A DNA stretch of 64,000 nucleotides. It comes from Syntrophomonadaceae bacterium (GTDB lineage Bacteria; Bacillota; PH28-bin88). How positions within the stretch are numbered: position 1 is the first letter of the stretch; every line of letters starts with the position of its first letter. The position numbers and the translations under genes are program-made. Of the stretch, positions 1-64,000 are shown piece after piece. The notes beneath the pieces are model-generated. The model ran no database searches. It saw nothing but the letters and a program-made list of their open reading frames with translations, and was not told the DNA's origin. The stretch is taken from positions 1-64,000 of the forward strand of contig JAGXSE010000057.1 of the NCBI GenBank assembly GCA_018333865.1. Direction: 5' to 3'.

Positions 1-254
1 CCGGTCTGTGAAGAGTGGGAAGTTAGAAGTGAGACGATTGGGCGAAATTGGCGGAGCCAGTTTCTTTCACACCTCCAACCTCTCACCTCCCACATCTCAA
101 ACTGGCGGTTTGTTTCTGTGGCACTAGCCTTAGAGTCGCCTCCACTGGGGATTACCCAGCACCTTGCCCTGGGGAGCTCGGACTTTCCTCAAGCACGATC
201 TTGCGATCTTTGTGCTTGCAATCACCTGATTTACTCAATAGCTCATTTTGTCGT
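1..254 (-). ncRNA. rnpB: RNase P RNA, bacterial type A (5' part, runs off the left edge)
   Basis: This is the catalytic RNA of ribonuclease P, which trims tRNA 5' leaders. Read on the minus strand, the universally conserved GAGGAAAGTCC sits at 190-180. It is preceded by a P3-like hairpin (AAGCAC...GTGCTT) and followed by the family block GTGGAGGCGACTCTAAGG and CCACAGAAACAAACCGCC (about 121-104). The 5' end is placed by the promoter at 261-290. After ACCGCC the expected GGTAAGGGTGAAA block does not follow at once. Instead there is a purine-rich stretch bracketed by GCCAGTTT/AAACTGGC, so the P12 region seems enlarged. The 3' half is outside the window. There is no protein-coding gene in 1-330; short plus-strand reading frames here are shadows of the RNA. 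Confidence 0.9.
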
Positions 255-260
255 ACTGTT

Positions 261-290
261 AGTATATCATGAAATAACGGGTCCGGTCAA
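261..290 (-). promoter_or_regulatory. Sigma-A promoter of rnpB
   Basis: On the minus strand TTGACC (290-285), an 18-bp spacer and TATACT (266-261) form a good housekeeping promoter. Its predicted start near 254 fits the 5' end of RNase P RNA. Confidence 0.7.
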
Positions 291-330
291 CTTAGACCAT
301 CTAGTGGGCGTGACCATCTAATGGTTCCAG

Positions 331-756
331 TTACTTACTGGTAATAGAACTGCCGCTGTCGATGCCCAAGTTAGCCAACTGGTCGGCTCTTTTATTTTTT
401 TCCCGGGGAATATGGCTAATATTAAATTTACGGTATTTCTGCCTGAGCTGCAATACTTGCCGGAAAAGAGGAATTAGGCCCTCGTTTTTCACCCGGTAGA
501 GACCGCTTAATTGTTTCACCATGAGTTCGCTGTCACAGTATACAAGCACTTCAGTGCCGCCAATTTTAAGGCCCTCCTCCAGGCCGCGAATGAGAGCTGT
601 GTATTCGGCTACATTATTGGTTGCCTGACCCAGGTACTCAGCTATTTCCAGCAAGACTTGCCCTTTAACATCTGTGATCAGTATGCCAATACCGGCATCC
701 CCCGGGTTGCCCCGGGAAGCGCCGTCAGAATGAATGACCAGCTGCATTTCAGACAC
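331..756 (-). CDS. RNase HI-family ribonuclease (RNase H-like fold)
   Basis: The 141-residue protein has an RNase H fold and probably cuts RNA in RNA:DNA hybrids. The acidic catalytic set is visible: Asp in IHSDGASRGNPG near the N terminus, Glu in NNVAEYTALIRGLE (about residue 51), Asp in VYCDSELMVKQL (about 75) and Asp in KNKRADQLAN (about 124). It is the short reverse-transcriptase-like/RNase H form common in Firmicutes, without the N-terminal hybrid-binding domain. It follows the zinc-ribbon gene by 3 bp and is probably cotranscribed with it. rnpB lies immediately downstream on its own promoter. Confidence 0.9.
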   Translation of the reverse strand: MSEMQLVIHSDGASRGNPGDAGIGILITDVKGQVLLEIAEYLGQATNNVAEYTALIRGLEEGLKIGGTEVLVYCDSELMVKQLSGLYRVKNEGLIPLFRQVLQLRQKYRKFNISHIPREKNKRADQLANLGIDSGSSITSK

Positions 757-759
757 CTC

Positions 760-1488
760 TTATTCTTGCGGTTTTTCCCAACAAAGCAGTCTACCACAGC
801 TTTCGCAGTTTACCAACCCCTCGCCTTTGCGCAAATCACGGATTAGCCAGGCTGCGACCTGTACCCGGCAAGCGCTGCAGCGGTTGCCTTCCAGCTTAGA
901 CACCACAAGGCCGCCATACCTGGGCTCCATTTCCTGGTAAAGCTTTATGATACTGGGCGGGATTTCCATCTCCAGGCGAGCGCATTCTGCTTTGAGCACA
1001 CTCCGATCGTCTTCTAGATGTTGTCTGCTGCCCTGAAAAACCTGGAGTTTCTGCTTGTACTGCTGGACAACTTTATTCAGGCGCTCCCTTTCAGCCTTGG
1101 TTTTTGCCCGCAGTTTTTCCTGCTGGTCTGTCATAGACAAAATTTCGTCTTCAGTCTGGCCTTTTTCTTTCTGGTACAGGTTAATCTGCTGCTGCAAGCT
1201 GGAAAGTTCCTTATGTCCCTTAGCATCATTGCCATATAACCGTCTTAGCAGGATTATACCCTTCTCGGTCTGGTCTGTTAATTTCTGTTCCTTTGATTTC
1301 AGTTGTTTTTCCATTTCCTTCAGCCGCTGCTCATCACCTGCAAGGGCTTCTTCAGCAACTAAAATATCTTTTTTGGCTTTTTTAAACTCAATTACCTCAG
1401 GGTTTTTGGCCAGCTGTTCCTCCAGGCGCCGCAGCTTCAACCTCACCTGCTGCCACTCCCAGAGTCTGCCCAGGTTCTCCATCTCCAT
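760..1488 (-). CDS. C4-type zinc-ribbon coiled-coil protein (DUF164 family)
   Basis: The first two thirds of this 242-residue protein are long charged helices (about residues 10-170), predicted as a hairpin coiled coil. The C terminus carries a zinc ribbon, CSAC (about 206) with CESCG (about 228). This layout matches the widespread DUF164 zinc-ribbon family, often proposed to bind nucleic acid but without an established reaction. It forms a two-gene unit with the downstream RNase H gene. A terminator at 1516-1553 separates it from nif3/trmK. No function beyond the family assignment can be supported. Confidence 0.85.
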   Translation of the reverse strand: MEMENLGRLWEWQQVRLKLRRLEEQLAKNPEVIEFKKAKKDILVAEEALAGDEQRLKEMEKQLKSKEQKLTDQTEKGIILLRRLYGNDAKGHKELSSLQQQINLYQKEKGQTEDEILSMTDQQEKLRAKTKAERERLNKVVQQYKQKLQVFQGSRQHLEDDRSVLKAECARLEMEIPPSIIKLYQEMEPRYGGLVVSKLEGNRCSACRVQVAAWLIRDLRKGEGLVNCESCGRLLCWEKPQE

Positions 1489-1515
1489 CCGCTCCTTCCT
1501 TCACCCATCCAATTA

Positions 1516-1553
1516 CAAAAAAAGCAGGACAGCTCCAAGAAGAGCTTCCTGCT
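1516..1553 (-). terminator. Rho-independent terminator after the nif3-family gene
   Basis: The minus strand reads AGCAGGA-AGCTC, a short loop, GAGCT-TCCTGCT and then TTTTTTTG. The stem begins at the stop codon of the nif3-family gene and overlaps it by two bases. It should separate trmK-nif3 from the zinc-ribbon/RNase H pair. Confidence 0.8.
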
Positions 1554-2670
1554 AGAGGTAGATCCATGGTTCTTCGGTTTCTTCAGCAACAATTATTTTA
1601 ACGGTTTCACCGATTTTTTCCAGTTCACTTCGCAGAAGATGTGCCAGGGCAGGCACAATCACTTGTTCGGTAGCAAAGTGACCGGCATCTAGGACTGCCA
1701 GTTTCAGGGCAATGGCTTCTTTAGCTTCATGGTATTTCAGGTCACCTGTCACCAATACATCTGCCCCCTTGAAAGAAGCCGCCTGAATTAAAGACGCCCC
1801 GGCCCCGCCGCACACGGCAACTTTGGTTACCAGGCGTTCCCTGTCCCCAGATAGTTTAACAACGCTAATACCAAGTGCCTGTTTGACCTGTTCCGCAAAG
1901 GCCTTTAACGACACCGGCAATGGCAAGCGACCAACCATACCCAAACCCCAACTAGTTGCCGGCTGGTGCAGAGGATAAATGTCGTAGGCTACTTCTTCGT
2001 AGGGGTGGGATTTTTTCATGGCTTTGATAACTTTGTCGACCAGGTTTTCGGGTACAATGGTTTCTAACCGGTGTTCTTCTACTTCTTCCAGTTTGCCGGC
2101 AACGCCAATGAAAGGGTTGGCCGCCTCTTTCGGCAGAAAAGTGCCTGTCCCCAGGAGCCTGAAAGAGCAATGGGAATAATTGCCAATCCAGCCTGCACCT
2201 GCTTCAGCCATAGCATTTAAGACAACCCCAGTGTGTTCAGTTGGCACAAAGGTCACCAGTTTAAACATCCGGTCACTGCCTGTCACTTTGAGAGTTTCTG
2301 TTTCTGTTAATCCCAGCTTCACCGCTAAATGGGCATTTACCCCCGTGGCAGCACAGTCCAGGTTGGTATGGGCGACATAGACCATAATATTGTTCTGCAC
2401 CAGTTTCCGCAATAGGCTTCCCAAAGGCAGGTCATAACGCAGGCTTTTAAGCGGCCGGAAAATCAGGGGATGATGGGCAATGATCAGATCAGCTTTCTCT
2501 TTAATGGCCTGGTCGACTACCGATGAATCTATATCTAGCGAAACCAGAATACGGCCTACTTCCGCACCAGGGTCACCTACCAGGAGACCGACATTGTCCC
2601 ATTCTTCGGCCCTGTTGCGGGGAGCCAGATTATCCATAATCTGCATTATTCGCTGGCACCTGACAGCCAT
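1552..2670 (-). CDS. Nif3-like dinuclear metal-centre protein (YqfO type)
   Basis: This is a Nif3/GTP cyclohydrolase I type 2 family protein of 372 residues, the long form. It has an N-terminal metal-binding part (EEWDNVGLLVG near 22, IIAHHPLIF near 64), a CutA/PII-like insert in the middle (about 130-235, containing SHPYEEVAYDIYPL), and a C-terminal half with VLVTGDLKYHEA and DAGHFATE ligands. The biochemical role of the family is unsettled. Its start overlaps the end of trmK by 25 bp, a pairing common in Firmicutes (yqfN-yqfO). The first ATG matches family N termini. Confidence 0.92.
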   Translation of the reverse strand: MAVRCQRIMQIMDNLAPRNRAEEWDNVGLLVGDPGAEVGRILVSLDIDSSVVDQAIKEKADLIIAHHPLIFRPLKSLRYDLPLGSLLRKLVQNNIMVYVAHTNLDCAATGVNAHLAVKLGLTETETLKVTGSDRMFKLVTFVPTEHTGVVLNAMAEAGAGWIGNYSHCSFRLLGTGTFLPKEAANPFIGVAGKLEEVEEHRLETIVPENLVDKVIKAMKKSHPYEEVAYDIYPLHQPATSWGLGMVGRLPLPVSLKAFAEQVKQALGISVVKLSGDRERLVTKVAVCGGAGASLIQAASFKGADVLVTGDLKYHEAKEAIALKLAVLDAGHFATEQVIVPALAHLLRSELEKIGETVKIIVAEETEEPWIYL

Positions 2671-3356
2671 TCTTTCACCCTCTCCAATTCCTTCAACTTT
2701 GTGGTTAATTCCATGTGCTTTTGCCGGATCTCGGGACGGGAGCTTAAATTTAACTGGGTTTGAATATTTTTGATCTGCTCCTCCTGGCGGGCGATAAAAT
2801 CCGTCAAATGAGGATGCTTTACTGACAGAAGATGGGGGCCAAATTCAGCTTCCAATGGATTTAAGAGCTGGCCCAGGCCTGGTTCTGCCGCCAGGATCAC
2901 GTAATAGCGGTCAGTTTCTTTAATCAAATCTTCGTCGATAATTATCCAGCCGTGATTTACCAGCCACTTCCTAAGTTTGGGGACATCCTCCATTGGCTGC
3001 AGAACCAGGCGCTGAATCGTCCGGGTTACTTCCGGCACGGCCTCCAGGATCCGTACTATAGTATCACCGCCCATTCCCGCCATCACAACTGTAAATACTT
3101 CATGGGGTTCTAACACGGCAAGCCCATCTCCATGACGCACCTCAATCAAGTGTTCCAGGTTATGGGCTTTAACCTGCTGATATGCGGAATGGTACGGCCC
3201 AAGGTTGATATCCGAAGCAACGGCGGCCGGAACAATTCCCTCTTTTATCAGGAAGATGGGCAAATAGCCATGGTCAGTGCCGATATCAGCCATCTTATAT
3301 CCGGCCATCACCCGCTGGGCAACAGCGGTTAACCTGGGGGAAAGTTGACTTTCCAT
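2646..3356 (-). CDS. trmK: tRNA (adenine(22)-N1)-methyltransferase TrmK
   Basis: The 236-residue class I SAM-dependent methyltransferase modifies A22 in the D loop of tRNA. The SAM-binding motif ADIGTDHGYLP is near residue 24, ASDINLGPY near 48, and the family motif VMAGMGGDTIV near 91. A helical C-terminal region (about 165-236, rich in Glu, Lys and Leu) is the expected coiled-coil extension. AGGGAAG lies just upstream of the ATG. It is the first gene of the trmK-nif3 unit. The 199 bp upstream (3357-3555) contain no gene I can recognise. Confidence 0.92.
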   Translation of the reverse strand: MESQLSPRLTAVAQRVMAGYKMADIGTDHGYLPIFLIKEGIVPAAVASDINLGPYHSAYQQVKAHNLEHLIEVRHGDGLAVLEPHEVFTVVMAGMGGDTIVRILEAVPEVTRTIQRLVLQPMEDVPKLRKWLVNHGWIIIDEDLIKETDRYYVILAAEPGLGQLLNPLEAEFGPHLLSVKHPHLTDFIARQEEQIKNIQTQLNLSSRPEIRQKHMELTTKLKELERVKEWLSGASE

Positions 3357-3555
3357 CTCATCTTCCCTGCTTTTTATTTATAACAGTAATATCTTCTAGT
3401 TTGTGCCCGAAAATCCTTTTTTAACATTTGGATAAAAGGAAACTATCTCTTAGAGTCTTCCCCAAAAACCGGAAGAATATAGGCCCTGCCAGCTCACAAA
3501 ACACTTTTTCAGAGCCTTGGTTCTTTGAAACAGGAATGCTTGGCCATTACCTGTT

Positions 3556-4515
3556 TTAATAGGCCTTTTCCTGCTTCTCTCCCCGGCTGCTTAAAAGCCG
3601 TTCGCGCCAAGCCAACAGGTGGCTGATCTGTTTTTCCACCAAGGCAACTAAATCTGTAATTTCGCCGGAGCGAGCGGGCCCCTTTTGCTTGCCGGCAGAA
3701 ACATAGGAGCCCAACATCCTGAGACTTAAGGCGGTTGACTTTAATGCCTCCATGGCCTCAGCTACCTGAGGTTCCTGGTAATGTCCGTCAATGTCAATGA
3801 AAAACAGGTATTCCCCTATTTTTGTTTTCGCAGGCCTTGATTCGATTTTGCTCAGGTTGATGCCCCGCAAGGAAAACTCTCCCAAAGCCTGAAACAATGC
3901 ACCGGGCTGGTGGCTGACGGAGAGCAATAAACTGGTTTTGTAAGGGCCGGAACATTCAAGCTCCTGCCTGGAAATAACTATAAAGCGAGTTTCATTATTG
4001 GGCTGATCCGCAATATTTTCTGCCATTATTTTCAGGCCGTACAGCTGGGCAGAAGCCGCCGTACCCACAGCAGCCCATGGTTCCGGGGAAATGGACACCA
4101 GCCGCGCCGCCTCAGCGGTGCTGGTCACACTGATAGGTTCTGCCGCCGGAAACTTGGCAGCAAGAAAGCGGCGACATTGGGCCAGGGCCTGGGGATGTGA
4201 CAGTACCCGGGAAACTTCCAGCAAACTGATTTCAGGCCTGGTTAACAGATTATGCCTTATAGGCAATACAATTTCACTGGTTATGATTAGATCATAGTCA
4301 TAGGCTAACAGGTCCAAGGTTTGATTTACCGACCCCTCTAAAGAGTTTTCGATGGGGACAATGCCTGCGCTCGCTTCCTCCCGGTATACTGCAGCAAAAA
4401 CCGCCTCGATGGAAGGGTAAGGAACCGGCTCCCAGGAACCGGTTTTTAGGAACTGGCCTGCTGCCTCCTCACAGAAAGTCCCTGCCGGGCCCAGGTAAGC
4501 CAACCTATTAAGCAT
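3556..4515 (-). CDS. pheA: Prephenate dehydratase
   Basis: This enzyme converts prephenate to phenylpyruvate in phenylalanine synthesis. The 319-residue protein has the catalytic domain at 1-185 (AYLGPAGTFCEEAA at the start, NNETRFIVI with the catalytic TRF motif near 177) and a phenylalanine-sensing ACT domain at about 195-275 with the ESRP motif. A charged tail of about 45 residues follows the ACT domain and looks helical. It overlaps the end of aroF by 8 bp, so the two are translationally coupled and both lie under the T-box leader. Confidence 0.95.
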   Translation of the reverse strand: MLNRLAYLGPAGTFCEEAAGQFLKTGSWEPVPYPSIEAVFAAVYREEASAGIVPIENSLEGSVNQTLDLLAYDYDLIITSEIVLPIRHNLLTRPEISLLEVSRVLSHPQALAQCRRFLAAKFPAAEPISVTSTAEAARLVSISPEPWAAVGTAASAQLYGLKIMAENIADQPNNETRFIVISRQELECSGPYKTSLLLSVSHQPGALFQALGEFSLRGINLSKIESRPAKTKIGEYLFFIDIDGHYQEPQVAEAMEALKSTALSLRMLGSYVSAGKQKGPARSGEITDLVALVEKQISHLLAWRERLLSSRGEKQEKAY

Positions 4516-5557
4516 GGGCCACCCCTCCCAATTCAGAAAGCAGAAGCTTACGCCCTACAGCGGGAATTATTCTTTTCAGCTGCTGCATTAAGAAATTCAG
4601 TTCTTCAGGATTAAGAGACTGAGCCCCGTCAGACAATGCCTTGGACGGCTCCGGGTGCATTTCTATAATCAGGCCATCGGCTCCTGCAGCAATGGCGGCT
4701 AAGGACATGGGCCGGACCAGCAGCCGGTCGCCGGTGCCATGGCTGGGATCCACGATTACTGGCAGATGGCTGAGCCGCTTAACTAACGGTACCGCGCTTA
4801 AGTCAAGGGTGTTTCTGGTTGCAGTCTCAAAAGTACGAATACCCCGCTCGCATAAGATGACCTTCTCGTTACCTTCCGACAGGATATACTCGGCGGCCAT
4901 CAACCATTCCTCCACTGTCGCAGCCATGCCCCGTTTCAGCAACACCGGTTTCCTGGATTGGCCTGCGGCCCTGAGGAGCTGGAAATTCTGCATGTTCCTG
5001 GCGCCAATCTGCAAAATATCGACATAGTCCACGGCCAGATTCAGGCTGCGCTCGTCAATCACTTCAGTTATGGTTGGAAGCCCAGTTTCCAAGGAAGCTT
5101 CCCGCAGGAGCTTCAGCCCCTTTTCCTCCAGCCCCTGAAAGCTATAAGGGGATGTGCGGGGCTTAAAGGTACCGCCGCGCAAAACATGGGCACCTGCTTT
5201 CTTTACCCACCGGGCGGAAATCAACAGCTGCTCCCTGCTTTCCACTGAGCAGGGTCCTGCCATTATGACAGCGTTTTCCCCACCAATAGCGATTCCTTTA
5301 ATCTGGACGACAGTATCTGTGACCCGAGCTTCCCGGCTAACCATCTTATAGGGTTTCATAATAGGCACTATTTTCTCCACTCCCGGCATTAGTGCCAGGC
5401 TTTTTAAGGGCTCATCCTCCCTTCTTTCCCCTACCGCCCCGATCACAATCCGCTTTACTCCTCGGATAAGCTGCCCCTTGAAACCCAATTCGGCAAGCCT
5501 TTGGTTTACTGCCTCCATCTGCTCGCTGGTAGAACTGATGCTCATGACAATAACCAC
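4508..5557 (-). CDS. aroF: 3-deoxy-7-phosphoheptulonate synthase (DAHP synthase), type I beta
   Basis: DAHP synthase condenses phosphoenolpyruvate and erythrose 4-phosphate, the first step to aromatic amino acids. Of 349 residues, the N-terminal 75 form the ferredoxin-like regulatory extension typical of type I beta enzymes. The barrel follows with VIMAGPCSVESREQ (about 95), LRGGTFKPRTSPYSFQG (about 124), ILCERGIRTFE and VDPSHGTGDR. The GTG start at 5557 has GGGAGGG seven bases upstream and gives the usual N terminus. It is cotranscribed with pheA and controlled by the upstream tandem T-box. Confidence 0.95.
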   Translation of the reverse strand: MVIVMSISSTSEQMEAVNQRLAELGFKGQLIRGVKRIVIGAVGERREDEPLKSLALMPGVEKIVPIMKPYKMVSREARVTDTVVQIKGIAIGGENAVIMAGPCSVESREQLLISARWVKKAGAHVLRGGTFKPRTSPYSFQGLEEKGLKLLREASLETGLPTITEVIDERSLNLAVDYVDILQIGARNMQNFQLLRAAGQSRKPVLLKRGMAATVEEWLMAAEYILSEGNEKVILCERGIRTFETATRNTLDLSAVPLVKRLSHLPVIVDPSHGTGDRLLVRPMSLAAIAAGADGLIIEMHPEPSKALSDGAQSLNPEELNFLMQQLKRIIPAVGRKLLLSELGGVAHA

Positions 5558-5588
5558 TTCAATTCCCTCCCAAAAGATAAATTAAACA

Positions 5589-6012
5589 GCCCATAGCCTT
5601 TATCCCCAAGGGACGAAAGCTATGGGCCTCCGTGGTACCACCCTAGTTGACCCCCAATCAGGGTCCGCTCATTATAAGGTACGGGGACAGAGTTCCCGGT
5701 AAAACAAAAAGCTTTTCGTCCCTTGGGACGAAAAGCTTAAGCTTGCCGCGTTACCACCCTAGTTGATCTCTTATAGAGATCCCCTCGAAATCCAAGGTGC
5801 GGGAACTATTGTTCCGATACCCCCTTCCTTGTAACGTCGGAAGCAGACGGCCTAGTCTACTTGCCCTGTCAGGGTTTCAACCGGCAACTCCGGAGAGAAC
5901 TTCAGTCAACCATACTCTAAAGACGCTTCCAGTCTATGGCGCCTTCTCCCTGGAAAAGCTGGGACTAACCTACTTTGCTCCTTCACTGTTGTTATAGCGA
6001 TGAAATGCAATT
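5589..6012 (-). promoter_or_regulatory. T-box leader of aroF-pheA with duplicated antiterminator/terminator module
   Basis: This tRNA-sensing leader lies between the promoter and aroF. One Stem I is visible: GGAG/CTCC and AGTC/GACT helices enclose a specifier loop whose 5' side holds AGTA and whose 3' side reads GAAGTTCT. TTC at 5899-5897 is the only aromatic codon there, so it probably reads tRNA-Phe. A T-box sequence AGGGTGGTAACGCGG (5760-5746) is followed by a 14-bp terminator stem (5709-5738) and T-run. Only about 55 nt later a second AGGGTGGTACCACGG (5644-5630) and second stem (5589-5627) appear with no second Stem I. Both T-boxes are preceded by TCAACT, and similar blocks (TTCCCGCACCTT / TCCCCGTACCTT) lie upstream of each, which shows partial duplication. 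Confidence 0.9.
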
Positions 6013-6018
6013 TTATCT

Positions 6019-6047
6019 ATTATAGCAAAATTCTGTTTTGATGTAAA
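6019..6047 (-). promoter_or_regulatory. Sigma-A promoter of the aroF-pheA T-box transcript
   Basis: TTTACA (6047-6042), a 17-bp spacer and a perfect TATAAT (6024-6019) on the minus strand give a predicted start near 6012, just upstream of T-box Stem I. Confidence 0.8.
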
Positions 6048-6053
6048 CCATTA

Positions 6054-6080
6054 TAAAAATAGCTTCCGGTAAAGGAAGCT
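6054..6080 (-). terminator. Terminator of the tRNA gene cluster
   Basis: AGCTTCC, the loop TTTACC, GGAAGCT and ATTTTTAT follow tRNA-Val on the minus strand. The T-run lies a few bases upstream of the -35 box of the aroF promoter. Confidence 0.8.
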
Positions 6081-6093
6081 TTGCTTGATTTCT

Positions 6094-6169
6094 TGGTGGG
6101 CGATGACAGGTTTGAACTGCCGACCCCCTGCTTGTAAGGCAGGTGCTCTCCCAGCTGAGCTAATCGCCC
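6094..6169 (-). tRNA. tRNA-Val (anticodon TAC)
   Basis: This 76-nt cloverleaf has encoded CCA (6096-6094), a GGGCGAT acceptor arm paired with ATCGCCC, TTCAAAC in the T loop, and the seven-base anticodon loop CTTACAA giving anticodon TAC. It is the last of three tandem tRNA genes. Confidence 0.95.
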
Positions 6170-6170
6170 T

Positions 6171-6245
6171 TGGTGGGCCCACCCGGATTCGAACCAGGAA
6201 CCAACCGGTTATGAGCCGGCAGCTCTGCCGTTGAGCTATGGGCCC
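6171..6245 (-). tRNA. tRNA with CAT anticodon (Met, possibly Ile2)
   Basis: This 75-nt cloverleaf has encoded CCA, a GGGCCCA/TGGGCCC acceptor arm, the T loop TTCGAAT and the anticodon loop CTCATAA. The paired first base excludes initiator tRNA. Elongator Met and lysidine-modified Ile2 both carry CAT. The GGCTCATAACC anticodon arm is closer to what I recall of Firmicute Ile2 than of elongator Met, but identity cannot be settled by eye. Confidence 0.9.
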
Positions 6246-6249
6246 TAAG

Positions 6250-6324
6250 TGGCTCCCCGGGTAGGATTCGAACCTACAACCTACCGGTTAACAGCCGGTT
6301 GCTCTACCCTTGAGCTACCGAGGA
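6250..6324 (-). tRNA. tRNA-Asn (anticodon GTT)
   Basis: This 75-nt cloverleaf has encoded CCA, a TCCTCGG acceptor strand with one G-U pair, discriminator G, T loop TTCGAAT and anticodon loop CTGTTAA giving GTT. It is the first of the three tandem tRNAs; spacers between them are one and four bases. Confidence 0.95.
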
Positions 6325-6378
6325 TTATCAGACACTACACTATTATACTTAAATGATTAGCAGCGGTCAACAGTAATT

Positions 6379-7461
6379 TCATTCCAGGTAATCCTTCAGC
6401 TTCTTGCTCCGGCTGGGGTGCCTGAGCTTCCGCAATGCCTTTGCTTCAATCTGCCTGATCCTTTCTCGGGTGACGCCAAACTCCTGCCCAACCTCTTCTA
6501 AAGTGCGGGACCTGCCATCATCCAGCCCGAACCGCAGCCGCAAAACCTTTTCCTCCCGGGGAGTAAGGGTATCTAAGACCTCCTGCAACTGTTCCCTTAA
6601 CAGCATAAAAGAGGCCGCCTCTGCGGGGGCAGGCGCATCCTGGTCTTCTATGAAGTCTCCCAGATGGCTGTCTTCTTCCTCGCCGATAGGGGTTTCTAGG
6701 GAAACAGGTTCCTGGGCAATCTTCATGATCTCCCGCACCCGCTCCACCGGGATATCCATTTCTTTGGCAATTTCCTCCGGGACTGGTTCCCGGCCCAGTT
6801 CCTGCAAGAGCTGGCGGGAAACCCTGATCAACTTATTAATGGTTTCCACCATGTGGACCGGGATGCGAATAGTGCGGGCCTGGTCCGCAATGGCTCTGGT
6901 AATGGCCTGCCGGATCCACCAGGTGGCGTAGGTGCTGAATTTGTATCCCTTGCGGTAGTCAAATTTTTCTACTGCCTTGATTAGACCCAGATTACCTTCC
7001 TGAATCAAATCCAGAAACAGCATCCCCCGGCCAACGTACCGCTTGGCGATGCTGACAACCAGGCGCAGGTTTGCTTCAGCCAAGCGCCGCTTGGCCTCTT
7101 CGTCACCTTGTTCCATCCGTTTAGCCAAATCCACCTCTTCATCTGCAGTCAACAAGGGTACCCGGCCAATTTCCTTAAGGTACATTCGAACAGGGTCGTC
7201 AATGCCCACTCCCTCGGGAATGGAAAGATCAATTTCGACCTCTTCTTCCGGCCCGGATTTCTCCAGTACTTCTATCTCACCCGTTTCAGGGACAATTTCA
7301 ATTCCCATGTTGCCAAGAAGTTCATAGATCTCATCTATCTGTTCAGGGGAAAGCTCGATTCCCTGCAGGGCATCCATTATTTCCCGGTAAGTTAACATGC
7401 CCTTCTTTTTACCTTTTTCCACTAGATCCTTAACCTCAGATCTTTTTTGTTCCTCTTTCAA
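6379..7461 (-). CDS. rpoD: RNA polymerase primary sigma factor (sigma-A)
   Basis: This is the housekeeping sigma factor. A short region 1.1-like N terminus ([13 protein letters not shown]) and an acidic linker precede region 1.2 ([12 protein letters not shown]), region 2 ([43 protein letters not shown]), region 3 and region 4 ([10 protein letters not shown], then the helix-turn-helix [19 protein letters not shown]). I chose the TTG at 7461, which has GGGAGGG eight bases upstream and gives 360 residues. In-frame ATG at 7500 and TTG at 7512 lack a ribosome site. It sits directly behind dnaG, the conserved Firmicute dnaG-sigA unit. Confidence 0.95.
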
Positions 7462-7519
7462 TTCCTTTTCCCTCCCTTCATGGGGTCTGGAGTGGACCAT
7501 TACATGGTACAAAAAATGA

Positions 7520-9334
7520 TTATTGCTTTGATCTTTTCAGGAATTCTTTCTCCCGCTGAAGGGCAGTTAATTCCACTATCAACTGGCGCTGGAGCTCCAG
7601 ATCGCCTACGTTTTCTATTTCTCTTATTCGCCGTTGCCTTTCCTCAACCTGCTTATTCAGACGAGAAATTTTTATTTGCCGCAATAAGTCTTGTAAGCTT
7701 CCGCCCAATGCCTTATCTTTGCTCATCACCCTTGCTAACAGATCCCTGGCAGCCCCGGAAGGAAGCAGATCTGCCAAGGCGGCCGGACTGGGAGGATCCG
7801 GGTTAAGACCCATCCACTCTTGCAGCACCTGAACAATATCCCTGGCAGCTTCATGCAGGAACACATCCTGACCCAATTCATCCTGCACCTGGTCCAAGGC
7901 TTCGGGTTCTTCCAAAAGGCGGAGCAAGAGATACTCCTCCACAGACAATAAGGCGACCGGACAATCATCATCCATATTATGCCTGAGAATTTCCTTCTTA
8001 TCCCGGTTAGTTCCATTTTTTTGCATTTGGCCGGAGCGCCGTCTGAGCTCAGAATATATAGCTTCTTCCGCCAGATCAAGCCTGGCGGCAACCAGCTTGA
8101 TATATTGCCCTCTTTCAATTGAGTTATCAAGCCGCTCCAGATCGGGCAGCAGGCGATTAACTACATCAACCTTCCCTTCAATCGTCCCGATTTTATGTGC
8201 CGCAATTTCCTTCTCCAATTTATATGCTATTAGGGGCAATGCCCTTTGTTCCACTAATTCCTTAAAGGCAGACGCCCCATGTTTCCGGATTAAGTCGTCG
8301 GGGTCCAGTTTAGCAGGCATTACTGCAACTTTTACCCGGCAGCCTGCCTCTTGCAACAGTTCCAGCCCGCGCAGGGTCGCCTTTTCCCCGGCGGCATCAG
8401 CGTCGTAAGCAATTACTACTTCCCGGGAAAAGCGTTTGAGCAGTTGAACCTGCTCTTTGGTCAGGGAAGTTCCCAAGGAGGCCACGGTATTGGCAAAACC
8501 ATACTGGTGAGCAGCAATGGCGTCCATATAACCTTCGACAATGATGGCATAACCTGTCTGCCTGATGGCGACTGCAGCCGAAGACAGCCCGTAAAGAAGC
8601 TTGCCTTTTTGAAACAATTGGGTTTCCGGGCTGTTCAAGTACTTAGGCAGGGAAGTGTCCAAGACCCTGCCGCCGAAACCTACAATCCTTTGCCGATGAT
8701 CAATGATGGGAAACATCAGGCGGCCCCTGAAGCGGTCATAAAAACCATCTCCCTTTTCCCTGGGCAAAACCAGTCCCGCAGCATGGATCTCTTGCTGGGC
8801 AAATCCCTTCTGGAATAGAAAACCGTTCAGGTAATCCCAACCCTCCATGGCCAATCCCAGCTTGAATTCTTTAATAACCCGCCCGTTAACTCCCCGCTGT
8901 TTTAAATAGGTTATGGCCGGCGCAGTATCTGATTGCATAGAGAGGTTCTTTTGATAGTAATCTGCTGCAATGGCCAAAATATCCAGGAGACGTTGCTGCT
9001 TTTTACGGGCCAGTTTCTCCTCAGGGCTTTGCTCTTTTTCAGGGAGGGAGATACCAGACCGATCCGCCAGCAAATTTACTGCTTCCACAAAAGATATATT
9101 CCTGACCTTCATTAGAAATGTGTAGACACTCCCACCGGTGCCGCAGCCAAAACAGTAAAACATTTGTTTGTCACTGCTGACACTGAAAGAAGGGGTATTC
9201 TCGGTATGAAAAGGACACCTCCCCCAAAAATTACGGCCCCGCTTCTTAAGCTCAATGTAATCGGAAACAACAGCAACTATATCTGCAGCAGAGCGAATTT
9301 CTTCTATCAAACCTTCGGGAATGGGCGCATGCAC
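7520..9334 (-). CDS. dnaG: DNA primase
   Basis: DnaG makes RNA primers for replication. The 604-residue protein has an N-terminal CHC2 zinc finger ([14 protein letters not shown]...CFGCGTGG, about 40-65), a catalytic core with the TOPRIM motifs [11 protein letters not shown] (about 260) and [12 protein letters not shown] (about 307), and a C-terminal helicase-interacting region from about 430. It lies upstream of rpoD. The 262 bp before it (9335-9596) hold a polypyrimidine tract and a copy of the 105-bp repeat. Confidence 0.96.
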
Positions 9335-9513
9335 AGGTCATCACCCCAGATTTTCCGCCTTAACCTTATGCCGAAGCCTGGTCCTAACTTAACCTCGCCG
9401 AGCATATTTTCTACTCTTTGGGGCTTTTGTTAAAATTGTTCGCCATTTTTTTGCATATTCCTGCTTCCAGCCTCTTGCCTTCTCTTGTTCTTGTCTCTTG
9501 TTTCCTGCCTCTT

Positions 9514-9617
9514 GAATGGGATACACCGCTTACAAATCGCTCTTGCCGCTTAAATTATCTAAAGTTAAGGTGACAGGGATATGCCTACCACATTCATTAT
9601 GAACGCGGAATGTCCCC
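9514..9617. repeat. 105-bp GGGGACA-bounded repeat, copy 1
   Basis: One end reads GAATGGGATACACCGCTTACAAATC and the other GAACGCGGAATGTCCCC. The same two ends, in the same order or inverted, recur at 11753-11857 and 31176-31280. The right end overlaps the DUF188 gene and encodes its last residues (GDIPRS) and stop. Confidence 0.75.
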
Positions 9618-10061
9618 GGAGTTATCCAAAAGATTGAGGAGCACCTGCGAAAACGTTTGCCGGTCAGTTTTATTGAAGGCCTTAGGGCCTTTCACCCGGC
9701 GACCGCCCCGCCTGAGTCGCCCGGCCAAATGCCGCTGCGCCAGCATGGCATCTATGTTTGCATTATGATAGATTAGACCCCGGGGTGAAACAGGAATGCC
9801 CCTGCGGGCAAGCACCACCGCAGCCAGTCCGAAGTCGCCTGTGACTACAATATCCCCGGGGTTAGTATAATTTGCTATATATAGATCAACTGCTTGAGGG
9901 AAGCTGTCTACCTGGATCTTGCGCAAAAATAGAGAAGAGCGTTCTGGAAGGAAATGAGCAAAGCTTGCAATCAGCCATACCTCCACCTGCCGCAGATCTG
10001 CAATATCGGCAATAAGGTTAACAACTGGACAGGAATCCGCATCTACCAAAACTTTAATCAT
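9597..10061 (-). CDS. DUF188 (YaiI/YqxD) family protein
   Basis: This 154-residue protein of the DUF188 family is a predicted PIN-like-fold protein with no firmly known reaction. Family motifs are visible: KVLVDADSCPV at the N terminus, DIVVTGDFGLAAVVLARRG near 75, and the basic GRLRRGGRRVKGPKAF near 118. The ATG at 10061 fits family N termini; the longer reading frame to 10148 adds a non-conserved leader. The last six codons lie in a repeat, so the natural C terminus may have been replaced. Confidence 0.88.
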   Translation of the reverse strand: MIKVLVDADSCPVVNLIADIADLRQVEVWLIASFAHFLPERSSLFLRKIQVDSFPQAVDLYIANYTNPGDIVVTGDFGLAAVVLARRGIPVSPRGLIYHNANIDAMLAQRHLAGRLRRGGRRVKGPKAFNKTDRQTFSQVLLNLLDNSGDIPRS

Positions 10062-10166
10062 CAATAAATCCGCCTTCAAATCCGCCTTCTTAGTGCATAG
10101 AACTCCTGATATGGGTGCAAAGCAATTTTTTATGAATAATATTGCCAACTGGTGGCAATATTATCT

Positions 10167-10252
10167 AAAGAAGGGCACATCCGCTTCTGTCGGGTACCGG
10201 TCAATACCCTGAATAGCCTGACCAGCGAAGAAAGCGGATGTTGCCCTTCTTT
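10167..10252. repeat. Long interrupted palindrome between dgt-like and DUF188 genes
   Basis: Arms of about 20 bp (AAAGAAGGGC..ACATCCGCTT against AAGCGGATGT..GCCCTTCTTT) enclose a second inverted pair (GGTCA...TGACC). One arm ends on the stop codon of the dGTPase-like gene. It may act as a terminator or be a small non-autonomous element. A separate short palindrome ATTGCC...GGCAAT lies at 10141-10159. Confidence 0.6.
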
Positions 10253-11252
10253 ATTTACCTGCAAAAGGCCGGGGAACAAACAGGTGCTGAAACTGGCCAA
10301 TGGCGAAACTGTCGGTCATCCCGGCAATATAGTCGCAAACTGCCCGTTCTGCCCCTTCGGCTTCAACAAAGGGACGATATTCTGGCGGGAGATTGCCAGG
10401 CTTTTCAACATAATACTGGTACAACTTTTGCACTAGCTGAATGGCCTTGCTCTCTTCCGTCTTAGCCAGTGAGCCGATATAGACTCTGTCAAAGAGGAAC
10501 GTGCGCAGCCGGTCGGTAGCTTGCCGAACCGCCGGGCTCATGGCAATCCGGGGCTGGTTCTGGCTTGTGATAATCAAGTCAACAACCATGGTATTAATGC
10601 GCAGGCTGTGCTGCCGGCCTAAAACTTCCAGACACTCTCCAGGGAGGTCCTCAGGCCTGATTACTCCCGCCCGCACCGCGTCATCAATATCATGATTGAT
10701 ATAGGCTACCCGGTCCGCAATCTTGACGATTTGTGCTTCCAGAGTGGCAGGAAGAGTTTCCCCGGTGTGGTTTAAAATCCCGTCTCGGACTTCCCAGGTC
10801 AGGTTTAATCCTGTCCGTTGCTCCAGTTTATCTACCACGCGGAGACTCTGGACATTATGGCGAAAGCCGCCAGGGATTATTTCATTCAGGGCTGCTTCCC
10901 CTGCATGGCCAAAAGGAGTATGACCAAGGTCATGGCCCAAGGCTACAGCCTCAGTTAAATCTTCATTGAGCTTCAGTGCTCTGGCAATGGTCCGGCTAAT
11001 CTGAGCCACTTCCAGGGTATGGGTTAAGCGGGTGCGAAAATGATCCCCTTCTGGGGCAATAAACACCTGGGTTTTATCTTTCAGCCGGCGGAAGGCCTTG
11101 GAATGAATAATCCGGTCTCTGTCCCGCTGAAAGTCGGTCCGGATGGCGCACTGGACTTCTTGCTTTTGCCGGCCCCTGCTCTGACTGCTTTTGGCGGCAA
11201 AGGGTGAAAGGGTTTCCTGTTCATTTTGCTCAACTTTTTCCCGCCACTGCAT
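10251..11252 (-). CDS. Deoxyguanosinetriphosphate triphosphohydrolase-like protein
   Basis: This is a dGTPase/HD-domain nucleotide triphosphohydrolase of 333 residues, expected to release triphosphate from deoxynucleotides. The HD signature is clear: RTRLTHTLEVAQISRTIA (about 70), then AVALGHDLGHTPFGHAGE (about 100). Downstream come ILNHTG and VKIADRVAYINHDIDDA. The ATG at 11252 has GGAGG eight bases upstream; an in-frame GTG at 11288 would add 12 non-conserved residues. Confidence 0.92.
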   Translation of the reverse strand: MQWREKVEQNEQETLSPFAAKSSQSRGRQKQEVQCAIRTDFQRDRDRIIHSKAFRRLKDKTQVFIAPEGDHFRTRLTHTLEVAQISRTIARALKLNEDLTEAVALGHDLGHTPFGHAGEAALNEIIPGGFRHNVQSLRVVDKLEQRTGLNLTWEVRDGILNHTGETLPATLEAQIVKIADRVAYINHDIDDAVRAGVIRPEDLPGECLEVLGRQHSLRINTMVVDLIITSQNQPRIAMSPAVRQATDRLRTFLFDRVYIGSLAKTEESKAIQLVQKLYQYYVEKPGNLPPEYRPFVEAEGAERAVCDYIAGMTDSFAIGQFQHLFVPRPFAGK

Positions 11253-11471
11253 TACTAAAATCCTCCGCCACAAGGAGGCTGTGGCCACTTAATCCGATTC
11301 AAACCTATACTCAACATACTTTCCACCTCCTTGACTTATATAACAAGAATATACGTTCTGAAAACGATGTTTTCCTTCAGCGGCAGATATTTTTCTAAAT
11401 TTTTCAATACCTTATGGCAGATGTTAAAAGCGTTTGGCATGTTAATTATGCATAACAGCACTAAAACAGGG

Positions 11472-11498
11472 AAAGAGCTGCCTTTGGGCAGCTCTTTC
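11472..11498 (-). terminator. Terminator after the tautomerase gene
   Basis: AAAGAGCTGCC, loop CAAA, GGCAGCTCTTT and a moderately T-rich CCCTGTTTT follow the stop on the minus strand by three bases. Confidence 0.75.
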
Positions 11499-11501
11499 GC
11501 A

Positions 11502-11708
11502 TCAGGATTTATTCTTTTCGGCATCTATGTCGCTGCGCAGGCGACCAGCTTTACCCAAGTTATGGGTGGCTATATCCTGCATGATAATGGTCACAGCCTC
11601 TGGCCCCACCTTGGCAATACGGCAGACCTCTTTCGTGATCGCCTCGACCAGCTCTCGTTTTTGTTCCATCGTCCGACCTTCGATCAATTGAATAGTTATG
11701 ATTGGCAT
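11502..11708 (-). CDS. 4-oxalocrotonate tautomerase family protein
   Basis: This small tautomerase has 68 residues. The start at 11708 gives MPIITIQLIEGR, which exposes the catalytic Pro-1 after Met removal. The upstream in-frame Met (11717) would bury it and is rejected. The body follows the family: EQKRELVEAITKEV, then VTIIMQDI. The natural substrate is unknown for most chromosomal members. It stands alone with its own terminator. Confidence 0.88.
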   Translation of the reverse strand: MPIITIQLIEGRTMEQKRELVEAITKEVCRIAKVGPEAVTIIMQDIATHNLGKAGRLRSDIDAEKNKS

Positions 11709-11752
11709 CACACTCACCTCCTCAAAAACGTCAATTTGCTGGGATTATTATT

Positions 11753-11857
11753 GGGGACATTCCGCGTTCAATATAAATGCGGCAGGTATGTCCCCGCAAC
11801 ATTAACCTTAGCTAATTTTTTTGGCAAAAAGGATTTGTAAGCGGTGTGTCCCCGTTC
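11753..11857. repeat. 105-bp GGGGACA-bounded repeat, copy 2
   Basis: This copy is inverted relative to copies 1 and 3. It starts GGGGACATTCCGCGTTC and ends GATTTGTAAGCGGTGTGTCCCC. The interior shares TTAGCTAA and an internal GGTATGTCCCC. Confidence 0.75.
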
Positions 11858-11924
11858 ATTATATCCTACAAATCTCCAGGCATCAAGCAGGCGAAGAAGG
11901 CTTGCTCCTTTTCTACATATCCAA

Positions 11925-14243
11925 CTACCTCTTTGCCCGCCTGTCCCGCACATAAAGGCTGCCTGGCTCTGCCTTGGCACGCCTCTTCAGTTGGGCGGCA
12001 GTCTCGGCCAATGACTTGTAATCTCTTTCATTCTCACAATCAATAACAGCCAGTGAGACTGTTGTCAAGGGCAGCCACCCCTGCCGTCCAAACCGGTCAT
12101 GACCGTAAAAGGCTCTCCTGGCCCGGTCTGCGGGAGAAAAACAATGACCGGACAAGCGGTCAAAAAGCTGAATTATCTTGTGGCAAATCAGCTCCGCGCA
12201 TTCCGGCCTGGTAATTGCGATCAGATCATCCCCGCCGATGTGCCCAACAAAGTCGCCGTCTTTGCCATACTTTCGAGTACTGTGTAGAATTATTTTGGAC
12301 AGAAGCAAAATCATTTTGTCGCCATGCTTGAATCCATAAGTGTCGTTATAGGATTTAAACCCGTCCAGATCGGCGTAGATGACGCTGCTGTTTTGCCCGT
12401 GCCGGGCTCTTTTGGACAGTTCTTCCTCAATAGCCAGATTGCCGGGCAGGCCGCTCAAAGGGTTTGCCCCCTTGGCGAGTTCAATCTGCACCCGGGTCAG
12501 GGTATCAAGCAGCCGCTGGACGGACACTACTCCGACTAAGCTTCCGTTCGCATCCACTACCACGAGGTCATCATACAGCTTGTCCTGATCCCGGCTCATT
12601 GCCAGTTCTGCCGCCTGCTCCAAAATAGTGTCGGCACGGATGATCAATGGTTTGTGGTCCATCAACACCGAGATCTGACGTTGGTAATAGAGGGGGATCC
12701 CATACAGGGAACCGAGTGTCCGGTAAAGGTTTTGTCCCATCACGAGCCCTGCGACTTCATGCCCTTTAACCACCACCAGACTGCTGTACGGTTGCTGGGC
12801 GACCTCCAGCATCTCTTTGACCTTCGCAACCGGAGCTTCTTCGTTAACCACCAGTGCCGGCACAGCTAGATCGCCGACCCACAAGTAACGCGGCCTGCTG
12901 GCCTGATCGCCAATTCTTTGGCGCCGGATGTAGGCGACTACCTCCTTGGCAGCGGGCGGTTTGGGAAATTTGGGGTGAGCCAGAAAATAGCCTTGTGCGT
13001 AGTGCACTCCCTTTAACAGTAAGGCATTAAGTTCGTTCTGAGTCTCAACTCCCTCGGCAATCACCCTGCAGTTGATTTTCGCGGCCAGGCTGATTAAGGC
13101 ATCCACAACGGCCTGCCGGCTTGGATCGTTGTCGATGTTCCGCACCAGGGACATGTCAATTTTAAGGAAATCCGGCTTTATTTCGGCAATGGTCTGCAAG
13201 CCGGAAAAACCGGCGCCAACATCGTCGATGGCGATCCGGTATCCTTGACTACGATAGTTTTCCACTACGCGCTTAAAGGATAGATAATCTTTAATACTGT
13301 GCTGCTCTGTGATCTCAAAAACGATGTTGCGGGGAACCAGGCCAAATTTATTTAACATCTGCAGGGTTTCACCCTTGACAAAATTCGGGTCGCTGATAGA
13401 CCGGGGGTGGACATTCAGAAAAAGTTTTTGCTCCGGACCCAAATCGCCAAGACTGCTAATCGCCTTTTCCCGGCTGACCTTCTCCGTGGGAAACAGCATC
13501 CCCATCTCTTCCGCAAAGCCGAAGAAGATATCCGGCCGGCTGAAATAACTGTCTTTTGGACCACGGGTCAAGGCCTCCCATCCCAGTATTTCTCCGGTCG
13601 ATAAAGAAACAACCGGTTGATACAGGGTGGTAAGCATCTTGTGATCGAGAATCTCCAAGAACTCTTTTTTATGCCTTAAAGTATCCAGGCCTATGGCACC
13701 TTTTGCTACCCGCTGAGCCTCCCGTAGCGCATTATACAGCTTGATATCCGGCTGTAGGCCATTTAATGGATCGATCACGGAACAGCCCAGGTGCAGTTCT
13801 AGTTCACAGCCTGTTAGTTGCATCAGCCTTGGATTCAACTCTTCCTTTAAGGACAGACGCAATGCGATGGCTAAGTCTAACAGATGTTCCTGTGAATGCT
13901 TGTCATCGAGGGTCAGCAGGACCACGAAATCGTCAGCCCATAAGTGATCTGTGGCCAAAATGCGGGCGTTAGGGACCAACTCCGCCATTTTATGCCGGAA
14001 AGCCCCTTCCAGCAGGACCAGGACCTGATTGGCGACCAGCGAACCTCGCAGATGCAGTATTTCGTGAAACTTCACGATATCCAGGAAGATTATCCCAACC
14101 GATTTGCCGGCAGCGAGAACCCGCATCAGTTTACGCATAAAAGACACCTGACCGATGGATTGATGATGGACAAATATTCTGCGCTGACGATAGTGGAGCA
14201 GGTCGTTGACTAGCTCAGAAATATCCCTGATTATAAGGATCAC
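11925..14243 (-). CDS. Cyclic di-GMP signalling protein, degenerate GGDEF-EAL-CBS-CBS-GGDEF
   Basis: This 772-residue cytosolic protein appears to have five domains. Residues about 30-180 form a GGDEF-like domain whose signature is degraded to WADDF. Residues about 200-440 form an EAL phosphodiesterase domain with its key motifs kept (WEAL, FLNVHP, FEITE, DDVGAGFSG, KIDMSLV, AEGVET). Two CBS modules lie at about 450-595. A C-terminal GGDEF domain carries GGDDL instead of GG(D/E)EF. Phosphodiesterase activity is likely, possibly tuned by nucleotides bound to the CBS pair; cyclase activity is doubtful. No membrane segment is seen. The 260 bp upstream hold only AT-rich DNA. Confidence 0.88.
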   Translation of the reverse strand: MILIIRDISELVNDLLHYRQRRIFVHHQSIGQVSFMRKLMRVLAAGKSVGIIFLDIVKFHEILHLRGSLVANQVLVLLEGAFRHKMAELVPNARILATDHLWADDFVVLLTLDDKHSQEHLLDLAIALRLSLKEELNPRLMQLTGCELELHLGCSVIDPLNGLQPDIKLYNALREAQRVAKGAIGLDTLRHKKEFLEILDHKMLTTLYQPVVSLSTGEILGWEALTRGPKDSYFSRPDIFFGFAEEMGMLFPTEKVSREKAISSLGDLGPEQKLFLNVHPRSISDPNFVKGETLQMLNKFGLVPRNIVFEITEQHSIKDYLSFKRVVENYRSQGYRIAIDDVGAGFSGLQTIAEIKPDFLKIDMSLVRNIDNDPSRQAVVDALISLAAKINCRVIAEGVETQNELNALLLKGVHYAQGYFLAHPKFPKPPAAKEVVAYIRRQRIGDQASRPRYLWVGDLAVPALVVNEEAPVAKVKEMLEVAQQPYSSLVVVKGHEVAGLVMGQNLYRTLGSLYGIPLYYQRQISVLMDHKPLIIRADTILEQAAELAMSRDQDKLYDDLVVVDANGSLVGVVSVQRLLDTLTRVQIELAKGANPLSGLPGNLAIEEELSKRARHGQNSSVIYADLDGFKSYNDTYGFKHGDKMILLLSKIILHSTRKYGKDGDFVGHIGGDDLIAITRPECAELICHKIIQLFDRLSGHCFSPADRARRAFYGHDRFGRQGWLPLTTVSLAVIDCENERDYKSLAETAAQLKRRAKAEPGSLYVRDRRAKR

Positions 14244-14503
14244 CTGCTATCATTTTCAAACTCGATGACTGTTGAACTTGAACTTTGTCTATATTATTAT
14301 CTTCGCCAGCTCCATAGAGCAAGTATTTTTTGTTAATTTTTTGTTAAATTTTGCCTGAACAGGCGGAGAGCGGAGCTTTATCGGGATCAGATTTTAGCCG
14401 CTGTTGAAGTTGCAAGGAGCAGCTAGGCTGAGATTTGCACTGGGTATACTCAAGCGGATATCCCCCATTGGTTCTGTAAATTCTTTTCCGTTAGATAGAG
14501 AAA

Positions 14504-15244
14504 CTACCTGAAAACCCGTGCCAGATCCGCAGATAGTCCTTCAAAGATGCAGGAACGCACACAATCCGGTTCGCGGTAGGTGATCATGCCGCCGATATCT
14601 TTGTTTTCGAGCAGGTAAACGATTACTTCCTTGTTGAGCGGATTGACAACCCAGTATTCCCTGACACCGCACGACATGTACAGGTCGAGCTTTTTGACCA
14701 TATCCTTGCTGCGTGTGCTTTCCGATAAAATCTCTACGACAAGGGCCGGGACACCCATATAATAGTCATTTTCTGCTAATTTTTCCTCCAGGTCGCAGAT
14801 CACCATCAGATCAGGCTGGACCACATTAATATCTTCCAGGTGCCTCTTTAAGGTAATATCATACGGGGCCACCATGGGCCGGCATTTTTTTCCTTGAAAC
14901 CAGTTGAAGAATATCCCAAACAGTTCGGTTAAGGCGATCTGGTGTGTCGTCTTCGGCGAGGCAAGATAGTATATTTCCCCGTCAATATATTCGTACCGCT
15001 CCTCGGTATCTTTGGTCAATGCCAGAAACTCCTCGTATGACGCTTTTCTGCCGCCGTACCACCCGTATTTCGTCAAGTTTTCCGACACTGCACCTGCCGC
15101 CGCGCCTCCGCCCGAAACAGCGCCTTCGACCGCTGACAATTTTGCGATAACCATCCCATTCCGGGTAATGAAAATATCCTCCTTCACCGCCAGCATCAGG
15201 TATTTGCCGAAATTGTTTTGCAGTTCCGTTGAACTCACGATCAC
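14504..15244 (-). CDS. Phd-like antitoxin domain fused to Uma2-family (DUF820) nuclease-like protein
   Basis: Residues 1-40 (MIVSSTELQNNFGKYLMLAV, then DIFITRNGMVIAKL) look like a Phd/YefM DNA-binding antitoxin N terminus. A Gly/Ala-rich linker (about 41-60) follows. Residues about 65-246 are a Uma2-type PD-(D/E)XK domain: EERYEYIDGEIY, VQPDLMVICD, PALVVEILSEST, KLDLYMSCGVREYWVVNP. The GTG start at 15244 has AAGGAGG upstream. Uma2 proteins are common and poorly understood, and this fused architecture is unusual. No separate toxin gene is adjacent. Confidence 0.85.
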   Translation of the reverse strand: MIVSSTELQNNFGKYLMLAVKEDIFITRNGMVIAKLSAVEGAVSGGGAAAGAVSENLTKYGWYGGRKASYEEFLALTKDTEERYEYIDGEIYYLASPKTTHQIALTELFGIFFNWFQGKKCRPMVAPYDITLKRHLEDINVVQPDLMVICDLEEKLAENDYYMGVPALVVEILSESTRSKDMVKKLDLYMSCGVREYWVVNPLNKEVIVYLLENKDIGGMITYREPDCVRSCIFEGLSADLARVFR

Positions 15245-15336
15245 GGCTCCACCCTCCTTGATTAGCTAAAATATTCAATCTAGCTAATGCCATTTTATGC
15301 CTTGAAGAAATTTATGTCAAGGAAACCTGGAGGCTG

Positions 15337-17994
15337 TCATTTCAATTGGCCTTTTTTGATTACGGCGGCCTGGGCTGCAGCCAGCCGGGCAATGGGCACC
15401 CGGTACGGGGAGCAGCTGACATAGTCAAGGCCCAGGTGGTGGCAGAATTCGATGGATAAAGGCTCGCCGCCGTGCTCGCCGCAAATCCCGATTAAAAGAT
15501 CAGGTCTTTCGCGCCGCCCCTTTTCCACCGCCATGGCCATCAGGCTGCCGACACCTTCCCGGTCCAGGACCACAAAGGGATTGTCCTTTAAGATTTTTTT
15601 CTCCAGGTATACCGCCAGGAATTTTCCTTCTGCATCATCCCGGCTGAAACCCAGGGTGGTCTGGGTTAAATCATTGGTGCCAAAAGAAAAGAATTCGGCC
15701 TCCCGGGCAAGTTTATCCGCTGTGGCACAGGCCCGGGGAACCTCAATCATGGTGCCGACAGTATAGCTGACAGCTATTCCTGTTTCCGCCTGCACCCGGC
15801 TTGCCACTGCATTAACCAAATCCTTGAGGACAGCCAGTTCCTCCACCATGCCAACGAGAGGGATCTCTATTTCCGGATAAAGCCGGCAGCCTGCTCTGAC
15901 CAGATCGGTTGCTGCCAGGAAAATAGCGCGAACCTGCATGGCATAGATCTCCGGATAGGAAATACCCAGGCGGCAACCCCGGTGGCCCAGCATCGGGTTA
16001 TACTCGGACAGGCTTCTTACCTTGCGCAAAAGGGCTTCTTTTTCTGCCAGCAGGGCTTTGTCGCCCCCGGTCAGACGCAAGGTGTTGATTTCTACCGCTA
16101 AATCCTCGCTGTTGGGTAAAAACTCGTGCAGCGGTGGGTCTAACAGCCGGATGGTAACTGGATAGCCCTCCATGGCTTGAAAAATCCCGTAGAAATCTTC
16201 CCGCTGCAATGGCAATAATTTCGCCAAAGCCTCTTCCCGTTCTTCCTTGTCCGCCGCAAGAATCATCTCTTGCACTATGGGCAACCGGTCCTGGGCCATA
16301 AACATATGCTCTGTCCGACAAAGGCCGATGCCGGCAGCCCCGAATTCCCTGGCTTTTGCAGCATCCTTAGGGGTGTCGGCATTAGCCCGCACATCAAGCC
16401 GCCGCAGTTCATCCGCCCAGCCTAAAAGGGTTTGGAACTCGTCAGACAGTTGGGGGTCAATCATGGGGATTTGGCCCATGATCACCCTGCCGGTCCCTCC
16501 GTCAATGGAAATGGTTTCGCCAGTTCTAATCCGCGAATCTCCTACAATAATCTGCTCCTCGTCGGGGAGAATCTTTAACGCATCGCATCCGGCAACACAG
16601 GGTTTGCCCATATGGCGGGCAACCACCGCGGCATGGCTGGTCATGCCGCCGCGGCTGGTTAAAATCCCCTGGGCAGCCACCATGCCATGAATATCATCGG
16701 GGGTGGTCTCCGTCCGCACCAGGATTACCTTCCGGCCTTCCCCCGCCAGTTTTTCCGCTGTGTCAGCATCCAGGGTTACCACTCCGGTAGCAGCGCCAGG
16801 GGAAGCAGGCAGTCCTCTGGCAATCACCTGGAGTTTGGCCGCTGGGTCAATCCGCCGATGCAGCAGTTGTTCCAGCTGCCCAGGGTCGACTCGCTGCAGA
16901 GCCTCTTCCTTTGTAATTAAACCTTCGTTAACCATCGCCACCGCGATATTAACAGCAGCCGCAGCTGTCCGCTTGCCGCTCCTGGTCTGCAGGATAAAGA
17001 GGCGATCACGTTCGATGGTGAATTCAATATCCTGCATCTCCCGATAATGGCGTTCCAACAGCTGGCAGGTATCCGCCAACTGCCGGAATGCTTCGGGAAG
17101 ATCCTTCGCCAGGCTGGCAATGGGCTCCGGGGTACGGATGCCTGCCACCACGTCTTCACCCTGGGCATTTAAAAGGTACTCCCCATAAAGGGCTCTTTCC
17201 CCGGTAGACGGATTGCGGGTAAAAGCTACTCCGGTACCGCAGTCTGATCCCATGTTGCCAAACACCATCGCCTGAACGTTGACCGCTGTTCCCAGATCAT
17301 CAGGGATCTTGTTGACTTTCCGGTAGGTGACCGCCCTGGGGGTATGCCAGGAAGCAAAAACGGCTTGAATAGCCATATTTAACTGGCGGGCAGGCTCCTG
17401 GGGAAAGGGCACCCTGGCATACCGCAAGACCAGCCCTTTATATTCTTCAACCAGCTGGATCAGGAGTTCTGCCGGCAGCTGGTGGTCAAGCCGGGCTTCA
17501 GCCTTAGCTTTGAGGTTTTCCAGGGCGTTTTCAAACAACCGGTGCTCTACTCCCAGGACCACATCGCCAAACATTTGGATAAACCGGCGGTAGCAGTCAA
17601 ATGCGAAGCGCCGGTCCCCTGTAGCTTTGGCCAAACCTTCTACTGTGGTGTCATTCAGGCCAAGGTTTAAAATGGTGTCCATCATGCCGGGCATGGACAC
17701 CGGCGCCCCGGACCGGACCGAAATTAACAAGGGATCCGCCGGGTGGCCGAATTTCTTGCCCGTCTGTTTTTCCAAAACTTGCAGCATTTGGTGCAATTCT
17801 TCTTCCAGCCCATGGGGGAAGACCTTTCCACCCGCATAATACCTTTTGCAGGCCTCGGTGGTGATAGTGAAGCCCGGCGGCACGGCAAGACCGATTTTTG
17901 TCATTTCGGCCAGGTTGGCTCCCTTCCCGCCTAATAGCAGTTTCTGGCCGGCATCGCCCTCTCCGAACAAATAAATATACCTGCTATTTGCCAT
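15337..17994 (-). CDS. ppdK: Pyruvate, phosphate dikinase
   Basis: The enzyme interconverts pyruvate, ATP and phosphate with phosphoenolpyruvate, AMP and pyrophosphate. At 885 residues it is full length. The N-terminal ATP-grasp domain starts with [10 protein letters not shown]. The phosphohistidine domain has [19 protein letters not shown] (His near 453). The C-terminal PEP/pyruvate barrel has GLCRTEHMF and [13 protein letters not shown] and ends with [10 protein letters not shown]. It overlaps the regulatory-protein gene upstream by 11 bp. In this organism it may serve gluconeogenesis from pyruvate, which the purine pathway would supply. Confidence 0.96.
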
Positions 17995-18796
17995 GTCGCT
18001 CCCCCTTATAGAATAGTTCCAAGATTTTGCTGGCTGTTTCTTCTACTGCCCTGTTGGTAACATCCACCACCGGGCAGCCTAAACGCTTCATTACCCCCTC
18101 GGCATAGTCCAGCTCGAACAGGATGCGCTCCATGCTGGCATAATCCGCGCTGCTGGTCAAGCCAAGGGTTTTTAACCGTTCCAGCCTGATCTCATATAAA
18201 AGCTGGGGGCTGATGGTAAGGCCCACCACTTTGCGCCCGGGCAGGTTAAAAAGCTCATCCGGCGGGGAAACCTCAGGCACCAGCGGCACGTTGGCCACTT
18301 TAACCCGTTTGTGGGCCAGGTACATGCTGAGCGGGGTCTTGGAGGTGCGGGAAACGCCAACCAGGACTACGTCAGCAAATAATAGTCCCCTGGGGTCTTT
18401 ACCGTCGTCATATTTCACGGCAAACTCCACCGCTTCGATTTTGCGGAAATACTGTTCATCAAGCTTGCGCAAAAGGCCGGGCTCCAACCGGGGTTCTTTT
18501 TTAGCCACCGCCTTGATCGCCTCCACCATCGGCCCCATAATGTCCACAGTGGGGATATTTTTTGCCTGGGCCAATTCCTGCAAGCGGTGCTTAAAGGCAG
18601 GCAGGACCAGGGTAAAAGCCAAGACACTGTCGTATCCGCTGGCTTCCTCCACCACCTCCTCCAGGTAGCTGAGGTCGTTCACATAGGGAACCCGGCGTAT
18701 TTCCACATCGCCGGAATTGAACTGGCTTGCCGCTGCCCTGGCTACAAACTCTGCCGTTTCGCCAAGAGAGTCGGAGATAACATAAATAACAGGCAA
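17984..18796 (-). CDS. PPDK regulatory protein (bifunctional kinase/pyrophosphorylase, DUF299)
   Basis: This protein controls pyruvate phosphate dikinase by reversible ADP-dependent phosphorylation of a threonine. The 270-residue sequence has the N-terminal [16 protein letters not shown] motif and the P-loop-like [18 protein letters not shown] at about 150. The listed TTG start has its best Shine-Dalgarno (AGGAGGGG) more than 20 bases away. An AUU codon at 18811 sits at proper distance and would add five residues, so the true start is uncertain. The order ccpN-like, this gene, ppdK matches the known functional link. Confidence 0.93.
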
Positions 18797-18878
18797 TTCT
18801 CTGCTAGTAATAAGGACCCCTCCTAAACCAGCTATTTGCTGAGAGATATTTTATCATAGGTGGTTGCCCGCTCTTAGG

Positions 18879-18905
18879 AACGGGGACACACCAACCGCTC
18901 TTGCC
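18879..18905. repeat. Truncated copy of the GGGGACA-bounded repeat
   Basis: AACGGGGACACACC is followed directly by AACCGCTCTTGCC, which looks like an internally deleted left end of the 105-bp repeat. It abuts the stop codon of the CcpN-like gene. Confidence 0.5.
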
Positions 18906-19544
18906 TTAGACCACAGATTCCCCAATCTCCACGAAAAGCCTGGCAATATTGGTCTTGGTGATCCGGCCGATTATCTCAAACTTATCACCTTCCAATAGCC
19001 TGACTACCGGAAGGGAATCAACTTCATGCTCAGAGATTTTTTTAGCTGCCTCATAGACAGATTCCTCAGGGAAGGCCACAACCAGGTTTGGCATTCTGGT
19101 CATCATCACACTTACCGGCATCTGGCGCAGGTCCATTTGCCCCAAGCTAGCCTTCAACAGATCCTTCCGGGAAACCACCCCATCCAGGATACCACCGTCT
19201 TCTACCACAAAAACGCTCCCCACATCCTCCATAAACATGGTTACAATTGTGTCATAGAGGCTGGCACCGCTTTTTACCACCACCGGAACTGACTTGATGT
19301 CCTTCACCTTGTAGCGGCGTATTTCCTCCGCCATCAGGACCCTGGCGGAATTCCCCCGATAGTAGTAGCCTACCCGCGGTCTGGCTTCCAGCATGCCGGT
19401 CATGGTCAGGACTGCAAGGTCGGGCCGTAAAGTAGCCCGGTGCAACCCCAGTCTTTCCGCGATCTGCTCACTGGTTATGGGCCCTGTCTCTTTAACCAGG
19501 GCAATAATCCGTTCCTGTCGCTCTGTAAGTTGAATAGGGTTCAC
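18906..19544 (-). CDS. CcpN-like transcriptional repressor with CBS domain pair
   Basis: The 212-residue protein has an N-terminal winged helix-turn-helix (LTERQERIIALVKETGPITSEQIAERLGL, about 6-35) and two CBS domains (about 80-140 and 145-205). In Bacillus the relative CcpN represses gluconeogenic genes and is encoded with the PPDK regulator. The same neighbourhood here supports control of ppdK-linked carbon flow. Nucleotide binding by the CBS pair is the likely signal. Operator sites were not identified. Confidence 0.88.
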   Translation of the reverse strand: MNPIQLTERQERIIALVKETGPITSEQIAERLGLHRATLRPDLAVLTMTGMLEARPRVGYYYRGNSARVLMAEEIRRYKVKDIKSVPVVVKSGASLYDTIVTMFMEDVGSVFVVEDGGILDGVVSRKDLLKASLGQMDLRQMPVSVMMTRMPNLVVAFPEESVYEAAKKISEHEVDSLPVVRLLEGDKFEIIGRITKTNIARLFVEIGESVV

Positions 19545-19663
19545 CGCCTTCTCAAGGCATCAAATAAGACATGCTATTTAAGCAATAGCACCGGTTAATT
19601 ATATGGAATATATACTAACATTAGGCCATAATTCCTGCTAATGACAAACATATTATTTTAAAA

Positions 19664-19690
19664 AAATCCCCGGCCAATGAACCGGGGACT
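19664..19690 (-). terminator. Terminator of the glyQS operon
   Basis: AGTCCCCGG, loop TTCATTGG, CCGGGGA and TTTTTTT follow glyS by about a dozen bases on the minus strand. Confidence 0.9.
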
Positions 19691-19700
19691 CGTGTAAATT

Positions 19701-21779
19701 TTACTGCACTATGTGGGACAAGTCTGCGATGCCGCTAATGTAATCTGCAATCAGCTTGAGCAAGGCCAGGCGGTTAGAACGGACTCTTTCATCGTCGACC
19801 ATGACAATCAAACCGGCGAAGAAATTGTCAATGGGCTGGCGGAGGGAGGCAATTAAACACAAGGCACCATGATAGTCCCGCAGGGCCAACCGTTGATCCG
19901 CTTCCTTTCTGATAGCAAGAAAACTTTGGTAGAGCTCCGACTCTAACCTGTCGGAAAAGGCGTCCGGATTAACCCCTTTCACAGTAGCCTTGCCAGCCAG
20001 GTTTGCAGCTCGGGTAAAAGCAGTCAGGAGAGCGGCAAAACCCTCTTCTTGCCTGAAAGCCTGCAAGGCCGCACAGCGGCGGTAAACATCAGTGGGATTA
20101 TCCCAGCCTCCTTCCAGGACTGACTTTACTACATCAAACTTAAAACCTTTTTCCTCCATTATGGCCTCAACCCGCTGGCGGAAGAAGGCCATTACCTCTG
20201 CCGCCACCTCTTCTGCCGTGAATTTCAACTGAGCCTCACCAGCATAGGCCTGGTAGGAGGCTTTAATCAATTCCATCAAAGGCAGTTCGCTTTCGATCTG
20301 CAAGAGAATATGGCAGATACCAAGGGCCTGCCGCCTTAACGCGTAGGGGTCCTGGGAGCCGGTCGGCTGCAGGCCAACGGCAAAACAGCCGGTTATATTA
20401 TCGATCTTGTCCGCCACAGCAACAACAATGCCGACAGGGGTTTCCGGCAGCTTGTCAGCGGCAAAACGGGGCTGATAGTGCTCTCTGATGCCCCGGCAGA
20501 CTGCTTCAGATTCACCGGCATGGGCAGCGTAGTAGGAACCCATAATGCCCTGCAGTTCCGGAAACTCATAGACCATGCCCGTTACCAGATCTGCTTTGGC
20601 CAGGCGGGCACAGCGCAGGGCATCAGCAACTGCTCTTTCAGGCAGTTCCATTTGTTCCGCCAGGAAACGGGATAGGGCTTCCAATCTCTCCACTTTTTGA
20701 TACATTGTTCCCAGGCGGGCTTGAAACAAGATGGGCCTTAAGCGTTCCACCTTAGCAGACAAGGGTTCTTTCAGGTCTTCCTGGTAGAAGAAGCTGGCAT
20801 CGGCCAGCCTGGCCCGCAAGACCTTTTCATTGCCGCCGGCAACGGTAGCCAATTGGTGATCATTTCCGTCTCTGACGGTAATAAACTTGGGCAAAAGCCG
20901 GCCATCCGGGCCGTAAACCGGAAAATAACGCTGGTGCTCCCGCATGGGAGTAATCACCACTTCTTCGGGGAGTTCCAGAAATTTTTGCTCGATATTGCCG
21001 AAGAGAGCGGTAGGCCACTCCAACAGGAAGGTAACTTCTGTCAGCAGTTCCTCGTCTTCTTTTACCCATCCATTCTCCTGGCCTGCCAGCCGGATAATTT
21101 GCCGCCATATTTCCTGCCGGCGGGCTGCCTGATCTACCATCACAAAATTATCGGCCAGCACCTGCCGGTAGTCCTCTGGTTTAGCCAGGGGACACTCCTG
21201 CCGTCCCAGGAAGCGGTGGCCCCTGGTTGTCCGGCCGGACGCGACTCCGCCTATTTCAATTTTTACTTCTTCCTCACCGTAAAGGGCTACCAGCCACCGG
21301 ATAGGCCGGGCAAACCGCATTTCCAGATAGCCCCAGCGCATTGGCTTGGGGAAACTAAGGGAGTTCACCAGGTATTCCAGGAATCCTGGCAGCACTTCCC
21401 GGACCGGCCGGCCAACCTGGCTTCGCAGTGCAAAGACATAGGAGCCGCCGGCGGTCTCTTTTGCCTGCAGATCCTCCACCCTTATCCCTTGTCCCCGGGC
21501 AAAGCCTTCGGCAGCTTTGGTAGGCTTTCCGGCTGGATCAAAGGCGGTCTTTACGGCAGGTCCTTTTACTTCTTCGGTAATGTCTGTCTGGCGTTCAGCC
21601 AGCTTTTCCACCATCAAGGTCAGGCGGCGGGGAGTACCTAAGACCAGGAGACGCTGGTAATTCAGGCGCCTTAAAGCTAACCCTGTTTCGGCCAGGCTTT
21701 TTAATTGCTCCAACGCAGGAGGCATAAATCGGGCTGGGATCTCCTCCGTGCCTATCTCAAACAGCAGGTCTTGAGCCAT
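19701..21779 (-). CDS. glyS: Glycyl-tRNA synthetase beta subunit
   Basis: This is the beta subunit of the alpha2-beta2 glycyl-tRNA synthetase, 692 residues and full length. It begins MAQDLLFEIGTEEIPARFMPPAL. The body contains RFARPIRWLVAL, GHRFLG and the HD-like segment with DKIDNITGCFAVGLQPTGSQDPYALRRQALG near 455. The C terminus is the tRNA-binding anticodon domain. It follows glyQ by 4 bp and shares the T-box upstream. Confidence 0.97.
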   Translation of the reverse strand: MAQDLLFEIGTEEIPARFMPPALEQLKSLAETGLALRRLNYQRLLVLGTPRRLTLMVEKLAERQTDITEEVKGPAVKTAFDPAGKPTKAAEGFARGQGIRVEDLQAKETAGGSYVFALRSQVGRPVREVLPGFLEYLVNSLSFPKPMRWGYLEMRFARPIRWLVALYGEEEVKIEIGGVASGRTTRGHRFLGRQECPLAKPEDYRQVLADNFVMVDQAARRQEIWRQIIRLAGQENGWVKEDEELLTEVTFLLEWPTALFGNIEQKFLELPEEVVITPMREHQRYFPVYGPDGRLLPKFITVRDGNDHQLATVAGGNEKVLRARLADASFFYQEDLKEPLSAKVERLRPILFQARLGTMYQKVERLEALSRFLAEQMELPERAVADALRCARLAKADLVTGMVYEFPELQGIMGSYYAAHAGESEAVCRGIREHYQPRFAADKLPETPVGIVVAVADKIDNITGCFAVGLQPTGSQDPYALRRQALGICHILLQIESELPLMELIKASYQAYAGEAQLKFTAEEVAAEVMAFFRQRVEAIMEEKGFKFDVVKSVLEGGWDNPTDVYRRCAALQAFRQEEGFAALLTAFTRAANLAGKATVKGVNPDAFSDRLESELYQSFLAIRKEADQRLALRDYHGALCLIASLRQPIDNFFAGLIVMVDDERVRSNRLALLKLIADYISGIADLSHIVQ

Positions 21780-21783
21780 AGTT

Positions 21784-22773
21784 TTAAGCCTCCTTTATAT
21801 CCATAGCATCTTTTGGTCCGGCCGGATCGGCTTTTGGCACTTGCTTGGCAATGCGGCTACCCAATCCGGGTTTCTCAGTCAGACCCATCCGCCGCCGCTC
21901 GGCAAGGTCCTTGATCAGGGGAAACTGCAGCTCTTCCCGCTTTTTGATAAAGGCAGCTGCACAGTGGCGGGCCAGGGCCCGCACCCGGTGGATGTAACCG
22001 GTACGCTGGGTAACGCTGATGGCTCCCCTGGCATCCAAGAGATTAAAGGTATGGGAACACTTCAAGGTATAGTCGTAAGCCGGCTGCACCAAACCATGCT
22101 CCAAGATGCTAAGACACTCTTTTTCATAGGCGTCAAACAGGGTGAACAACAACTGGGTGTCGGCAACCTCGAAATTGTAGTGGGAATAATCCACCTCAGT
22201 CTGATGATGCACATCGCCATAGGTGATATCATCTACCCAGCTAATATCGAACACACTCTCTTTTTTCTGGATAAACATGGCCAGCCGCTCAATCCCATAG
22301 GTCAATTCGGCGGAAACCGGCCGGCAGTCAAAACCGCCGCACTGCTGGAAATAGGTGAACTGGGTCACCTCCATCCCGTCAAGCCAGACCTCCCAGCCTA
22401 AGCCCCAGGCCCCTAAGGTAGGGGACTCCCAGTTGTCTTCCACGAAGCGAATATCGTGGATCAGGGGATCGATGCCAATATGGCGCAGGCTGTCCAGGTA
22501 CAATTCCTGGATGTTGTCCGGGGAAGGCTTCATTAAGACCTGGTACTGGTAGTAGTGCTGCAGCCGGTTCGGGTTTTCCCCATACCGCCCGTCTGTAGGA
22601 CGGCGGGATGGCTCCACGTAGGCTGTATTCCATGGTTCCGGCCCCAGGGCCCTTAAGAATGTTGCCGGCTGCATGGTTCCCGCCCCTTTTTCCGTATCGT
22701 AGGGCTGGACGATAATACAGCCCTGTTCGCCCCAAAACTTATTCAGGGCTAAAATCAGTTCCTGAAAATTCAT
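21784..22773 (-). CDS. glyQ: Glycyl-tRNA synthetase alpha subunit
   Basis: The catalytic alpha subunit starts [19 protein letters not shown] at the ATG at 22773, with GGAGG upstream; the longer reading frame runs into the T-box leader and is rejected. Motifs include [26 protein letters not shown] and [24 protein letters not shown]. The enzyme proper ends near residue 292. A Pro/Lys-rich tail ([20 protein letters not shown]) makes the 329-residue protein longer than usual. Confidence 0.97.
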
Positions 22774-22805
22774 TGCTTGCTCCTCCTTAAATAATACCGC
22801 CAATG

Positions 22806-23087
22806 CAAAAACCTCCCGGCTCTGCAGCAAAAAAGCTACAGGGACGAGAGGTATTCCCGCGGTTCCACCCTGATTAGCCGACACATAGGCCAACTCCCTT
22901 TATTATTGCAAGTTTTACTCACTGGCCTGATGTCTTTCAAGAGTAATCCACCAGGATAACATCGGGCCAGTTTTCTTCTTGCTGCTCCGGGGCGCCTTCC
23001 CAGCAGAACCACTTGCCGGTTTCCACCTTGCCCGGCTCTCTGCAAAAGCTGTTCTTCGCGGTACTACTCCCTATCATAGCTGGCTTT
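22806..23087 (-). promoter_or_regulatory. Glycine T-box leader of glyQS
   Basis: A canonical T-box riboswitch. Stem I contains GGGAGTAGTACCGCG and AGAGAGCCGGG. The specifier loop reads GGGAAGGCGCC, so GGC (22996-22994) selects tRNA-Gly. The T-box AGGGTGGAACCGCGG is at 22871-22857. The competing terminator (ACCTC...GAGGT then TTTTT) occupies 22852-22806. Uncharged tRNA-Gly should promote readthrough into glyQS. Confidence 0.95.
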
Positions 23088-23093
23088 GTATCT

Positions 23094-23122
23094 AATTTAG
23101 CAAAGTTTATCATTTTTGTCAA
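23094..23122 (-). promoter_or_regulatory. Sigma-A promoter of the glyQS T-box transcript
   Basis: TTGACA (23122-23117), a 17-bp spacer and TAAATT (23099-23094). The promoter overlaps the last codons of the upstream DUF4342 gene. Confidence 0.75.
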
Positions 23123-23543
23123 CTTTCACATCAGTTTTTATCTGATGCTCTGTTACCTGGCCGCCTTCTTTTTCCACTTCAAGGGTATACTGGTTCATCA
23201 TGCCGGCTACCCCACCCAACCCGGCCAGGATAGCCAGATGGCTGCTGGCCATTACTCCCAACAGTCCAAGGGCTCCTACGGCTGCTGGGAACTCAAGTAC
23301 GGTTTCGCCATTTTTCTTGACCCGGATTCGGTTTACATTGCCTTTATGCAAGATTTCCTTAACCTGTGCCGCTATTCTGGACTTACCTGCCATTAATCTT
23401 TCTTCCCAGTTATTATCTCTATCCTCCAGGCTGATCAGAGCCTGCACCAGATCACCATTAGCTTTATCCAAGGCATCCTTGGCCTCTTTATATGATACGC
23501 CTAAACGCTCCCGGATCACATCAATTTTTTCCAGTTCCTGCAC
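23097..23543 (-). CDS. UBA-like/DUF4342 domain protein
   Basis: The 148-residue protein starts with a UBA/TS-N-like three-helix segment (VIRERLGVSYKEAKDALDKANGDLVQALISLED, about 9-41). The DUF4342 domain follows, with a beta segment (RIRVKKNGETVLEFPAAVG) and a short hydrophobic stretch (about 86-112) before a charged tail. Function is unknown for the family. The glycine T-box promoter begins inside its 3' end. Confidence 0.75.
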   Translation of the reverse strand: MQELEKIDVIRERLGVSYKEAKDALDKANGDLVQALISLEDRDNNWEERLMAGKSRIAAQVKEILHKGNVNRIRVKKNGETVLEFPAAVGALGLLGVMASSHLAILAGLGGVAGMMNQYTLEVEKEGGQVTEHQIKTDVKVDKNDKLC

Positions 23544-23726
23544 ATAAGTCCCTCCTTTTTTGCATATTTTATTTTTGCTTATTTTAACCTGCAGATATAG
23601 CAGGTATGCGCTTATGTCCGTTGAATTTAATCCTGTATAGCAGCGTTATCCCACGATGACGATACTTTTGTGCCCAGGTAGCGGGCAGATATCCATGATC
23701 TATGTCTATTCATAGGAGGTATAAAG

Positions 23727-24863
23727 ATGCGGAACTTGATCTTGTTTTTTGTTTTTGCCCTTCTGACGGCAGCCCCCCTGCCTGCAGATGCTACAGCGAC
23801 AAAACAGGAGCTAATTGAAATTGAACATAATGTTTTGGTCCGGGCCAAAGTTCTTTCGGTTGTCAAGGAGGCAGAACCACCGCAGGGGGATTTCCAGTTT
23901 GCCGGTAGCCAAAAGATCACAGCGGAAATCTCGGAGGGACCATTGAAAGGAGAAATCTTTCAGGTAGAAAACTTCTTTTCTGGCATTTCCGCACTTGATA
24001 TTGAATATGTCCCTGGCGACAGGGTCCTCCTCTCCCTGGACCTGGAAAACGGCCAGGTGACTGCTGCCTATCTTGCCGACCTGGCACGGGAAAACCAACT
24101 GCTCTATCTACTCGCCTTATTTGTATTTCTGCTCGTGGTTGTGGGCGGTTTTAAAGGATTAAAGGCTGTGATTACCATCGGGTTAACCGCCATGGGCATT
24201 TTATATGTGCTGATTCCCGGTCTCTTGCAGGGGCAAGACCCGGTTTGGCTGTCGATCCTGGTTGCGGCAGGTGTTACCGTCATGACCCTCCTCATAGTTG
24301 GCGGGGTAAATCAAAAATCAATCGCAGCCATCCTGGGGACGGTAGGCGGCACTCTGATGGCTGGAATTTGCGCCAAACTGGCCATTTCAGCTGGGAGATT
24401 AAGCGGCCTGGGTCTGGAGGAAGCCCAAATGCTGCATTTTATACCCCAGGAGATCGTTTTCAATTATCAGGGTTTGTTGTTCGCCGCCATGATCATCGGG
24501 GCTTTAGGCGCCGTTATGGATGTGGGCATGTCCATCGCTTCCGCCATCCATGAAATATACAAGGCCAACCCCAGGCTGAGCCGATGGGAATTATATAAGT
24601 CTGGTCTCAACGTAGGGAGGGACATTATCGGGACCATGTCCGACACCCTTATCCTGGCCTATACCGGCAGTGCCCTGCCGCTGCTCATTTTAATCGCCGC
24701 CCACGACCAATCCCTGATCAAAATCATCAACCTTGACATGATCGCCTCAGAGGTAGTGCGGGCTCTTGCAGGTAGCATCGGGCTAATCCTCGCCGTGCCG
24801 ATCACCGCCGCTTTTGCCAGTATTCTGATCAGGGGACAAAGAAAAGACCCCTACCGGCAGTGA
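23727..24863 (+). CDS. YibE/F-like integral membrane protein
   Basis: This is the only plus-strand protein gene. It has 378 residues with a signal-like N terminus (NLILFFVFALLTAAPLPADA), an exported region to about residue 125, then seven or eight hydrophobic segments (for example LLYLLALFVFLLVVVGGF and VIIGALGAVMDVGMSIASAI). GALGAVMDVGMSIASA and GRDIIGTMSDTLILAYTG are YibE/F family signatures; the family is annotated as putative transporters without known substrate. AGGAGGT lies eight bases before the ATG. It runs convergently into recO with 15 bp between. Confidence 0.88.
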   Translation: MRNLILFFVFALLTAAPLPADATATKQELIEIEHNVLVRAKVLSVVKEAEPPQGDFQFAGSQKITAEISEGPLKGEIFQVENFFSGISALDIEYVPGDRVLLSLDLENGQVTAAYLADLARENQLLYLLALFVFLLVVVGGFKGLKAVITIGLTAMGILYVLIPGLLQGQDPVWLSILVAAGVTVMTLLIVGGVNQKSIAAILGTVGGTLMAGICAKLAISAGRLSGLGLEEAQMLHFIPQEIVFNYQGLLFAAMIIGALGAVMDVGMSIASAIHEIYKANPRLSRWELYKSGLNVGRDIIGTMSDTLILAYTGSALPLLILIAAHDQSLIKIINLDMIASEVVRALAGSIGLILAVPITAAFASILIRGQRKDPYRQ

Positions 24864-24878
24864 TGATTTATGTCCAGT

Positions 24879-25652
24879 CTAAGGGCCGAGGCGTTTGATT
24901 TCCATTAAAAAATCCCGGGAACGCAGGTTTCGCTCCAAACGGTATTTAATATAGTTATAGAGGATTTCGTCCAGCTGGCGGCTCACAGGGGCCGCCACTT
25001 TCAATCTGGGCAAGATTGCAAGAGGCATGCGCAAAAGCTGCCGCATTACCGCCAGTGAAACCGGGGGAATGGCTATGGCGCTGGTATCAATCTCCCGGCA
25101 GCGGTAACACAAGATGCCTCCCAACTGAATGCTGAAACGGTAGCTATTATCGCTGCCAGAGGGCTGGCGGCAATGGACACAGACGGTTATTTCCGGCCGG
25201 TATCCGGTTATGGCCATCGTCCGCAGGCTGAACATCAAGGCTGTCAGCTCCGGGTCTACTCCCTCACCCAACAGGCGCCACGAAGCCAACAAAAGCGAGA
25301 AAACCGGTTCGTTTTTTTCTTTTTCAGGGAGCACGCCATCGCTAAGATCAGCCATATAGGTAGCATAGGACATCCGGGATAAGTCCAGCCCTAAAGTGTA
25401 GAAAGGTTCCCGGACTTCCACCTGAGTCACGGTGTCCAAGCTGCGGCCTTCATACATCAGAAAATCGGACAGGGTTAACGGCTGTATCCCACCCCGCAGC
25501 CGGCTCTTGGGCTTACGGACACCCTTTACTATAGCCTGCACCTTGCCCCTGGCCCTGGTAAAGATGGTCAGCAGTTTGTCTGCTTCCCCATAGTCTCTTG
25601 CCTTCAGTACGATCCCTTCTGTGCGGTAAGGACCCACCTGTCGATCACCCAA
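24879..25652 (-). CDS. recO: DNA repair protein RecO
   Basis: RecO loads RecA with RecR in gap repair. At 257 residues it has an N-terminal OB fold (TEGIVLKARDYGEADKLLTIFTRARGK, about 8-35), the KGVRKPKSRLRGG segment, and a helical C-terminal half with a zinc site (CVHC near 180 and CYRC near 205). It is the last gene of the yqfC-to-recO cluster. The 159 bp before it contain a CCCTCTCCC/GGGAGAGGG hairpin and a GCCGGCTGG..GCCGGC palindrome, of the sort that recurs between genes. Confidence 0.94.
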   Translation of the reverse strand: MGDRQVGPYRTEGIVLKARDYGEADKLLTIFTRARGKVQAIVKGVRKPKSRLRGGIQPLTLSDFLMYEGRSLDTVTQVEVREPFYTLGLDLSRMSYATYMADLSDGVLPEKEKNEPVFSLLLASWRLLGEGVDPELTALMFSLRTMAITGYRPEITVCVHCRQPSGSDNSYRFSIQLGGILCYRCREIDTSAIAIPPVSLAVMRQLLRMPLAILPRLKVAAPVSRQLDEILYNYIKYRLERNLRSRDFLMEIKRLGP

Positions 25653-25811
25653 TTTCCCTCACCCCACCCTCTCCCAGAGGGAGAGGGGATTTTCAGGGTA
25701 GATTTATTTCTTCCTCCTGACTACTGATGCCCGGCGACCGATTTCTGATTAACTAATTAGCCGGCTGGAAGCCGGCGCTACTAACGACGACTGACTTCTG
25801 AGTACTGCCCT

Positions 25812-26711
25812 TTACTCATGCACATAGCCGAAAAAACGCAAATCCCGGTCGTTTTTGCGCCAATCTTTTTTGACCCGCACCCACAGATCAAGGTAAACCT
25901 TACTCCCTAACAAAGCCTCTATATCCTGGCGGGCCAGGGAACCGATGGTCTTTAACATATTCCCCTCTTTGCCGACAATAATTGCCTTCTGGCTGTCCCG
26001 TTCAACGTAGATAACGGCAGATACGTACACGGTATTTTGCGGGCGTTGTTCCACCTCTTCCACCACCACCGCCAAAGCGTGAGGGACTTCCTCCTTAGTC
26101 CTAGCCAGGGCCTTTTCCCGGATCAGCTCAGCCATGATCAATCTTTCCGGCTGGTCAGTGACCATGTCCAGTGGGAAATACATGGGGCCCTCAGTCAGAT
26201 ACTCCCAGACTAAAGACAGCATCTTACCGGTGTTTTCACCGTTTAAAGCCGAGATCGGGATGACCTGGGCAAACTCCCGGCGGGAAGTGTAGCCGATGAT
26301 CACGGGGATGAGTTGGTCTTTATGTATTTTATCAATTTTATTGATCACCAAAAACACGGGAGTATCTATCCCCTCTAAGGATGCCAGGATGTATTCCTCA
26401 CCGGCGCCAAACTCAGCGCCGGCGTCCACCACGTAAAGGATCAAATCCACTTCGGCCAGGGAGCGAAGGGCAACGTCTCGCATATATTGACCCAGTTTGT
26501 GTTTGGGCTTGTGGATGCCTGGGGTATCTATAAAGACAGCCTGACCCAAAGGTGAATTCAACACCGCCAGAATTTTATTGCGGGTGGTCTGGGGCTTGTC
26601 CGACATAATCGCCACCTTGTGTCCCACCAGCTTATTCAGCAGTGTTGACTTGCCCACATTGGGCCTGCCGATAATACTGACAAAACCCGAACGAAATACC
26701 TCTTTAGTCAT
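25812..26711 (-). CDS. era: GTPase Era
   Basis: Era is a GTPase that binds 16S rRNA near its 3' end and helps 30S assembly. The 299-residue protein has the G domain motifs GRPNVGKSTLLN (G1), DTPGIH (G3) and NKIDK (G4), and a C-terminal KH domain (AIIVGKEGNMLKTIGSLAR). The ATG at 26711 with GGAG upstream fits family N termini; the frame to 26756 adds a non-conserved leader. Confidence 0.96.
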   Translation of the reverse strand: MTKEVFRSGFVSIIGRPNVGKSTLLNKLVGHKVAIMSDKPQTTRNKILAVLNSPLGQAVFIDTPGIHKPKHKLGQYMRDVALRSLAEVDLILYVVDAGAEFGAGEEYILASLEGIDTPVFLVINKIDKIHKDQLIPVIIGYTSRREFAQVIPISALNGENTGKMLSLVWEYLTEGPMYFPLDMVTDQPERLIMAELIREKALARTKEEVPHALAVVVEEVEQRPQNTVYVSAVIYVERDSQKAIIVGKEGNMLKTIGSLARQDIEALLGSKVYLDLWVRVKKDWRKNDRDLRFFGYVHE

Positions 26712-26736
26712 ATCCTTCTCCTTACCTGGTTGATAT

Positions 26737-27147
26737 TTACCTGTTTTCCTGACCACGGCTTCCAGGTGCCAAGGAAAAAGCGGCCGGCAGCAATTCGGCC
26801 ACCGTCATCACCTGGCTCTCCCCCCGGCCATTCCCCATAATAACTTTAATGTCAGCGCCAAACTCAAAGAGCACCTGGCGGCAAGCGCCACAGGGCGGGC
26901 AAAAGGTTTCACCGCCGCCTGTAACCGCGATGGCCGCAAACTCCCGCTCCCCTTCAGAAACTGCCTTGACCAGGGCTGCCTGTTCTGCACAAATGGTCAG
27001 GCCATAAGCGGCGTTTTCCACATTACAGCCCTGGTAAACCCGGCCTGACTTGGCCAGCAAGGCTGCCCCAACCATAAAGCGGGAATAGGGCGCATAGGCC
27101 TGCTGGCGGGCCGCCCGGGCTGCTGCTAAAAGATCAAAGTCATCCAT
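26737..27147 (-). CDS. cdd: Cytidine deaminase
   Basis: The enzyme deaminates cytidine/deoxycytidine to uridine in pyrimidine salvage. It has 136 residues, with zinc-site motifs NVENAAYGLTICAEQAAL (catalytic Cys-Ala-Glu near 53) and PPCGACRQVLFEFG (about 88). The ATG at 27147 has GGGAGG upstream and starts near the canonical N terminus. It sits between dgkA and era, the usual order. Confidence 0.95.
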   Translation of the reverse strand: MDDFDLLAAARAARQQAYAPYSRFMVGAALLAKSGRVYQGCNVENAAYGLTICAEQAALVKAVSEGEREFAAIAVTGGGETFCPPCGACRQVLFEFGADIKVIMGNGRGESQVMTVAELLPAAFSLAPGSRGQENR

Positions 27148-27169
27148 AGTATTACCTCCCTGGCCAAAA

Positions 27170-27547
27170 TCAAAAAAAACTATTAATAACTTCTCTGATG
27201 GGGCGGGCGAAAACAATCAATCCTAGCACAACTGCAGTTAAAGCCGCTAACAGCACTGCTCCGGCTGCAATATGTTTAATCCGCCGGGCAAGAGGATGGT
27301 ATTCTTTGATAACCAAATCCACCAGGGCCTCAACAGCTGTGTTGATCAATTCACAGATCAGGACCAGGGCAATGGCAAAAAAAAGCAAGGCCGTTTCCAG
27401 ATAGCTTAGACGGAAGAAGCCTGCTGCTGCCAGCACCACTATTGATGCGACCAAATGGAACCGCATGTTCTTTTGCGTCCGGATGGCTTCCAGAATACCG
27501 TCCCAGGCATCACCGAACCTGTCTGGCAAACCTCTTTGTTTTTGCAT
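27170..27547 (-). CDS. dgkA: Diacylglycerol/undecaprenol kinase family protein
   Basis: The 125-residue integral membrane kinase has three transmembrane helices (about residues 30-50, 53-72 and 96-116) and the active-site motif LICELINTAVEALVDLV, followed by RIKHIAAGAVLLAAL. In Firmicutes this family phosphorylates undecaprenol. It lies between ybeY and cdd. Confidence 0.94.
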   Translation of the reverse strand: MQKQRGLPDRFGDAWDGILEAIRTQKNMRFHLVASIVVLAAAGFFRLSYLETALLFFAIALVLICELINTAVEALVDLVIKEYHPLARRIKHIAAGAVLLAALTAVVLGLIVFARPIREVINSFF

Positions 27548-27556
27548 TGACCTCTC

Positions 27557-28027
27557 CTAACGGTGCAAACCCAGATCTGCCAGGACCGTTTCTTCCGCCT
27601 GGCGCATCACTTTAGTTTCTTCGGGGTGCTGATGGTCATACCCCAACAAGTGCAGGATACCATGAACAGCTAAAAAACAAACTTCCCGCTCCAGGGAGTG
27701 GCCATACTCTAGCGCCTGCCTGACTGCTGTCTCCAAGGAAATAACTACATCCCCCAGCAATAATCCTGGCTCCACACCCAGGATTTCAGGCTCTTCTTCA
27801 GAAGTTTCCAGCATGGCAAAGGAAAGCACATCCGTTGGAGCATCGATGCCCCGGTATTCGAGGTTCAATCGTTGAATCTCCTGATCATCCACCAAAACCA
27901 GGCTCAACTCTGCTTCCGAAGAGACCCTGGCCAAATGCAATGCCCGGCCGGCGACTCTTTCCAGCACTTCTGCTGTTTCATCAGAAAAGGTTACTTTATC
28001 CTGCAGATTTTGCACGAATAGCGACAT
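27557..28027 (-). CDS. ybeY: rRNA maturation endoribonuclease YbeY
   Basis: This single-strand endoribonuclease acts in 16S rRNA 3'-end maturation. The zinc-binding motif HGILHLLGYDHQHPEE is near residue 120, with the conserved TDVLSFAM near 65. It has 156 residues, of normal length. Its start overlaps the end of the HD-domain gene by 32 bp. Confidence 0.95.
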   Translation of the reverse strand: MSLFVQNLQDKVTFSDETAEVLERVAGRALHLARVSSEAELSLVLVDDQEIQRLNLEYRGIDAPTDVLSFAMLETSEEEPEILGVEPGLLLGDVVISLETAVRQALEYGHSLEREVCFLAVHGILHLLGYDHQHPEETKVMRQAEETVLADLGLHR

Positions 28028-30152
28028 CTTTATTTCTCCTTCGCTCCAGCTCTTTGAGGACGGAATCAGGATATTCGATCCGGTTGTGGAAGATCCCGCT
28101 TAGTACCCTGACAAAGGATTGGGCGATCTTATCCAGTTCCCGGTAGGTCAGCTCACTTCCCTCCAATTGCCCGTCATCCAGCTTATCCTTGATAATCCGG
28201 CGCACCAGCCCCTCCATTCTGCCGGGGGTCGGTTTTTGCATGGACCGGACAGCAGCCTCTACGCTATCGGCCAACATCACAATTGCCGCTTCTTTGCTTC
28301 CGGGCTTAGGACTTTCGTAACGGTAATCGCTTTCAGCAACAGATCCTGCCCGGTCATGCTCAACAGCCTTGTGATAGAAATAGCTGATCAGGCTGGTACC
28401 ATGATGCTGCTCAATAATATCAAGTATTACCTGGGGTAGGCGGTGGTTTTTGGCCATTTCCAAGCCGTCTTTGATATGAGAGGTAATGATCAATGTGCTC
28501 AAACTGGGACTTAGCTTTTCATGGGGGTTTTCCGCCGTAAACTGGTTTTCTATAAAAAAGTATGGCCGCTTTAGCTTGCCGATATCATGGTAATAGGCAC
28601 CAATCCGGGCCAAAAGGGAATCCGTTCCTACAGCATCGGCGGCCGCTTCTGCCAGGTTCCCCACCATAATGCTGTGGTGGTAGGTACCGGGGGCCTCAAC
28701 CAGGAGCCTTTTCAACAGCGGCTGATTCGGGTTGGAAAGCTCCAGCAATTTGACTGAAGTGGTGATGCCAAAGGCTGTTTCTAAAAAAGGCAAGGAGCCG
28801 ATAGTTAAAATGGCCGAAAGCACTCCATTGATAATCCCCATTAGCACCGCAAGGGAAACGGTGGTTAGTGGCACCGCATCCAGGAGGCCCATAGCAGTTA
28901 TAGTAATAACATTAGCTAAGGCTATATAAAGGCTGGACTTGGCCAGGTCGGAGCGCTGGCTTAGTTTGGATACACAATAGACTCCTACCAGTCCCCCTAC
29001 CACAGCTACCACTGTAAAAGAAAGTTGGCCACCGGTAACGATCCCAGTAAATATCGCCATAATGATGGTACAAAACATGGCCAGTTTTTTATCCAGCAAG
29101 ATGGCGATGAGCATTGACCCTGCCGCCACTGGTGCCAGATAGCCGGTAACCATTGCGGCTGCTCCCCCGCCCAGGTTAATGGCATAAAAGCCTTTGGTAA
29201 AGACCAGGGTTGTAACCATCAACATCCCCAGGAGGATGAAATGAGTTTCATGGTTAAAGATCACCCGCTGGTGCTGGTAAATGAAGAAAAATATCAAGCC
29301 ATAGGAAATCAGGATGAGTAAAGCTAACCCAAAGAGTGGCAGATACGGAGCCTGAGTACGCAACAAACCAAGCTGCTGCAGGGTCTCGATCTGGACTTCC
29401 GTCACCACATCGCCTTCCCGGACAATCACCTGGTTCGCCTTAACACTTACATGCTGATGGACAACCGCATTCTGGGCAAGCTCGATATTTCGCGCTGTTG
29501 CCACCGGGTCATAGACCAGATTTGGCTGAATCTCCACCTGTTGCAGCACGGCCTTAAGGAGAGGGGCCAAAGAGGGGTTGTTTGGCAGCCTGTCAGCCTC
29601 CTGCAACATCTTTTGCCTGGAGGAGTCTACCGCTTCCCGCTGGATGCCAAGACCCATATTTTGCCGGAGAAGTTGAATTGCGTTCATTTCTAACGCGTTA
29701 ATATCCACGGGTTCAGCCTGGATGGCTGTAGCAGCCTCTCTGGCGGTAAGTGAAGGCAAAAGCTGCCTGAGATTGTTCAGTTTATGAGATGCTTCATCTC
29801 CGGCAGCAGTAATTTCCAGTATCCTGCCAAAATAGCTGCGGAGGGCCCCCTCAACCTCCAAGAGCACTTGGTCGTCCACCCGGTAAGCAGGCTTAACCTG
29901 CCGGGCAGCTTCCTGGCGGGCCGCTTCTGTTAAAACCTCACTGGCAAAGGTAATGCTTTTGGGCGCCGAAAAGGTCTTGGGGCTAGGCTGCCCGGCCTCC
30001 AATTTAATGTTTCTAGGCATTAAATCGGCCCCCAGGATCAGCATGGTGGCCAGGAAAAAAACCAAGGCCCACATGAACCGGCGGGCGCTTAAACTGCGCC
30101 AGGTCCGGACTAAAGGGACCAGCATCTCCCGGAGCATATTTTTAAGGTTCAC
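27996..30152 (-). CDS. 7TM-HD domain phosphohydrolase (YqfF/PgpH family)
   Basis: This membrane-anchored HD hydrolase of 718 residues belongs to the cyclic-di-AMP phosphodiesterase PgpH family. There is one N-terminal membrane helix, an extracellular 7TMR-HDED domain (about 45-265), a bundle of seven hydrophobic helices (about 270-470) and a cytosolic HD domain with HHSIMVGNLAEAAA and GAYYHDIGKLKRP (about 495-545). The position between phoH and ybeY is conserved. Confidence 0.94.
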   Translation of the reverse strand: MNLKNMLREMLVPLVRTWRSLSARRFMWALVFFLATMLILGADLMPRNIKLEAGQPSPKTFSAPKSITFASEVLTEAARQEAARQVKPAYRVDDQVLLEVEGALRSYFGRILEITAAGDEASHKLNNLRQLLPSLTAREAATAIQAEPVDINALEMNAIQLLRQNMGLGIQREAVDSSRQKMLQEADRLPNNPSLAPLLKAVLQQVEIQPNLVYDPVATARNIELAQNAVVHQHVSVKANQVIVREGDVVTEVQIETLQQLGLLRTQAPYLPLFGLALLILISYGLIFFFIYQHQRVIFNHETHFILLGMLMVTTLVFTKGFYAINLGGGAAAMVTGYLAPVAAGSMLIAILLDKKLAMFCTIIMAIFTGIVTGGQLSFTVVAVVGGLVGVYCVSKLSQRSDLAKSSLYIALANVITITAMGLLDAVPLTTVSLAVLMGIINGVLSAILTIGSLPFLETAFGITTSVKLLELSNPNQPLLKRLLVEAPGTYHHSIMVGNLAEAAADAVGTDSLLARIGAYYHDIGKLKRPYFFIENQFTAENPHEKLSPSLSTLIITSHIKDGLEMAKNHRLPQVILDIIEQHHGTSLISYFYHKAVEHDRAGSVAESDYRYESPKPGSKEAAIVMLADSVEAAVRSMQKPTPGRMEGLVRRIIKDKLDDGQLEGSELTYRELDKIAQSFVRVLSGIFHNRIEYPDSVLKELERRRNKDVAIRAKSAG

Positions 30153-30173
30153 TTATAGCATCTCCCTAATTAA

Positions 30174-31172
30174 TTACTGCTGTTGTTCATAGGCCTGGAT
30201 AATTTTTTGCACCAAAGGGTGCCGTACCACATCAGCTTCCGTCAGGTACTCGAAAGCAATACCTTTAATTCCCTTCAAAACCTGCTGCACATGAATAAGA
30301 CCCGAAGTATTCTCTCTTGGCAGATCTACCTGCGTGATATCCCCGGTAATCACTGCTTTAGAACCGAACCCAATCCTGGTTAAAAACATCTTCATCTGCT
30401 CAGGAGTGGTGTTCTGGGCTTCATCAAGAATGATAAAGGAATCGTCAAGGGTACGCCCCCGCATATAAGCAAGCGGAGCTATTTCAATCAAGGTTCTTTC
30501 CATATACTTTTCAGCCGTATCTAATCCTAACACATCATACAAACCATCATACAAGGGCCTGAGATACGGGTTGACCTTCTCCTGCAAGTCACCGGGCAAA
30601 AAGCCCAATTTTTCCCCTGCTTCCACTGCAGGCCTGGCCAGGATTATCCGGTTAACTTCTTTGTTTCGCAGGGCAGATACAGCCATCACCACCGCCAGGT
30701 AAGTTTTCCCTGTACCGGCGGGACCGATGCCAAAAACCAGATCATAATCCTTAATGGCTTGGACATACTTCAACTGACCCAAAGTCTTCGGCTTAACAGA
30801 CTTGCCCCGGGGAGTAACATAAATTGGCTCTGATAAGGCTTCGGTTATTTTTCCCCTTTGGCTCCCGTCCTTCTTTAAAAGACCCATGGTATAGTTTATG
30901 GTTCCGATCGTGATTGGGGTACCTGACTGCACCAGGTCTAACAGCTGGTAAAACAAGTCCCGCACCAGTTCTACGGCTTCTTTAGAGCCTGCTATAATCA
31001 GTTGATTGCCTCTGGCCACAATCCTTGCGTCACAATTATTCTCGACAAACCGGAGATGCTCGTCATGCTTCCCTAAAATAGCAGCCGCTTCTCCGTTATT
31101 GCCAATTGTCATCCTTATTTCATGGTGATCCTTGGCCAAATCGTTATAGACCTCCCGCCAATGGTTTGACAT
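30174..31172 (-). CDS. phoH: PhoH-family ATPase
   Basis: This PhoH-like P-loop protein has an N-terminal KH-like segment, Walker A GPAGTGKTYLAVVMA (about 145), Walker B FIILDEAQNTTPEQMKMFL (about 240) and sensor motif VITGDITQVDLP. Its role is not settled; it may act in RNA handling. The start is uncertain. The ATG at 31172 has no ribosome site, and the longer frame to 31217 reads through a copy of the 105-bp repeat. The repeat appears to have landed just before the gene. A later Met in RMTIGNNGE is also possible. Confidence 0.93.
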   Translation of the reverse strand: MSNHWREVYNDLAKDHHEIRMTIGNNGEAAAILGKHDEHLRFVENNCDARIVARGNQLIIAGSKEAVELVRDLFYQLLDLVQSGTPITIGTINYTMGLLKKDGSQRGKITEALSEPIYVTPRGKSVKPKTLGQLKYVQAIKDYDLVFGIGPAGTGKTYLAVVMAVSALRNKEVNRIILARPAVEAGEKLGFLPGDLQEKVNPYLRPLYDGLYDVLGLDTAEKYMERTLIEIAPLAYMRGRTLDDSFIILDEAQNTTPEQMKMFLTRIGFGSKAVITGDITQVDLPRENTSGLIHVQQVLKGIKGIAFEYLTEADVVRHPLVQKIIQAYEQQQ

Positions 31173-31175
31173 ATT

Positions 31176-31280
31176 GAATGGGGACACACCGCTTACAAAT
31201 TCCTTCTGCCAATTCATTTATATTAAGCTAAGGCAACAAGTAAATACCTGCTGCAGTGCAACAGAACGCGGAATGTCCCC
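31176..31280. repeat. 105-bp GGGGACA-bounded repeat, copy 3
   Basis: It starts GAATGGGGACACACCGCTTACAAAT and ends GAACGCGGAATGTCCCC, matching both ends of copy 1 in order. The interior keeps TTAAGCTAAGG and a TACCTGC block. It lies between yqfD and phoH and abuts the phoH start. Confidence 0.75.
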
Positions 31281-31347
31281 AACTATCGTCTGATAATATT
31301 ATACAGCTTTTGCAGCTCCTCCTCAATGCTAAGCTCTGGCAGAAAAC

Positions 31348-32556
31348 TTACCTCGTAAAAGGCTGTACTTCTCCGATATCCTCGACAGTTTCCACAGTGA
31401 CCCTTACGACAACCTTTTCTTGATCTTGAGACAAGATTTCAACAGATTGAGCAACAACATCAGTTCCCGCAGGCATTTGGCTCTTGATCTGGGCCAAAGC
31501 CCTGGCTTCGGCTGTGGATAGGGCTTCTGCAACAGCAAAAGTTTTCTCCTTTATTTCCACTTCATGGTAAGTTATCGTTAATAGTTCGACAGGACCCGGG
31601 GGATTCCTCCACCCGGGCAAAGTTTTCACATTAGCTTTGGGCATTGCGTTGACAAACTGCCTGCCAGCCCTCTTTAAAACTATTTCCCGGTTACCGACCA
31701 GGAGACTAACTGCCATGGCCTTCCTGCCTGTGGGTATCTCCTGCCGCTCCTGCAAGAAAACCATTTCTTCAGTTTCATACCATACCCTGGCCCGGACTAT
31801 ACCCCGGGCACGCCGGTACTGATTCTTGTCCTGAAGATTTATTCCGGAAATCAGCACCTGTCCTTTCATGACCGTGTCTCCGGCTTTTACCAGGGGCTCG
31901 CCGATCATGACCAGCATTTCTTTGATTACCCCGTCTTTGGCGGCGACAATATTGGCCGGATCCTGGCGCTGGTATTGCGGCGGCAGCAATACCTTTTCCG
32001 CAACTTCAATCTTGGCCCTGGTGCCCTCGATCTGAATTCCCACCCATGCCAATTCCGGAATGCTTTTTTCCAGATGCTTTTCCACCAGGCTTATATCCAG
32101 CCGCTTTTTTGCACTTCCAACATAAAGGCCCTTTTCTTTGGCTTTTTCCTGAATATTAATCGGGTTGACGTACTGCAGGGGTTCCCGGGGCACCACCTCA
32201 ACAAACCAAATGAAAGAGGATAAATAGATGAGGGCAGCCACAAAAAATACTCCCCCGGCTACAAGCATCCGGCGTCCTCTTAATTGTTGCAGGATAAAAG
32301 GCAGTCCGTATTTTTTCTTTATCCGCACCCTGCAGCGGGTTTTACGGGCGATATCCCGCAGCTTAAAAAAATCTCTTGGCAGTACTTTCAAAATCACGGT
32401 ATCGTTTTGCAAGCGGAAGATATCCCATAATCTAACGCCTTTAGCAAGGGAAAGGTTAATGAATCGTTCTCCCCCCGAACCCTGTACAGTGATCAACACA
32501 TATCCCTTGAAAAAAATCCACCGCCTGGCAAGATGCACCTTAACAGTCCTCCTCAA
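31348..32556 (-). CDS. yqfD: Sporulation protein YqfD
   Basis: The 402-residue membrane protein has a small cytosolic domain, one membrane helix (about 95-115, MLVAGGVFFVAALIYLSSFIWF) and a large external part with a lipoyl-like barrel segment (IVAAKDGVIKEMLVMIGEPLVKAGDTVMKGQVLISG). It is a member of the spoIV-type YqfD family made in the mother cell of sporulating Firmicutes. It overlaps yqfC by 4 bp. Confidence 0.92.
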   Translation of the reverse strand: MRRTVKVHLARRWIFFKGYVLITVQGSGGERFINLSLAKGVRLWDIFRLQNDTVILKVLPRDFFKLRDIARKTRCRVRIKKKYGLPFILQQLRGRRMLVAGGVFFVAALIYLSSFIWFVEVVPREPLQYVNPINIQEKAKEKGLYVGSAKKRLDISLVEKHLEKSIPELAWVGIQIEGTRAKIEVAEKVLLPPQYQRQDPANIVAAKDGVIKEMLVMIGEPLVKAGDTVMKGQVLISGINLQDKNQYRRARGIVRARVWYETEEMVFLQERQEIPTGRKAMAVSLLVGNREIVLKRAGRQFVNAMPKANVKTLPGWRNPPGPVELLTITYHEVEIKEKTFAVAEALSTAEARALAQIKSQMPAGTDVVAQSVEILSQDQEKVVVRVTVETVEDIGEVQPFTR

Positions 32557-32855
32557 TCGGCAAAACTGATCGAAATAACCTTACCCTCGACAACGATCTG
32601 TTCCGGCAGGATGTTCCGCAAGACCAAACCTTCTCCAGAAATGATTATTTCGCCGAGATTAACGCTGATCCGCAATCTTTCCGGGCTATATTCAATAATT
32701 CCCCTGTGGTTTTCCAAAAGGACCTGTAGATTCCCAACTATAGTAACCTTGGGCAGGTCCATGACCACCTCCCGGGGCATCTCCAAAAGATCAGCTAATT
32801 TATGCCTGATTTCTTGGCCGGGAGTTGCCTTCCGTTGTGAAGTCCTCTCGCTCAA
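32553..32855 (-). CDS. yqfC: Sporulation protein YqfC
   Basis: This small beta-rich protein has 100 residues, in the YabP/YqfC family (LADLLEMPREVVMDLPKVTIVGN, then LVLRNILPEQIVVEGKVISI). It is part of the yqfC-yqfD sporulation pair and supports the organism being an endospore former. Confidence 0.92.
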   Translation of the reverse strand: MSERTSQRKATPGQEIRHKLADLLEMPREVVMDLPKVTIVGNLQVLLENHRGIIEYSPERLRISVNLGEIIISGEGLVLRNILPEQIVVEGKVISISFAD

Positions 32856-32953
32856 TTGGGTTTTGCCCCCCTAAAAAGGCAAATATTCTAGTTCATTCTA
32901 TGCCTGTCATCAGGCTTTAATTACCTGCAGACCGGGCTTGATTATCCTGGAAT

Positions 32954-32989
32954 AACAAAAATGCCGGGGTTATTCACCTTAAACCCGGC
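32954..32989 (-). terminator. Terminator after the serine dehydratase operon
   Basis: GCCGGGTTT, a loop, AACCCCGGC and ATTTTTGTT follow sdaAA on the minus strand. This marks the left boundary of the catabolic island against the yqfC cluster. Confidence 0.8.
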
Positions 32990-33040
32990 TTCTAGTTAAT
33001 TGTTATTTAAATTTATCCAAGCCTGGATAGTCAATGCCAG

Positions 33041-33922
33041 TTATGACTTGTCGGAGGCAGATTGGATTTTCGTGGCCAGTTTTTTCCCGGTGGGTGTGGC
33101 CGCCAATCCCCCGCGGCCGGTCTCCTTTAAATCTTGATGCATAGCCTTGCCAATACTATGCATCGCCCAAATCACCTCATCAGGCGGGATGACACTCCGG
33201 ATACCTGCAAAAGCCATCTGGGCAGCTGTAAAAGCATGTACTGCCGCAAAGGCGTTTCGCTTGACACACGGCACCTCCACCAGGCCGGCCACTGGGTCGC
33301 AAACCAGGCCTAAAAGGTTTTTCAGGGCTAAAGCCGCCGCATGAGCCACAATGACCGGGTCTCCCGTCATTAATTCGGCAGCAGCCGCTGCTGCCATAGC
33401 TGCCGCTGAACCGCACTCAGCCTGGCATCCCCCTTCAGCCCCGGAAATAGTCGCATTGCTGGCAATCACCATTCCCACTCCGGCTGCCGTCAGCAATGCA
33501 TGAGCAGCCTCTGTTGCATCGGCGCCGGTCTCCTCTGCAACAACAGAAAGTACAGCAGGAAGAATACCGCAGGAACCGGCAGTGGGAGCTGCCACAATGC
33601 GGCCCATAGCGGCATTGTTTTCGGCTGCGGCCAAGGCTCTGGCAATCACCCTGGTAGGGACTGGTCCAAATACGGCGCGATCGATAATTCCGGCAATCTT
33701 CGCAGCGTCACCGCCAACCAGGCCTCCCATAGAAGGCTGGTCTACAGGTGGCACGATCGATGCCAGCATTACCTGCCAGCGCCGTCCCATTTCCTGCAGC
33801 AATTCTTCTTTGGGGATGCCCCTTTCTTTTTCTTCAGCTTCCATTACAATCTGCCAGATTGCGCACTCCCGATCTTGCGCCATCCGGACAAGGTCCTGGA
33901 TCTTTTGAAAAGTCACAGGCAA
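33041..33922 (-). CDS. sdaAA: L-serine dehydratase, iron-sulfur alpha subunit
   Basis: The catalytic subunit of the oxygen-sensitive [4Fe-4S] L-serine dehydratase converts serine to pyruvate and ammonia. The 293-residue protein keeps the family motifs APTAGSCGILPAVL (about 110), SGAEGGCQAECGSA (about 165) and VCDPVAGLVEVPCVKRNAF (about 205), which hold the cluster cysteines. It follows the beta subunit by 64 bp. It supplies pyruvate at the end of the nearby catabolic pathway. Confidence 0.95.
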   Translation of the reverse strand: MPVTFQKIQDLVRMAQDRECAIWQIVMEAEEKERGIPKEELLQEMGRRWQVMLASIVPPVDQPSMGGLVGGDAAKIAGIIDRAVFGPVPTRVIARALAAAENNAAMGRIVAAPTAGSCGILPAVLSVVAEETGADATEAAHALLTAAGVGMVIASNATISGAEGGCQAECGSAAAMAAAAAAELMTGDPVIVAHAAALALKNLLGLVCDPVAGLVEVPCVKRNAFAAVHAFTAAQMAFAGIRSVIPPDEVIWAMHSIGKAMHQDLKETGRGGLAATPTGKKLATKIQSASDKS

Positions 33923-33986
33923 TTGATCGCCTCCGTTTTATATCACTGGGGAACCATAATGAGCCAGGCTACAAATTATTCATTAT

Positions 33987-34667
33987 TCATATTTTATTTG
34001 TCGCCGGGCATATTTTCACTTTATAGAAGCCCGCAAAGGACTGTACCTTTAACGCCGCTTCACTAGGAATTGGCTGATCTGTTTCTACCACCATCAGCGC
34101 TATCCTGTCTCCAGTCCGCCGGACAACCCGCATGAAAGCAATATTTATTTTGTACTTGGCCAAGACACAGGAAACCTTGGCTACCATTCCCGGCTGGTCC
34201 GAATAGACACAGACCATAGCAGGATACTCGCCCGACAGATGAAGGGGAAAACCGTCGATCTCCAGTAAAACAATCTTGCCGCCACCGGTCGAAGCGCCAA
34301 GTACTTCCACCCGCTCTCCGTCTTCAGCCTGCAGGATAATTTTAGCCTGGTTGGGATGCGCATCTCCCAGATCCGCCTCCGCGATCTGGACCATTATCCC
34401 CTGTTTGGCAGCTATCTCCAATGCGTTTTTGATCCGCAGGTCGTCCGGATCCATGCCCAGGATGCCTGCCACCAAGGCCCGATCGGTGCCGTGACCCTTA
34501 TAAGCAGCGGCGAATGAACCGTGAAGCAGAATTGTTGCCGCAACCGGGCTTTTTCCCAGGATGTTTAGAGCCATTTTCCCAATCCTGGCTGCTCCTGCCG
34601 TATGGGAACTGGATGGACCAACCATGATGGGGCCAATAATATCGTAAACACTATAGACCACTTGCAA
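33987..34667 (-). CDS. sdaAB: L-serine dehydratase, iron-sulfur beta subunit
   Basis: The 226-residue partner of sdaAA has an N-terminal ASB domain (SVYDIIGPIMVGPSSSHTAGAARIG) and a C-terminal ACT domain (about 150-222, SDQPGMVAKVSCVLAKYKINIAFM). The start is TTG at 34667 or the GTG two codons downstream; AGGGG lies just upstream. Confidence 0.94.
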   Translation of the reverse strand: MQVVYSVYDIIGPIMVGPSSSHTAGAARIGKMALNILGKSPVAATILLHGSFAAAYKGHGTDRALVAGILGMDPDDLRIKNALEIAAKQGIMVQIAEADLGDAHPNQAKIILQAEDGERVEVLGASTGGGKIVLLEIDGFPLHLSGEYPAMVCVYSDQPGMVAKVSCVLAKYKINIAFMRVVRRTGDRIALMVVETDQPIPSEAALKVQSFAGFYKVKICPATNKI

Positions 34668-34723
34668 AAGTCCCCTTTATCATAGATAGCTACCCGAATT
34701 TTATACCTGGAAATGCATTTCAG

Positions 34724-36100
34724 CTAAACAAATCGCCCCAGGCCAGCCGGCAAAAAACGGCCAATACCCTTTTGGGCAACAAGCTCCCCGTCCTGGCAAA
34801 CCACCTGCCCGCGCAAAACAGTAACCCTGGGATATCCCTTTACCTTCCAGCCCTCAAAGGGGGTATACCCGGCAGCCGAATGCAGGCTGGACCCGGTCAG
34901 GACAGCCTCTTTTTCCGGGTCGAAAATCACCAGATCCCCGTCGCTGCCCGGCGCCAATGTTCCTTTTTGCGGGTATATACCGAAAATCCGCGCCGGGTTC
35001 CCAGCTAAAAACTTGACCAATTGGTCTAAGGTAATCCGTCCCTTGCCGACTCCTTCAGAATATAGAAGGGGCAAAAGGGTTTCTACGCCAGGGATGCCTG
35101 GCGGGGTATCAAAACAGGTATTTGCCTTGATTTTTTGTTCCCAGGTGTAGGAGCAGTGGTCAGTTGCAGCTGTCTGCAGCTCTTCCGCTGCCAAAGCTCT
35201 CCATAACAACAGATTGTCTTCTTTGGTGCGCAAAGGAGGCGACATGATGTATTTTTGGGCATCCGGAGCCTGGTACAGGTCTTCCGTCAGCAAAAGATAG
35301 TGGGGGCAGGCCTCGCCCATCACCCGCTGCCCTGCTCTTCTGGCCAGTGCTATCGCCTGGGCGCCGCTGCCACTGGAAACGTGAACGATGTATAGCAGAC
35401 AACCGGCTGTCTTCGCTTCTGCGATCACCCGGTTAATAGCAGATAATTCCGCTCCAACAGGCCGACTGGCCCCGTGATAGCGGGGTTCAGTCCGGCCCTG
35501 GTTTTTCAAGGCCAGCTGAGCCTCTTGCACCATCCGGTCGTCTTCCGCATGCACGATCACCAAAAGGCCGGTCTGCCCCGCAAATTTTAGCAATCGGCTT
35601 AAATCCTCATCCTCGAGTTTTAATGTATCATAGGTGGTGAATATTTTACAGTTGGTAATCCCCGCAGCCATCAAGGCTGGCATGTCTTTGGCCTCTTGTT
35701 CGCCAAATTGCGTCACCACGGCATGGAGGGTATAGTCTGAAATAAGTTCCCGGTCAGCCTGGGCCTTTCTTTCTTTCATACAATCCAACAGGGTTTGGCC
35801 CGGCAAGGGGGCATCGGCAAAATCGATCACTGTGGTCACACCGCCAAAGGCAGCGCTTACACTGCCTTGGAAAAAATCATCGGCAGTAGTGTAGCCTCTG
35901 GCTGACTTCATGTGGAAATGGGTGTGCACATCGATTACTCCCGGCAAAACCAGCATGCCGCTTGCATCCACAACCTTAATCCCATACGGCTCAGGCAAGT
36001 CCCGGCCAAAAGCAAAGATCCGGCCTTCTTTTATCAGGACATCTGCCGGCTCTGTCCCTGCCTCCCTGACAACTGTGCCTCCTCTGACCAGCAGATCCAT
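34724..36100 (-). CDS. hydA: Dihydropyrimidinase-family cyclic amidohydrolase
   Basis: A D-hydantoinase/dihydropyrimidinase that opens cyclic imides. The 458-residue protein has VLPGVIDVHTHFHM (metal ligands near 57), the candidate carbamylated lysine in ITNCKIFTTYD (near 151), the His motifs VIVHAEDD and YIVHVSSGSGAQ, and TAATDHCSYT. It begins MDLLVRGGTVV after GGGAGG. In E. coli the homologue HyuA/YgeZ belongs to the same gene group as YgeW and YgeY, both nearby. With the preA/preT-like genes it could also act in pyrimidine breakdown. Confidence 0.92.
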   Translation of the reverse strand: MDLLVRGGTVVREAGTEPADVLIKEGRIFAFGRDLPEPYGIKVVDASGMLVLPGVIDVHTHFHMKSARGYTTADDFFQGSVSAAFGGVTTVIDFADAPLPGQTLLDCMKERKAQADRELISDYTLHAVVTQFGEQEAKDMPALMAAGITNCKIFTTYDTLKLEDEDLSRLLKFAGQTGLLVIVHAEDDRMVQEAQLALKNQGRTEPRYHGASRPVGAELSAINRVIAEAKTAGCLLYIVHVSSGSGAQAIALARRAGQRVMGEACPHYLLLTEDLYQAPDAQKYIMSPPLRTKEDNLLLWRALAAEELQTAATDHCSYTWEQKIKANTCFDTPPGIPGVETLLPLLYSEGVGKGRITLDQLVKFLAGNPARIFGIYPQKGTLAPGSDGDLVIFDPEKEAVLTGSSLHSAAGYTPFEGWKVKGYPRVTVLRGQVVCQDGELVAQKGIGRFLPAGLGRFV

Positions 36101-36133
36101 ATCTTAAACCTCCCATCATGCAGTTGGTTTATC

Positions 36134-37366
36134 TTAATCAATTTTCTCCAACAGCTTAATCAGTTGTTCCAGATCCGGCTCGATCCGGTAGGGTTCGCCA
36201 GCAGCCTTGATGCCGCTTTGCACATCCTTTAATCCATTGCCGGTAACACAAACCACAACCCGGTCCTGCCCTTTGATCTGTCCCTGTTCAACCATCTTTT
36301 TCAGCCCAGCCAGGGCGGCAGAGCCGGCAGGCTCGGCAAAAACACCACTAGTCCTGCCCAATAGTCTCATCGCAGCCAGAATTTCTGCATCCGTCACATT
36401 GACCATGGTCCCGCCGGAATCCCGCACTGCCCGCAGTGCTTTGTCAGGGTTACGGGGTACGCCCACCGCAATACTGTCGGCCAGGGTGTCTTCGGCCATG
36501 GGCACGAGTTCGCCGCCGGTATGGAAGGCCTGGCTTAAGGGGCAGCACCCTGCAGCCTGCACCCCCAGCATTTTGGGGAGCCTGTCAATCAGGCCCGTCT
36601 GATAAAAATCAAGAAAACCTTTCCAGGCCCCGGCAATGGTACATCCGTCGCCAACCGAAAATACTACCCAGTCGGGCACCTGCCAGTCAAGCTGTTCGCA
36701 AATCTCCATTGTCACAGTCTTTTTCCCTTCCACTAAATAGGGATTGATGGCAGCATTCCGGTTATACCACCCCCATCTGGCAATGGCTTTGGCGGACAAC
36801 TCAAAGGCCTCCTGGTAACTGCCCTGCACGCTGATGACATGAGCACCAAAGATCAACAGCTGGGCAATCTTGCCCTGCGGGGCACGGCCAGGCACGAAAA
36901 TATAGGACTTCATCCCCATGGACGCTGCATTGCCCGCCAAAGAAGAAGCGGCATTCCCAGTAGAGGAACAGGCGATGGTGTTCTGGCCGGCCTCAACAGC
37001 TTTCAGCAAAGCGATTGCTGTGGCGCGGTCTTTCAAAGATGCAGTGGGATTTTGGCCGTCGTCCTTAATAAAAATTTCCTCTAAACCCAAAGATGCCGCT
37101 AGAAATTGGGGCCGGTAAAGTGGGGTCCAGCCAATCCTGAGGGGAGGACGCAAACTGCCGGGCAAAACCGGCAAATAAGGGAGATAGCGCCACATGGTAT
37201 AATCATTGGACTGCTTGAAATACTCCCTGTTCACCTGTTTCGATATATAGCCGTAGTCATACTTTACCTCCAGGATACCCGAACAAACCTGACAGGTACA
37301 GGCATTGGGCAGGGGCAAATGCTGATGTCCGCACCGGACACATTCCAAATACTTAACATGATGCAA
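36134..37366 (-). CDS. Threonine-synthase-like PLP enzyme
   Basis: The 410-residue fold type II PLP enzyme has an N-terminal zinc-ribbon-like segment (YLECVRCGH at 7 and CTCQVCSG at 23). The PLP lysine is in GQNPTASLKDRATAIAL (about 105) and the phosphate loop in SSTGNAASSLAG (about 135). The family is threonine synthase, but no homoserine or threonine gene is nearby. It sits between the dihydropyrimidinase gene and ygeW/ygeY, where E. coli-type clusters hold ygeX (diaminopropionate ammonia-lyase). A beta-elimination role is therefore an inference from position only. The start is TTG with GAAGGTGA upstream. Confidence 0.88.
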   Translation of the reverse strand: MHHVKYLECVRCGHQHLPLPNACTCQVCSGILEVKYDYGYISKQVNREYFKQSNDYTMWRYLPYLPVLPGSLRPPLRIGWTPLYRPQFLAASLGLEEIFIKDDGQNPTASLKDRATAIALLKAVEAGQNTIACSSTGNAASSLAGNAASMGMKSYIFVPGRAPQGKIAQLLIFGAHVISVQGSYQEAFELSAKAIARWGWYNRNAAINPYLVEGKKTVTMEICEQLDWQVPDWVVFSVGDGCTIAGAWKGFLDFYQTGLIDRLPKMLGVQAAGCCPLSQAFHTGGELVPMAEDTLADSIAVGVPRNPDKALRAVRDSGGTMVNVTDAEILAAMRLLGRTSGVFAEPAGSAALAGLKKMVEQGQIKGQDRVVVCVTGNGLKDVQSGIKAAGEPYRIEPDLEQLIKLLEKID

Positions 37367-37392
37367 TTATTTCACCTTCTTGCTGTGATAAT

Positions 37393-37442
37393 ACGGGGAC
37401 GGTTCTCTTGCTTCCTTGGGGAAGCAAGAGAACCGTCCCCGT
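37393..37442. repeat. Perfect 23-bp inverted repeat hairpin, copy A
   Basis: The arm ACGGGGACGGTTCTCTTGC plus TTCC pairs perfectly with its complement across a TTGG loop. It lies between the PLP enzyme gene and the XRE-cupin gene. A diverged copy is on the other side of the XRE-cupin gene. There is no T-run. Confidence 0.85.
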
Positions 37443-37450
37443 GCTTCCAC

Positions 37451-37987
37451 CTAAAAGACAGCAGGAGTAATTGTAGAGATAAAAACTAACTCCTCTTCAC
37501 CTACGGATTTTAGCTTATGGGGAATCGAACCAAAGTAGTAAATGGAATCTCCCTCGTCCAAAACATAAAATTCATCGCCCAGCTGCACTTCTAATTTGCC
37601 TTGCAGAACAACAATACATTCCTCCCCTTGGTGGGAAAGGGGTGGATCACAACTTACCGCCCCTTTAGTAAGCCTTCCCATCCAAACCTCCATCGAGCGA
37701 TTGAGGTCAGGAACCAAGAGTTCATAAACCAAATGCGATTGGGGCATTTTTAAGGCCTTCCGCTCATTTTTTCGCACCACCGGGCTGGGCTTGCCATTTT
37801 CCATCAGAAAATAAAAAATGGGCACCCCCAGAGCATCGGCAATTTTCCGCAATGAGGTAATGGAGGGCTCTGCCAGGTCTCGTTCCACCTGGCTTAAAAA
37901 GCTGGGGGTCAGCTCGGTTATCTCGGCGAGTTCCCGCAGGCTTAACCCCTTTTCCGCCCTGATTCTTCTGATAGTTTCCCCAAGCAT
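37451..37987 (-). CDS. XRE-family regulator with cupin sensor domain
   Basis: The 178-residue regulator has an N-terminal helix-turn-helix of XRE type (IRAEKGLSLRELAEITELTPSFLSQVERDLAEPSITSLRKIADAL, about 9-50) and a C-terminal cupin barrel (about 105-175, HQGEECIVVLQGKLEVQLGDEFYVLDEGDSIYYFGSIPHKLKS). Relatives such as PuuR and YdcN-like proteins control amino acid or amine catabolism. It is encoded within the island in the same direction, so a local role is likely. Hairpin repeats flank it on both sides. Confidence 0.9.
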   Translation of the reverse strand: MLGETIRRIRAEKGLSLRELAEITELTPSFLSQVERDLAEPSITSLRKIADALGVPIFYFLMENGKPSPVVRKNERKALKMPQSHLVYELLVPDLNRSMEVWMGRLTKGAVSCDPPLSHQGEECIVVLQGKLEVQLGDEFYVLDEGDSIYYFGSIPHKLKSVGEEELVFISTITPAVF

Positions 37988-38068
37988 TTTGGTTCCTCCC
38001 TTTTCCTGCCTGTTGCTTGCAACTATACTACATTTTTAACCATCTGAAAAGGCCTTCGATGGGGAGGT

Positions 38069-38116
38069 ACGGGGACGGCTCTTGCTTCCAGATGGAAGCA
38101 AGAGAACCGTCCCCAT
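38069..38116. repeat. GGGGACGG inverted repeat hairpin, copy B
   Basis: ACGGGGACGGCTCTTGC plus TTCC, loop AGAT and the complementary arm with a two-base bulge. It is the same family as 37393-37442 and ends four bases before the ygeW stop codon. Confidence 0.8.
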
Positions 38117-38120
38117 GCTT

Positions 38121-39110
38121 CTAGGGGCGTCCGCCCATGATCAGGGCCATTAGGGCTTTCTGGACATGCAGCCTGTTTTCCGCCTCGTCGTAGACCACCG
38201 ATTGCGGGCCGTCGATAACTTCGTCGGTAACTTCCCGGCCCCGGTCTGCCGGCAGGGGATGCATGTAAATCCCATGCGGCTTGGTCAGGGACATCATTTT
38301 GCTGTCGCAGCACCAGGAAGGATATTTGGAGATCAAGTCCAGCCCTTCCTGCTTGTTCTGGGTATAAACCAAGGGGCCCCAGCTCTTCGGAATGACGATA
38401 TCGGCATCTTCGAAAGCCGCTTCCATTTCATGGACGATTTCGAATTTGGCTCCGGCTTCTGCTGCATTCTTTCTGGCCTGCTCCTCAATTTCCGGCATCA
38501 GCTTGAATTCCGGCGGGTAGGCCAGGGTCACATCGATGCCAAAGCGGGGCATCATCAAGATCAGGCTCTGGGGTACGGACAGGGGACGAACGTAATTGGG
38601 AGCATGGGTCCAGGAGACGCCCATTTTCAATCCACGGGTATTTTTGCCAAATCGCTCTCTAATGGTCAACATGTCTGCCAGGATCTGGCATGGATGATAG
38701 ATGTCGCACTGCATATTGATGACAGGCACCTTGGCATGTTGGGCAACCTCTCTTAAATACTGGCTCCCTTGCCTGTAGGCGCAATGGCGGACGGCAATGG
38801 CGTGGCCAAACCTGCTCAAGACATTGGCCGTATCCTTGGCGTTTTCGCCATGGGATATTTGCAGCTTGTCGGGGGTAAGATCGTGAGCATGGCCGCCTAA
38901 CTGGGTCATCCCGGCCTCGAAGGAATTGCGGGTCCGGGTGGAATTGTCAAAAAAGATCATGAACAGGGTCTTGTCCTGTAAAAGGCGATGGGGAATCCCC
39001 AGGGCAAACTGTTTTTTCAGGTCTGCCGCCACTTCAAACAACAGATCAAGTTCCTCCAGAGTCCATTCCTGTTCGGTGATGAAATCCTTTCCTCTTAACA
39101 TACTGTGCAT
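38121..39110 (-). CDS. ygeW: Knotted carbamoyltransferase YgeW
   Basis: This aspartate/ornithine carbamoyltransferase-fold protein of the YgeW family has 329 residues. The carbamoyl-phosphate loop is FFDNSTRTRNSFEAGMTQLGG (about 50). HCAYRQGSQ, INMQCDIYHPCQILADMLTI and the C-terminal MHPLPADRGREVTDEV are present. The true substrate of the family is not settled; in the urate-type clusters it is thought to release carbamoyl phosphate for carbamate kinase. The ATG at 39110 has AAGGAG upstream. It follows ygeY by 28 bp. Confidence 0.94.
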   Translation of the reverse strand: MHSMLRGKDFITEQEWTLEELDLLFEVAADLKKQFALGIPHRLLQDKTLFMIFFDNSTRTRNSFEAGMTQLGGHAHDLTPDKLQISHGENAKDTANVLSRFGHAIAVRHCAYRQGSQYLREVAQHAKVPVINMQCDIYHPCQILADMLTIRERFGKNTRGLKMGVSWTHAPNYVRPLSVPQSLILMMPRFGIDVTLAYPPEFKLMPEIEEQARKNAAEAGAKFEIVHEMEAAFEDADIVIPKSWGPLVYTQNKQEGLDLISKYPSWCCDSKMMSLTKPHGIYMHPLPADRGREVTDEVIDGPQSVVYDEAENRLHVQKALMALIMGGRP

Positions 39111-39138
39111 TTTTCTTATCTCCTTCCGCTTAGTTGAT

Positions 39139-40347
39139 TTATAGTTTTGCTGCCAAAACCGTAGGGAACAAGGCATAAAACATGGTCGCCTTGATCAGGT
39201 GATCTACTGAAACCTGATCGTTTACGGTGTGGGCCCATTTCTCTTCACTGGGGCCAAAGCCAATGGTGGGAATACCCAGTTTACCCATTAACGAACTCGC
39301 GTCGGTCCCAAAGGTCCATTTGTCAATCCGGGGTTTTTGCCCAAATAATTGTTCTACTGTAGCGGCACCGCTTTGCACCAAAAGATGATCCTCGGGAAGG
39401 ACCCAGGTGGGGAAATACTTTTCCGTGGATTTGGCATAACCGGTCCAGCTTTGATCCTCGTAGCAAAGCATCTCAATCTGGGCATGCTCCGCTCCGGGGA
39501 GGGCTTTGATTTCGTTAAAACAACTCTCCAGATTTTCTCCGACCGTGGTGCGGCGGTCAATGTAAATAGTGCACTCATCGGGGATGGCGTTTAAGGAACC
39601 GGTTTTGCACTCGATCATGGTCACGGCGATGCTGCCTTTGCCCAGAAACGGATCTTCCTTCAGCCGGGACGGCAGGTTTTCAATCCCTTTGATAATGGGC
39701 TGCATCTTGTAGATCGCATTTTCTCCCCGTTCCGGGGCGCTGGCGTGGCAAGAGATGCCCTTTGTGACAACCTTAAACTCGATCCGGCCCCGGTGACCAC
39801 GGTATATGGCCAGGTTGGTGCACTCGCCCAGGACCACGTAGTCAGGAACCACTCCTTCTTTTTCAATCATTTCCTTTACGGCCCAGCCATCGCAGGACTC
39901 TTCTTCCACCACCCCCACCACATACAGGGTTACATCCCCGGTCAAGCCCAGGTCCTTGATAATCCTTGCTCCATAAACCATGGTCACAATCGCGGCCTTA
40001 TTATCGGAAGCCCCGCGGCCATAGACAATGCCATCCTCCAGTTTACCTTGAAAGGGATCAAAAGCCCAGGCCTTAGGATCGCCAATGCCGACGGTGTCAA
40101 TATGGGAGTCGTAAAGAATTTTCACCGGCCCGTTGCCTACCCGGCCGATTACGTTGCCGATAGCATCGATGCGCACCTCGTCAAAACCGTTCTGCCGCAT
40201 TTCCTCCGCAATGCGCTCGACAACAGCTTGTTCCTGACAGCTAACACTTGGAATGGCAATAACGTCCCGCATAAATTTGACAATTTCTTTTTCATACACC
40301 TTGGCCCTGTCCTTAATCTGGCCAATCAATTCTTGCTCCACACTCAT
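39139..40347 (-). CDS. ygeY: YgeY-family M20 metallohydrolase
   Basis: This is a dinuclear-zinc amidohydrolase/peptidase of the ArgE/DapE M20 family, the YgeY type found with selenium-dependent molybdenum hydroxylases. The 402-residue protein has metal motifs LYDSHIDTVGIGD (about 80), GRGASDNKAAIVTMVYG (about 115) and VVEEESCDGWAV (about 150). TDASSLMGKLGIPTIGFGPSEEKWAHTVNDQVS lies near the C terminus. The M20 fold fits hydrolysis of an open-chain ureido compound. It is followed closely by ygeW. Confidence 0.93.
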   Translation of the reverse strand: MSVEQELIGQIKDRAKVYEKEIVKFMRDVIAIPSVSCQEQAVVERIAEEMRQNGFDEVRIDAIGNVIGRVGNGPVKILYDSHIDTVGIGDPKAWAFDPFQGKLEDGIVYGRGASDNKAAIVTMVYGARIIKDLGLTGDVTLYVVGVVEEESCDGWAVKEMIEKEGVVPDYVVLGECTNLAIYRGHRGRIEFKVVTKGISCHASAPERGENAIYKMQPIIKGIENLPSRLKEDPFLGKGSIAVTMIECKTGSLNAIPDECTIYIDRRTTVGENLESCFNEIKALPGAEHAQIEMLCYEDQSWTGYAKSTEKYFPTWVLPEDHLLVQSGAATVEQLFGQKPRIDKWTFGTDASSLMGKLGIPTIGFGPSEEKWAHTVNDQVSVDHLIKATMFYALFPTVLAAKL

Positions 40348-40559
40348 CCTCCTTGTCGTTTAATTATCTTACTGATTTGCCAAATAGGTATAGATGTCTG
40401 ACAAGTAACTTTTGAATTTATTCTCTATATAAGCCCCCCCTCAAAGGACGCCTCAATAGAAATCCTGCTGATGTCATGACATCCTGTCTCAGTTACTGTT
40501 CCCAAATTAGGCATCAGGCGACGTGGGGGCCAGCCGCCTGACACCCGGCTTCCCTCCAC

Positions 40560-41492
40560 TCATCTTTCCTCACGGTCAAAGGATAACCCCAGGGCTGCCG
40601 GAGCTCCTAATTTTTTTGTCCGGCCCCGGTATGTGACCACAATGAGAACGATAATGGTGAAAATATACGGCATCATTTGCAGAAAGAAAGGCGAAATAGG
40701 TATCTCCAGTATTTGGATACGGAAACCCATCGCGGTAATGCCACCGAACAGATAAGCGCCGGCCATAGCCCGCAGCGGATTCCAGACAGCGAAGATAACC
40801 AGGGCGATTGCAATCCAGCCCCGTCCGGCAGTCATCCCGTCCAACCATACGGGAGCCAGAGCCAGGGTCAGATAGGCCCCGCCAAGTCCCGCCAGCATTC
40901 CCCCGAAAATTACGCATAGATAACGGACCAGGTTCACATTAATCCCTACCGCGTCTGCCGTGGCAGGGTCCTCTCCCACTGCCTGCACATTTAAGCCGGC
41001 TCTTGTCCAGTACAAAAAAACCCAAATCAGGGGAATCAGCACATATGTCATGTATACCAGCGGATCGTGCCGGAAAAACACTTCGCCTACAAAAGGTATT
41101 TGCGATAAAAAAGGGATCGAGTAATCCTGGAAAGTAGCGGGAAGCGGCACACCGATCAGCCGTTTTCCAATAAGCGAACTAAGCCCGGTACCGAAGATAG
41201 TAAGTGCAAGGCCCGCTACTACCTGGTTTGCCCGCAAGGTAATCGATAAGAAAGCATGGATCAAAGCTAAGAAACCACCGGCAAACATTGCCGCACCAGC
41301 TCCCAGCCAGGGGTTGGCGGTCAGAACAGTAACCAGAAAACCGGTGACCGCACCCATTAACATCATGCCCTCTACTCCCAAATTAAGCACTCCGGAGCGC
41401 TCTGTGATCAGCTCTCCGATAGCTGCATAAAGGATAGGTGTTCCCGCAGTAATTGCCGCTATGAGAATTGCAAGGAAAAAAGCATATTCCAT
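40560..41492 (-). CDS. Nucleoside ABC transporter permease (NupQ/YufQ type)
   Basis: The 310-residue inner-membrane permease has about nine hydrophobic segments. It keeps the BMP/nucleoside transporter N terminus AGTPILYAAIGELITERSGVLNLGVEGMMLMGA. QAVGEDPATADAVGINV is the coupling-type loop facing the ATPase. It is the last gene of the importer cassette. The 212 bp after it hold a TCAGGCG...CGCCTGA hairpin (about 40505-40545). Confidence 0.93.
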   Translation of the reverse strand: MEYAFFLAILIAAITAGTPILYAAIGELITERSGVLNLGVEGMMLMGAVTGFLVTVLTANPWLGAGAAMFAGGFLALIHAFLSITLRANQVVAGLALTIFGTGLSSLIGKRLIGVPLPATFQDYSIPFLSQIPFVGEVFFRHDPLVYMTYVLIPLIWVFLYWTRAGLNVQAVGEDPATADAVGINVNLVRYLCVIFGGMLAGLGGAYLTLALAPVWLDGMTAGRGWIAIALVIFAVWNPLRAMAGAYLFGGITAMGFRIQILEIPISPFFLQMMPYIFTIIVLIVVTYRGRTKKLGAPAALGLSFDREER

Positions 41493-41493
41493 G

Positions 41494-42585
41494 CTATCCC
41501 ACCCTCTTCCTTTGGATTGTTAGCCGGTAACGAGCAAAGGTATCGCTGCCCAGTAAAAAGAAGAGAATTGCTCCCTGCAGCATGGAAACTACGGCCAGAG
41601 GTAAACCTACAATTTGCATACTGAAACCGCCGACCAGAAGACCGCTCAATAAGAAGGAGACGATCACAACCCAGCCGGGATGCATCCGCGCCAGCGAAGC
41701 CACGATAATGGCGGTATAACCATAGCCGGGAGAAAAGCCTTGCTGTAACCGGCCATGGATCGCAGATATTTCGATCATGCCGGCAATACCGGCCAACCCG
41801 CCGCTGACCAGCATCACCAGGATAATATTGCGCTTGATGTCCATGCCCGCATAACGGGCCGCTCCCGGGCTTTCCCCGATCACCCTGATTTCATAGCCCC
41901 ACCGGGAATAGTATATAACAAAGTATAACACCAGGGCCGCAATCAGCCCGATGATCAGTCCCAGGTGAATGCGCGTATCGCCCAGGGTTGGCAAGCGCGC
42001 CGCCGCGCTGAAGGCTTCAGTAATCGGAAATCCTAACGCGCCAGGGTCACGCCAGGGACCAAAAACCAGATAATCCACCCAGTAGATGGCAACATAATTC
42101 AGCAACAGTGTCACAATGATTTCGTTTACTCCCAGGTATGCCCGCGGCACAGCGGCCAGCAAAGCCCATAAAGAGCCTGCCAGCATACCGGCGACAAACA
42201 TCGCCGGCAATACAATATACACCGGAGCCTGGGGCATAGCCAAGGCAACGCCGCTAGCCGCGAAAGCCCCCATATAAAGCTGCCCTTCAGCGCCAATGTT
42301 CCACAAGAGCATTCGAAAAGCTAACGCCACCCCAAGGCCGGCCAGCATCAAAGGGATAGCTTTAACTGCTGTTTCCATCAAGCCAAATGGGGACATATAC
42401 GCATTGGCAAACATGGTGTGGTAAACGGACAGAGGATTGAAGCCCATACTCAGGATCACGATCCCACCGGCCAAAAGCGCCAAAATGATCGAGACCACCG
42501 GAATAGCTACATTAATATGCGGAGAAGGTTCTAACCGCTTCTCCCATCTGATGACCCAACCTGATAACAAGCCTTGTTTTTGCAT
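41494..42585 (-). CDS. Nucleoside ABC transporter permease (NupP/YufP type)
   Basis: The 363-residue permease has an N-terminal cytosolic stretch, eight or nine membrane helices and the FRMLLWNIGAEGQLYMGAFAASG motif. The coupling loop is RVIGESPGAARYAGMDIKRN. The start overlaps the ATPase stop as TGATG, and the second permease follows by one base. Confidence 0.94.
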   Translation of the reverse strand: MQKQGLLSGWVIRWEKRLEPSPHINVAIPVVSIILALLAGGIVILSMGFNPLSVYHTMFANAYMSPFGLMETAVKAIPLMLAGLGVALAFRMLLWNIGAEGQLYMGAFAASGVALAMPQAPVYIVLPAMFVAGMLAGSLWALLAAVPRAYLGVNEIIVTLLLNYVAIYWVDYLVFGPWRDPGALGFPITEAFSAAARLPTLGDTRIHLGLIIGLIAALVLYFVIYYSRWGYEIRVIGESPGAARYAGMDIKRNIILVMLVSGGLAGIAGMIEISAIHGRLQQGFSPGYGYTAIIVASLARMHPGWVVIVSFLLSGLLVGGFSMQIVGLPLAVVSMLQGAILFFLLGSDTFARYRLTIQRKRVG

Positions 42586-44111
42586 CAGCTTGCCGACACC
42601 TCTTTTCCTGCCCCTGCCATCAAAAGACCCACTTCTTCCGGTGCCGTATTTTCCGCTGCCAGGATACCCATAATCTGACCTTCGTAAATCACCGCTATCC
42701 TGTCTGCCAGCTTAAAGATCTCTTCCAGATCCTCCGACACCAACAAAATACTGGTACCCTGATTCCGCTGTTCCACCAGCATCTGGTGGATGGCCTCAGT
42801 AGCTGCCACATCTAACCCACGGGCCGGGTAGACGGCAATAATCAGACTTGGACAAGCGGAGATCTCCCGCGCCAGCACGAGCCGCTGCAAATTGCCTCCT
42901 GACATCAGCCTGACCGGACAGTCCAGAGTCGCAGTTTTGACCCCAAAAGCCGTGACCAGCTCTTGCGCTCTTTGCCGGATTGCCTTGTGATCCAAAAACC
43001 ATCCCGGGCAGACTGACCGGTCGCGGTAGGATTTGAGAATTACATTCTCCATTACCGCCATGTTGGGAATAAGCCCCATGCCCTTCCGGTCTTCCGGAAT
43101 ATAACCTACTCCCGCTTCAATTATTTCTCTTGTTCTGCATCTTGTTACATCGTTATCGCTCAAGAATATTTTGCCTGCAGTCACCGGCCTTAAGCCGGTG
43201 ATCACCTCAGCCAGCTCCCGCTGGCCGTTTCCGGCCACCCCGGCAAAAGCCAGGATTTCTCCTTTTTGAATGGAAAAAGATACTTTTCGCAAAGCCGGCA
43301 ATCCCTTGTCGTTTAAGGCTGATACAGCCTCAAGCCGGAGAACAACCTGTTGGGATATAACAGCAGGCTTATTGATTTCAGCAAGAAGCTCTTTGCCTAC
43401 CATTAACTGGGCAAGTTCCTTAATGCTGGTTTGCCCCTTCTCGCGCACAGCCACCGAGCGGCCGCCGCGCAACACTGTAATGCGGTCGGCATAAGCCATC
43501 ACTTCATGCAGCTTATGGGTGATAAAAATAACAGTCTTGCCACTATTAGCCAATTGCCGCAAATTTTTAAAGAGCTCCCTGACTTCCTGGGGTGTCAAAA
43601 CTGCAGTGGGTTCATCAAGAATCAAAATCTGGGCTCCCCGATAAAGCATCTTCATGATCTCAACCCGTTGTTGCTCCCCAACAGACAGCTGCCATATCTT
43701 AGCCTTTGGATCCAGCAGCATGCCATAAGTTTTTGATAAAGCAGCGATTTTTTGCTCGACAACCTGCGGCTGCCACCAAAATCCTTCTGTCTTGATCCCT
43801 AAAGTAATATTCTCGGTTACGGTAAGTGAAGACACCAGGCGAAAATGCTGGTGCACCATACCCACGCCGGCCTCCGCGGCATCCCGGGGCGTGCGCAGGC
43901 TGACCGGCTTGCCGTCAATTAATATTTCTCCCTCATCTGGCCAGTATAAACCAGTCAGGATATTCATTAAGGTGCTTTTGCCGGCGCCGTTTTCACCTAG
44001 CAAAGCGTGAATTTCGCCTCGCCGGGCCTGAAATTCGACTTGATCATTGGCCAGCACCCCAGGGAATCTTTTGGTAATTTTACGCATCAACAGTGATGTC
44101 TCAGATCCCAT
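42585..44111 (-). CDS. Nucleoside ABC transporter ATP-binding protein (NupO/YufO type)
   Basis: The 508-residue protein has two tandem ABC domains. The first has Walker A GENGAGKSTLMN, signature LSVGEQQRVEIMK and Walker B ILILDEPTAVLTPQE. The second has a degenerate Walker A (AGVAGNGQRELAEV) and signature LMSGGNLQRLVLARE. This is typical of ribose/nucleoside-type importers with one catalytic site weakened. Confidence 0.95.
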   Translation of the reverse strand: MGSETSLLMRKITKRFPGVLANDQVEFQARRGEIHALLGENGAGKSTLMNILTGLYWPDEGEILIDGKPVSLRTPRDAAEAGVGMVHQHFRLVSSLTVTENITLGIKTEGFWWQPQVVEQKIAALSKTYGMLLDPKAKIWQLSVGEQQRVEIMKMLYRGAQILILDEPTAVLTPQEVRELFKNLRQLANSGKTVIFITHKLHEVMAYADRITVLRGGRSVAVREKGQTSIKELAQLMVGKELLAEINKPAVISQQVVLRLEAVSALNDKGLPALRKVSFSIQKGEILAFAGVAGNGQRELAEVITGLRPVTAGKIFLSDNDVTRCRTREIIEAGVGYIPEDRKGMGLIPNMAVMENVILKSYRDRSVCPGWFLDHKAIRQRAQELVTAFGVKTATLDCPVRLMSGGNLQRLVLAREISACPSLIIAVYPARGLDVAATEAIHQMLVEQRNQGTSILLVSEDLEEIFKLADRIAVIYEGQIMGILAAENTAPEEVGLLMAGAGKEVSAS

Positions 44112-44200
44112 CCAACTGCCCCCTTGTCTATTGGGAGGGAGCAGCCGCTCCCCCCCAACACACTCCTGTCTCCTGCTTCCTGTCTCCTGCCTCCTGCTTC

Positions 44201-44302
44201 CTGCAGTGGCAGTCGCAAACTATTATCTGGCAGGCAATTTTCCCTCCTGCCTCATGCCTCCTGCTTCCTGCAGTGGCAGTCGCAAGCTATTATCTGGTAG
44301 GC
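44201..44302. repeat. Tandem duplication covering the 3' end of bmpA copy 1
   Basis: TGCAGTGGCAGTCGCAA(A/G)CTATTATCTGG(C/T)AGGCA occurs at 44201-44234 and 44268-44301, a spacing of 67 bp. The second copy holds the last codons and stop of the BMP gene. The first is the duplicate behind it. Purine-rich AGGAGRCAGGA runs on the coding strand fill 44160-44270. Confidence 0.75.
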
Positions 44303-45444
44303 AGTGAACCGACTACACCTTCGATCAGCCAGTTCATTCCCAGCAACTCCTCCTCGGTCATTCTTGTACCGGCCGGAACCCTGACAGCACCTGTCTGGTC
44401 TTTGATGGGTCCAGTAAAGGGGAAGAGTTTGCCATCAATTATTTCCTGCCTTTTTGCCAAGACTTTTTCTTGGACGTCTTTAGGCACCAGGGCATCGTTA
44501 AATGGTCCTAGGTCAACGATGTCCGGCATTGCCCACCGATGCCGGGTGCTCTCCCACTTGCCGTCCCGAATTGACTGCAGGATCTCCACATAAAAGGGAC
44601 CCCAGTTCCACACCGGACCTGTCAAAGTGGCTTTTGGTGCCATATGTCTCATGTCTGAGTTGTTACCAGTGCCAAAAGCGCCTCTCTCCTGAGCTGCCTG
44701 CTGAGCAGACGGCGAATCCTGATGCTGTCCGATCACATCAGCGCCTGCATCTAACAAGGTAATCGCAGCTTCTCTCTCCTTGGCGGGATCAAACCAGGTA
44801 TTTGTCCAGACCACCTGCACAGTAGCCTTGGGATTAACTGCGCGCGCCCCCAGGGTAAAGGCGTTGAGACCAAGGATAACCTCAGGAATCGGATGTGCTG
44901 CTACATAGCCCAGGCGGTTAGTCTTTGTCTTCAGGCCGGCAACCATGCCCGAAAGGTACCTGGCATCCTCGACTCTGCCAAAATAGGCTGACATATTAGG
45001 AGCGGTTTTAAACCCGGTAGCATGCATGAATTTAACATTAGGATACTGAGCAGCGAGATTCACCATAAAGTCCATGTAGCCGAAGCTGGTGCCAAATATA
45101 ACTGTTGCACCTTTCTGGATCATTTCCCGTACTACCCGCTCAAAATCTGCCCCCGGCGGTACACTCTCAACATACATTGTCTCCACCCAAGGCAATTTGC
45201 TTTCAACATATTTACGGCCTTGGTTTTGGGCAAAAGTCCAACCGGCATCGCCGATCGAGCCGACGTAAACAAAACCAACCTTCATATCTGCGGGTGCGGG
45301 TGCGGGTGCCGGCGCAGGAGCCGGCGGCGGGGTTGGGGTTGCTGCAGGTTGCGCCCCGCAGCCAACGGTTGTGCCCACGAGCGCCAGAATCAAAAGCATT
45401 ACTAAGGCCACTAGCTTTCCCTTGACTGTTTTTGACTTGACCAT
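44290..45444 (-). CDS. BMP-family nucleoside-binding lipoprotein, copy 1
   Basis: This substrate-binding protein has 384 residues. A signal peptide with lipobox-like TTVGC (Cys near 29) is followed by a Pro/Ala-rich tether (PPPAPAPAPAPA) and the Bmp domain (DMKVGFVYVGSIGDAGWTFAQNQGRKYVE onward). GADVIGQHQDSPSAQQAAQERGAFG and the C-terminal GMNWLIEGVVGSLPTR are family features. It is the first gene of the importer cassette with the ATPase and permeases. Ligands of close relatives are purine nucleosides. Confidence 0.93.
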   Translation of the reverse strand: MVKSKTVKGKLVALVMLLILALVGTTVGCGAQPAATPTPPPAPAPAPAPAPADMKVGFVYVGSIGDAGWTFAQNQGRKYVESKLPWVETMYVESVPPGADFERVVREMIQKGATVIFGTSFGYMDFMVNLAAQYPNVKFMHATGFKTAPNMSAYFGRVEDARYLSGMVAGLKTKTNRLGYVAAHPIPEVILGLNAFTLGARAVNPKATVQVVWTNTWFDPAKEREAAITLLDAGADVIGQHQDSPSAQQAAQERGAFGTGNNSDMRHMAPKATLTGPVWNWGPFYVEILQSIRDGKWESTRHRWAMPDIVDLGPFNDALVPKDVQEKVLAKRQEIIDGKLFPFTGPIKDQTGAVRVPAGTRMTEEELLGMNWLIEGVVGSLPTR

Positions 45445-45619
45445 CTCAAATCCCCCTTTTGCTTTTTACCAGTTTAGTTCCTCTGTGATTCCTGTTTGCT
45501 ACCGGCAGGTAACGCTCCCTTTTGGCAGCATTCACTGCATATTTAAGCGAATCACCTCCTTGTCAGGTCGAGGATGCCAGGATGTGCCAGGCCAAGGCGG
45601 GTCCAACGGCTCCGTATAA

Positions 45620-45706
45620 TAGGCAGAGTTTGGTCTGGGAATAAACAACAGGCAACCATGCTCGCTTTGCTCAACTGCTCAGACCCAAATAGCCATACTC
45701 TGCCCC
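45620..45706 (-). promoter_or_regulatory. Structured 5' leader of the nucleoside importer operon
   Basis: GGCAGAGT (45704-45697) pairs with ACTCTGCC (45629-45622). Inside, GGGTCTG pairs with CAGACC. About 40 nt with GAGCAAAGCGAGC form the core. It begins a few bases after the predicted start from TGCTATAAT (-10 at 45721-45716) and lies about 175 nt before bmpA copy 1. It does not match the purine riboswitch core. It may be a new cis-regulatory RNA or a repeat. Confidence 0.45.
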
Positions 45707-45715
45707 ACTTCCTCT

Positions 45716-45724
45716 ATTATAGCA
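45716..45724 (-). promoter_or_regulatory. Extended -10 promoter of the bmpA copy 1-importer operon
   Basis: TGCTATAAT on the minus strand is a perfect extended -10; no good -35 is seen at 17 bp. Confidence 0.5.
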
Positions 45725-45823
45725 AGATATTTGCCCATGCCTAGCCCAGGAGTAGATATAGAAAAAACCTAATCCCAACTGCTTTTGTTGCCCATGGCTG
45801 ATATTTATTGTAACTACCAGCAA

Positions 45824-46960
45824 TTACCTGGCTGGAAGCGATCCAATTACTCCTTCGACCAGCCAGTACATTCCCCGCATTTCATCGACAGTCATTATTG
45901 TTCCGGCAGGGACCCTGATTGCCCCAGCCTGGTCCTTGATAGGGCCGGCAAAAATATTGAACTTGCCGTCAATTATTTCCTGCCTTTTTGCCATTACTTT
46001 ATCCTGTATTTCCTTAGGCACCAGGGCCTCATTAAACGGGCTCAAATCAACAATATCCGGCATCGGCCAGCGATATTGCTCAGGTTTCCAGGTGCCGTCC
46101 CGAATGTTTTCCATCATCTCCACATAAAAGGGGCCCCAATTCCAGACCGGACCTACTAAAGTGGCATTTGGCGCAAAACTTCTTAAGTCTGAATTGTCGC
46201 CGACACCAAAAACCCCCCTGTCCTGTGCAGCCTGCTGCGAGGCCGGAGAATCTTGATATTGACCGATAACATCTGCTCCCGCCTCAATCAGGCTTAAGGC
46301 CGCTTCTCTTTCTTTGGCAGGATCAAACCACGTGCCAGACCAAACCACCTGCACGGTAACCTTAGGATTGACCAGGCGGGCACCCAGGGTAAAGGCGTTA
46401 AGACCTATAATGGCTTCGCTAAAAGGATGCGCAGCCACAAAACCCAAGCGATTAGTCCTGGTCTTCAGGCCGGCAACCATGCCGGTGAGGAACCTGACGT
46501 CTTCTATTCTGCCAAAATAGGTTCCTAAATTGGGACCGGAGCCAAACCCGGCGCCTTGCATGAATATGACATTAGGATGTTGTGCAGCTATGCCGGGCAT
46601 GAGGGCCGAATAGCCAAAGCTAGGGGCGAAAATGACTTTTACACCCTGTTGGACCATCTCCCGCACGACTCGCTCCAGGTCTGCCCCTGGGGGAACTCGC
46701 TCTACCTTTAAGGTTTCAACCCAGGGCAGCTTGCTCTCGAGATACTGACGACCTTGATCATGAGAGAAATTCCAGCCAAAGTCCGCAAGCGGACCAGGAT
46801 ATATAAATCCCACTTTTGTTACCGCAGGAGCCGGTGCAGGAGCCACTGGGGTAGGTTCAGGCTGCGGTTTCTGCATTACAACAATGGTCACCACTATTGC
46901 TACAACCAAAAATATTGCGAGCACTATCAGCCTTACATTGAGCAATTTAGAATTCACCAT
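45824..46960 (-). CDS. BMP-family nucleoside-binding protein, copy 2
   Basis: The 378-residue paralogue of the next gene is collinear along the whole binding domain (KVGFIYPGPLADFGWNFSHDQGRQYLE, GADVIGQYQDSPASQQAAQDRGVFG, MYWLVEGVIGSLPAR). The N terminus (LLNVRLIVLAIFLVVAIVVTIVVMQKPQPEPTP) is a membrane helix without a lipobox Cys, followed by a Pro-rich tether. It may stay attached as an uncleaved anchor. The two genes seem to be a local duplication that includes the leader. Confidence 0.92.
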   Translation of the reverse strand: MVNSKLLNVRLIVLAIFLVVAIVVTIVVMQKPQPEPTPVAPAPAPAVTKVGFIYPGPLADFGWNFSHDQGRQYLESKLPWVETLKVERVPPGADLERVVREMVQQGVKVIFAPSFGYSALMPGIAAQHPNVIFMQGAGFGSGPNLGTYFGRIEDVRFLTGMVAGLKTRTNRLGFVAAHPFSEAIIGLNAFTLGARLVNPKVTVQVVWSGTWFDPAKEREAALSLIEAGADVIGQYQDSPASQQAAQDRGVFGVGDNSDLRSFAPNATLVGPVWNWGPFYVEMMENIRDGTWKPEQYRWPMPDIVDLSPFNEALVPKEIQDKVMAKRQEIIDGKFNIFAGPIKDQAGAIRVPAGTIMTVDEMRGMYWLVEGVIGSLPAR

Positions 46961-47003
46961 ATTCTGTTCTCCTCTCCTTTGCCTTAAAGCAATTTAATTT
47001 TCC

Positions 47004-47051
47004 TCAGACAGAACTAACTGCTACAGGCAAGACCACATCGTTTTTTGCCAT
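47004..47051 (-). CDS. Possible leader peptide before bmpA copy 2
   Basis: A 15-codon frame (MAKNDVVLPVAVSSV) starts seven bases after a perfect AAGGAGGTGA and ends in TGA, between ade and bmpA copy 2. The same AAGGAGGTGA and part of the following sequence (CTGCCGGTAGCA / TTGCCTGTAGCA) occur before bmpA copy 1, but no matching peptide is kept there. It could be a leader peptide or a vestige. Confidence 0.35.
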   Translation of the reverse strand: MAKNDVVLPVAVSSV

Positions 47052-47084
47052 ACTCACCTCCTTGACGCACCGAAACATTGTCTG

Positions 47085-48794
47085 CTAAACCGAAATATCG
47101 ACAAGCCGAAACTCTTCCACATCTACCAGTCCCCGGTCAGTTAGTTTGAGTTCCGGGATCACCGACAAGGATAAAAATGACAACGCCATAAAGGAGGAAG
47201 GAATCATGACCCCCATCTCCGCAACTCGCTGATGGAGATCTTCAAGCTGCCGGGCCACCTCCTCCAGGGTTCCCAGAGCCATCAATCCGGCTATTGGCAG
47301 GGCCAAAACACCTAGAATTTTGCCCTGTGCCGCCAAAACCAGCCCGCCCTGATTACGGGCAATGGTATCGATTGCCAGCAGGATATCCTCGTCAGCAACA
47401 CCCACGGCAATTATATTATGAGAATCGTGGGCAACCGAGCAGGCAATAGCGCCATTTTTCAAACCAAAACCCTGAACCAGGCCAACCCCAACCCTCCCTG
47501 TTGCATGATGCCTCTCAACTACGCACAGCTTCAGAATATCCCGATCCGGATCAGCTATGATTTCATTGTTGGAAACTTTAGGGAAGGTTAGCAGCTGGGT
47601 TGTAACCACTTGCTTGGGCACCAGCCTGATTACTCGCACCAGATCACTCTTGGCTTCTAGTTTGATTTTCTCCAGGCTAAGGGAAGGAACCTTGACGGAA
47701 TTTCGCACTGCCTCAGGAGCCCAGCGTTTGGCTTGAAAAAGGGAGCGTCCACCTTCAGCAACCAATTCGCCCTGATGGTAGACCTGGCCGATTTGAAGCG
47801 AAAAAAGATCTTCGATTACCACCAGATCGGCGAGATAACCTGGAGCAACTGCCCCAAGGTTATTCAGCCCAAAATATTCCGCTGTGTTGATGGTGACCAT
47901 CCTGATAGCCGCAACCGGATCCAAACCAGCCGAAATCGCCTTGCGGACAGCATGATCGAGGTGGCCTTCCCTGAGCAGATCCTCGGGATGGCGGTCATCG
48001 GTCACTAACATGCAGCGCCTGAGGTTTTCAGGGGTTACGACAGGCAAGAGGTCGAGCAAGTTCCGGGTTGCTGATCCCTCCCGGATCATCACATGCATGC
48101 CCAGGCGCAATTTTTCCAGGGCTTCGTCAGGGGTTGTGCACTCGTGATCCGAGGTGATCCTTGCTGCAACATAGGCACAGAGGTCCTTTCCTGTCAGGCC
48201 AGGGGCATGACCATCAATGGGTCGTCCGCAGGAAGCCTTGATCTTCGCTAATATTTCAGGTTCTGCAGCCAATACCCCGGGGAAATTCATCATTTCTCCT
48301 AACCCCAATATTCGCTTTTCTTGATAAAGCTCTGGCAGATCCCTGGAAGTTACTTCACCGCCCGAAGTTTCAAAAGGGCTAGCCGGCACACAGGAAGGAA
48401 TGGTCAGGTAAACCCGCAGCGGCAGACTGCGGCTGGTATCGAGCAGGTATCTGATTCCTACCGTGCCCAACACATTAGCAATCTCGTGTGGATCGGCCAC
48501 TACTGCCGTAGTACCTCTGGGAACTACAGCCCGGGCAAATTCAGGCGGAACCACCATTGTGCTCTCCAGATGCACATGGCCGTCGATAAAACCAGGTGCC
48601 AAAAAGAGACCAGCCAGATCTACTTCTTTCGGTCCCGAATACCGGCCCAAGCCAGCAATCATACCCTCAGAGATGGCCACGTCAGACTCGCAGATCTCAC
48701 CAGTGAAAACATTGATCACCTTAGCTTGCTTCAGCACTAAGTCTGGCTCCTTCTTGCCTCTGGCCACAGCGATCAGTCCGGCTGTATCATGCAT
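47085..48794 (-). CDS. ade: Adenine deaminase
   Basis: The enzyme converts adenine to hypoxanthine and ammonia. The 569-residue protein has the amidohydrolase metal motif APGFIDGHVHLESTMV (about 70), GTTAVVADPHEIANVLG, the second half with DGHAPGLTGKDLCAY and MLVTDDRHPEDLL, and the C-terminal Ade domain with VAHDSHNIIAVGVADEDI. The ATG at 48794 has GAGAGG upstream. It feeds hypoxanthine to the molybdenum hydroxylases next door. Confidence 0.95.
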   Translation of the reverse strand: MHDTAGLIAVARGKKEPDLVLKQAKVINVFTGEICESDVAISEGMIAGLGRYSGPKEVDLAGLFLAPGFIDGHVHLESTMVVPPEFARAVVPRGTTAVVADPHEIANVLGTVGIRYLLDTSRSLPLRVYLTIPSCVPASPFETSGGEVTSRDLPELYQEKRILGLGEMMNFPGVLAAEPEILAKIKASCGRPIDGHAPGLTGKDLCAYVAARITSDHECTTPDEALEKLRLGMHVMIREGSATRNLLDLLPVVTPENLRRCMLVTDDRHPEDLLREGHLDHAVRKAISAGLDPVAAIRMVTINTAEYFGLNNLGAVAPGYLADLVVIEDLFSLQIGQVYHQGELVAEGGRSLFQAKRWAPEAVRNSVKVPSLSLEKIKLEAKSDLVRVIRLVPKQVVTTQLLTFPKVSNNEIIADPDRDILKLCVVERHHATGRVGVGLVQGFGLKNGAIACSVAHDSHNIIAVGVADEDILLAIDTIARNQGGLVLAAQGKILGVLALPIAGLMALGTLEEVARQLEDLHQRVAEMGVMIPSSFMALSFLSLSVIPELKLTDRGLVDVEEFRLVDISV

Positions 48795-48851
48795 GCCTTC
48801 CACCTCTCCCCTTTTGGTGTTATCAATGCTTCCCGCCTTAATAGTTACGGA

Positions 48852-50174
48852 TTATATTCCGGTACGCTGCCGCAGGCGGGCAATAGCCAGGCTGCACTGG
48901 CGGCGCACTTCCCCTTCGTTAATTGTGAGCAGGGTTTTGTTATCCCAAACCAGCTTGCCGTCAACCATTGTCACCGCGACATCTGAACTTTTCAGCTGGT
49001 AGACCAGCTGGCCATAGATATCCCCGTCTTTTGCCGGGGCATTGTGCAAGCCATTTAAGGCTACCAGGGCCAGGTCGGCTTTTTTCCCCACTTCCACGCT
49101 TCCCAGCAGGTCTTCCATCCCCATAGCCCTGGCACCGCCCAGGGTAGCCATCTCGAACACCTTGGCCGCAGGCATGGCAGTAGGACCGTGGACCGGCTTT
49201 TGCATCAAGGCTGCCATCCGCATCTCCTGAAATATGTCCAGGTTATTGTTGCATGGAGCACCATCGGCAGCGATGGAAACATGGATATTGTTAGCCAGCA
49301 TTTCCGGAATCGGGGCGATACCAGACCCTAACTTCATATTGCAGGTGGGACAGTGGACTACCTTGGTCCCGCTTTTAGCTAAAATCTGCATCTCCTTTGC
49401 ATTCAGATGAATGCAGTGAGCCAGGATTAAGTCCGGCCCTGTTAAACCTATATGCTCCAGATACAGGAGATTGCGCATGCCCCGTTCCTTTTCCACCAGT
49501 TCAATCTCGCCCCGGTTCTCCGAAGCGTGGGTATGTACTTTCACCCCATACTGACGGGAAAGTTTCCCTACTTCCATCAAAAGCTCCTCGGTACATGAAA
49601 CAACAAAGCGAGGCGTAAAGGCATACTGAATGCGTCCATCTGCTCCGCCATGCCATTTCTCTAACAGATCCACGCTCTCCTGCAGGGAGGAGTCGGTATC
49701 TTCCCGTAAAGAGACAGGAACATCGTTGCCCCAGTCCATCATCACCTTGCCGGTAATAGCCCGCATGCCGCAATCGGCAATCGCCTGGATCGCCGCATCG
49801 GTATGGTGCACTGTCTCCAAATCGACAATGGCGGTGGTCCCTCCTTGGAAAAGCTCACCACACCCTAACAGGGCCGAGTAGTATATAGATTCGGCATCGT
49901 GAGCCCCCTCCAGCGGCCAAATGCGCAGCCTGAGCCAATCCAACAGCTCCATATCATCGGCCAGCCCCCGAAAAAGGGTCTGGCAGAGATGAACATGGGG
50001 CTGAATGAAGCCGGGAATTAACGCATGACCTCCAGCCTCAATCACCTGTTTTGCATCTTCCCTGCTGCTGCCAACTTCAGCAATCCGGTCCTTTTCAATG
50101 TACACGTTACCGCAAAAGATTTCCCGTCTTTGGTTCATGGTAACGATCAGGGCATTTTTAATCAGAATGCTCAG
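48852..50174 (-). CDS. Amidohydrolase, guanine/8-oxoguanine deaminase or MTA/SAH deaminase type
   Basis: This amidohydrolase superfamily deaminase (TrzA/AtzB/GuaD-like) has FIQPHVHLCQTLFRG (metal His pair), VHTHASENRGEIEL, LILAHCIHLNAKEM and SIAADGAPCNNNLDIFQEM in the usual spacing. By context it would supply xanthine from guanine, but 5'-deoxyadenosine or SAH deaminase members look alike. The first ATG at 50138 cuts off the standard N terminus. A CTG at 50174 gives the canonical SILIKNALIVTMN beginning, overlaps the upstream stop as CTGA, and has GAGG nine bases upstream, so I use it (440 residues). Confidence 0.88.
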   Translation of the reverse strand: MSILIKNALIVTMNQRREIFCGNVYIEKDRIAEVGSSREDAKQVIEAGGHALIPGFIQPHVHLCQTLFRGLADDMELLDWLRLRIWPLEGAHDAESIYYSALLGCGELFQGGTTAIVDLETVHHTDAAIQAIADCGMRAITGKVMMDWGNDVPVSLREDTDSSLQESVDLLEKWHGGADGRIQYAFTPRFVVSCTEELLMEVGKLSRQYGVKVHTHASENRGEIELVEKERGMRNLLYLEHIGLTGPDLILAHCIHLNAKEMQILAKSGTKVVHCPTCNMKLGSGIAPIPEMLANNIHVSIAADGAPCNNNLDIFQEMRMAALMQKPVHGPTAMPAAKVFEMATLGGARAMGMEDLLGSVEVGKKADLALVALNGLHNAPAKDGDIYGQLVYQLKSSDVAVTMVDGKLVWDNKTLLTINEGEVRRQCSLAIARLRQRTGI

Positions 50175-51178
50175 GAAGCTTCACCTCGGTTCTGTTTGGA
50201 TTTCAATGCCTGCAGGATTTTTTCCGGTGTAGCCGGCAACTCCGTTATCCGCACACCAACAGCGTTATAAATAGCGTTTAGAATCGCCGGGGCAACAGGG
50301 ATTATGGCTGGCTCGCCGATCCCTTTGGCCCCGTAAGGACCGCTTGGTTCTGCCGCTTCGACGATAATGGTTTCTAACTCAGGCACATCCATCACAGTTG
50401 GGATCAGATATTTTGCAAAAGAAGGGTTCTGGATGCGGCCCTGGTCCAGATTAACCTCCTCAATCAAGGCATAGCCTGTTCCTTGGGCCACACCCCCGCC
50501 AATCTGACCCTCCACGCCGGCCCGGTATACGGCCCGGCCTACATCGTGGGCCGCCACTATCCGCAACACTTCTACTACACCGGTATTCGTATCTACCTCC
50601 ACCTCCGCAATATGGGTGGCAAAGGCATAGGGCCAATAGGGAGCCCCCTGCCCTGTTTCCGGATCCAGTTTCGTGGTATGGGCCGTAAAGATCCCTTCTC
50701 CCACCGGCTGCCGGCCCTCAGCCCAAGCCAGGGCCGCCAGTTCACGGAGAGCAATCCTTTTGGCGGGGAAACCCTTCACCTGAACAAATCCGTCTCGCGG
50801 CACCAGGCCATCCAGGGTGTTCACCTTTAGCTCTCTTTGCGCTAATTGCAATAAGGGTTTCAAGGCTTCTGCCGCCGCTTGGCCTACGGCATTGCCGGTG
50901 TTATAGGTTTGGCGGGTGGCGGCAGTAGTCCCGGTATCGGGGGTAATCCTGGTATCAGCAGTAATTACGGTCACGTCCTCTACCCGAAGGCCGAGCACCT
51001 CGGCTGCAATAATGGCAAAAACGGTGCTGGAACCCTGGCCGCAGTCCACTGCCCCGGTCCTTATTGTCGCTGTCCCACTCGGGTGGATTTCTACAAATGC
51101 CCGGGAGACATCAGGAAAACCGTTGCCATAGCCAGTGCCGTAAAAGATGGAGGCCATGCCAACACCCCGCTTTTTCAT
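50171..51178 (-). CDS. Molybdenum hydroxylase large subunit, C-terminal half (split gene)
   Basis: The 335-residue protein aligns with the C-terminal part of the full-length homologue at 53633-55936. It starts at KKRGVGMA and contains AVDCGQGSSTVFAIIAAEVLG, DTGTTAATRQTYNTGNA and GPYGAKGIGEPAIIPVAPAI with the catalytic Glu of the family. The ATG has AGGAGGG upstream, placed in the linker between the halves. The frame differs from the N-terminal gene, whose stop is 16 bp upstream. It probably pairs with that protein to form one xanthine-dehydrogenase-like subunit. Confidence 0.9.
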   Translation of the reverse strand: MKKRGVGMASIFYGTGYGNGFPDVSRAFVEIHPSGTATIRTGAVDCGQGSSTVFAIIAAEVLGLRVEDVTVITADTRITPDTGTTAATRQTYNTGNAVGQAAAEALKPLLQLAQRELKVNTLDGLVPRDGFVQVKGFPAKRIALRELAALAWAEGRQPVGEGIFTAHTTKLDPETGQGAPYWPYAFATHIAEVEVDTNTGVVEVLRIVAAHDVGRAVYRAGVEGQIGGGVAQGTGYALIEEVNLDQGRIQNPSFAKYLIPTVMDVPELETIIVEAAEPSGPYGAKGIGEPAIIPVAPAILNAIYNAVGVRITELPATPEKILQALKSKQNRGEAS

Positions 51179-51194
51179 CTTCTCCGCCCTCCTT

Positions 51195-52499
51195 TCACCG
51201 GAGCTTTTCCGTCAGAAATCTATTACAGATCTTTTCTATATCCCATCCCATTCTATGAGCTGCCTCTGTCATGGTCTGGCGCAGGCCAACACTGGTTTCC
51301 AGCACCTGCCCTGTGGCGGTAACGCTGCCCTCAGTAAAGGCGTTACGCCAACGGACGGCAAAGGGGTGCAGGCCCAGTTTCTCAGCGATCCGGTCCATCT
51401 GGGCCTCATAAGCAACTGCCGGCTGAGTTGCTCCAAAACCCCGCATCGCTCCGGCAAAGGGGTTATTGGTATAAACGGCATAAACATCGATCTTGACGTT
51501 AGGCACCAGATAGGGTCCGGTGGCATGGACCGCCGCCTTGCGCAGGACGTTAGGGCCCCAGGAGGCATATGCCCCCGTATCCCCCACGATCTTAGCCTCC
51601 ACAGCCGTTAAACGGCCTTCCCGGTCAGCTCCGGTCTTATATCGCATCACCATCGGGTGGCGTTTGCTGTGGGCTAAAAAAGACTCCTCCCGGCTGCAGA
51701 CCATTTTTACCGGGCACCTGGTTTTCAGAGCCAAAAGCCCGGCCTGGATCTGCAGGGTCATGTCCTCCCGGCCGCCAAAGGCACCGCCCACAGCAGGCGT
51801 AATGACCTGAATCCGTTCTTCCGGCAGGTTTAAGGCGCGGGATAGCTCTGTCCTGTCCCAGTGGGGATACTGGGTAGCTACTTGCAACACCAGGTGACCC
51901 TCATGGTTAAACTCCGCCAGCACGGCTTCCGGCTGCAGGAAGGCATGGTCCACCATTTGAGTCCGGTAGGTATCCTCAACTACTACTGTCGCCTGGGCAA
52001 AGCCCTCCTCGATATCTCCTTTGCGGATCTTCAGGTGATAGGCAATATTCCCCTCCGGATGGACCTGTGGTGCGCCCGGCTCCATGGCTGCCAGTGGATC
52101 AAATACGGCCGGCAACGGGACCAATTCCACCTTAATCTGTCGCAGGGCTTCCTCAGCTGCCGTCAGGGTATCGGCAGCCACGGCGGCAATCACGTCATTC
52201 ACCGAGCGCACCACTTCCAAAGCCAGGACAGGCTGATGGGGGATAACCACCCCGTGGCCGTTATGTCCGGGCACATCGGCTGCTGTCAGCACCGCCCTCA
52301 CCCCGGGCACCCGGCGGGCCTGCTCAGTATCAAGCGCAACTATCCGGGCGTGAGCCACCGGACTGTACAAGAGTTTGCCGTATAGCATCCCTTTGGCCGA
52401 CAGGTCCCCTGGAAACTTTATTTTACCAGTGACCTTATCCAGGGCGTCTACTTTCCTGGGGGAGCTGCCAATCCCGCGGTTATATGCCAAATTAATCAC
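51195..52499 (-). CDS. Molybdenum hydroxylase large subunit, N-terminal half (split gene)
   Basis: The N-terminal part of a xanthine-dehydrogenase-type molybdopterin subunit, 434 residues. It has KVDALDKVTGKIKFPGDL, the a/b hammerhead domain, GGAFGGREDMTLQIQAGLLALKT (about 235) and MRGFGATQPAVAYEAQMD (about 365), then stops at the normal linker. The frame extends to 52586, but that part lies in a repeat. The GTG at 52499 gives the family N terminus. The C-terminal gene follows with its own ribosome site. Confidence 0.9.
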   Translation of the reverse strand: MINLAYNRGIGSSPRKVDALDKVTGKIKFPGDLSAKGMLYGKLLYSPVAHARIVALDTEQARRVPGVRAVLTAADVPGHNGHGVVIPHQPVLALEVVRSVNDVIAAVAADTLTAAEEALRQIKVELVPLPAVFDPLAAMEPGAPQVHPEGNIAYHLKIRKGDIEEGFAQATVVVEDTYRTQMVDHAFLQPEAVLAEFNHEGHLVLQVATQYPHWDRTELSRALNLPEERIQVITPAVGGAFGGREDMTLQIQAGLLALKTRCPVKMVCSREESFLAHSKRHPMVMRYKTGADREGRLTAVEAKIVGDTGAYASWGPNVLRKAAVHATGPYLVPNVKIDVYAVYTNNPFAGAMRGFGATQPAVAYEAQMDRIAEKLGLHPFAVRWRNAFTEGSVTATGQVLETSVGLRQTMTEAAHRMGWDIEKICNRFLTEKLR

Positions 52500-52535
52500 C
52501 TGCCATATCCTGTTAAAAGCCAGGAATAAATTTTT

Positions 52536-52730
52536 ATCACAGATGCTACCCGCTCTAATACCCCCGCTGCTAAGGAAAGGGGACACACCTGCTGAAGCTC
52601 GGGCTAGTCTTTGGGGACAGGAATGTCCCCAATTAAAGCGGCGGGATAAGAGCGGTTACGCACTGCATTAACTGGCTCTAAGCTTCAGTGGGGGTAGCAA
52701 TCCCCCTCTGAAGCCAAGACCCAGTTGAAC
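52536..52730. repeat. Structured 124-bp element, interrupted copy
   Basis: The ends ATCACAGATGCTACCCGCTCTAATA and TAAGAGCGGTTACGCACTGCATTAACTGGCTCTAAGCTTCA...AAGCCAAGACCCAGTTGAAC match 60357-60480. The loop in the middle is enlarged by a block containing GGGGACACACC and GGGGACAGGAATGTCCCC, akin to the 105-bp repeat ends. It lies between the FAD subunit gene and the split hydroxylase gene. Confidence 0.8.
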
Positions 52731-52747
52731 ATGCAAAAAACTTTCGT

Positions 52748-53614
52748 CTAGCCCCGGTATACCTCCGGTGTTAACTGATAAAAAAACTCCTCACCTACAC
52801 CCCGGATGGCTTCTCGCTTATAGACTGCTGAAGCTCGACTCCCTAGTTTTTCCCGAACGATTTTTTCCAATGTATTTAAGCAGTCTACTATTGCTTCTCG
52901 CCCCAGAGGCTGTTGATTTAAGACCGCTTCCGCTTCCATAGCCCGGAAGGCTGTGCTGCCTACCGCTCCCAGGGCCAGGCGTGCCTCCTCTATCTTCCCG
53001 TCTTGGCTCAATACCAGCAAACCGGCCAAACTGATCCGGGCAATAGCCAGGGCCTTGCGGCGCCCCAACTTGACAAAACCGCTCCTGCTCCCGGCGGGAG
53101 GCACCGGAAAACTGATTTTTGTGATCATTTCAAATGGTGCCAGGGTGTTTTTGCCTACCCCAGCCAAAACATCCGCTGCTTTCATCCAACGGCTGCCGTT
53201 TTTCCCGGCCACTTGCACAGTGGCATCCAGCACTAAAAGCGGCGGAATGCTGTCCCCTGCAGGGGAAGCGTTGGCTAAATTGCCGCCGATGGTCCCTAAG
53301 TTGCGGATCTGGACCGAGCCGACTTGCCCGGAGGCTTTAGCCAAAGCAGCGGCGTGCTGCCGCACCAGGGGCTCACTGGCCAACCGGCTGAAGACAGTCA
53401 TACTGCCAATGCTGATCATCCCATTATCCAGCTCGATTCTGCGCAGCTCCTCCACCCGGGACAGGTCAATCAGCAATCCGGCAGATTTCTTGCCTTCCCG
53501 CAATTGAATCACCAAATCTGTTCCCCCCGCCAGAATCCTGGCATCCCCGTGAGTGGCCAGCAGCTCGACAGCTTCTTTTATGGTGCCGGGAGAAACAAAC
53601 CCGTATGCTCCCAT
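52748..53614 (-). CDS. Molybdenum hydroxylase FAD-binding subunit
   Basis: The 288-residue medium subunit (XdhB/CoxM type) passes electrons from the iron-sulfur clusters to NAD via FAD. The FAD-binding motifs ILAGGTDLVIQL (about 29) and TIGGNLANASPAGDSIPPLL (about 108) are present, with a C-terminal CO-dehydrogenase flavoprotein domain. It follows the large-subunit gene by 18 bp and completes a three-subunit enzyme with the next two genes. Confidence 0.94.
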   Translation of the reverse strand: MGAYGFVSPGTIKEAVELLATHGDARILAGGTDLVIQLREGKKSAGLLIDLSRVEELRRIELDNGMISIGSMTVFSRLASEPLVRQHAAALAKASGQVGSVQIRNLGTIGGNLANASPAGDSIPPLLVLDATVQVAGKNGSRWMKAADVLAGVGKNTLAPFEMITKISFPVPPAGSRSGFVKLGRRKALAIARISLAGLLVLSQDGKIEEARLALGAVGSTAFRAMEAEAVLNQQPLGREAIVDCLNTLEKIVREKLGSRASAVYKREAIRGVGEEFFYQLTPEVYRG

Positions 53615-53632
53615 GTCATTCCCACCTTTCCT

Positions 53633-55936
53633 TCAGGAGGTTGAAATTGATCTCCCGTGTCCGCTTATGCCAGTTTTGCCCTGGTTCATAAGCCCGGCCA
53701 GCACCCGTTCCAGATTGGCGGGCAGCTCTGTAATCCTAACCCCTACGGCATCGTAGATGGCATTAGTAATGGCCGGAGTAATCGAAATGCAAACCGCTTC
53801 GCCAATCCCTTTTGCCCCAAAGGGCCCGGTTTGCTCCATCACCTCTACTGGAATAGTCGTGACTCGCGGAGCATCGACAGCGGTTGGAATAATATAGTTA
53901 TTAAAATTGAGGGTTTTGGTGATGCCCTTTTCCAGCACTACTTCTTCGGTCAGGGCATAGCCCATACCCATCAATGTACCGCCCTCGGACTGTCCTTCTA
54001 AGCCCTGAAGGTTAATCACCCGGCCGGCATCAGGCAGGGCTACTGTTTCTAACACATCCACCTGGCCGGTAAGGGTATCCACCTCTAACAAGACCACATG
54101 GGCATGGGTGCCGAATACCAGGTGGGGAAGCCCATAGACCCCTGGGATTTCTTTTTCTGCTTTGGGGGCATGAAAACGTCCCATCTCACTGCACTCTGCC
54201 CCACCGGCCAGTATCTTTTCCGCCAGTTGGGCATAGGAAATGCTTTTTCCTCCCACTGCCGCCAAACCTTCGCTCAAGTTGACCTCTTCAATGGGGACGC
54301 CTAATTCCTCCGCTACAGCCTCTTTTAGCCGTTGCTGCATCTGTTTTCCGGCAATAATAATGGCATTGCCGGCCACATAAACCGAGCGGGAGGCGGTGGA
54401 AGTCCCGGAATCCGGCGTGGCTGCTGTATCGCCGGTCACCACTTCCACCTGATCCGGATGGCAGCCGAGCACCTCCGCCGCCATCTGGGCATAAGCAATG
54501 CTATTGCCCTGCCCGATTTCCGGACAGCCGACCCCCAGCCGGAAACCGCCGCCGGGGAGCAGCTCAACAACCGCAGTGCCATAATCCGGCAATCTAAAGC
54601 CCAGGCCGCACCCCTTGATGGCGGCAGCCAGACCAACCCCTCTTTTCTTCCAGGGCCGCGAAGGGTTAGCCTTATAGTTTTCCCGGTTAATCCACAGATC
54701 GGTTGCTCCTGCAGCAGCCAAAGTTTGCACGGGGCCCATCGCGGTAATCATCTCGTTGCCCAAGGGCCCTTTATCACCCGTTTGCAAGCCGTTTTTCAGA
54801 CGGATGGCCAGTCTGTCCATCCCCAGTTTTTCAGCCAGGATCTCCATTTGGGTCTCCATGGCAAAGGTGACCTGGTTCACCCCGAAACCCCGCATCGCGC
54901 CACTGACAGAATTGTTGGTGTAAACACAATAGCCGTCTACCTGTGCGTTAGGGGCCCGGTAAGGGCCGCTGCAGTGTTCCACGGCTGAATTTAATATGGT
55001 GCCGCCAAGGGAAGCATAGGCGCCGGTATCCGAGATAATGGTCACCTGGTGGGCTACCAGGGTGCCGTCTCTGGCAGCCCCGGTTTTCATCCGGATGGTC
55101 ATCGGGTGCTTCTTCCAGCCCGACACCACCGATTCTTCCCTATTTAAAATTATTTTTACGGGCCGCCCTGTCTTCAAGGCCAAAAGAGCCAGGTGAATCT
55201 GGATTGTGATTTCGTCCTTGCCGCCAAACCCTCCGCCCACCGGGTTGCCAATCACCCGGATTTTTTCCTTGTCCAGTCCTAAAGAGCGGGCTATCTGAAT
55301 CACGTCCCGGTCCGGATAATGGGAACCGCACCAGACGGTGATGAAACCACGATCATCTATCTGGGCTACCCCTCCTTCGGTTTCCAGGAAGGCAGGCATC
55401 ACGCAGGAGGTATGGTAGGTGTTTTCCACGATGGCTTCGGCCGAGGCAAAAGCCTTTTCCACGTCTCCGTGGGTCACCGCGGTATGCCGGCAGATGTTGC
55501 CGGAGGCATGAACCTGTGGGGCTTTGGCCTGCATCGCTTCCTCCGGATTGAAGACTCCCGGCAGTTCCTCGTATTCCACCCGGATCAGGTCCAGGGCCAT
55601 GGCGGCAATTTCTTTGGATTCGGCGGCAACCAAAGCAACTGCATCACCCATATAGCGCACCTTGTCAGCGCAAAGCACCGGCTGGTCCTGGATCACAATT
55701 CCATAGCCATTTAGCCCGGGCACATCCTGATGGGTAAGCACCGCCGCTACCCCGGGGAGCCTGGCCGCCTCACCGGTGTCAATGCTCTTGATTAAGGCAT
55801 GGGGATAACGGCTGCGCAGGACACTACCCCATAACATCCCCGGAAAGCTGAGATCAGACATGAACCTGGTTTTTCCCGTCACTTTACCGCCGGCATCCTG
55901 GCGAGGCAGCGGCCTACCTATCCATTTAAAGGCCAT
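53633..55936 (-). CDS. Xanthine dehydrogenase-family molybdopterin-binding subunit
   Basis: The complete 767-residue large subunit has GRPLPRQDAGGKVTGKTRFMSDL at the start, GGGFGGKDEITIQIHLALLALKT (about 240), MRGFGVNQVTFAMETQMEIL (about 365), GCPEIGQGNSIAYAQMAAEVLG (about 485) and GPFGAKGIGEAVCISITPAITNAIY near the C terminus. Substrate is inferred to be a purine from context. The ATG at 55936 has GGAGG upstream; the longer frame starts 18 bp before. The iron-sulfur subunit gene ends 18 bp upstream. Confidence 0.94.
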   Translation of the reverse strand: MAFKWIGRPLPRQDAGGKVTGKTRFMSDLSFPGMLWGSVLRSRYPHALIKSIDTGEAARLPGVAAVLTHQDVPGLNGYGIVIQDQPVLCADKVRYMGDAVALVAAESKEIAAMALDLIRVEYEELPGVFNPEEAMQAKAPQVHASGNICRHTAVTHGDVEKAFASAEAIVENTYHTSCVMPAFLETEGGVAQIDDRGFITVWCGSHYPDRDVIQIARSLGLDKEKIRVIGNPVGGGFGGKDEITIQIHLALLALKTGRPVKIILNREESVVSGWKKHPMTIRMKTGAARDGTLVAHQVTIISDTGAYASLGGTILNSAVEHCSGPYRAPNAQVDGYCVYTNNSVSGAMRGFGVNQVTFAMETQMEILAEKLGMDRLAIRLKNGLQTGDKGPLGNEMITAMGPVQTLAAAGATDLWINRENYKANPSRPWKKRGVGLAAAIKGCGLGFRLPDYGTAVVELLPGGGFRLGVGCPEIGQGNSIAYAQMAAEVLGCHPDQVEVVTGDTAATPDSGTSTASRSVYVAGNAIIIAGKQMQQRLKEAVAEELGVPIEEVNLSEGLAAVGGKSISYAQLAEKILAGGAECSEMGRFHAPKAEKEIPGVYGLPHLVFGTHAHVVLLEVDTLTGQVDVLETVALPDAGRVINLQGLEGQSEGGTLMGMGYALTEEVVLEKGITKTLNFNNYIIPTAVDAPRVTTIPVEVMEQTGPFGAKGIGEAVCISITPAITNAIYDAVGVRITELPANLERVLAGLMNQGKTGISGHGRSISTS

Positions 55937-55954
55937 GGACCTTCCCTCCTTCAC

Positions 55955-56416
55955 TCATAGGCTAGCGGCAGCAGTCTTGATCGCTTGCACGATCTTCACA
56001 TATCCCGTGCATCGGCACAGATTCCCGGCAATGGCTTCTTTGATCTCCTGTTCAGAAGGAAGAGGATTTTGCATCAGCAACGCTTTAGCTGAAAGCACCA
56101 TACCCGGCGTACAGTAGCCGCACTGGACCGCCCCTTCGGCAATAAAGGCCTCTTGCAACGGATCAAGCTTTCCGTCCTTGGCCAGACCCTCGATGGTGAC
56201 CACATTCCGCCCTTTGATCTGACCAACGAGCACCAAGCAGGAATTTACCGCCTGGCCGTCCAGCAAGACCGTGCAGGCACCGCACTCGCCCTGGCCGCAG
56301 CCTTCTTTGGTACCAGTGAAGTCCAGTTCTTCCCGCAAAACATCCACGAGCCGGGCTTTTGGATCCACTGCCAATTCCACCGATAAGCCATTTAAAATAA
56401 AGGATATTTTCTCCAT
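55955..56416 (-). CDS. Molybdenum hydroxylase [2Fe-2S] subunit
   Basis: The 153-residue small subunit has eight cluster cysteines: CGQGECGACTVLLDGQAVNSC (plant ferredoxin-type, about 40-60) and CGYCTPGM (about 99) plus CRCTGY (about 135) in the helical second domain. It is the first gene of the small-large-medium operon. In 56417-56525 upstream there is a TGTGAC...GTCACA hairpin around GGGGACGGGG. Confidence 0.96.
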   Translation of the reverse strand: MEKISFILNGLSVELAVDPKARLVDVLREELDFTGTKEGCGQGECGACTVLLDGQAVNSCLVLVGQIKGRNVVTIEGLAKDGKLDPLQEAFIAEGAVQCGYCTPGMVLSAKALLMQNPLPSEQEIKEAIAGNLCRCTGYVKIVQAIKTAAASL

Positions 56417-56449
56417 TAGGCACCCTCCTAAAACATCACCTATACGTAT

Positions 56450-56484
56450 GCCTGTGACAAGGGGACGGGGTTGCTGTCACATGT
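56450..56484. repeat. GTCACA-bounded hairpin with GGGGACGGGG core
   Basis: TGTGACAAGGGGACGGGGTTGCTGTCACA lies between the carbamate kinase gene and the iron-sulfur subunit gene. It shares the GGGGACGG core with the hairpins around the XRE-cupin gene. Confidence 0.55.
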
Positions 56485-56525
56485 GCTTAGCTCCTGTCCA
56501 CCGACGACCGGCCGATTACTTCCGG

Positions 56526-57464
56526 CTACAGGATTCGCGTCCCGGTAAGCCCTTTCACCGCCCGGTAAGCATCTAAAAGCGGCCCGATAATCGCTTCTTT
56601 TCCGCCATTTTCCACAAAACGACAGGCAGCGTCCACTTTCGGCCCCATACTGCCAGGTGGAAACTGGCCTTCAGCCATGTATGCCCTGGCTTCAGCCAGG
56701 GTCATCTTTTCCAAATCCCGTTGGCTTGGTTTGCCAAAGTCTAAGGATACCCGATCAACGCTTGTAAGGATCAGGAAGTTATCAGCACTTATGTCCCGGG
56801 CCAGCAATTGTCCCGTCAAATCCTTATCGATAACTGCTTCCACTCCCTGCAGCATCCCGTATTCATCCCGCATTACCGGAATGCCCCCACCGCCGGCGGC
56901 AACCACCACATACCCGCTGTCCAATAAAGACTTGATACCGCTTTTTTCGATGATCTCAATGGGAAAGGGAGATGGAACTACCCGCCGCCAAGCATCATTG
57001 CCCACTTGGGTCATCCGGTACCCCTTTTCCTCTGTAAGCCGGGCGGCCTCTGCCGCATTATAATAGGGGCCGACAGGTTTGGTCGGCAGTTGAAAAGCCG
57101 GGTCTGCCGGGTCAACCAAGACCTGAGTCACCACTGAAATAACATTAATATTAATTCCTGCCGATTTAAACCCGTTACCCAGTTTTTGTTGGATAGCATA
57201 ACCAATCGAACCCTGGGTATTCGAGACACAGACATCCAGCGGCATGGCAGGCACAGTGTCTTTGGCCAGTTCATTCTTTAATAAAATGTTCCCGACCTGG
57301 GGTCCGTTGCCATGGGTGATCAGGACCCGGTAGCCTTCTTGGACCAAGGCCACCACGCTTTGACACACCCGCTCCACATTGCTCAGCTGTTCGGCAAAAG
57401 TCCCTTTTTGATTGGCCATGATGATTGCATTTCCCCCAAAGGCCATCACAACCGTGTTTCCCAT
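56526..57464 (-). CDS. arcC: Carbamate kinase
   Basis: The enzyme makes ATP from carbamoyl phosphate. The 312-residue protein starts MGNTVVMAFGGNAI and keeps ITHGNGPQVGNIL (about 45), CVSNTQGSIGYAIQQ, VVPSPFPIEIIE and VAAGGGGIPV (about 208). The ATG at 57464 has GGGGGAG upstream. Within the island it is the likely energy-yielding step for carbamoyl phosphate released by YgeW. Confidence 0.95.
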   Translation of the reverse strand: MGNTVVMAFGGNAIIMANQKGTFAEQLSNVERVCQSVVALVQEGYRVLITHGNGPQVGNILLKNELAKDTVPAMPLDVCVSNTQGSIGYAIQQKLGNGFKSAGININVISVVTQVLVDPADPAFQLPTKPVGPYYNAAEAARLTEEKGYRMTQVGNDAWRRVVPSPFPIEIIEKSGIKSLLDSGYVVVAAGGGGIPVMRDEYGMLQGVEAVIDKDLTGQLLARDISADNFLILTSVDRVSLDFGKPSQRDLEKMTLAEARAYMAEGQFPPGSMGPKVDAACRFVENGGKEAIIGPLLDAYRAVKGLTGTRIL

Positions 57465-57568
57465 CTTTCTCCCCCATTCTTGTCTAACTCGGTTCAAGTG
57501 TTTGAGATGACATACCATTTTTTGCTCCAGCTCCTGACCACTGCCCACTGACTACTGATTACACCACC

Positions 57569-58297
57569 CTATTTTCTCACCAAGGTAAATTCATACTTGT
57601 CACCCCGGTAGTATTGGCGGCCAAAATTGATCGCCTTGTCATTCTCGTCATACAGTACGCCTTCTATAAAGATCATTGGGGTTAAGGCATCGACTCCCAA
57701 GAGCTTAGCAACTGCCTTCGGCGGCAAAACAGCGTTTACCCGCGAGATAAATTGCTTGGGCTTGTATGGAGTGAACATTCTGATGAATTCGGTTAAGGAG
57801 TGGCAGCGGCTCCTCCCTTTTAACAAGGACTCATTGGTCAATAGCCAAAGGGGAATAACGTCATAACAGTAAACTACCGGTTCTCCATCCGCCAAGCGCA
57901 GGCTTTCCACAACATAAGCATGGGAGCTAGGGTCCAGCTCCAGCGCTGCGGCAATAATGGGATCCAGCCGCTCCTGATAGATTTTAACTATCTTGTCTTC
58001 AGCTTTTTTTCCGGCATTCTGAATGGTGCTAAAGAGGCTATCCAGCTTTTCCATCCCGGCGATCACTTTTTTGGGCTCTTTTTTGAGAAAGGACCCTACC
58101 CCGTGGCGGCGGGAAAGAATGCCCTCTTTTTCCAATATTGACAAGGCCTCCCTCAGCGTCCCCCGGCTCACACCCAGCTCATTGGCTAGCTCTGGCTCTG
58201 ACGGCAGCTGCTGTCCGGCAAGATATAACCCTTCCGAAATTCTCCGCTTGAATTCGTTGGCTATTTCCATATACAGGGGCGACCTTGCTTGATACAT
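57569..58297 (-). CDS. GntR-family regulator with UTRA domain
   Basis: The 242-residue regulator has an N-terminal winged helix (LYMEIANEFKRRISEGLYLAGQQLPSEPELANELGVSRGTLREALSILEKEGILSRRHGVGSF, about 8-70) and a UTRA ligand-binding domain (about 95-240), the HutC subfamily. AGGAGGT precedes the ATG. It heads the carbamate kinase-hydroxylase group and probably controls it in response to a purine-related ligand. Confidence 0.93.
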   Translation of the reverse strand: MYQARSPLYMEIANEFKRRISEGLYLAGQQLPSEPELANELGVSRGTLREALSILEKEGILSRRHGVGSFLKKEPKKVIAGMEKLDSLFSTIQNAGKKAEDKIVKIYQERLDPIIAAALELDPSSHAYVVESLRLADGEPVVYCYDVIPLWLLTNESLLKGRSRCHSLTEFIRMFTPYKPKQFISRVNAVLPPKAVAKLLGVDALTPMIFIEGVLYDENDKAINFGRQYYRGDKYEFTLVRK

Positions 58298-58501
58298 AAT
58301 ACCTCCTATGCAAACAAAACAGCCTAAGATTTGAACACCAGCCCAAATGCTGCAAATACCTCACGCAAAGACAAACAAGCGGCCCTGGGGACACCTTTGG
58401 ATTGATACTTTAGTACCTTACGGTTTTAGAACTGCAATAAAAAACAAGTTGTTATTGGGTTGTGGGCGAAGCCCTCTTGGGTATATCCTCTCAGTATTCT
58501 C

Positions 58502-58716
58502 ATTCCCCTCCCGTGGAGGGGTGGTGCGAAGCACCGGGGTGGTTATTCCCCTCCATTGGAGGGGTGGTGCGAAGCACCGGGGTGGTTATTCCCCTCCATT
58601 GGAGGGGTGGTGCGAAGCACCGGGGTGGTTATTCCCCTCCATTGGAGGGGTGGTGCGAAGCACCGGGGTGGTTATTCCCCTCCATTGGAGGGGTGGTGCG
58701 AAGCACCGGGGTGGTT
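58502..58716. repeat. Five tandem copies of a 43-bp palindromic unit
   Basis: The unit is ATTCCCCTCC, ATTGGAGGGG, TGGTGCGAAGCACC, GGGGTGGTT. The copies start at 58502, 58545, 58588, 58631 and 58674. The last four are identical as read; the first has CGT for ATT. Each contains two small hairpins (CCCCTCC/GGAGGGG and GGTGC/GCACC). Confidence 0.95.
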
Positions 58717-58800
58717 CCCTTGCTGCAATACGGAACAGTTCCAAGGCAACTCCATTAAACAAGCCAATTTGTATAAAAATCCTTCACTTGAATGTATTTC

Positions 58801-58884
58801 GACCACCCCGTCCTGACGGACACCCCTCCACGGGAGGGGAATGACCACCCCGTCCTGACGGACACCCCTCCACGGGAGGGGAAT
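58801..58884. repeat. Two tandem copies of a related 42-bp unit in opposite orientation
   Basis: GACCACCCCGTCCTGACGGA followed by CACCCCTCCACGGGAGGGGAAT, twice. The reverse complement of the 43-bp unit aligns with it except for the inner stem (GTCC..GGAC in place of GGTGC..GCACC). Confidence 0.95.
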
Positions 58885-58999
58885 TTTTGGAGTTCTTTGT
58901 TAGCTTCATCATTTACTACCGCTTTCATGGAGGGGAATTTTTTTAGGTTGTGGGCGAAGTCCACTTTGGAAAAATTTGGCCGCTGCCCAGTGTTGCATG

Positions 59000-60328
59000 C
59001 TAAAATTTTTGCCACAGACTAGCGGCCAGGCGCCTTGCTTCCTTTGCCAGCTCTTTTTCATCCACTCCTGCCAGCTGCCTGTCCAGCATCCTGATTTTGC
59101 CGCCTACGATGGTGGTATTTACCATCGGCCCAGAAACCCCAAACAACAGGTGGCCGTAAAAGTTACCTGCCGTGAAGGGTGTCGGCGGTGTATAATTGAT
59201 GGTAATGACGTCAGCATAGGCACCCGGTGCCAGCATCCCCAAAGGCCGTTCGAAATATTGGGACAAGATTTTTGGGTTATTGCTGAAAATCAACTGGGGG
59301 ACTTCCTCCCAGGCTGCGCTGGGGTCGCGCCGGTTAAATTTATGCAAGAGATTAGCTACTTTAATCCCTTCGAACATGTCAGCGGTATAGCCATCCGTAC
59401 CCATCCCCACCAATACGCCTCTTCCCAACATCTCTTTCAGCGGAGCACACCCTACCGCGTTGCCCATATTGGACTCTGGGTTATGAGCAACATTGGTGCC
59501 GGTTTCGGCTAAGAGCGAAAGCTCATGGCTGTTTACGTGGACGCAATGGGCGGCCATGGTTTTTTTGCCTAACAGTCCAAAGTCCTTTAGCCTTTCCACA
59601 ACCCGTTTTTGGTGGTGGGCCAAAGAGTGTTCCACATCCGCCAGGTCCTCCGCCACATGCAGATGCACACCCACGCCAAGTTCTGCGGACTGATCAGCAC
59701 ACTTCTTCAGGGTATCGTCACTCACCGTAAAGGAGGCATGAATGCCGAAAGTGGCCTGGAGCATTGGTTCTGGCCTCTCTTTTAAGCAGCGGATATAGTC
59801 CCCATTTTCCGCTATCCCTTCTTCGGCCTTCTTTTGCCCGTCCCGGTCCGAAACCTCGTAACAAAGGCAGCTGCGCACCCCTAGCTCCTGGGCTGCCCGG
59901 GCAATGGTCCGCAAGCTGCCGGTAATAGCGTTGGGGCTGGCATGATGGTCCAAAACAGTAGTAGTACCGTTTTTAATGCATTCGAGATAATGAATCAAGG
60001 CGCTGTAATAGACGTCTTCCAGGCTGAGAGCTTGGTCTAGCCGCCACCAAAGCCGGGACAAAATCTCAGTAAAATTTGCCGGAGGCGCATCTTTTAAAGC
60101 CATCCCCCTGGCAAAAGTACTGTAACAGTGGGTATGGACATTGGTCATGCCGGGCATGATCAGGCCGCCCCTGGCATCCACAAATTGGGCCTCGCTGTAT
60201 TTCTTTCTTAAAGTCTGGGTATCGCCTACCTCCATAATCACATCATCTGCCATATAAACGGCTCCGTCAGTAATGAGCTGGTTATCTGGTCCTAAGGTAA
60301 TCAGCGTCCCGTTTCCGACTAATAACAT
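59000..60328 (-). CDS. ssnA: Putative aminohydrolase SsnA
   Basis: This amidohydrolase-superfamily protein of the SsnA family has 442 residues. Metal-site motifs are GMTNVHTHCYSTFARGM (about 55), GVHLHVAEDLADVEH (about 222), MAAHCVHVNSHEL (about 265) and VGMGTDGYTADMFEG (about 308). SsnA is found with selenium-dependent molybdenum hydroxylases and YgfK in E. coli and Clostridia. Its exact reaction is not firmly known; a deaminase or cyclic amidase step on a purine breakdown product is likely. AGGGGG lies upstream of the ATG. Confidence 0.93.
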   Translation of the reverse strand: MLLVGNGTLITLGPDNQLITDGAVYMADDVIMEVGDTQTLRKKYSEAQFVDARGGLIMPGMTNVHTHCYSTFARGMALKDAPPANFTEILSRLWWRLDQALSLEDVYYSALIHYLECIKNGTTTVLDHHASPNAITGSLRTIARAAQELGVRSCLCYEVSDRDGQKKAEEGIAENGDYIRCLKERPEPMLQATFGIHASFTVSDDTLKKCADQSAELGVGVHLHVAEDLADVEHSLAHHQKRVVERLKDFGLLGKKTMAAHCVHVNSHELSLLAETGTNVAHNPESNMGNAVGCAPLKEMLGRGVLVGMGTDGYTADMFEGIKVANLLHKFNRRDPSAAWEEVPQLIFSNNPKILSQYFERPLGMLAPGAYADVITINYTPPTPFTAGNFYGHLLFGVSGPMVNTTIVGGKIRMLDRQLAGVDEKELAKEARRLAASLWQKF

Positions 60329-60356
60329 TTGCCTCTACCCCCTTCAGGCAGTAGTG

Positions 60357-60480
60357 ATCACAGATGCTACCCGCTCTAATATACCCCCGCTTCTTCGAAG
60401 CGGTTTTATAAGAGCGGTTACGCACTGCATTAACTGGCTCTAAGCTTCAACCTTCGGCTGAAGCCAAGACCCAGTTGAAC
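60357..60480. repeat. Structured 124-bp element, uninterrupted copy
   Basis: On the minus strand it runs from GTTCAACTGGGTCTTGGC to AGCGGGTAGCATCTGTGATC. AACTGG pairs with CCAGTT around an inner hairpin. ACCGCTCT pairs with AGAGCGGGT around CCGCTTCGAAGAAGCGG. It overlaps the preA-like gene and encodes its last residues (FNWVLASAEG) and stop. The second copy is at 52536-52730. Confidence 0.85.
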
Positions 60481-61664
60481 TGGATGGTCAAACAGGCGGG
60501 GACCGGGCAGGCGGCTGTACAGAAGCCACAGCCGACACACTGCTTTTTGTCAATCACCGGCAAGCGGTCCTGGCCGATGCTGATGGCCTGATGCCCGCCA
60601 TCGCGACAGGCCAGGTAGCAGCGATCGCACCTCACACATAGAGCTTCCTGCAAGACGGAAACCGCCTGATGTCCTCTGGGCAGTTGCGAGTGCTCAACCA
60701 GATTGGGCAGGGCCTTCCCGACCAGTTCCTCCACTTTTGTAAAACCCTTCGCCTCCAGGTAATACTTCAGGCCATCGACTAAGTCTTCGATCACCCGGAA
60801 ACCATGCTGCATTACCACCGTGCATAGCTGCAGGTTACGGGCACCCAAGAGCAAGAACTCGACGGCATCACGCCAGGTAGTAATCCCGCCGGTTGCCGTA
60901 ATCGGGATCTCCACTTTTCTGGCGATTTCGGCAACACACCTTAAAGCCACTGGTTTGATGGCAGCCCCGGAAATGCCGCCGATACATGACTTGCCGTTAA
61001 CCTGGGGATAAGGGGAAAAGGTATCCAGGTCCACCCCGATGATGCCCTTGACCGTGTTAATGGCACAGACCCCATCCGCCCCGCTTCTTTTCACTGCCGC
61101 TGCTGCTGCGGCAATATCGGCAATTTGCGGTGTCAGCTTAATGACTACCGGGATTTTTTTGGCGGCCTCCTTGACCCACCGGGCAGTTCTTTCAGTGAGT
61201 TCCGGGTTTTGCCCGATGGTGCTTCCCATGCCTTTTTCCGGCATCCCATGGGGACAGGAAAAACTGCACTCGATCATATCGGCGCCAGCAGCCTCCAGCC
61301 TTTGCACCAGCTCTTGCCAGTCCTCCTGCTTTTGCCCCATGATGCTTGCTACCACCACTTTATACGGGAACTCCTTCTTTAGCCGCTTCACTCTTCCTTC
61401 CACCACATCCACGTGGTGGGCAGAGATCAAATCAATATTTTGCAAGGCCACCAGGCGTTTATCTTCATAGTCCAGTCCGGCCATCATCGGGTAGGCCAGA
61501 TTGACTACCTCGGTTTCCACAGAGGTTGTTTTAAGCACCGCACCAGCCCAGCCGGCGGCAAAGGCTCTGGCGACCATTTCCTCGTCGTCTGTACAAGGGG
61601 AGGCTGCCAGGACATAGGGGTTAGGGTACTTAATGCCGCAGAATTCCAAAGACAGGTCAATCAT
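60447..61664 (-). CDS. PreA-like dihydropyrimidine/dihydroorotate dehydrogenase-family subunit with 2x[4Fe-4S]
   Basis: The FMN barrel comes first (LSLEFCGIKYPNPYVLAASP, ADMIECSFSCPHGMPEKGMGSTIGQ, VVIKLTPQIADI, ITATGGITTWRDAVEFLLLGA). A C-terminal bacterial ferredoxin domain follows (CVRCDRCYLACRDGG and CVGCGFCTAACPVPAC). In animal dihydropyrimidine dehydrogenase the residue before GQ in GLACGQ is a catalytic Cys; here it is Ile. It overlaps the PreT-like gene by 8 bp. The pair may reduce pyrimidines or act like YgfK on a purine intermediate. ATG at 61664 has AGGGGG upstream. The C-terminal tail comes from a repeat. Confidence 0.9.
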   Translation of the reverse strand: MIDLSLEFCGIKYPNPYVLAASPCTDDEEMVARAFAAGWAGAVLKTTSVETEVVNLAYPMMAGLDYEDKRLVALQNIDLISAHHVDVVEGRVKRLKKEFPYKVVVASIMGQKQEDWQELVQRLEAAGADMIECSFSCPHGMPEKGMGSTIGQNPELTERTARWVKEAAKKIPVVIKLTPQIADIAAAAAAVKRSGADGVCAINTVKGIIGVDLDTFSPYPQVNGKSCIGGISGAAIKPVALRCVAEIARKVEIPITATGGITTWRDAVEFLLLGARNLQLCTVVMQHGFRVIEDLVDGLKYYLEAKGFTKVEELVGKALPNLVEHSQLPRGHQAVSVLQEALCVRCDRCYLACRDGGHQAISIGQDRLPVIDKKQCVGCGFCTAACPVPACLTIQFNWVLASAEG

Positions 61665-62934
61665 TGCTAGCACCCCCTGATTGTTTCAATGCATTTTGAA
61701 GATAATGATCAATGGCAATGGCTGCCTTTTGTCCTTCTGCTACTGCCTGCACCACGGTTTTTCCGCCATTGGCCGCATCTCCGGCAAGGTATACCTTGGG
61801 GAGCCCGGCCAGTTTTTTCAGCAGGGGATGCTGGCTCTGGCCTGTCGCAACAATGACCATGTCGGCCGCCAGGTCAAACTCGCTGCCGGGCACCGCTACC
61901 GGCCTTTTTCTGCCTGTTTCGTCTTCAGGGCCAAGTTCCATGGAAATCAGTTTGATCCCAGTTACCTGATCCGTGCCCAAAACCGCTACCGGCGCTGTTA
62001 ACCACCTGAACTCGATGCCCTGGGCTACCGCAAACCGGTATTCTTCCTGCCAGGCCGGCATCTCTGCCAGAGAACGCCTGTAGGCGACAGTCACCTGCCG
62101 GGCTCCGGCCCTTTTGGCGATACAGGCAGCATCCATCGCCGTATTGCCGCCACCGATCACCACAACCTTTGCACCAACGGGAATTTGAGACCCGGTTCCT
62201 AATTTCATCTTGAGGTTATAGGCAGCTAAAAACTTTTCCGCCGGATAAACCCCGCTTAAACCGGCCCCAGGAACTTCCAAGGCCGATGTGCTGCCTAACC
62301 CGCAGCTCACCAGCACGGCATCGTACTCTGCCAGCAAGGTTTCCAGCGGCACATCCCCGCCAACTGTCACACTGTAACGGATATCCCTGACCACTTTTGT
62401 GATGCGGGACAATTCTCGCTCCAGTATTTGGTATTCTAACCGGTAATCTGGAATGCCCCAAAGGGCTGTGCCCCCGGCATCAGGGCCGGCTTCAAAAACA
62501 ACTGCCTCATATCCCTTCTGCATCAGGGCGTAAGCACCGCTTAAACCTGCCGGGCCGGCTCCGATCACCGCCACCTTTTTTCCATTAGGGGGAAGAGGGG
62601 TGGACTCCAGGCCGGCACTTTCCAAGGCAAACTTCTGCAACCGGCCAATATTAATCGCCTCGTCCAGGTTGGCCTGGGTACAGCCTTTGCGGCAGAGCTC
62701 CGCCTGCGGACAGACATCGGCACAGACGGCACCGAAAGCATTGCTTTCATAGATTACTCTGGCCGCCCCGCGCAGATTGCCGGTTTTGATTTTGTGGATA
62801 AAGTCCGGAATCTTGATCTCCGCTGGGCAGCCCTGCACACAGGGAGCGTCATGGCAGTAAAGGCAGCGAGAAGCTTCCCTTAACGCCTGGTAAGGCGACC
62901 AGGCACTAGCTGCCGGCAGATGTGTTTGTTGCAT
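61657..62934 (-). CDS. PreT/GltD-like NAD(P)-dependent flavoprotein with FeS cluster domain
   Basis: The 425-residue electron-input subunit has an N-terminal Cys-rich Fer4-type domain (CLYCHDAPCVQGCPAEIKIPDF, CADVCPQAELCRKGC, about 28-90), the FAD motif VAVIGAGPAGLSGAY (about 125) and the NAD(P) motif VVVIGGGNTAMDAAC (about 262). It is the same layout as PreT, glutamate synthase small subunit and the C-terminal part of YgfK. The ATG at 62934 follows GAGGAG and lies inside the end of the upstream hydroxylase gene (29-bp overlap). Confidence 0.93.
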   Translation of the reverse strand: MQQTHLPAASAWSPYQALREASRCLYCHDAPCVQGCPAEIKIPDFIHKIKTGNLRGAARVIYESNAFGAVCADVCPQAELCRKGCTQANLDEAINIGRLQKFALESAGLESTPLPPNGKKVAVIGAGPAGLSGAYALMQKGYEAVVFEAGPDAGGTALWGIPDYRLEYQILERELSRITKVVRDIRYSVTVGGDVPLETLLAEYDAVLVSCGLGSTSALEVPGAGLSGVYPAEKFLAAYNLKMKLGTGSQIPVGAKVVVIGGGNTAMDAACIAKRAGARQVTVAYRRSLAEMPAWQEEYRFAVAQGIEFRWLTAPVAVLGTDQVTGIKLISMELGPEDETGRKRPVAVPGSEFDLAADMVIVATGQSQHPLLKKLAGLPKVYLAGDAANGGKTVVQAVAEGQKAAIAIDHYLQNALKQSGGASND

Positions 62935-64000
62935 TTTTAATTCCTCCTCTATAAGCCGTATCTTCCAAGGGCAGCCGGAAACGGCGTTTCCCATCCAAAG
63001 CGAAGTACGCAGCTGCAACCGCCGGCGCTGTGGGGATGGAGGAAATCTCTCCGATGCCTTTTGCGCCATAGGCTTTGCCGTCAATATTTTTTTCGATCAA
63101 CACAATTTTGATTTCCGGTACATCGGGAGCCCGCCATAAACCCAATCTCCCCAGAGACTTTATCTGCGGAACACCGCCTGCAAGCGGGAAATCCTCGGTC
63201 AAGGCATAACCCAAACTCATGATGACACCACCCTCGATTTGGCCCTCCAACAAAGTGGGGTTAACAGCCCGGCCAATGTCATAGGCAGCAATAACCTTTT
63301 TCACCTTCCCCAGCTTGTCAAGGATAACGACCTGGGTACCAAAGCTATAGGCCACATGGGTGACCGGATTTTGCTTTTTACTTTGCAAAGGATCGGTGGT
63401 CCCTTGAAATTCGCCATGGTATACCTTGCCTGCCAGCTCTGCTAAAGAATGGGTTGACAGGTCGACAGCCAGCTGTTCGGCTGCCAGGCGTACCGCTTCT
63501 CCGGTAAAAAGGGTCTGCCGGGAAGCTGTTGTAGCTCCGGCATCAGGGGTGGTGGCGGTATCGGCCAAGACAATTTCCACCACTTCCGGAGTCACAGGGG
63601 CTGTTGCGCACAGGATCTGCATTAACACCCCGGCCAACCCCTGTCCAATACAGGCGGCACCGGTGGATAGCTGCACTTTGCCCTTATCGACGGCGATCCT
63701 TGCCCTGCCGGTATCCATCAGGCCAACCCCAATGCCCACATTTTTCATCCCGCAGGCAATCCCGGCATATTGGTTCTGTTCGTATTCGTCTTTTACTGCC
63801 AATAAGGTTTCCCGCAGGTGGACATCGGCTACTCTCTGACCGGTGGCCAGGAGGTCACCCTCAATTAAAGCGTTCCGGTACCTGATCTCCCACGGGCTAA
63901 TCCCGGCTTTTTCCGCCAGGAGATCTAACAGGCTTTCGATGGCAAAAGCTGTCTGGGGCACCCCAAAACCCCGGAAGGCCCCGGAGGGAGGGTTGTTGGT
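62906..64000 (-). CDS. Selenium-type xanthine dehydrogenase, molybdopterin part (5' end beyond the right edge)
   Basis: The frame is open to the window end, so the gene is cut; about 364 codons are visible. Motifs are AFRGFGVPQTAFAIESLLDLLAEK at the edge, GAACIGQGLAGVLMQ, TTPDAGATTASRQTLFTGEA, YDIGRAVNPTLLEGQIEGG and YGAKGIGEISSIPTAPAVAAAYF. The GEISSIPTAPAV ending with DGKRRFRLPLEDT resembles the selenium-dependent xanthine dehydrogenase family rather than the two other large subunits here. In that family selenium is a labile cofactor, not selenocysteine. It is followed by the PreT-like gene. Confidence 0.85.
   Translation of the reverse strand, partial: TNNPPSGAFRGFGVPQTAFAIESLLDLLAEKAGISPWEIRYRNALIEGDLLATGQRVADVHLRETLLAVKDEYEQNQYAGIACGMKNVGIGVGLMDTGRARIAVDKGKVQLSTGAACIGQGLAGVLMQILCATAPVTPEVVEIVLADTATTPDAGATTASRQTLFTGEAVRLAAEQLAVDLSTHSLAELAGKVYHGEFQGTTDPLQSKKQNPVTHVAYSFGTQVVILDKLGKVKKVIAAYDIGRAVNPTLLEGQIEGGVIMSLGYALTEDFPLAGGVPQIKSLGRLGLWRAPDVPEIKIVLIEKNIDGKAYGAKGIGEISSIPTAPAVAAAYFALDGKRRFRLPLEDTAYRGGIKNATNTSAGS

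Follow-up and report, generated by a model that had tools for sequence, protein, structure and literature searches.

T-boxes with duplicated terminator-antiterminator elements were reportedly announced as a class by Vitreschak et al. 2008 (RNA 14:717); like the aroF-pheA leader analyzed here, leaders of this class have one Stem I that is followed by two antiterminator/terminator units. Partially tandem T-boxes are also named in a T-box review (Zhang 2020, PMC7583486), which lists their modes of action, and how one tRNA platform drives two antiterminators, as unknown, and whose passage on them gives neither a mechanism nor an example. Fully tandem T-boxes, found for trp, ilv and thrS, are said to require two uncharged tRNAs (PMC12452182). 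They share with the aroF-pheA leader two serial antiterminators that both have to be passed, but each of their units has its own Stem I. A sharper response has been suggested earlier for double T-boxes (PMC9413887). Outside the T-box family, tandem SAM-II riboswitches have mixed expression platforms, the first acting on transcription and the second on ribosome binding (PMC9481103), and in strand-exchange riboswitches a shared strand changes its partner through a toehold (reviewed in PMC10907184). Since partially tandem T-boxes and T-boxes with duplicated terminator-antiterminator elements have already been described, the aroF-pheA leader seems to add a new member to a known class, possibly with a mechanism that is new.

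The leader is encoded on the minus strand of the window, i.e. the whole stretch of 64,000 nt that was analyzed (contig JAGXSE010000057.1 of a Syntrophomonadaceae bacterium), and its features are collected in Table 1. In it, two Stem III/antiterminator/terminator cassettes follow a single promoter and a single Stem I; it is a partially duplicated T-box with the single Stem I upstream of both antiterminator/terminator units. The covariance-model search allowing partial matches, which the initial annotation had proposed, gave a full T-box match (RF00230) at 5995-5721 (-) with 94.2 bits against a cut-off of 93, covering model positions 1-219, and a second, partial match at 5677-5609 (-) with 34.4 bits and an E-value of 5e-6. 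The partial match is limited to model positions 152-216, which correspond to Stem III and the antiterminator, and the Rfam scan of the leader gave no signal for a Stem I between modules 1 and 2 even at E-values up to 5. A fully tandem T-box was rejected for this leader, which has a single Stem I only, and so was a compact second Stem I between the modules. The two T-box cores, AGGGTGGTAACGCG (5760-5747) and AGGGTGGTACCACG (5644-5631), are spaced by exactly 116 nt; a chance repeat was rejected as their origin, the reversed-pattern control of the survey described below being zero. The anatomy thus agrees with the initial annotation, which had described one promoter, one Stem I with the candidate specifier TTC (Phe), two T-box/terminator modules about 116 bp apart and no room for a second Stem I, and had suspected that the class might be known already, as the naming of partially tandem T-boxes in PMC7583486 indicates.

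Table 1. Features of the aroF-pheA leader and operon, with positions in the window.
Feature	Position	Strand	Basis
Sigma-70-type promoter, TTTACA-17-TATAAT	6019-6047	-	Consensus scan, 11/12 matches, TG before -10
Single Stem I: closing helix CAAC/GUUG + GGAG/CUCC, AGUA/GAA loop	5885-5991	-	RF00230 alignment and sequence reading
Specifier codon TTC (Phe), in GAA-G-TTC at 5903-5897	5897-5899	-	RF00230 alignment
Stem II / IIA-IIB region, 3' end = F-box-like CGACGTTA	5832-5884	-	RF00230 alignment, position
Helix E copy 1: 5' strand GGTATCGGAAC (single occurrence), 3' strand GTTCCCGCACC	5796-5821	-	Motif counts, fold
Stem III of module 1, GATCTCT ATA AGAGATC	5765-5781	-	Covariation
Antiterminator 1: core AGGGTGGTAACGCG + CGTCCC	5725-5760	-	RF00230, pair conservation
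Terminator 1: clean hairpin of 13-14 bp + U-run TTTTTGTTTT	5701-5738	-	Terminator scan, covariation
Helix E copy 2: conserved 3' strand CCCCGTACC, without 5' strand GGTATCGG	5678-5700	-	Motif counts
Stem III of module 2, GACCC...GGGTC	5649-5665	-	Partial RF00230 match, covariation
Antiterminator 2: core AGGGTGGTACCACG + CGTCCC	5610-5644	-	Partial RF00230 match, pair conservation
Terminator 2: GCCCATAGCTTTCGTCCC...GGCTATGGGC hairpin + interrupted U-tract TGTTTAATTT	5579-5627	-	Fold, covariation
aroF, DAHP synthase, start GTG, SD GGGAGGG at 5571-5565	4508-5557	-	NCBIfam NF006421, E 8e-151; TIGR01361 above cut-off
pheA, prephenate dehydratase	3556-4515	-	NCBIfam NF008865 above cut-off

In both modules, the antiterminator and the predicted terminator are mutually exclusive, CGTCCC being common to both structures. 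The hairpin of terminator 2 is strong (folding energy, -33 kcal/mol); it is absent from the output of the consensus terminator scan, which lists terminator 1, and the U-tract after it is usually better in relatives than in the window. Downstream, pheA overlaps aroF by 8 nt and belongs to the same operon. A cluster of tRNA-Asn, tRNA-Met and tRNA-Val at 6094-6324 (-) immediately precedes the leader on its own strand, and the leader promoter comes just after this cluster and a terminator-like hairpin.

The specifier register was read as TTC (Phe) by comparison with the genome's pheS T-box, in which GAA-A-TTC has the same GAA-N-TTC register as the aroF-pheA leader. A Phe specifier fits the regulated pathway, which comprises DAHP synthase and prephenate dehydratase. 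The genomic tRNA-Phe gene has the anticodon GAA with A73 and CCA encoded, and the UGGU of modules 1 and 2 is complementary to the ACCA end of this tRNA. The glyQ, cysS and thrS leaders of the same genome (gene names assigned by eye from translated ORFs) carry UGGA instead, in agreement with the established tRNA discriminator bases. The window also holds an ordinary single T-box before glycyl-tRNA synthetase alpha at 22837-23086 (-), with a GGC specifier and UGGA.

The distribution of double leaders was surveyed with a pattern of two T-box cores 98-128 nt apart, using the reversed pattern as a control. Double cores were found in 49 of the 399 sampled genomes of the phylum (reversed-pattern control, 0) and in 66 of 113 genomes of one class, and the arrangement upstream of aroF is likewise double for the closest aroF homologues, which come from Syntrophomonas-like and Desulfotomaculum-like genomes. 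Among the three genomes examined from the window's own order, the double leader was present in the window's genome only. The double-module design is widespread in these anaerobes and is not a freak; a triple-module pattern had no match in the 399 genomes. The comparative set consisted of 134 distinct double leaders, ~89% of which have a TTC specifier, with Tyr (TAC) and Trp (TGG) specifiers also present. Some double leaders are probably Ser-specific, an assignment made from gene identity and UGGC only, because the serC/aminotransferase leaders gave no clear specifier codon; two apparent TAC matches in these leaders were set aside as probably spurious. The genes following the double leaders, recognized by eye from translated ORFs and not by family search, encode DAHP synthases (long and short), SSS-type symporters, phenylacetate-CoA-ligase-like proteins and lipoproteins, or are trpE, trpD and serC. 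A second DAHP synthase gene of the window's genome (G000:C50:9465-10481, L096), 59% identical, has no T-box core in the stretch examined around it. Two leaders, L015 (2117-2380) and L242, have enlarged core spacings of 251 and 174 nt, respectively, and still keep a CCCGTAC strand upstream of the module-2 Stem III.

Sequence comparison indicates that both cassettes are under selection. We aligned 40 divergent sequences for module 1 and 38 for module 2. In module 1, two-sided changes were found at all seven pairs of Stem III, the antiterminator pairs were kept in 100% of cells, and covariation of terminator 1 was seen across relatives. In module 2, two-sided changes were found at all five pairs of Stem III, the antiterminator pairs were kept in 95-100% of cells, and terminator 2 showed covariation at all nine pairs. 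The covariation scores of both modules exceeded all 500 shuffles and every slid register, a comparison to which the relatedness of the sequences applies as a caveat. Furthermore, the N of UGGN is equal in both modules in 132 of the 134 leaders: UGGU/UGGU occurs with Phe and Tyr specifiers, and UGGC/UGGC with Trp specifiers and before serC, the split that is expected from A73 and G73 tRNAs. This agreement could have begun by copying; its maintenance suggests that both modules read the same tRNA, and modules 1 and 2 therefore probably read the same tRNA end. In L178 and L179, the second module has UGGA or UGGG where the first has UGGU, so that its N no longer fits A73; decay or a changed function of module 2 is possible in these two leaders.

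We consider it about 80% probable that the aroF-pheA leader is a partially duplicated, tRNA-Phe-responsive transcriptional T-box that makes two serial tRNA-gated decisions on one platform. The single Stem I/II platform would bind tRNA-Phe through its anticodon, and when uncharged, this tRNA would stabilize antiterminator 1 by ACCA:UGGU pairing and let the polymerase pass terminator 1. After the passage, terminator 1 would refold, and the same tRNA, bound to the platform, or else a new molecule would act at antiterminator 2 before aroF-pheA is transcribed. Since read-through at two serial gates would be roughly the product of two probabilities, the leader would leak less and respond more steeply. 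The comparisons support one Stem I, two cassettes under selection and the same tRNA end read by both; from these we infer serial gating, a sharper response and the use of one tRNA molecule for both modules, and a tighter shutoff from the two gates can reasonably be expected. The proposal of the initial annotation that one platform serves two decision points in series is in this respect well supported, by the anatomy, the covariation and the UGGN agreement. Its reading of one Stem I serving two modules holds, although it overlooked the wide distribution of the design, a half-duplicated helix and the putative translational second modules of some relatives.

The half-duplicated helix, which we call helix E, is lineage-specific and lies between the F-box-like element and Stem III, with GGGTATCGGA as its 5' strand and TCCCGTACC as its 3' strand. 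In module 1, the motifs of the 5' and the 3' strand are present in 98 and 111 of the 134 leaders, respectively. The 3' strand occurs again in module 2 of 94 leaders (11/134 in shuffled sequences), and the motif count of the 5' strand in module 2 is 0/134. Each unit of the genome's full Phe tandem (G000:C3) has both strands of helix E. In ensemble folding of 76 non-redundant leaders, the predicted partner of the 5' strand is module 1 as long as the transcript ends before module 2 (72/76), and module 2 in transcripts that include it (61/76; shuffled control, 8/76). The variable E1 loop, which lies outside the conserved core, matches its own module 2 at 4.91 of 8 pairs compared to 4.03 for other loci (43 clusters), a value reached in none of 5000 permutations, although permutation does not remove relatedness. 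L103, L018 and L214 are examples of this complementarity, and in some such leaders the module-2 stretch is not copied from the module-1 strand. In the window leader, the partner switch is visible in the predicted minimum-energy fold, and in the split-energy test its helix E signal was not better than that of shuffled sequences (-12.3 vs -12.7 kcal/mol); only 29 of the 76 leaders ranked first or second among 21 in this test. As modeled, relatives show a clear exchange signal and the window a weak one; for the window leader, we put the exchange forward as a hypothesis.

The predicted behavior of helix E looks like a toehold-type strand exchange. Its single 5' strand would change its partner from module 1 to module 2, and the exchange would loop out module 1 and set module 2 beside the platform in its place. 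As in the strand-exchange riboswitches (PMC10907184), a shared strand would switch its partner via a toehold; there, the exchange couples a ligand to one platform, whereas helix E would move one sensor between two. That the hand-over between the modules is aided by helix E is more tentative than the serial gating itself. At somewhat less than even odds, we propose that one tRNA platform is passed between two expression platforms by co-transcriptional strand exchange of helix E with the E1 loop as the toehold, and that a translational module can take the place of the second platform, as suggested by six aroF leaders of one genus.

Three other readings were weighed. The strongest, which concerns the hand-over only and which we regard as evenly balanced, holds that the exchange is not real and that the module-2 strand, CCCGTACC, is a relic of the duplication or part of a local hairpin. 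Its complementarity to the upstream strand would then arise from the duplication itself. The identity of the copy to E1 is slightly above chance, so that partial copying of E1 accounts for part of the similarity; some leaders have a local 5' partner in module 2 (e.g. GTACGGG in L205), and a short local hairpin is possible in the window as well. However, 27 of the 76 leaders are almost without a local fold at this place, and 21 of these 27 are predicted to pair with the upstream strand. The complementarity is also kept in leaders with divergent sequences, CCAGTATC with GGGTACTGG in L109 and GAGTATCC with GGATATTC in L112, and the motif persists in L015 and L242 despite the 251 and 174 nt between their modules.

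An unlikely reading is that two tRNA molecules are used, the first binding to Stem I and antiterminator 1 and the second to antiterminator 2 via its 3' end alone, as the lack of a second Stem I and the position of module 2, which begins more than 100 nt further downstream, might suggest. In T-boxes, the NCCA contact is by itself weak and does not discriminate between tRNAs, specificity being supplied by Stem I anchoring, and the recurrent match of UGGN to the platform's own tRNA fits better with one anchored tRNA. Slightly less probable still is a single working gate at module 2 with module 1 as a remnant or as a partial terminator that acts constitutively (or with the roles exchanged): the bulge reads UGGNAAC rather than UGGNACC in 74/134 first modules compared to 5/134 second modules, the U-tract of terminator 2 is poor in the window and the UGGN of module 2 is altered in two relatives, but a dead module should decay over such a phylogenetic range, and both modules show covariation, near-perfect antiterminator conservation and the 132/134 UGGN agreement.

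In some relatives of the two-gate leader, the second decision appears to be made on translation. In aroF leaders from six genomes of one genus (L237-L242; G446, G151, G444, G119, G443 and G203), the Shine-Dalgarno sequence of aroF, GGAGGG, which immediately precedes the start codon, is a possible pairing partner of the antiterminator-2 strand CGTCCC. The start codon follows almost immediately 3' of this helix and the usual long U-run is missing, three of the six having no U-run at all. The six leaders preserve this helix with differing sequences, e.g. AAATTTAC in L239 and AAAGTG in L242. In these leaders, transcription would be terminated at module 1 and translation would be blocked at module 2, and such putative translational modules support the view of the modules as independent decision points. 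The order resembles that of the tandem SAM-II riboswitches, transcription and then ribosome binding, but these have their own aptamer for each platform (PMC9481103), unlike the one-Stem-I leaders. If the assignment is true, the six leaders are natural two-stage switches, on transcription and then translation, with one sensor.

In the open-access literature searched, neither a helix E exchange nor a leader combining one Stem I with a second module that acts on translation is described. On how one tRNA platform drives two antiterminators, the 134 leaders point to the retention of both modules, probably with a common tRNA end as their target, and the half-duplicated helix E offers a concrete candidate mechanism for the hand-over that can be tested by mutation. 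The window's genome also contains a true tandem (G000:C3:29445-30032; L004, L006), in which an SSS-type symporter gene is preceded by two complete Phe T-boxes, and SSS-type symporter genes in relatives have one-Stem-I double leaders.

Follow-up and report, generated by a model that had tools for sequence, protein, structure and literature searches.

A threonine-synthase-like enzyme in the place of YgeX in bacterial purine/urate gene clusters

In the present study we analysed a window of 64,000 nucleotides (contig JAGXSE010000057.1 of the Syntrophomonadaceae assembly GCA_018333865.1), which carries a gene for a predicted threonine-synthase-like enzyme (TS-like) within a purine/urate gene cluster. 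Gene content across the phylum shows that this predicted enzyme stands in the place of YgeX in most of the SsnA-bearing lineages sampled and that it travels with a second PLP enzyme, PLP475. Judged from its gene context, the TS-like protein is almost certainly part of the purine/urate pathway. On balance, it seems to have evolved from threonine-synthase stock into a dedicated enzyme of anaerobic reductive purine/urate metabolism, acting at the YgeX step.

It was not until 2025 that the reductive urate pathway was resolved. Its last step is assigned to YgeX by Li et al. (PMC12507026): urate is converted to yanthine, ring openings give 2,3-diureidopropionate and then albizziin, and YgeY and YgeX lead on to pyruvate. 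According to the same authors, YgeX accepts both isomers and the hydantoinase is D-specific. Percudani (PMC12990295) counts the stereochemistry, and the order in which the ureido groups are removed, among the open points. Apart from YgeX, the genome analysed here has nearly the full set of enzymes, which leaves the step from diaminopropionate to pyruvate to be filled; TS-like and PLP475 are the candidates for it.

The fold and the pathway are already known; a threonine-synthase descendant at the YgeX step would, within the literature searched, be new. No report of such a protein was found in that literature, nor any paper containing both ygeX and threonine synthase; two papers by Liu et al. 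and one by Kasahara et al. (PMC12666987, PMC10421625, PMC10311284), in which a prior mention is possible, lie outside this search. In the legend of figure 3 of Li et al. (PMC12507026), any PF00291 protein near SsnA is coloured as YgeX, so the TS-like group would count as YgeX there, and the TIGR00260 profile would label the same group threonine synthase. If the proposed role is correct, the terminal step differs in most of the SsnA-bearing families sampled (29 of 39 have TS-like, 23 of these without YgeX), which bears on the prediction of urate use from genomes, on the stereochemistry question (PMC12990295) and on the design of urate-degrading strains.

The gene cluster in the window and its host genome

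The TS-like gene (36134-37366, minus strand) is an open reading frame of 410 codons with a TTG start, preceded by an AAGGTG-like ribosome site. The 410-aa product was identified as a fold-type-II PLP enzyme from profiles, alignment and a structure model. It exceeds the cut-off of the NCBIfam thrC profile TIGR00260 (220.6 bits; cut-off 167.1), scores just under that of the narrower NCBIfam threonine synthase profile PRK08197 (300.6; cut-off 303), and matches Pfam PALP with 264.5 bits. Its N-terminal ribbon consists of cysteines 9, 12, 25 and 28, each of which is kept in 65 of 66 orthologues. The profiles and the four cysteines thus confirm the description given in an earlier note on this DNA, i.e. 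a fold type II PLP enzyme with a threonine-synthase N-terminal ribbon.

All named genes from position 33041 to the window end point leftward (minus strand). Downstream of TS-like, separated by gaps of 33, 56 and 64 bp, lie (i) hydA, encoding a D-hydantoinase-type amidohydrolase (34724-36100; TIGR02033 464.3, cut-off 393.25), (ii) sdaAB, for the beta component of an iron-sulfur L-serine dehydratase (33987-34667; TIGR00719 238.7, cut-off 161.2), and (iii) sdaAA, for the alpha component (33041-33922; TIGR00718 292.3, cut-off 243.2). On the other side, TS-like adjoins the gene of an XRE-cupin regulator (37451-37987); a gene of this kind lies next to TS-like, on the same strand and no more than 300 bp away, in 17 of 60 related loci. 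The regulator is followed by a YgeW-like carbamoyltransferase gene (38121-39176), overlapping that of the M20 amidohydrolase YgeY (39139-40347; TIGR03526 533.9, cut-off 321.5). The earlier note had placed the enzyme between hydA and ygeW/ygeY, which holds on the hydA side, whereas on the other side the XRE-cupin gene intervenes before the carbamoyltransferase. The name YgeW itself is less secure: the carbamoyltransferase scores 245.9 and 228.5 with the YgeW models, below their cut-offs (453 and 500), and ornithine carbamoyltransferase models outscore them.

The remainder of the cluster, all on the minus strand, comprises a nucleoside-type ABC transporter encoded by three genes (for two permeases and an ATPase; 40560-44111), named by resemblance of their translations; two BMP-type substrate-binding lipoproteins (44290-46960), the first with a weak NF047927 match; adenine deaminase (47085-48803; TIGR01178 640.6, cut-off 472.5); an amidohydrolase of the 5'-deoxyadenosine-deaminase family (48852-50138; NF005557 669.2, cut-off 522); and xanthine-dehydrogenase-type molybdenum hydroxylase genes (50171-56416), encoding a Mo subunit split in two frames, an FAD subunit, a second Mo subunit and an Fe-S subunit. 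The frames of the split large subunit (50171-52586, minus strand; 463 and 335 aa) match positions 2-405 and 435-754 of the PucD profile; the split recurs in two related loci (L013 and L017), and the second part has its own ATG. Farther along are carbamate kinase (56526-57548; TIGR00746 381.3, cut-off 358.25), SsnA, the marker of reductive urate clusters (59000-60328; TIGR03314 616, cut-off 455.5), and a selenium-dependent xanthine dehydrogenase (62906-63961, running past the window end; TIGR03311 1301.4, cut-off 830.45, as scored on L011). Thus SsnA, HydA, YgeY, carbamate kinase and the selenium-dependent xanthine dehydrogenase are all present, each above its profile cut-off, in agreement with the earlier note as to the first four.

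In the putative place of YgfK lie a PreA-like flavoprotein (60447-61673, minus strand; NF006183 515, cut-off 335; over the PRK08318 cut-off) and a GltD-like NAD(P)H subunit (61657-63084, minus strand; below cut-offs). Their genes overlap by 17 bp and adjoin that of SsnA. By analogy with UacX of C. difficile, the two genes may together stand in for YgfK. With the route of reductive uric acid breakdown described for E. coli and C. difficile by Li et al. 2025 (PMC12507026), the window shares SsnA, HyuA/HydA, YgeY, carbamate kinase and molybdenum hydroxylases. Unlike that pathway, the cluster analysed here has TS-like and PLP475 instead of YgeX, a carbamoyltransferase under the YgeW cut-off, and the PreA/GltD-like pair as a possible counterpart of YgfK.

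The absence of YgeX, which the earlier note had reported for the cluster, was confirmed for the whole genome, whose assembly (71 contigs) is rated 100% complete: the best TIGR03528 match (28.4 bits; cut-off 532.25) is the TS-like protein itself, and on this score we rejected the view that it is a simple YgeX orthologue. The earlier note had conceded that its proposal would fall if the genome held no other threonine synthase. This objection fails, since a separate ThrC (TIGR00260 309.2 bits; 40% identical to the TS-like protein of the window) is encoded on contig C49, adjoining homoserine kinase ThrB (named from its sequence).

Distribution across the phylum and the partner PLP475

The survey covered 398 genomes of the phylum, with at most four candidates scored per genome. 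A TS-like protein, defined by at least 52% identity over the match and an E value of 1e-110 or better, was found in 74 genomes (76 at E 1e-85); the 74 do not include two genomes with matches of 40% identity (G030, E 1e-95; G099, E 1e-92), nor do they count the second matches of G349 and G353. SsnA was counted in 89 genomes, in 4 of them below the curated cut-off, and YgeX in 61 at E 1e-60, 39 of these over the cut-off. TS-like and SsnA occur together in 70 genomes, i.e. in 70 of the 74 TS-like carriers and 70 of the 89 SsnA genomes (Fisher p 8e-55 over the 398 genomes). TS-like orthologues were also found in records named as Acidobacteriota and KSB1 (L018, L019, L024).

Within the 89 SsnA genomes, 13 carry both TS-like and YgeX, 57 TS-like only, 12 YgeX only and 7 neither (p 3e-4); with the curated YgeX cut-off the same split is 12/58/11/8 (p 8e-4). 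The counts were also collapsed to families and genera to curb repetition arising from kinship. The 39 SsnA-bearing families then comprise 6 with both, 23 with TS-like only, 10 with YgeX only and none with neither (p 1.3e-5), and the 55 SsnA-bearing genera 8, 35, 11 and 1 in the same order. Over all 398 genomes, irrespective of SsnA, no relation between TS-like and YgeX was seen (14 with both, p 0.37). The exclusion is not strict: YgeX accompanies TS-like in 13 of the 70 SsnA-bearing carriers, so the reaction of the TS-like enzyme may differ from, or exceed, that of YgeX.

Wide flanks were fetched for 60 of the 74 TS-like loci, a non-random set chosen to cover the PLP475 and YgeX classes. A purine-pathway gene lies within 8.2 kb of TS-like in 58 of the 60, and a core pathway gene in 55. 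The neighbours within this distance include members of the PLP475 family (38 loci), HydA (33), YgeY (27), the carbamoyltransferase (23), carbamate kinase (21), SsnA (16) and YgeX (4). In the 12 YgeX-only loci we detected YgeY (10), HydA (9), SsnA (9), YgfK (7) and the carbamoyltransferase (7), and PLP475 in none. The TS-like gene occupies a YgeX-type place in the urate cluster, beside YgeY, YgeW and HydA, and in otherwise similar clusters a single slot holds either RidA-YgeX (G185) or PLP475-TSlike (G259, G125). The gene rows of two of these clusters read RidA-YgeX-YgeW-YgeY-PbuX-Xdh-AmHyd-SsnA (G185) and PLP475-TSlike-XRE-YgeY-YgeW-Xdh-AmHyd-SsnA (G259). Four genomes (G014, G163, G239, G287) have TS-like and YgeX within one cluster, and in a further one (G376) YgeX lies near SsnA and the TS-like gene is without a purine neighbour. 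In a Peptococcaceae genome, the TS-like and HydA genes are followed by that of a beta-CASP nuclease (L013:13878-15554), related to aCPSF1 and to the type VII Cas14 model and below both cut-offs.

PLP475 is a CysK-like fold-type-II PLP enzyme of 475 aa, encoded beyond the window end (C57:65756-67183). In fold comparison its structure model (pLDDT 88.6) comes closest to beta-cyanoalanine synthase (Z 39.0, rmsd 2.2, 310 aligned) and the O-acetylserine sulfhydrylases (cysteine synthases; Z 37.7, rmsd 1.8, 303 aligned). In a first count PLP475 was missing from 30 TS-like carriers, of which 19 lacked YgeX as well, which would have made TS-like the sole replacement. We rejected this reading, since the count proved to be an effect of the threshold (E 1e-85): PLP475 homologues of 33-40% identity lie beside TS-like in many of these carriers, and PLP475 or a homologue was present in all 16 TS-like genomes whose fetched stretch contained no copy. 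These 16 homologues are of 471-519 aa in 14 genomes and shorter in G262 and G353, where, by their coordinates, they adjoin SsnA. Of the 12 YgeX-only SsnA genomes, G367 alone has a full-length PLP475 match, and two more have CysK-sized matches; 3 of the 7 SsnA genomes with neither TS-like nor YgeX also have a full-length match.

The comparison of gene content suggests that the replacement of YgeX is probably a pair, TS-like plus PLP475. The proposal of a non-orthologous replacement is thereby retained in an amended form: the absence of YgeX, the separate ThrC, the lost phosphate site (see below) and the complementarity among SsnA genomes speak for it, whereas its single-gene version gave way to the pair, and the SsnA-bearing carriers that keep YgeX stand against it.

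Possible reactions of the two enzymes

The substrate of the TS-like enzyme would be the C3 amino acid left after ureido removal, either 2,3-diaminopropionate or albizziin, the 3-ureido derivative of it. PLP would exchange the conserved lysine K112 for the substrate, giving the external aldimine; the alpha proton would be removed and the beta-amino (or ureido) group would then leave, and the resulting aminoacrylate intermediate would be released as pyruvate and ammonia. PLP475 may act as a racemase or helper that first supplies the right stereoisomer, because the hydantoinase is of the D-type and TS-like lacks the TDGN aspartate of YgeX. Beta-elimination of this kind, the reading we favour, is quite possibly the reaction of the TS-like enzyme; formation of serine is the main alternative. 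With more doubt, we suggest that YgeX, acting on both mirror forms, may have been displaced in most SsnA-bearing lineages of the phylum by a conserved two-enzyme module from other families. In this module, a CysK-like PLP enzyme would racemise or prime the D-amino acid coming from the D-hydantoinase, and cleavage of the L-form would fall to a descendant of threonine synthase, with L-serine and not pyruvate as the product in some species.

Water addition, giving L-serine, is a rather unlikely reaction for the TS-like enzyme. In a serine route of this kind, which we likewise consider of low probability, the beta-amino group of diaminopropionate would be swapped for water, and the L-serine formed would be converted by SdaAAB to pyruvate and by GlyA to glycine and a one-carbon unit. 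Addition of water to a vinyl intermediate occurs in ThrC, and cysteate synthase, a fold relative of TS-like (9k3c, Z 42.6), carries out beta-replacement on a C3 substrate. The route would also agree with the position of the two sda genes in the window, 56 bp after hydA and 64 bp after sdaAB. Of 60 other TS-like loci, 3 have SdaAB and SdaAA and 11 have GlyA no farther than 8.2 kb away, and neither occurs in the 12 YgeX-only loci. However, the difference for GlyA (11/60 against 0/12) is not significant (p 0.19), for which reason co-location was rejected as support; most TS-like loci have neither Sda nor GlyA nearby, and SdaAAB and GlyA may merely serve the use of glycine or serine.

PLP475 shows the same displacement pattern as TS-like (present in 38 of 60 TS-like loci and in none of 12 YgeX-only loci), so the lyase could be PLP475, with TS-like as its helper. 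It is unlikely, in our judgement, that PLP475 is the lyase replacing YgeX and that TS-like serves some other purpose in the pathway, e.g. on albizziin or in racemisation. Consistent with such a division of labour are the absence of PLP475 from 11 of the 12 YgeX-only SsnA genomes and its predicted fold, nearest to beta-cyanoalanine synthase and the O-acetylserine sulfhydrylases, i.e. enzymes working through an aminoacrylate intermediate. Against it, in several clusters (e.g. G120 and G158) TS-like is present but PLP475 is not adjacent, a homologue being located elsewhere in the genome.

Relation to threonine synthase, YgeX and more distant relatives

The TS-like proteins (66 orthologues) were aligned and placed in a tree with 13 ThrC, and 6 YgeX were compared at key positions; ThrC residues are numbered as in T. 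thermophilus, via the alignment with 1uim. Alignment of the orthologues shows that the predicted phosphohomoserine phosphate site of ThrC is lost. Arg160 and Ser155, which we take to bind the phosphate of O-phosphohomoserine, are conserved in all 13 ThrC, whereas the TS-like proteins have Leu (54), Met (8) or Cys (4) at the former position and Ala (62) or Gly (4) at the latter. In addition, the Thr of STGNT is replaced by Ala in 65 of 66 (one unread) and VGN by VGD in all 66. The PLP lysine (K112) is kept in 65, the remaining one being an unread residue. An aspartate at position 102 is common to TS-like (65/66) and YgeX (6/6) and absent from ThrC (0/13). The aspartates of the TDGN and QDTAW motifs of YgeX, presumably catalytic, are replaced by Thr in 65 of 66 TS-like proteins (one unread) and by a gap in all 66, respectively; a residue-for-residue YgeX-type working is therefore not expected.

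The AlphaFold2 model of TS-like, built from 33 orthologues (mean pLDDT 93.3, pTM 0.91), is nearest to the threonine synthases 2c2b (Z 48.3, rmsd 1.9, 377 aligned), 2d1f (Z 44.4, rmsd 1.8, 320 aligned) and 1uim (Z 43.5, rmsd 1.8, 319 aligned). Cysteate synthase 9k3c (rmsd 2.8, 394 aligned) is level with the lower threonine synthases, the threonine deaminases come next, and the match to diaminopropionate ammonia-lyase 5ygr is weaker than that to ThrC (Z 34.0, rmsd 2.8, 315 aligned). With ThrC the TS-like proteins share the fold, the PLP lysine, the STGN loop and a C-terminal TGNGLKD motif; they differ from it, besides the lost phosphate site, in the change of VGNAGN to VGDGCT, in conserved YNRN and ADSxAV motifs and in the purine-cluster context. 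With YgeX (TIGR03528; 4d9g, 5ygr) they have in common the superfamily and the place in the urate cluster, and differ in profile score, in both motif aspartates and in the weaker fold match. Cysteate synthase acts on a C3 amino acid and is, like TS-like, a threonine-synthase paralogue with an N-terminal part, but its profile TIGR03844 gives TS-like only 101.5 bits (cut-off 324.9).

In the tree, the ThrC are separated from TS-like by a 99/99 branch, and a doubtful long-branch sequence from Pandoraea captiosa (L022) falls among the TS-like proteins. The phylogenetic check suggested earlier thus set ThrC apart, whereas TS-like forms a single clade only with L022, whose branch length of 3.45 makes its place unsure, set aside. 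These comparisons indicate that TS-like is very probably not a threonine synthase.

A further TIGR00260 match is present in 66 of the 74 TS-like carriers and was not seen in 8, five of which belong to one family; TS-like might still make threonine in these 8. At E 1e-30 the carriers G020, G167, G314, G336 and G357 (family f10) show no second match to threonine synthase; auxotrophy, gaps or a retained role in making threonine may each lie behind this. That TS-like is an ordinary second threonine synthase sitting in the cluster by chance, as its TIGR00260 score, its PDB and fold neighbours and these 8 carriers might suggest, is highly improbable and was rejected on the phosphate-site Arg and Ser gone in all 66 orthologues, the gene context, the separate ThrC, the strong association with SsnA, and the lack of any match to the ThrB reference in the 60 TS-like loci, relatives of 34-40% identity (L020, L021, L023) being the ones that do adjoin ThrB.

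The distant homologue of P. captiosa (37%) is encoded in the row SbnA-SbnB-PurA-like-AurF-carbamoyltransferase-TS-like-DAO (L022:4212-12336), with a LuxR gene nearby. Its SbnA and SbnB, both over the profile cut-off, belong to the enzymes that make L-2,3-diaminopropionate, and the AurF-type protein is an oxygenase. The row resembles a small-molecule cluster based on L-2,3-diaminopropionate; a literature search for a row of this type returned nothing relevant. The homologue has the motifs TGDG and ADSLAVGRPR, as against VGDG and ADSIAVGVPR in TS-like. This single locus, on its long branch, gives a hint that ties the TS-like branch to diaminopropionate a second time.
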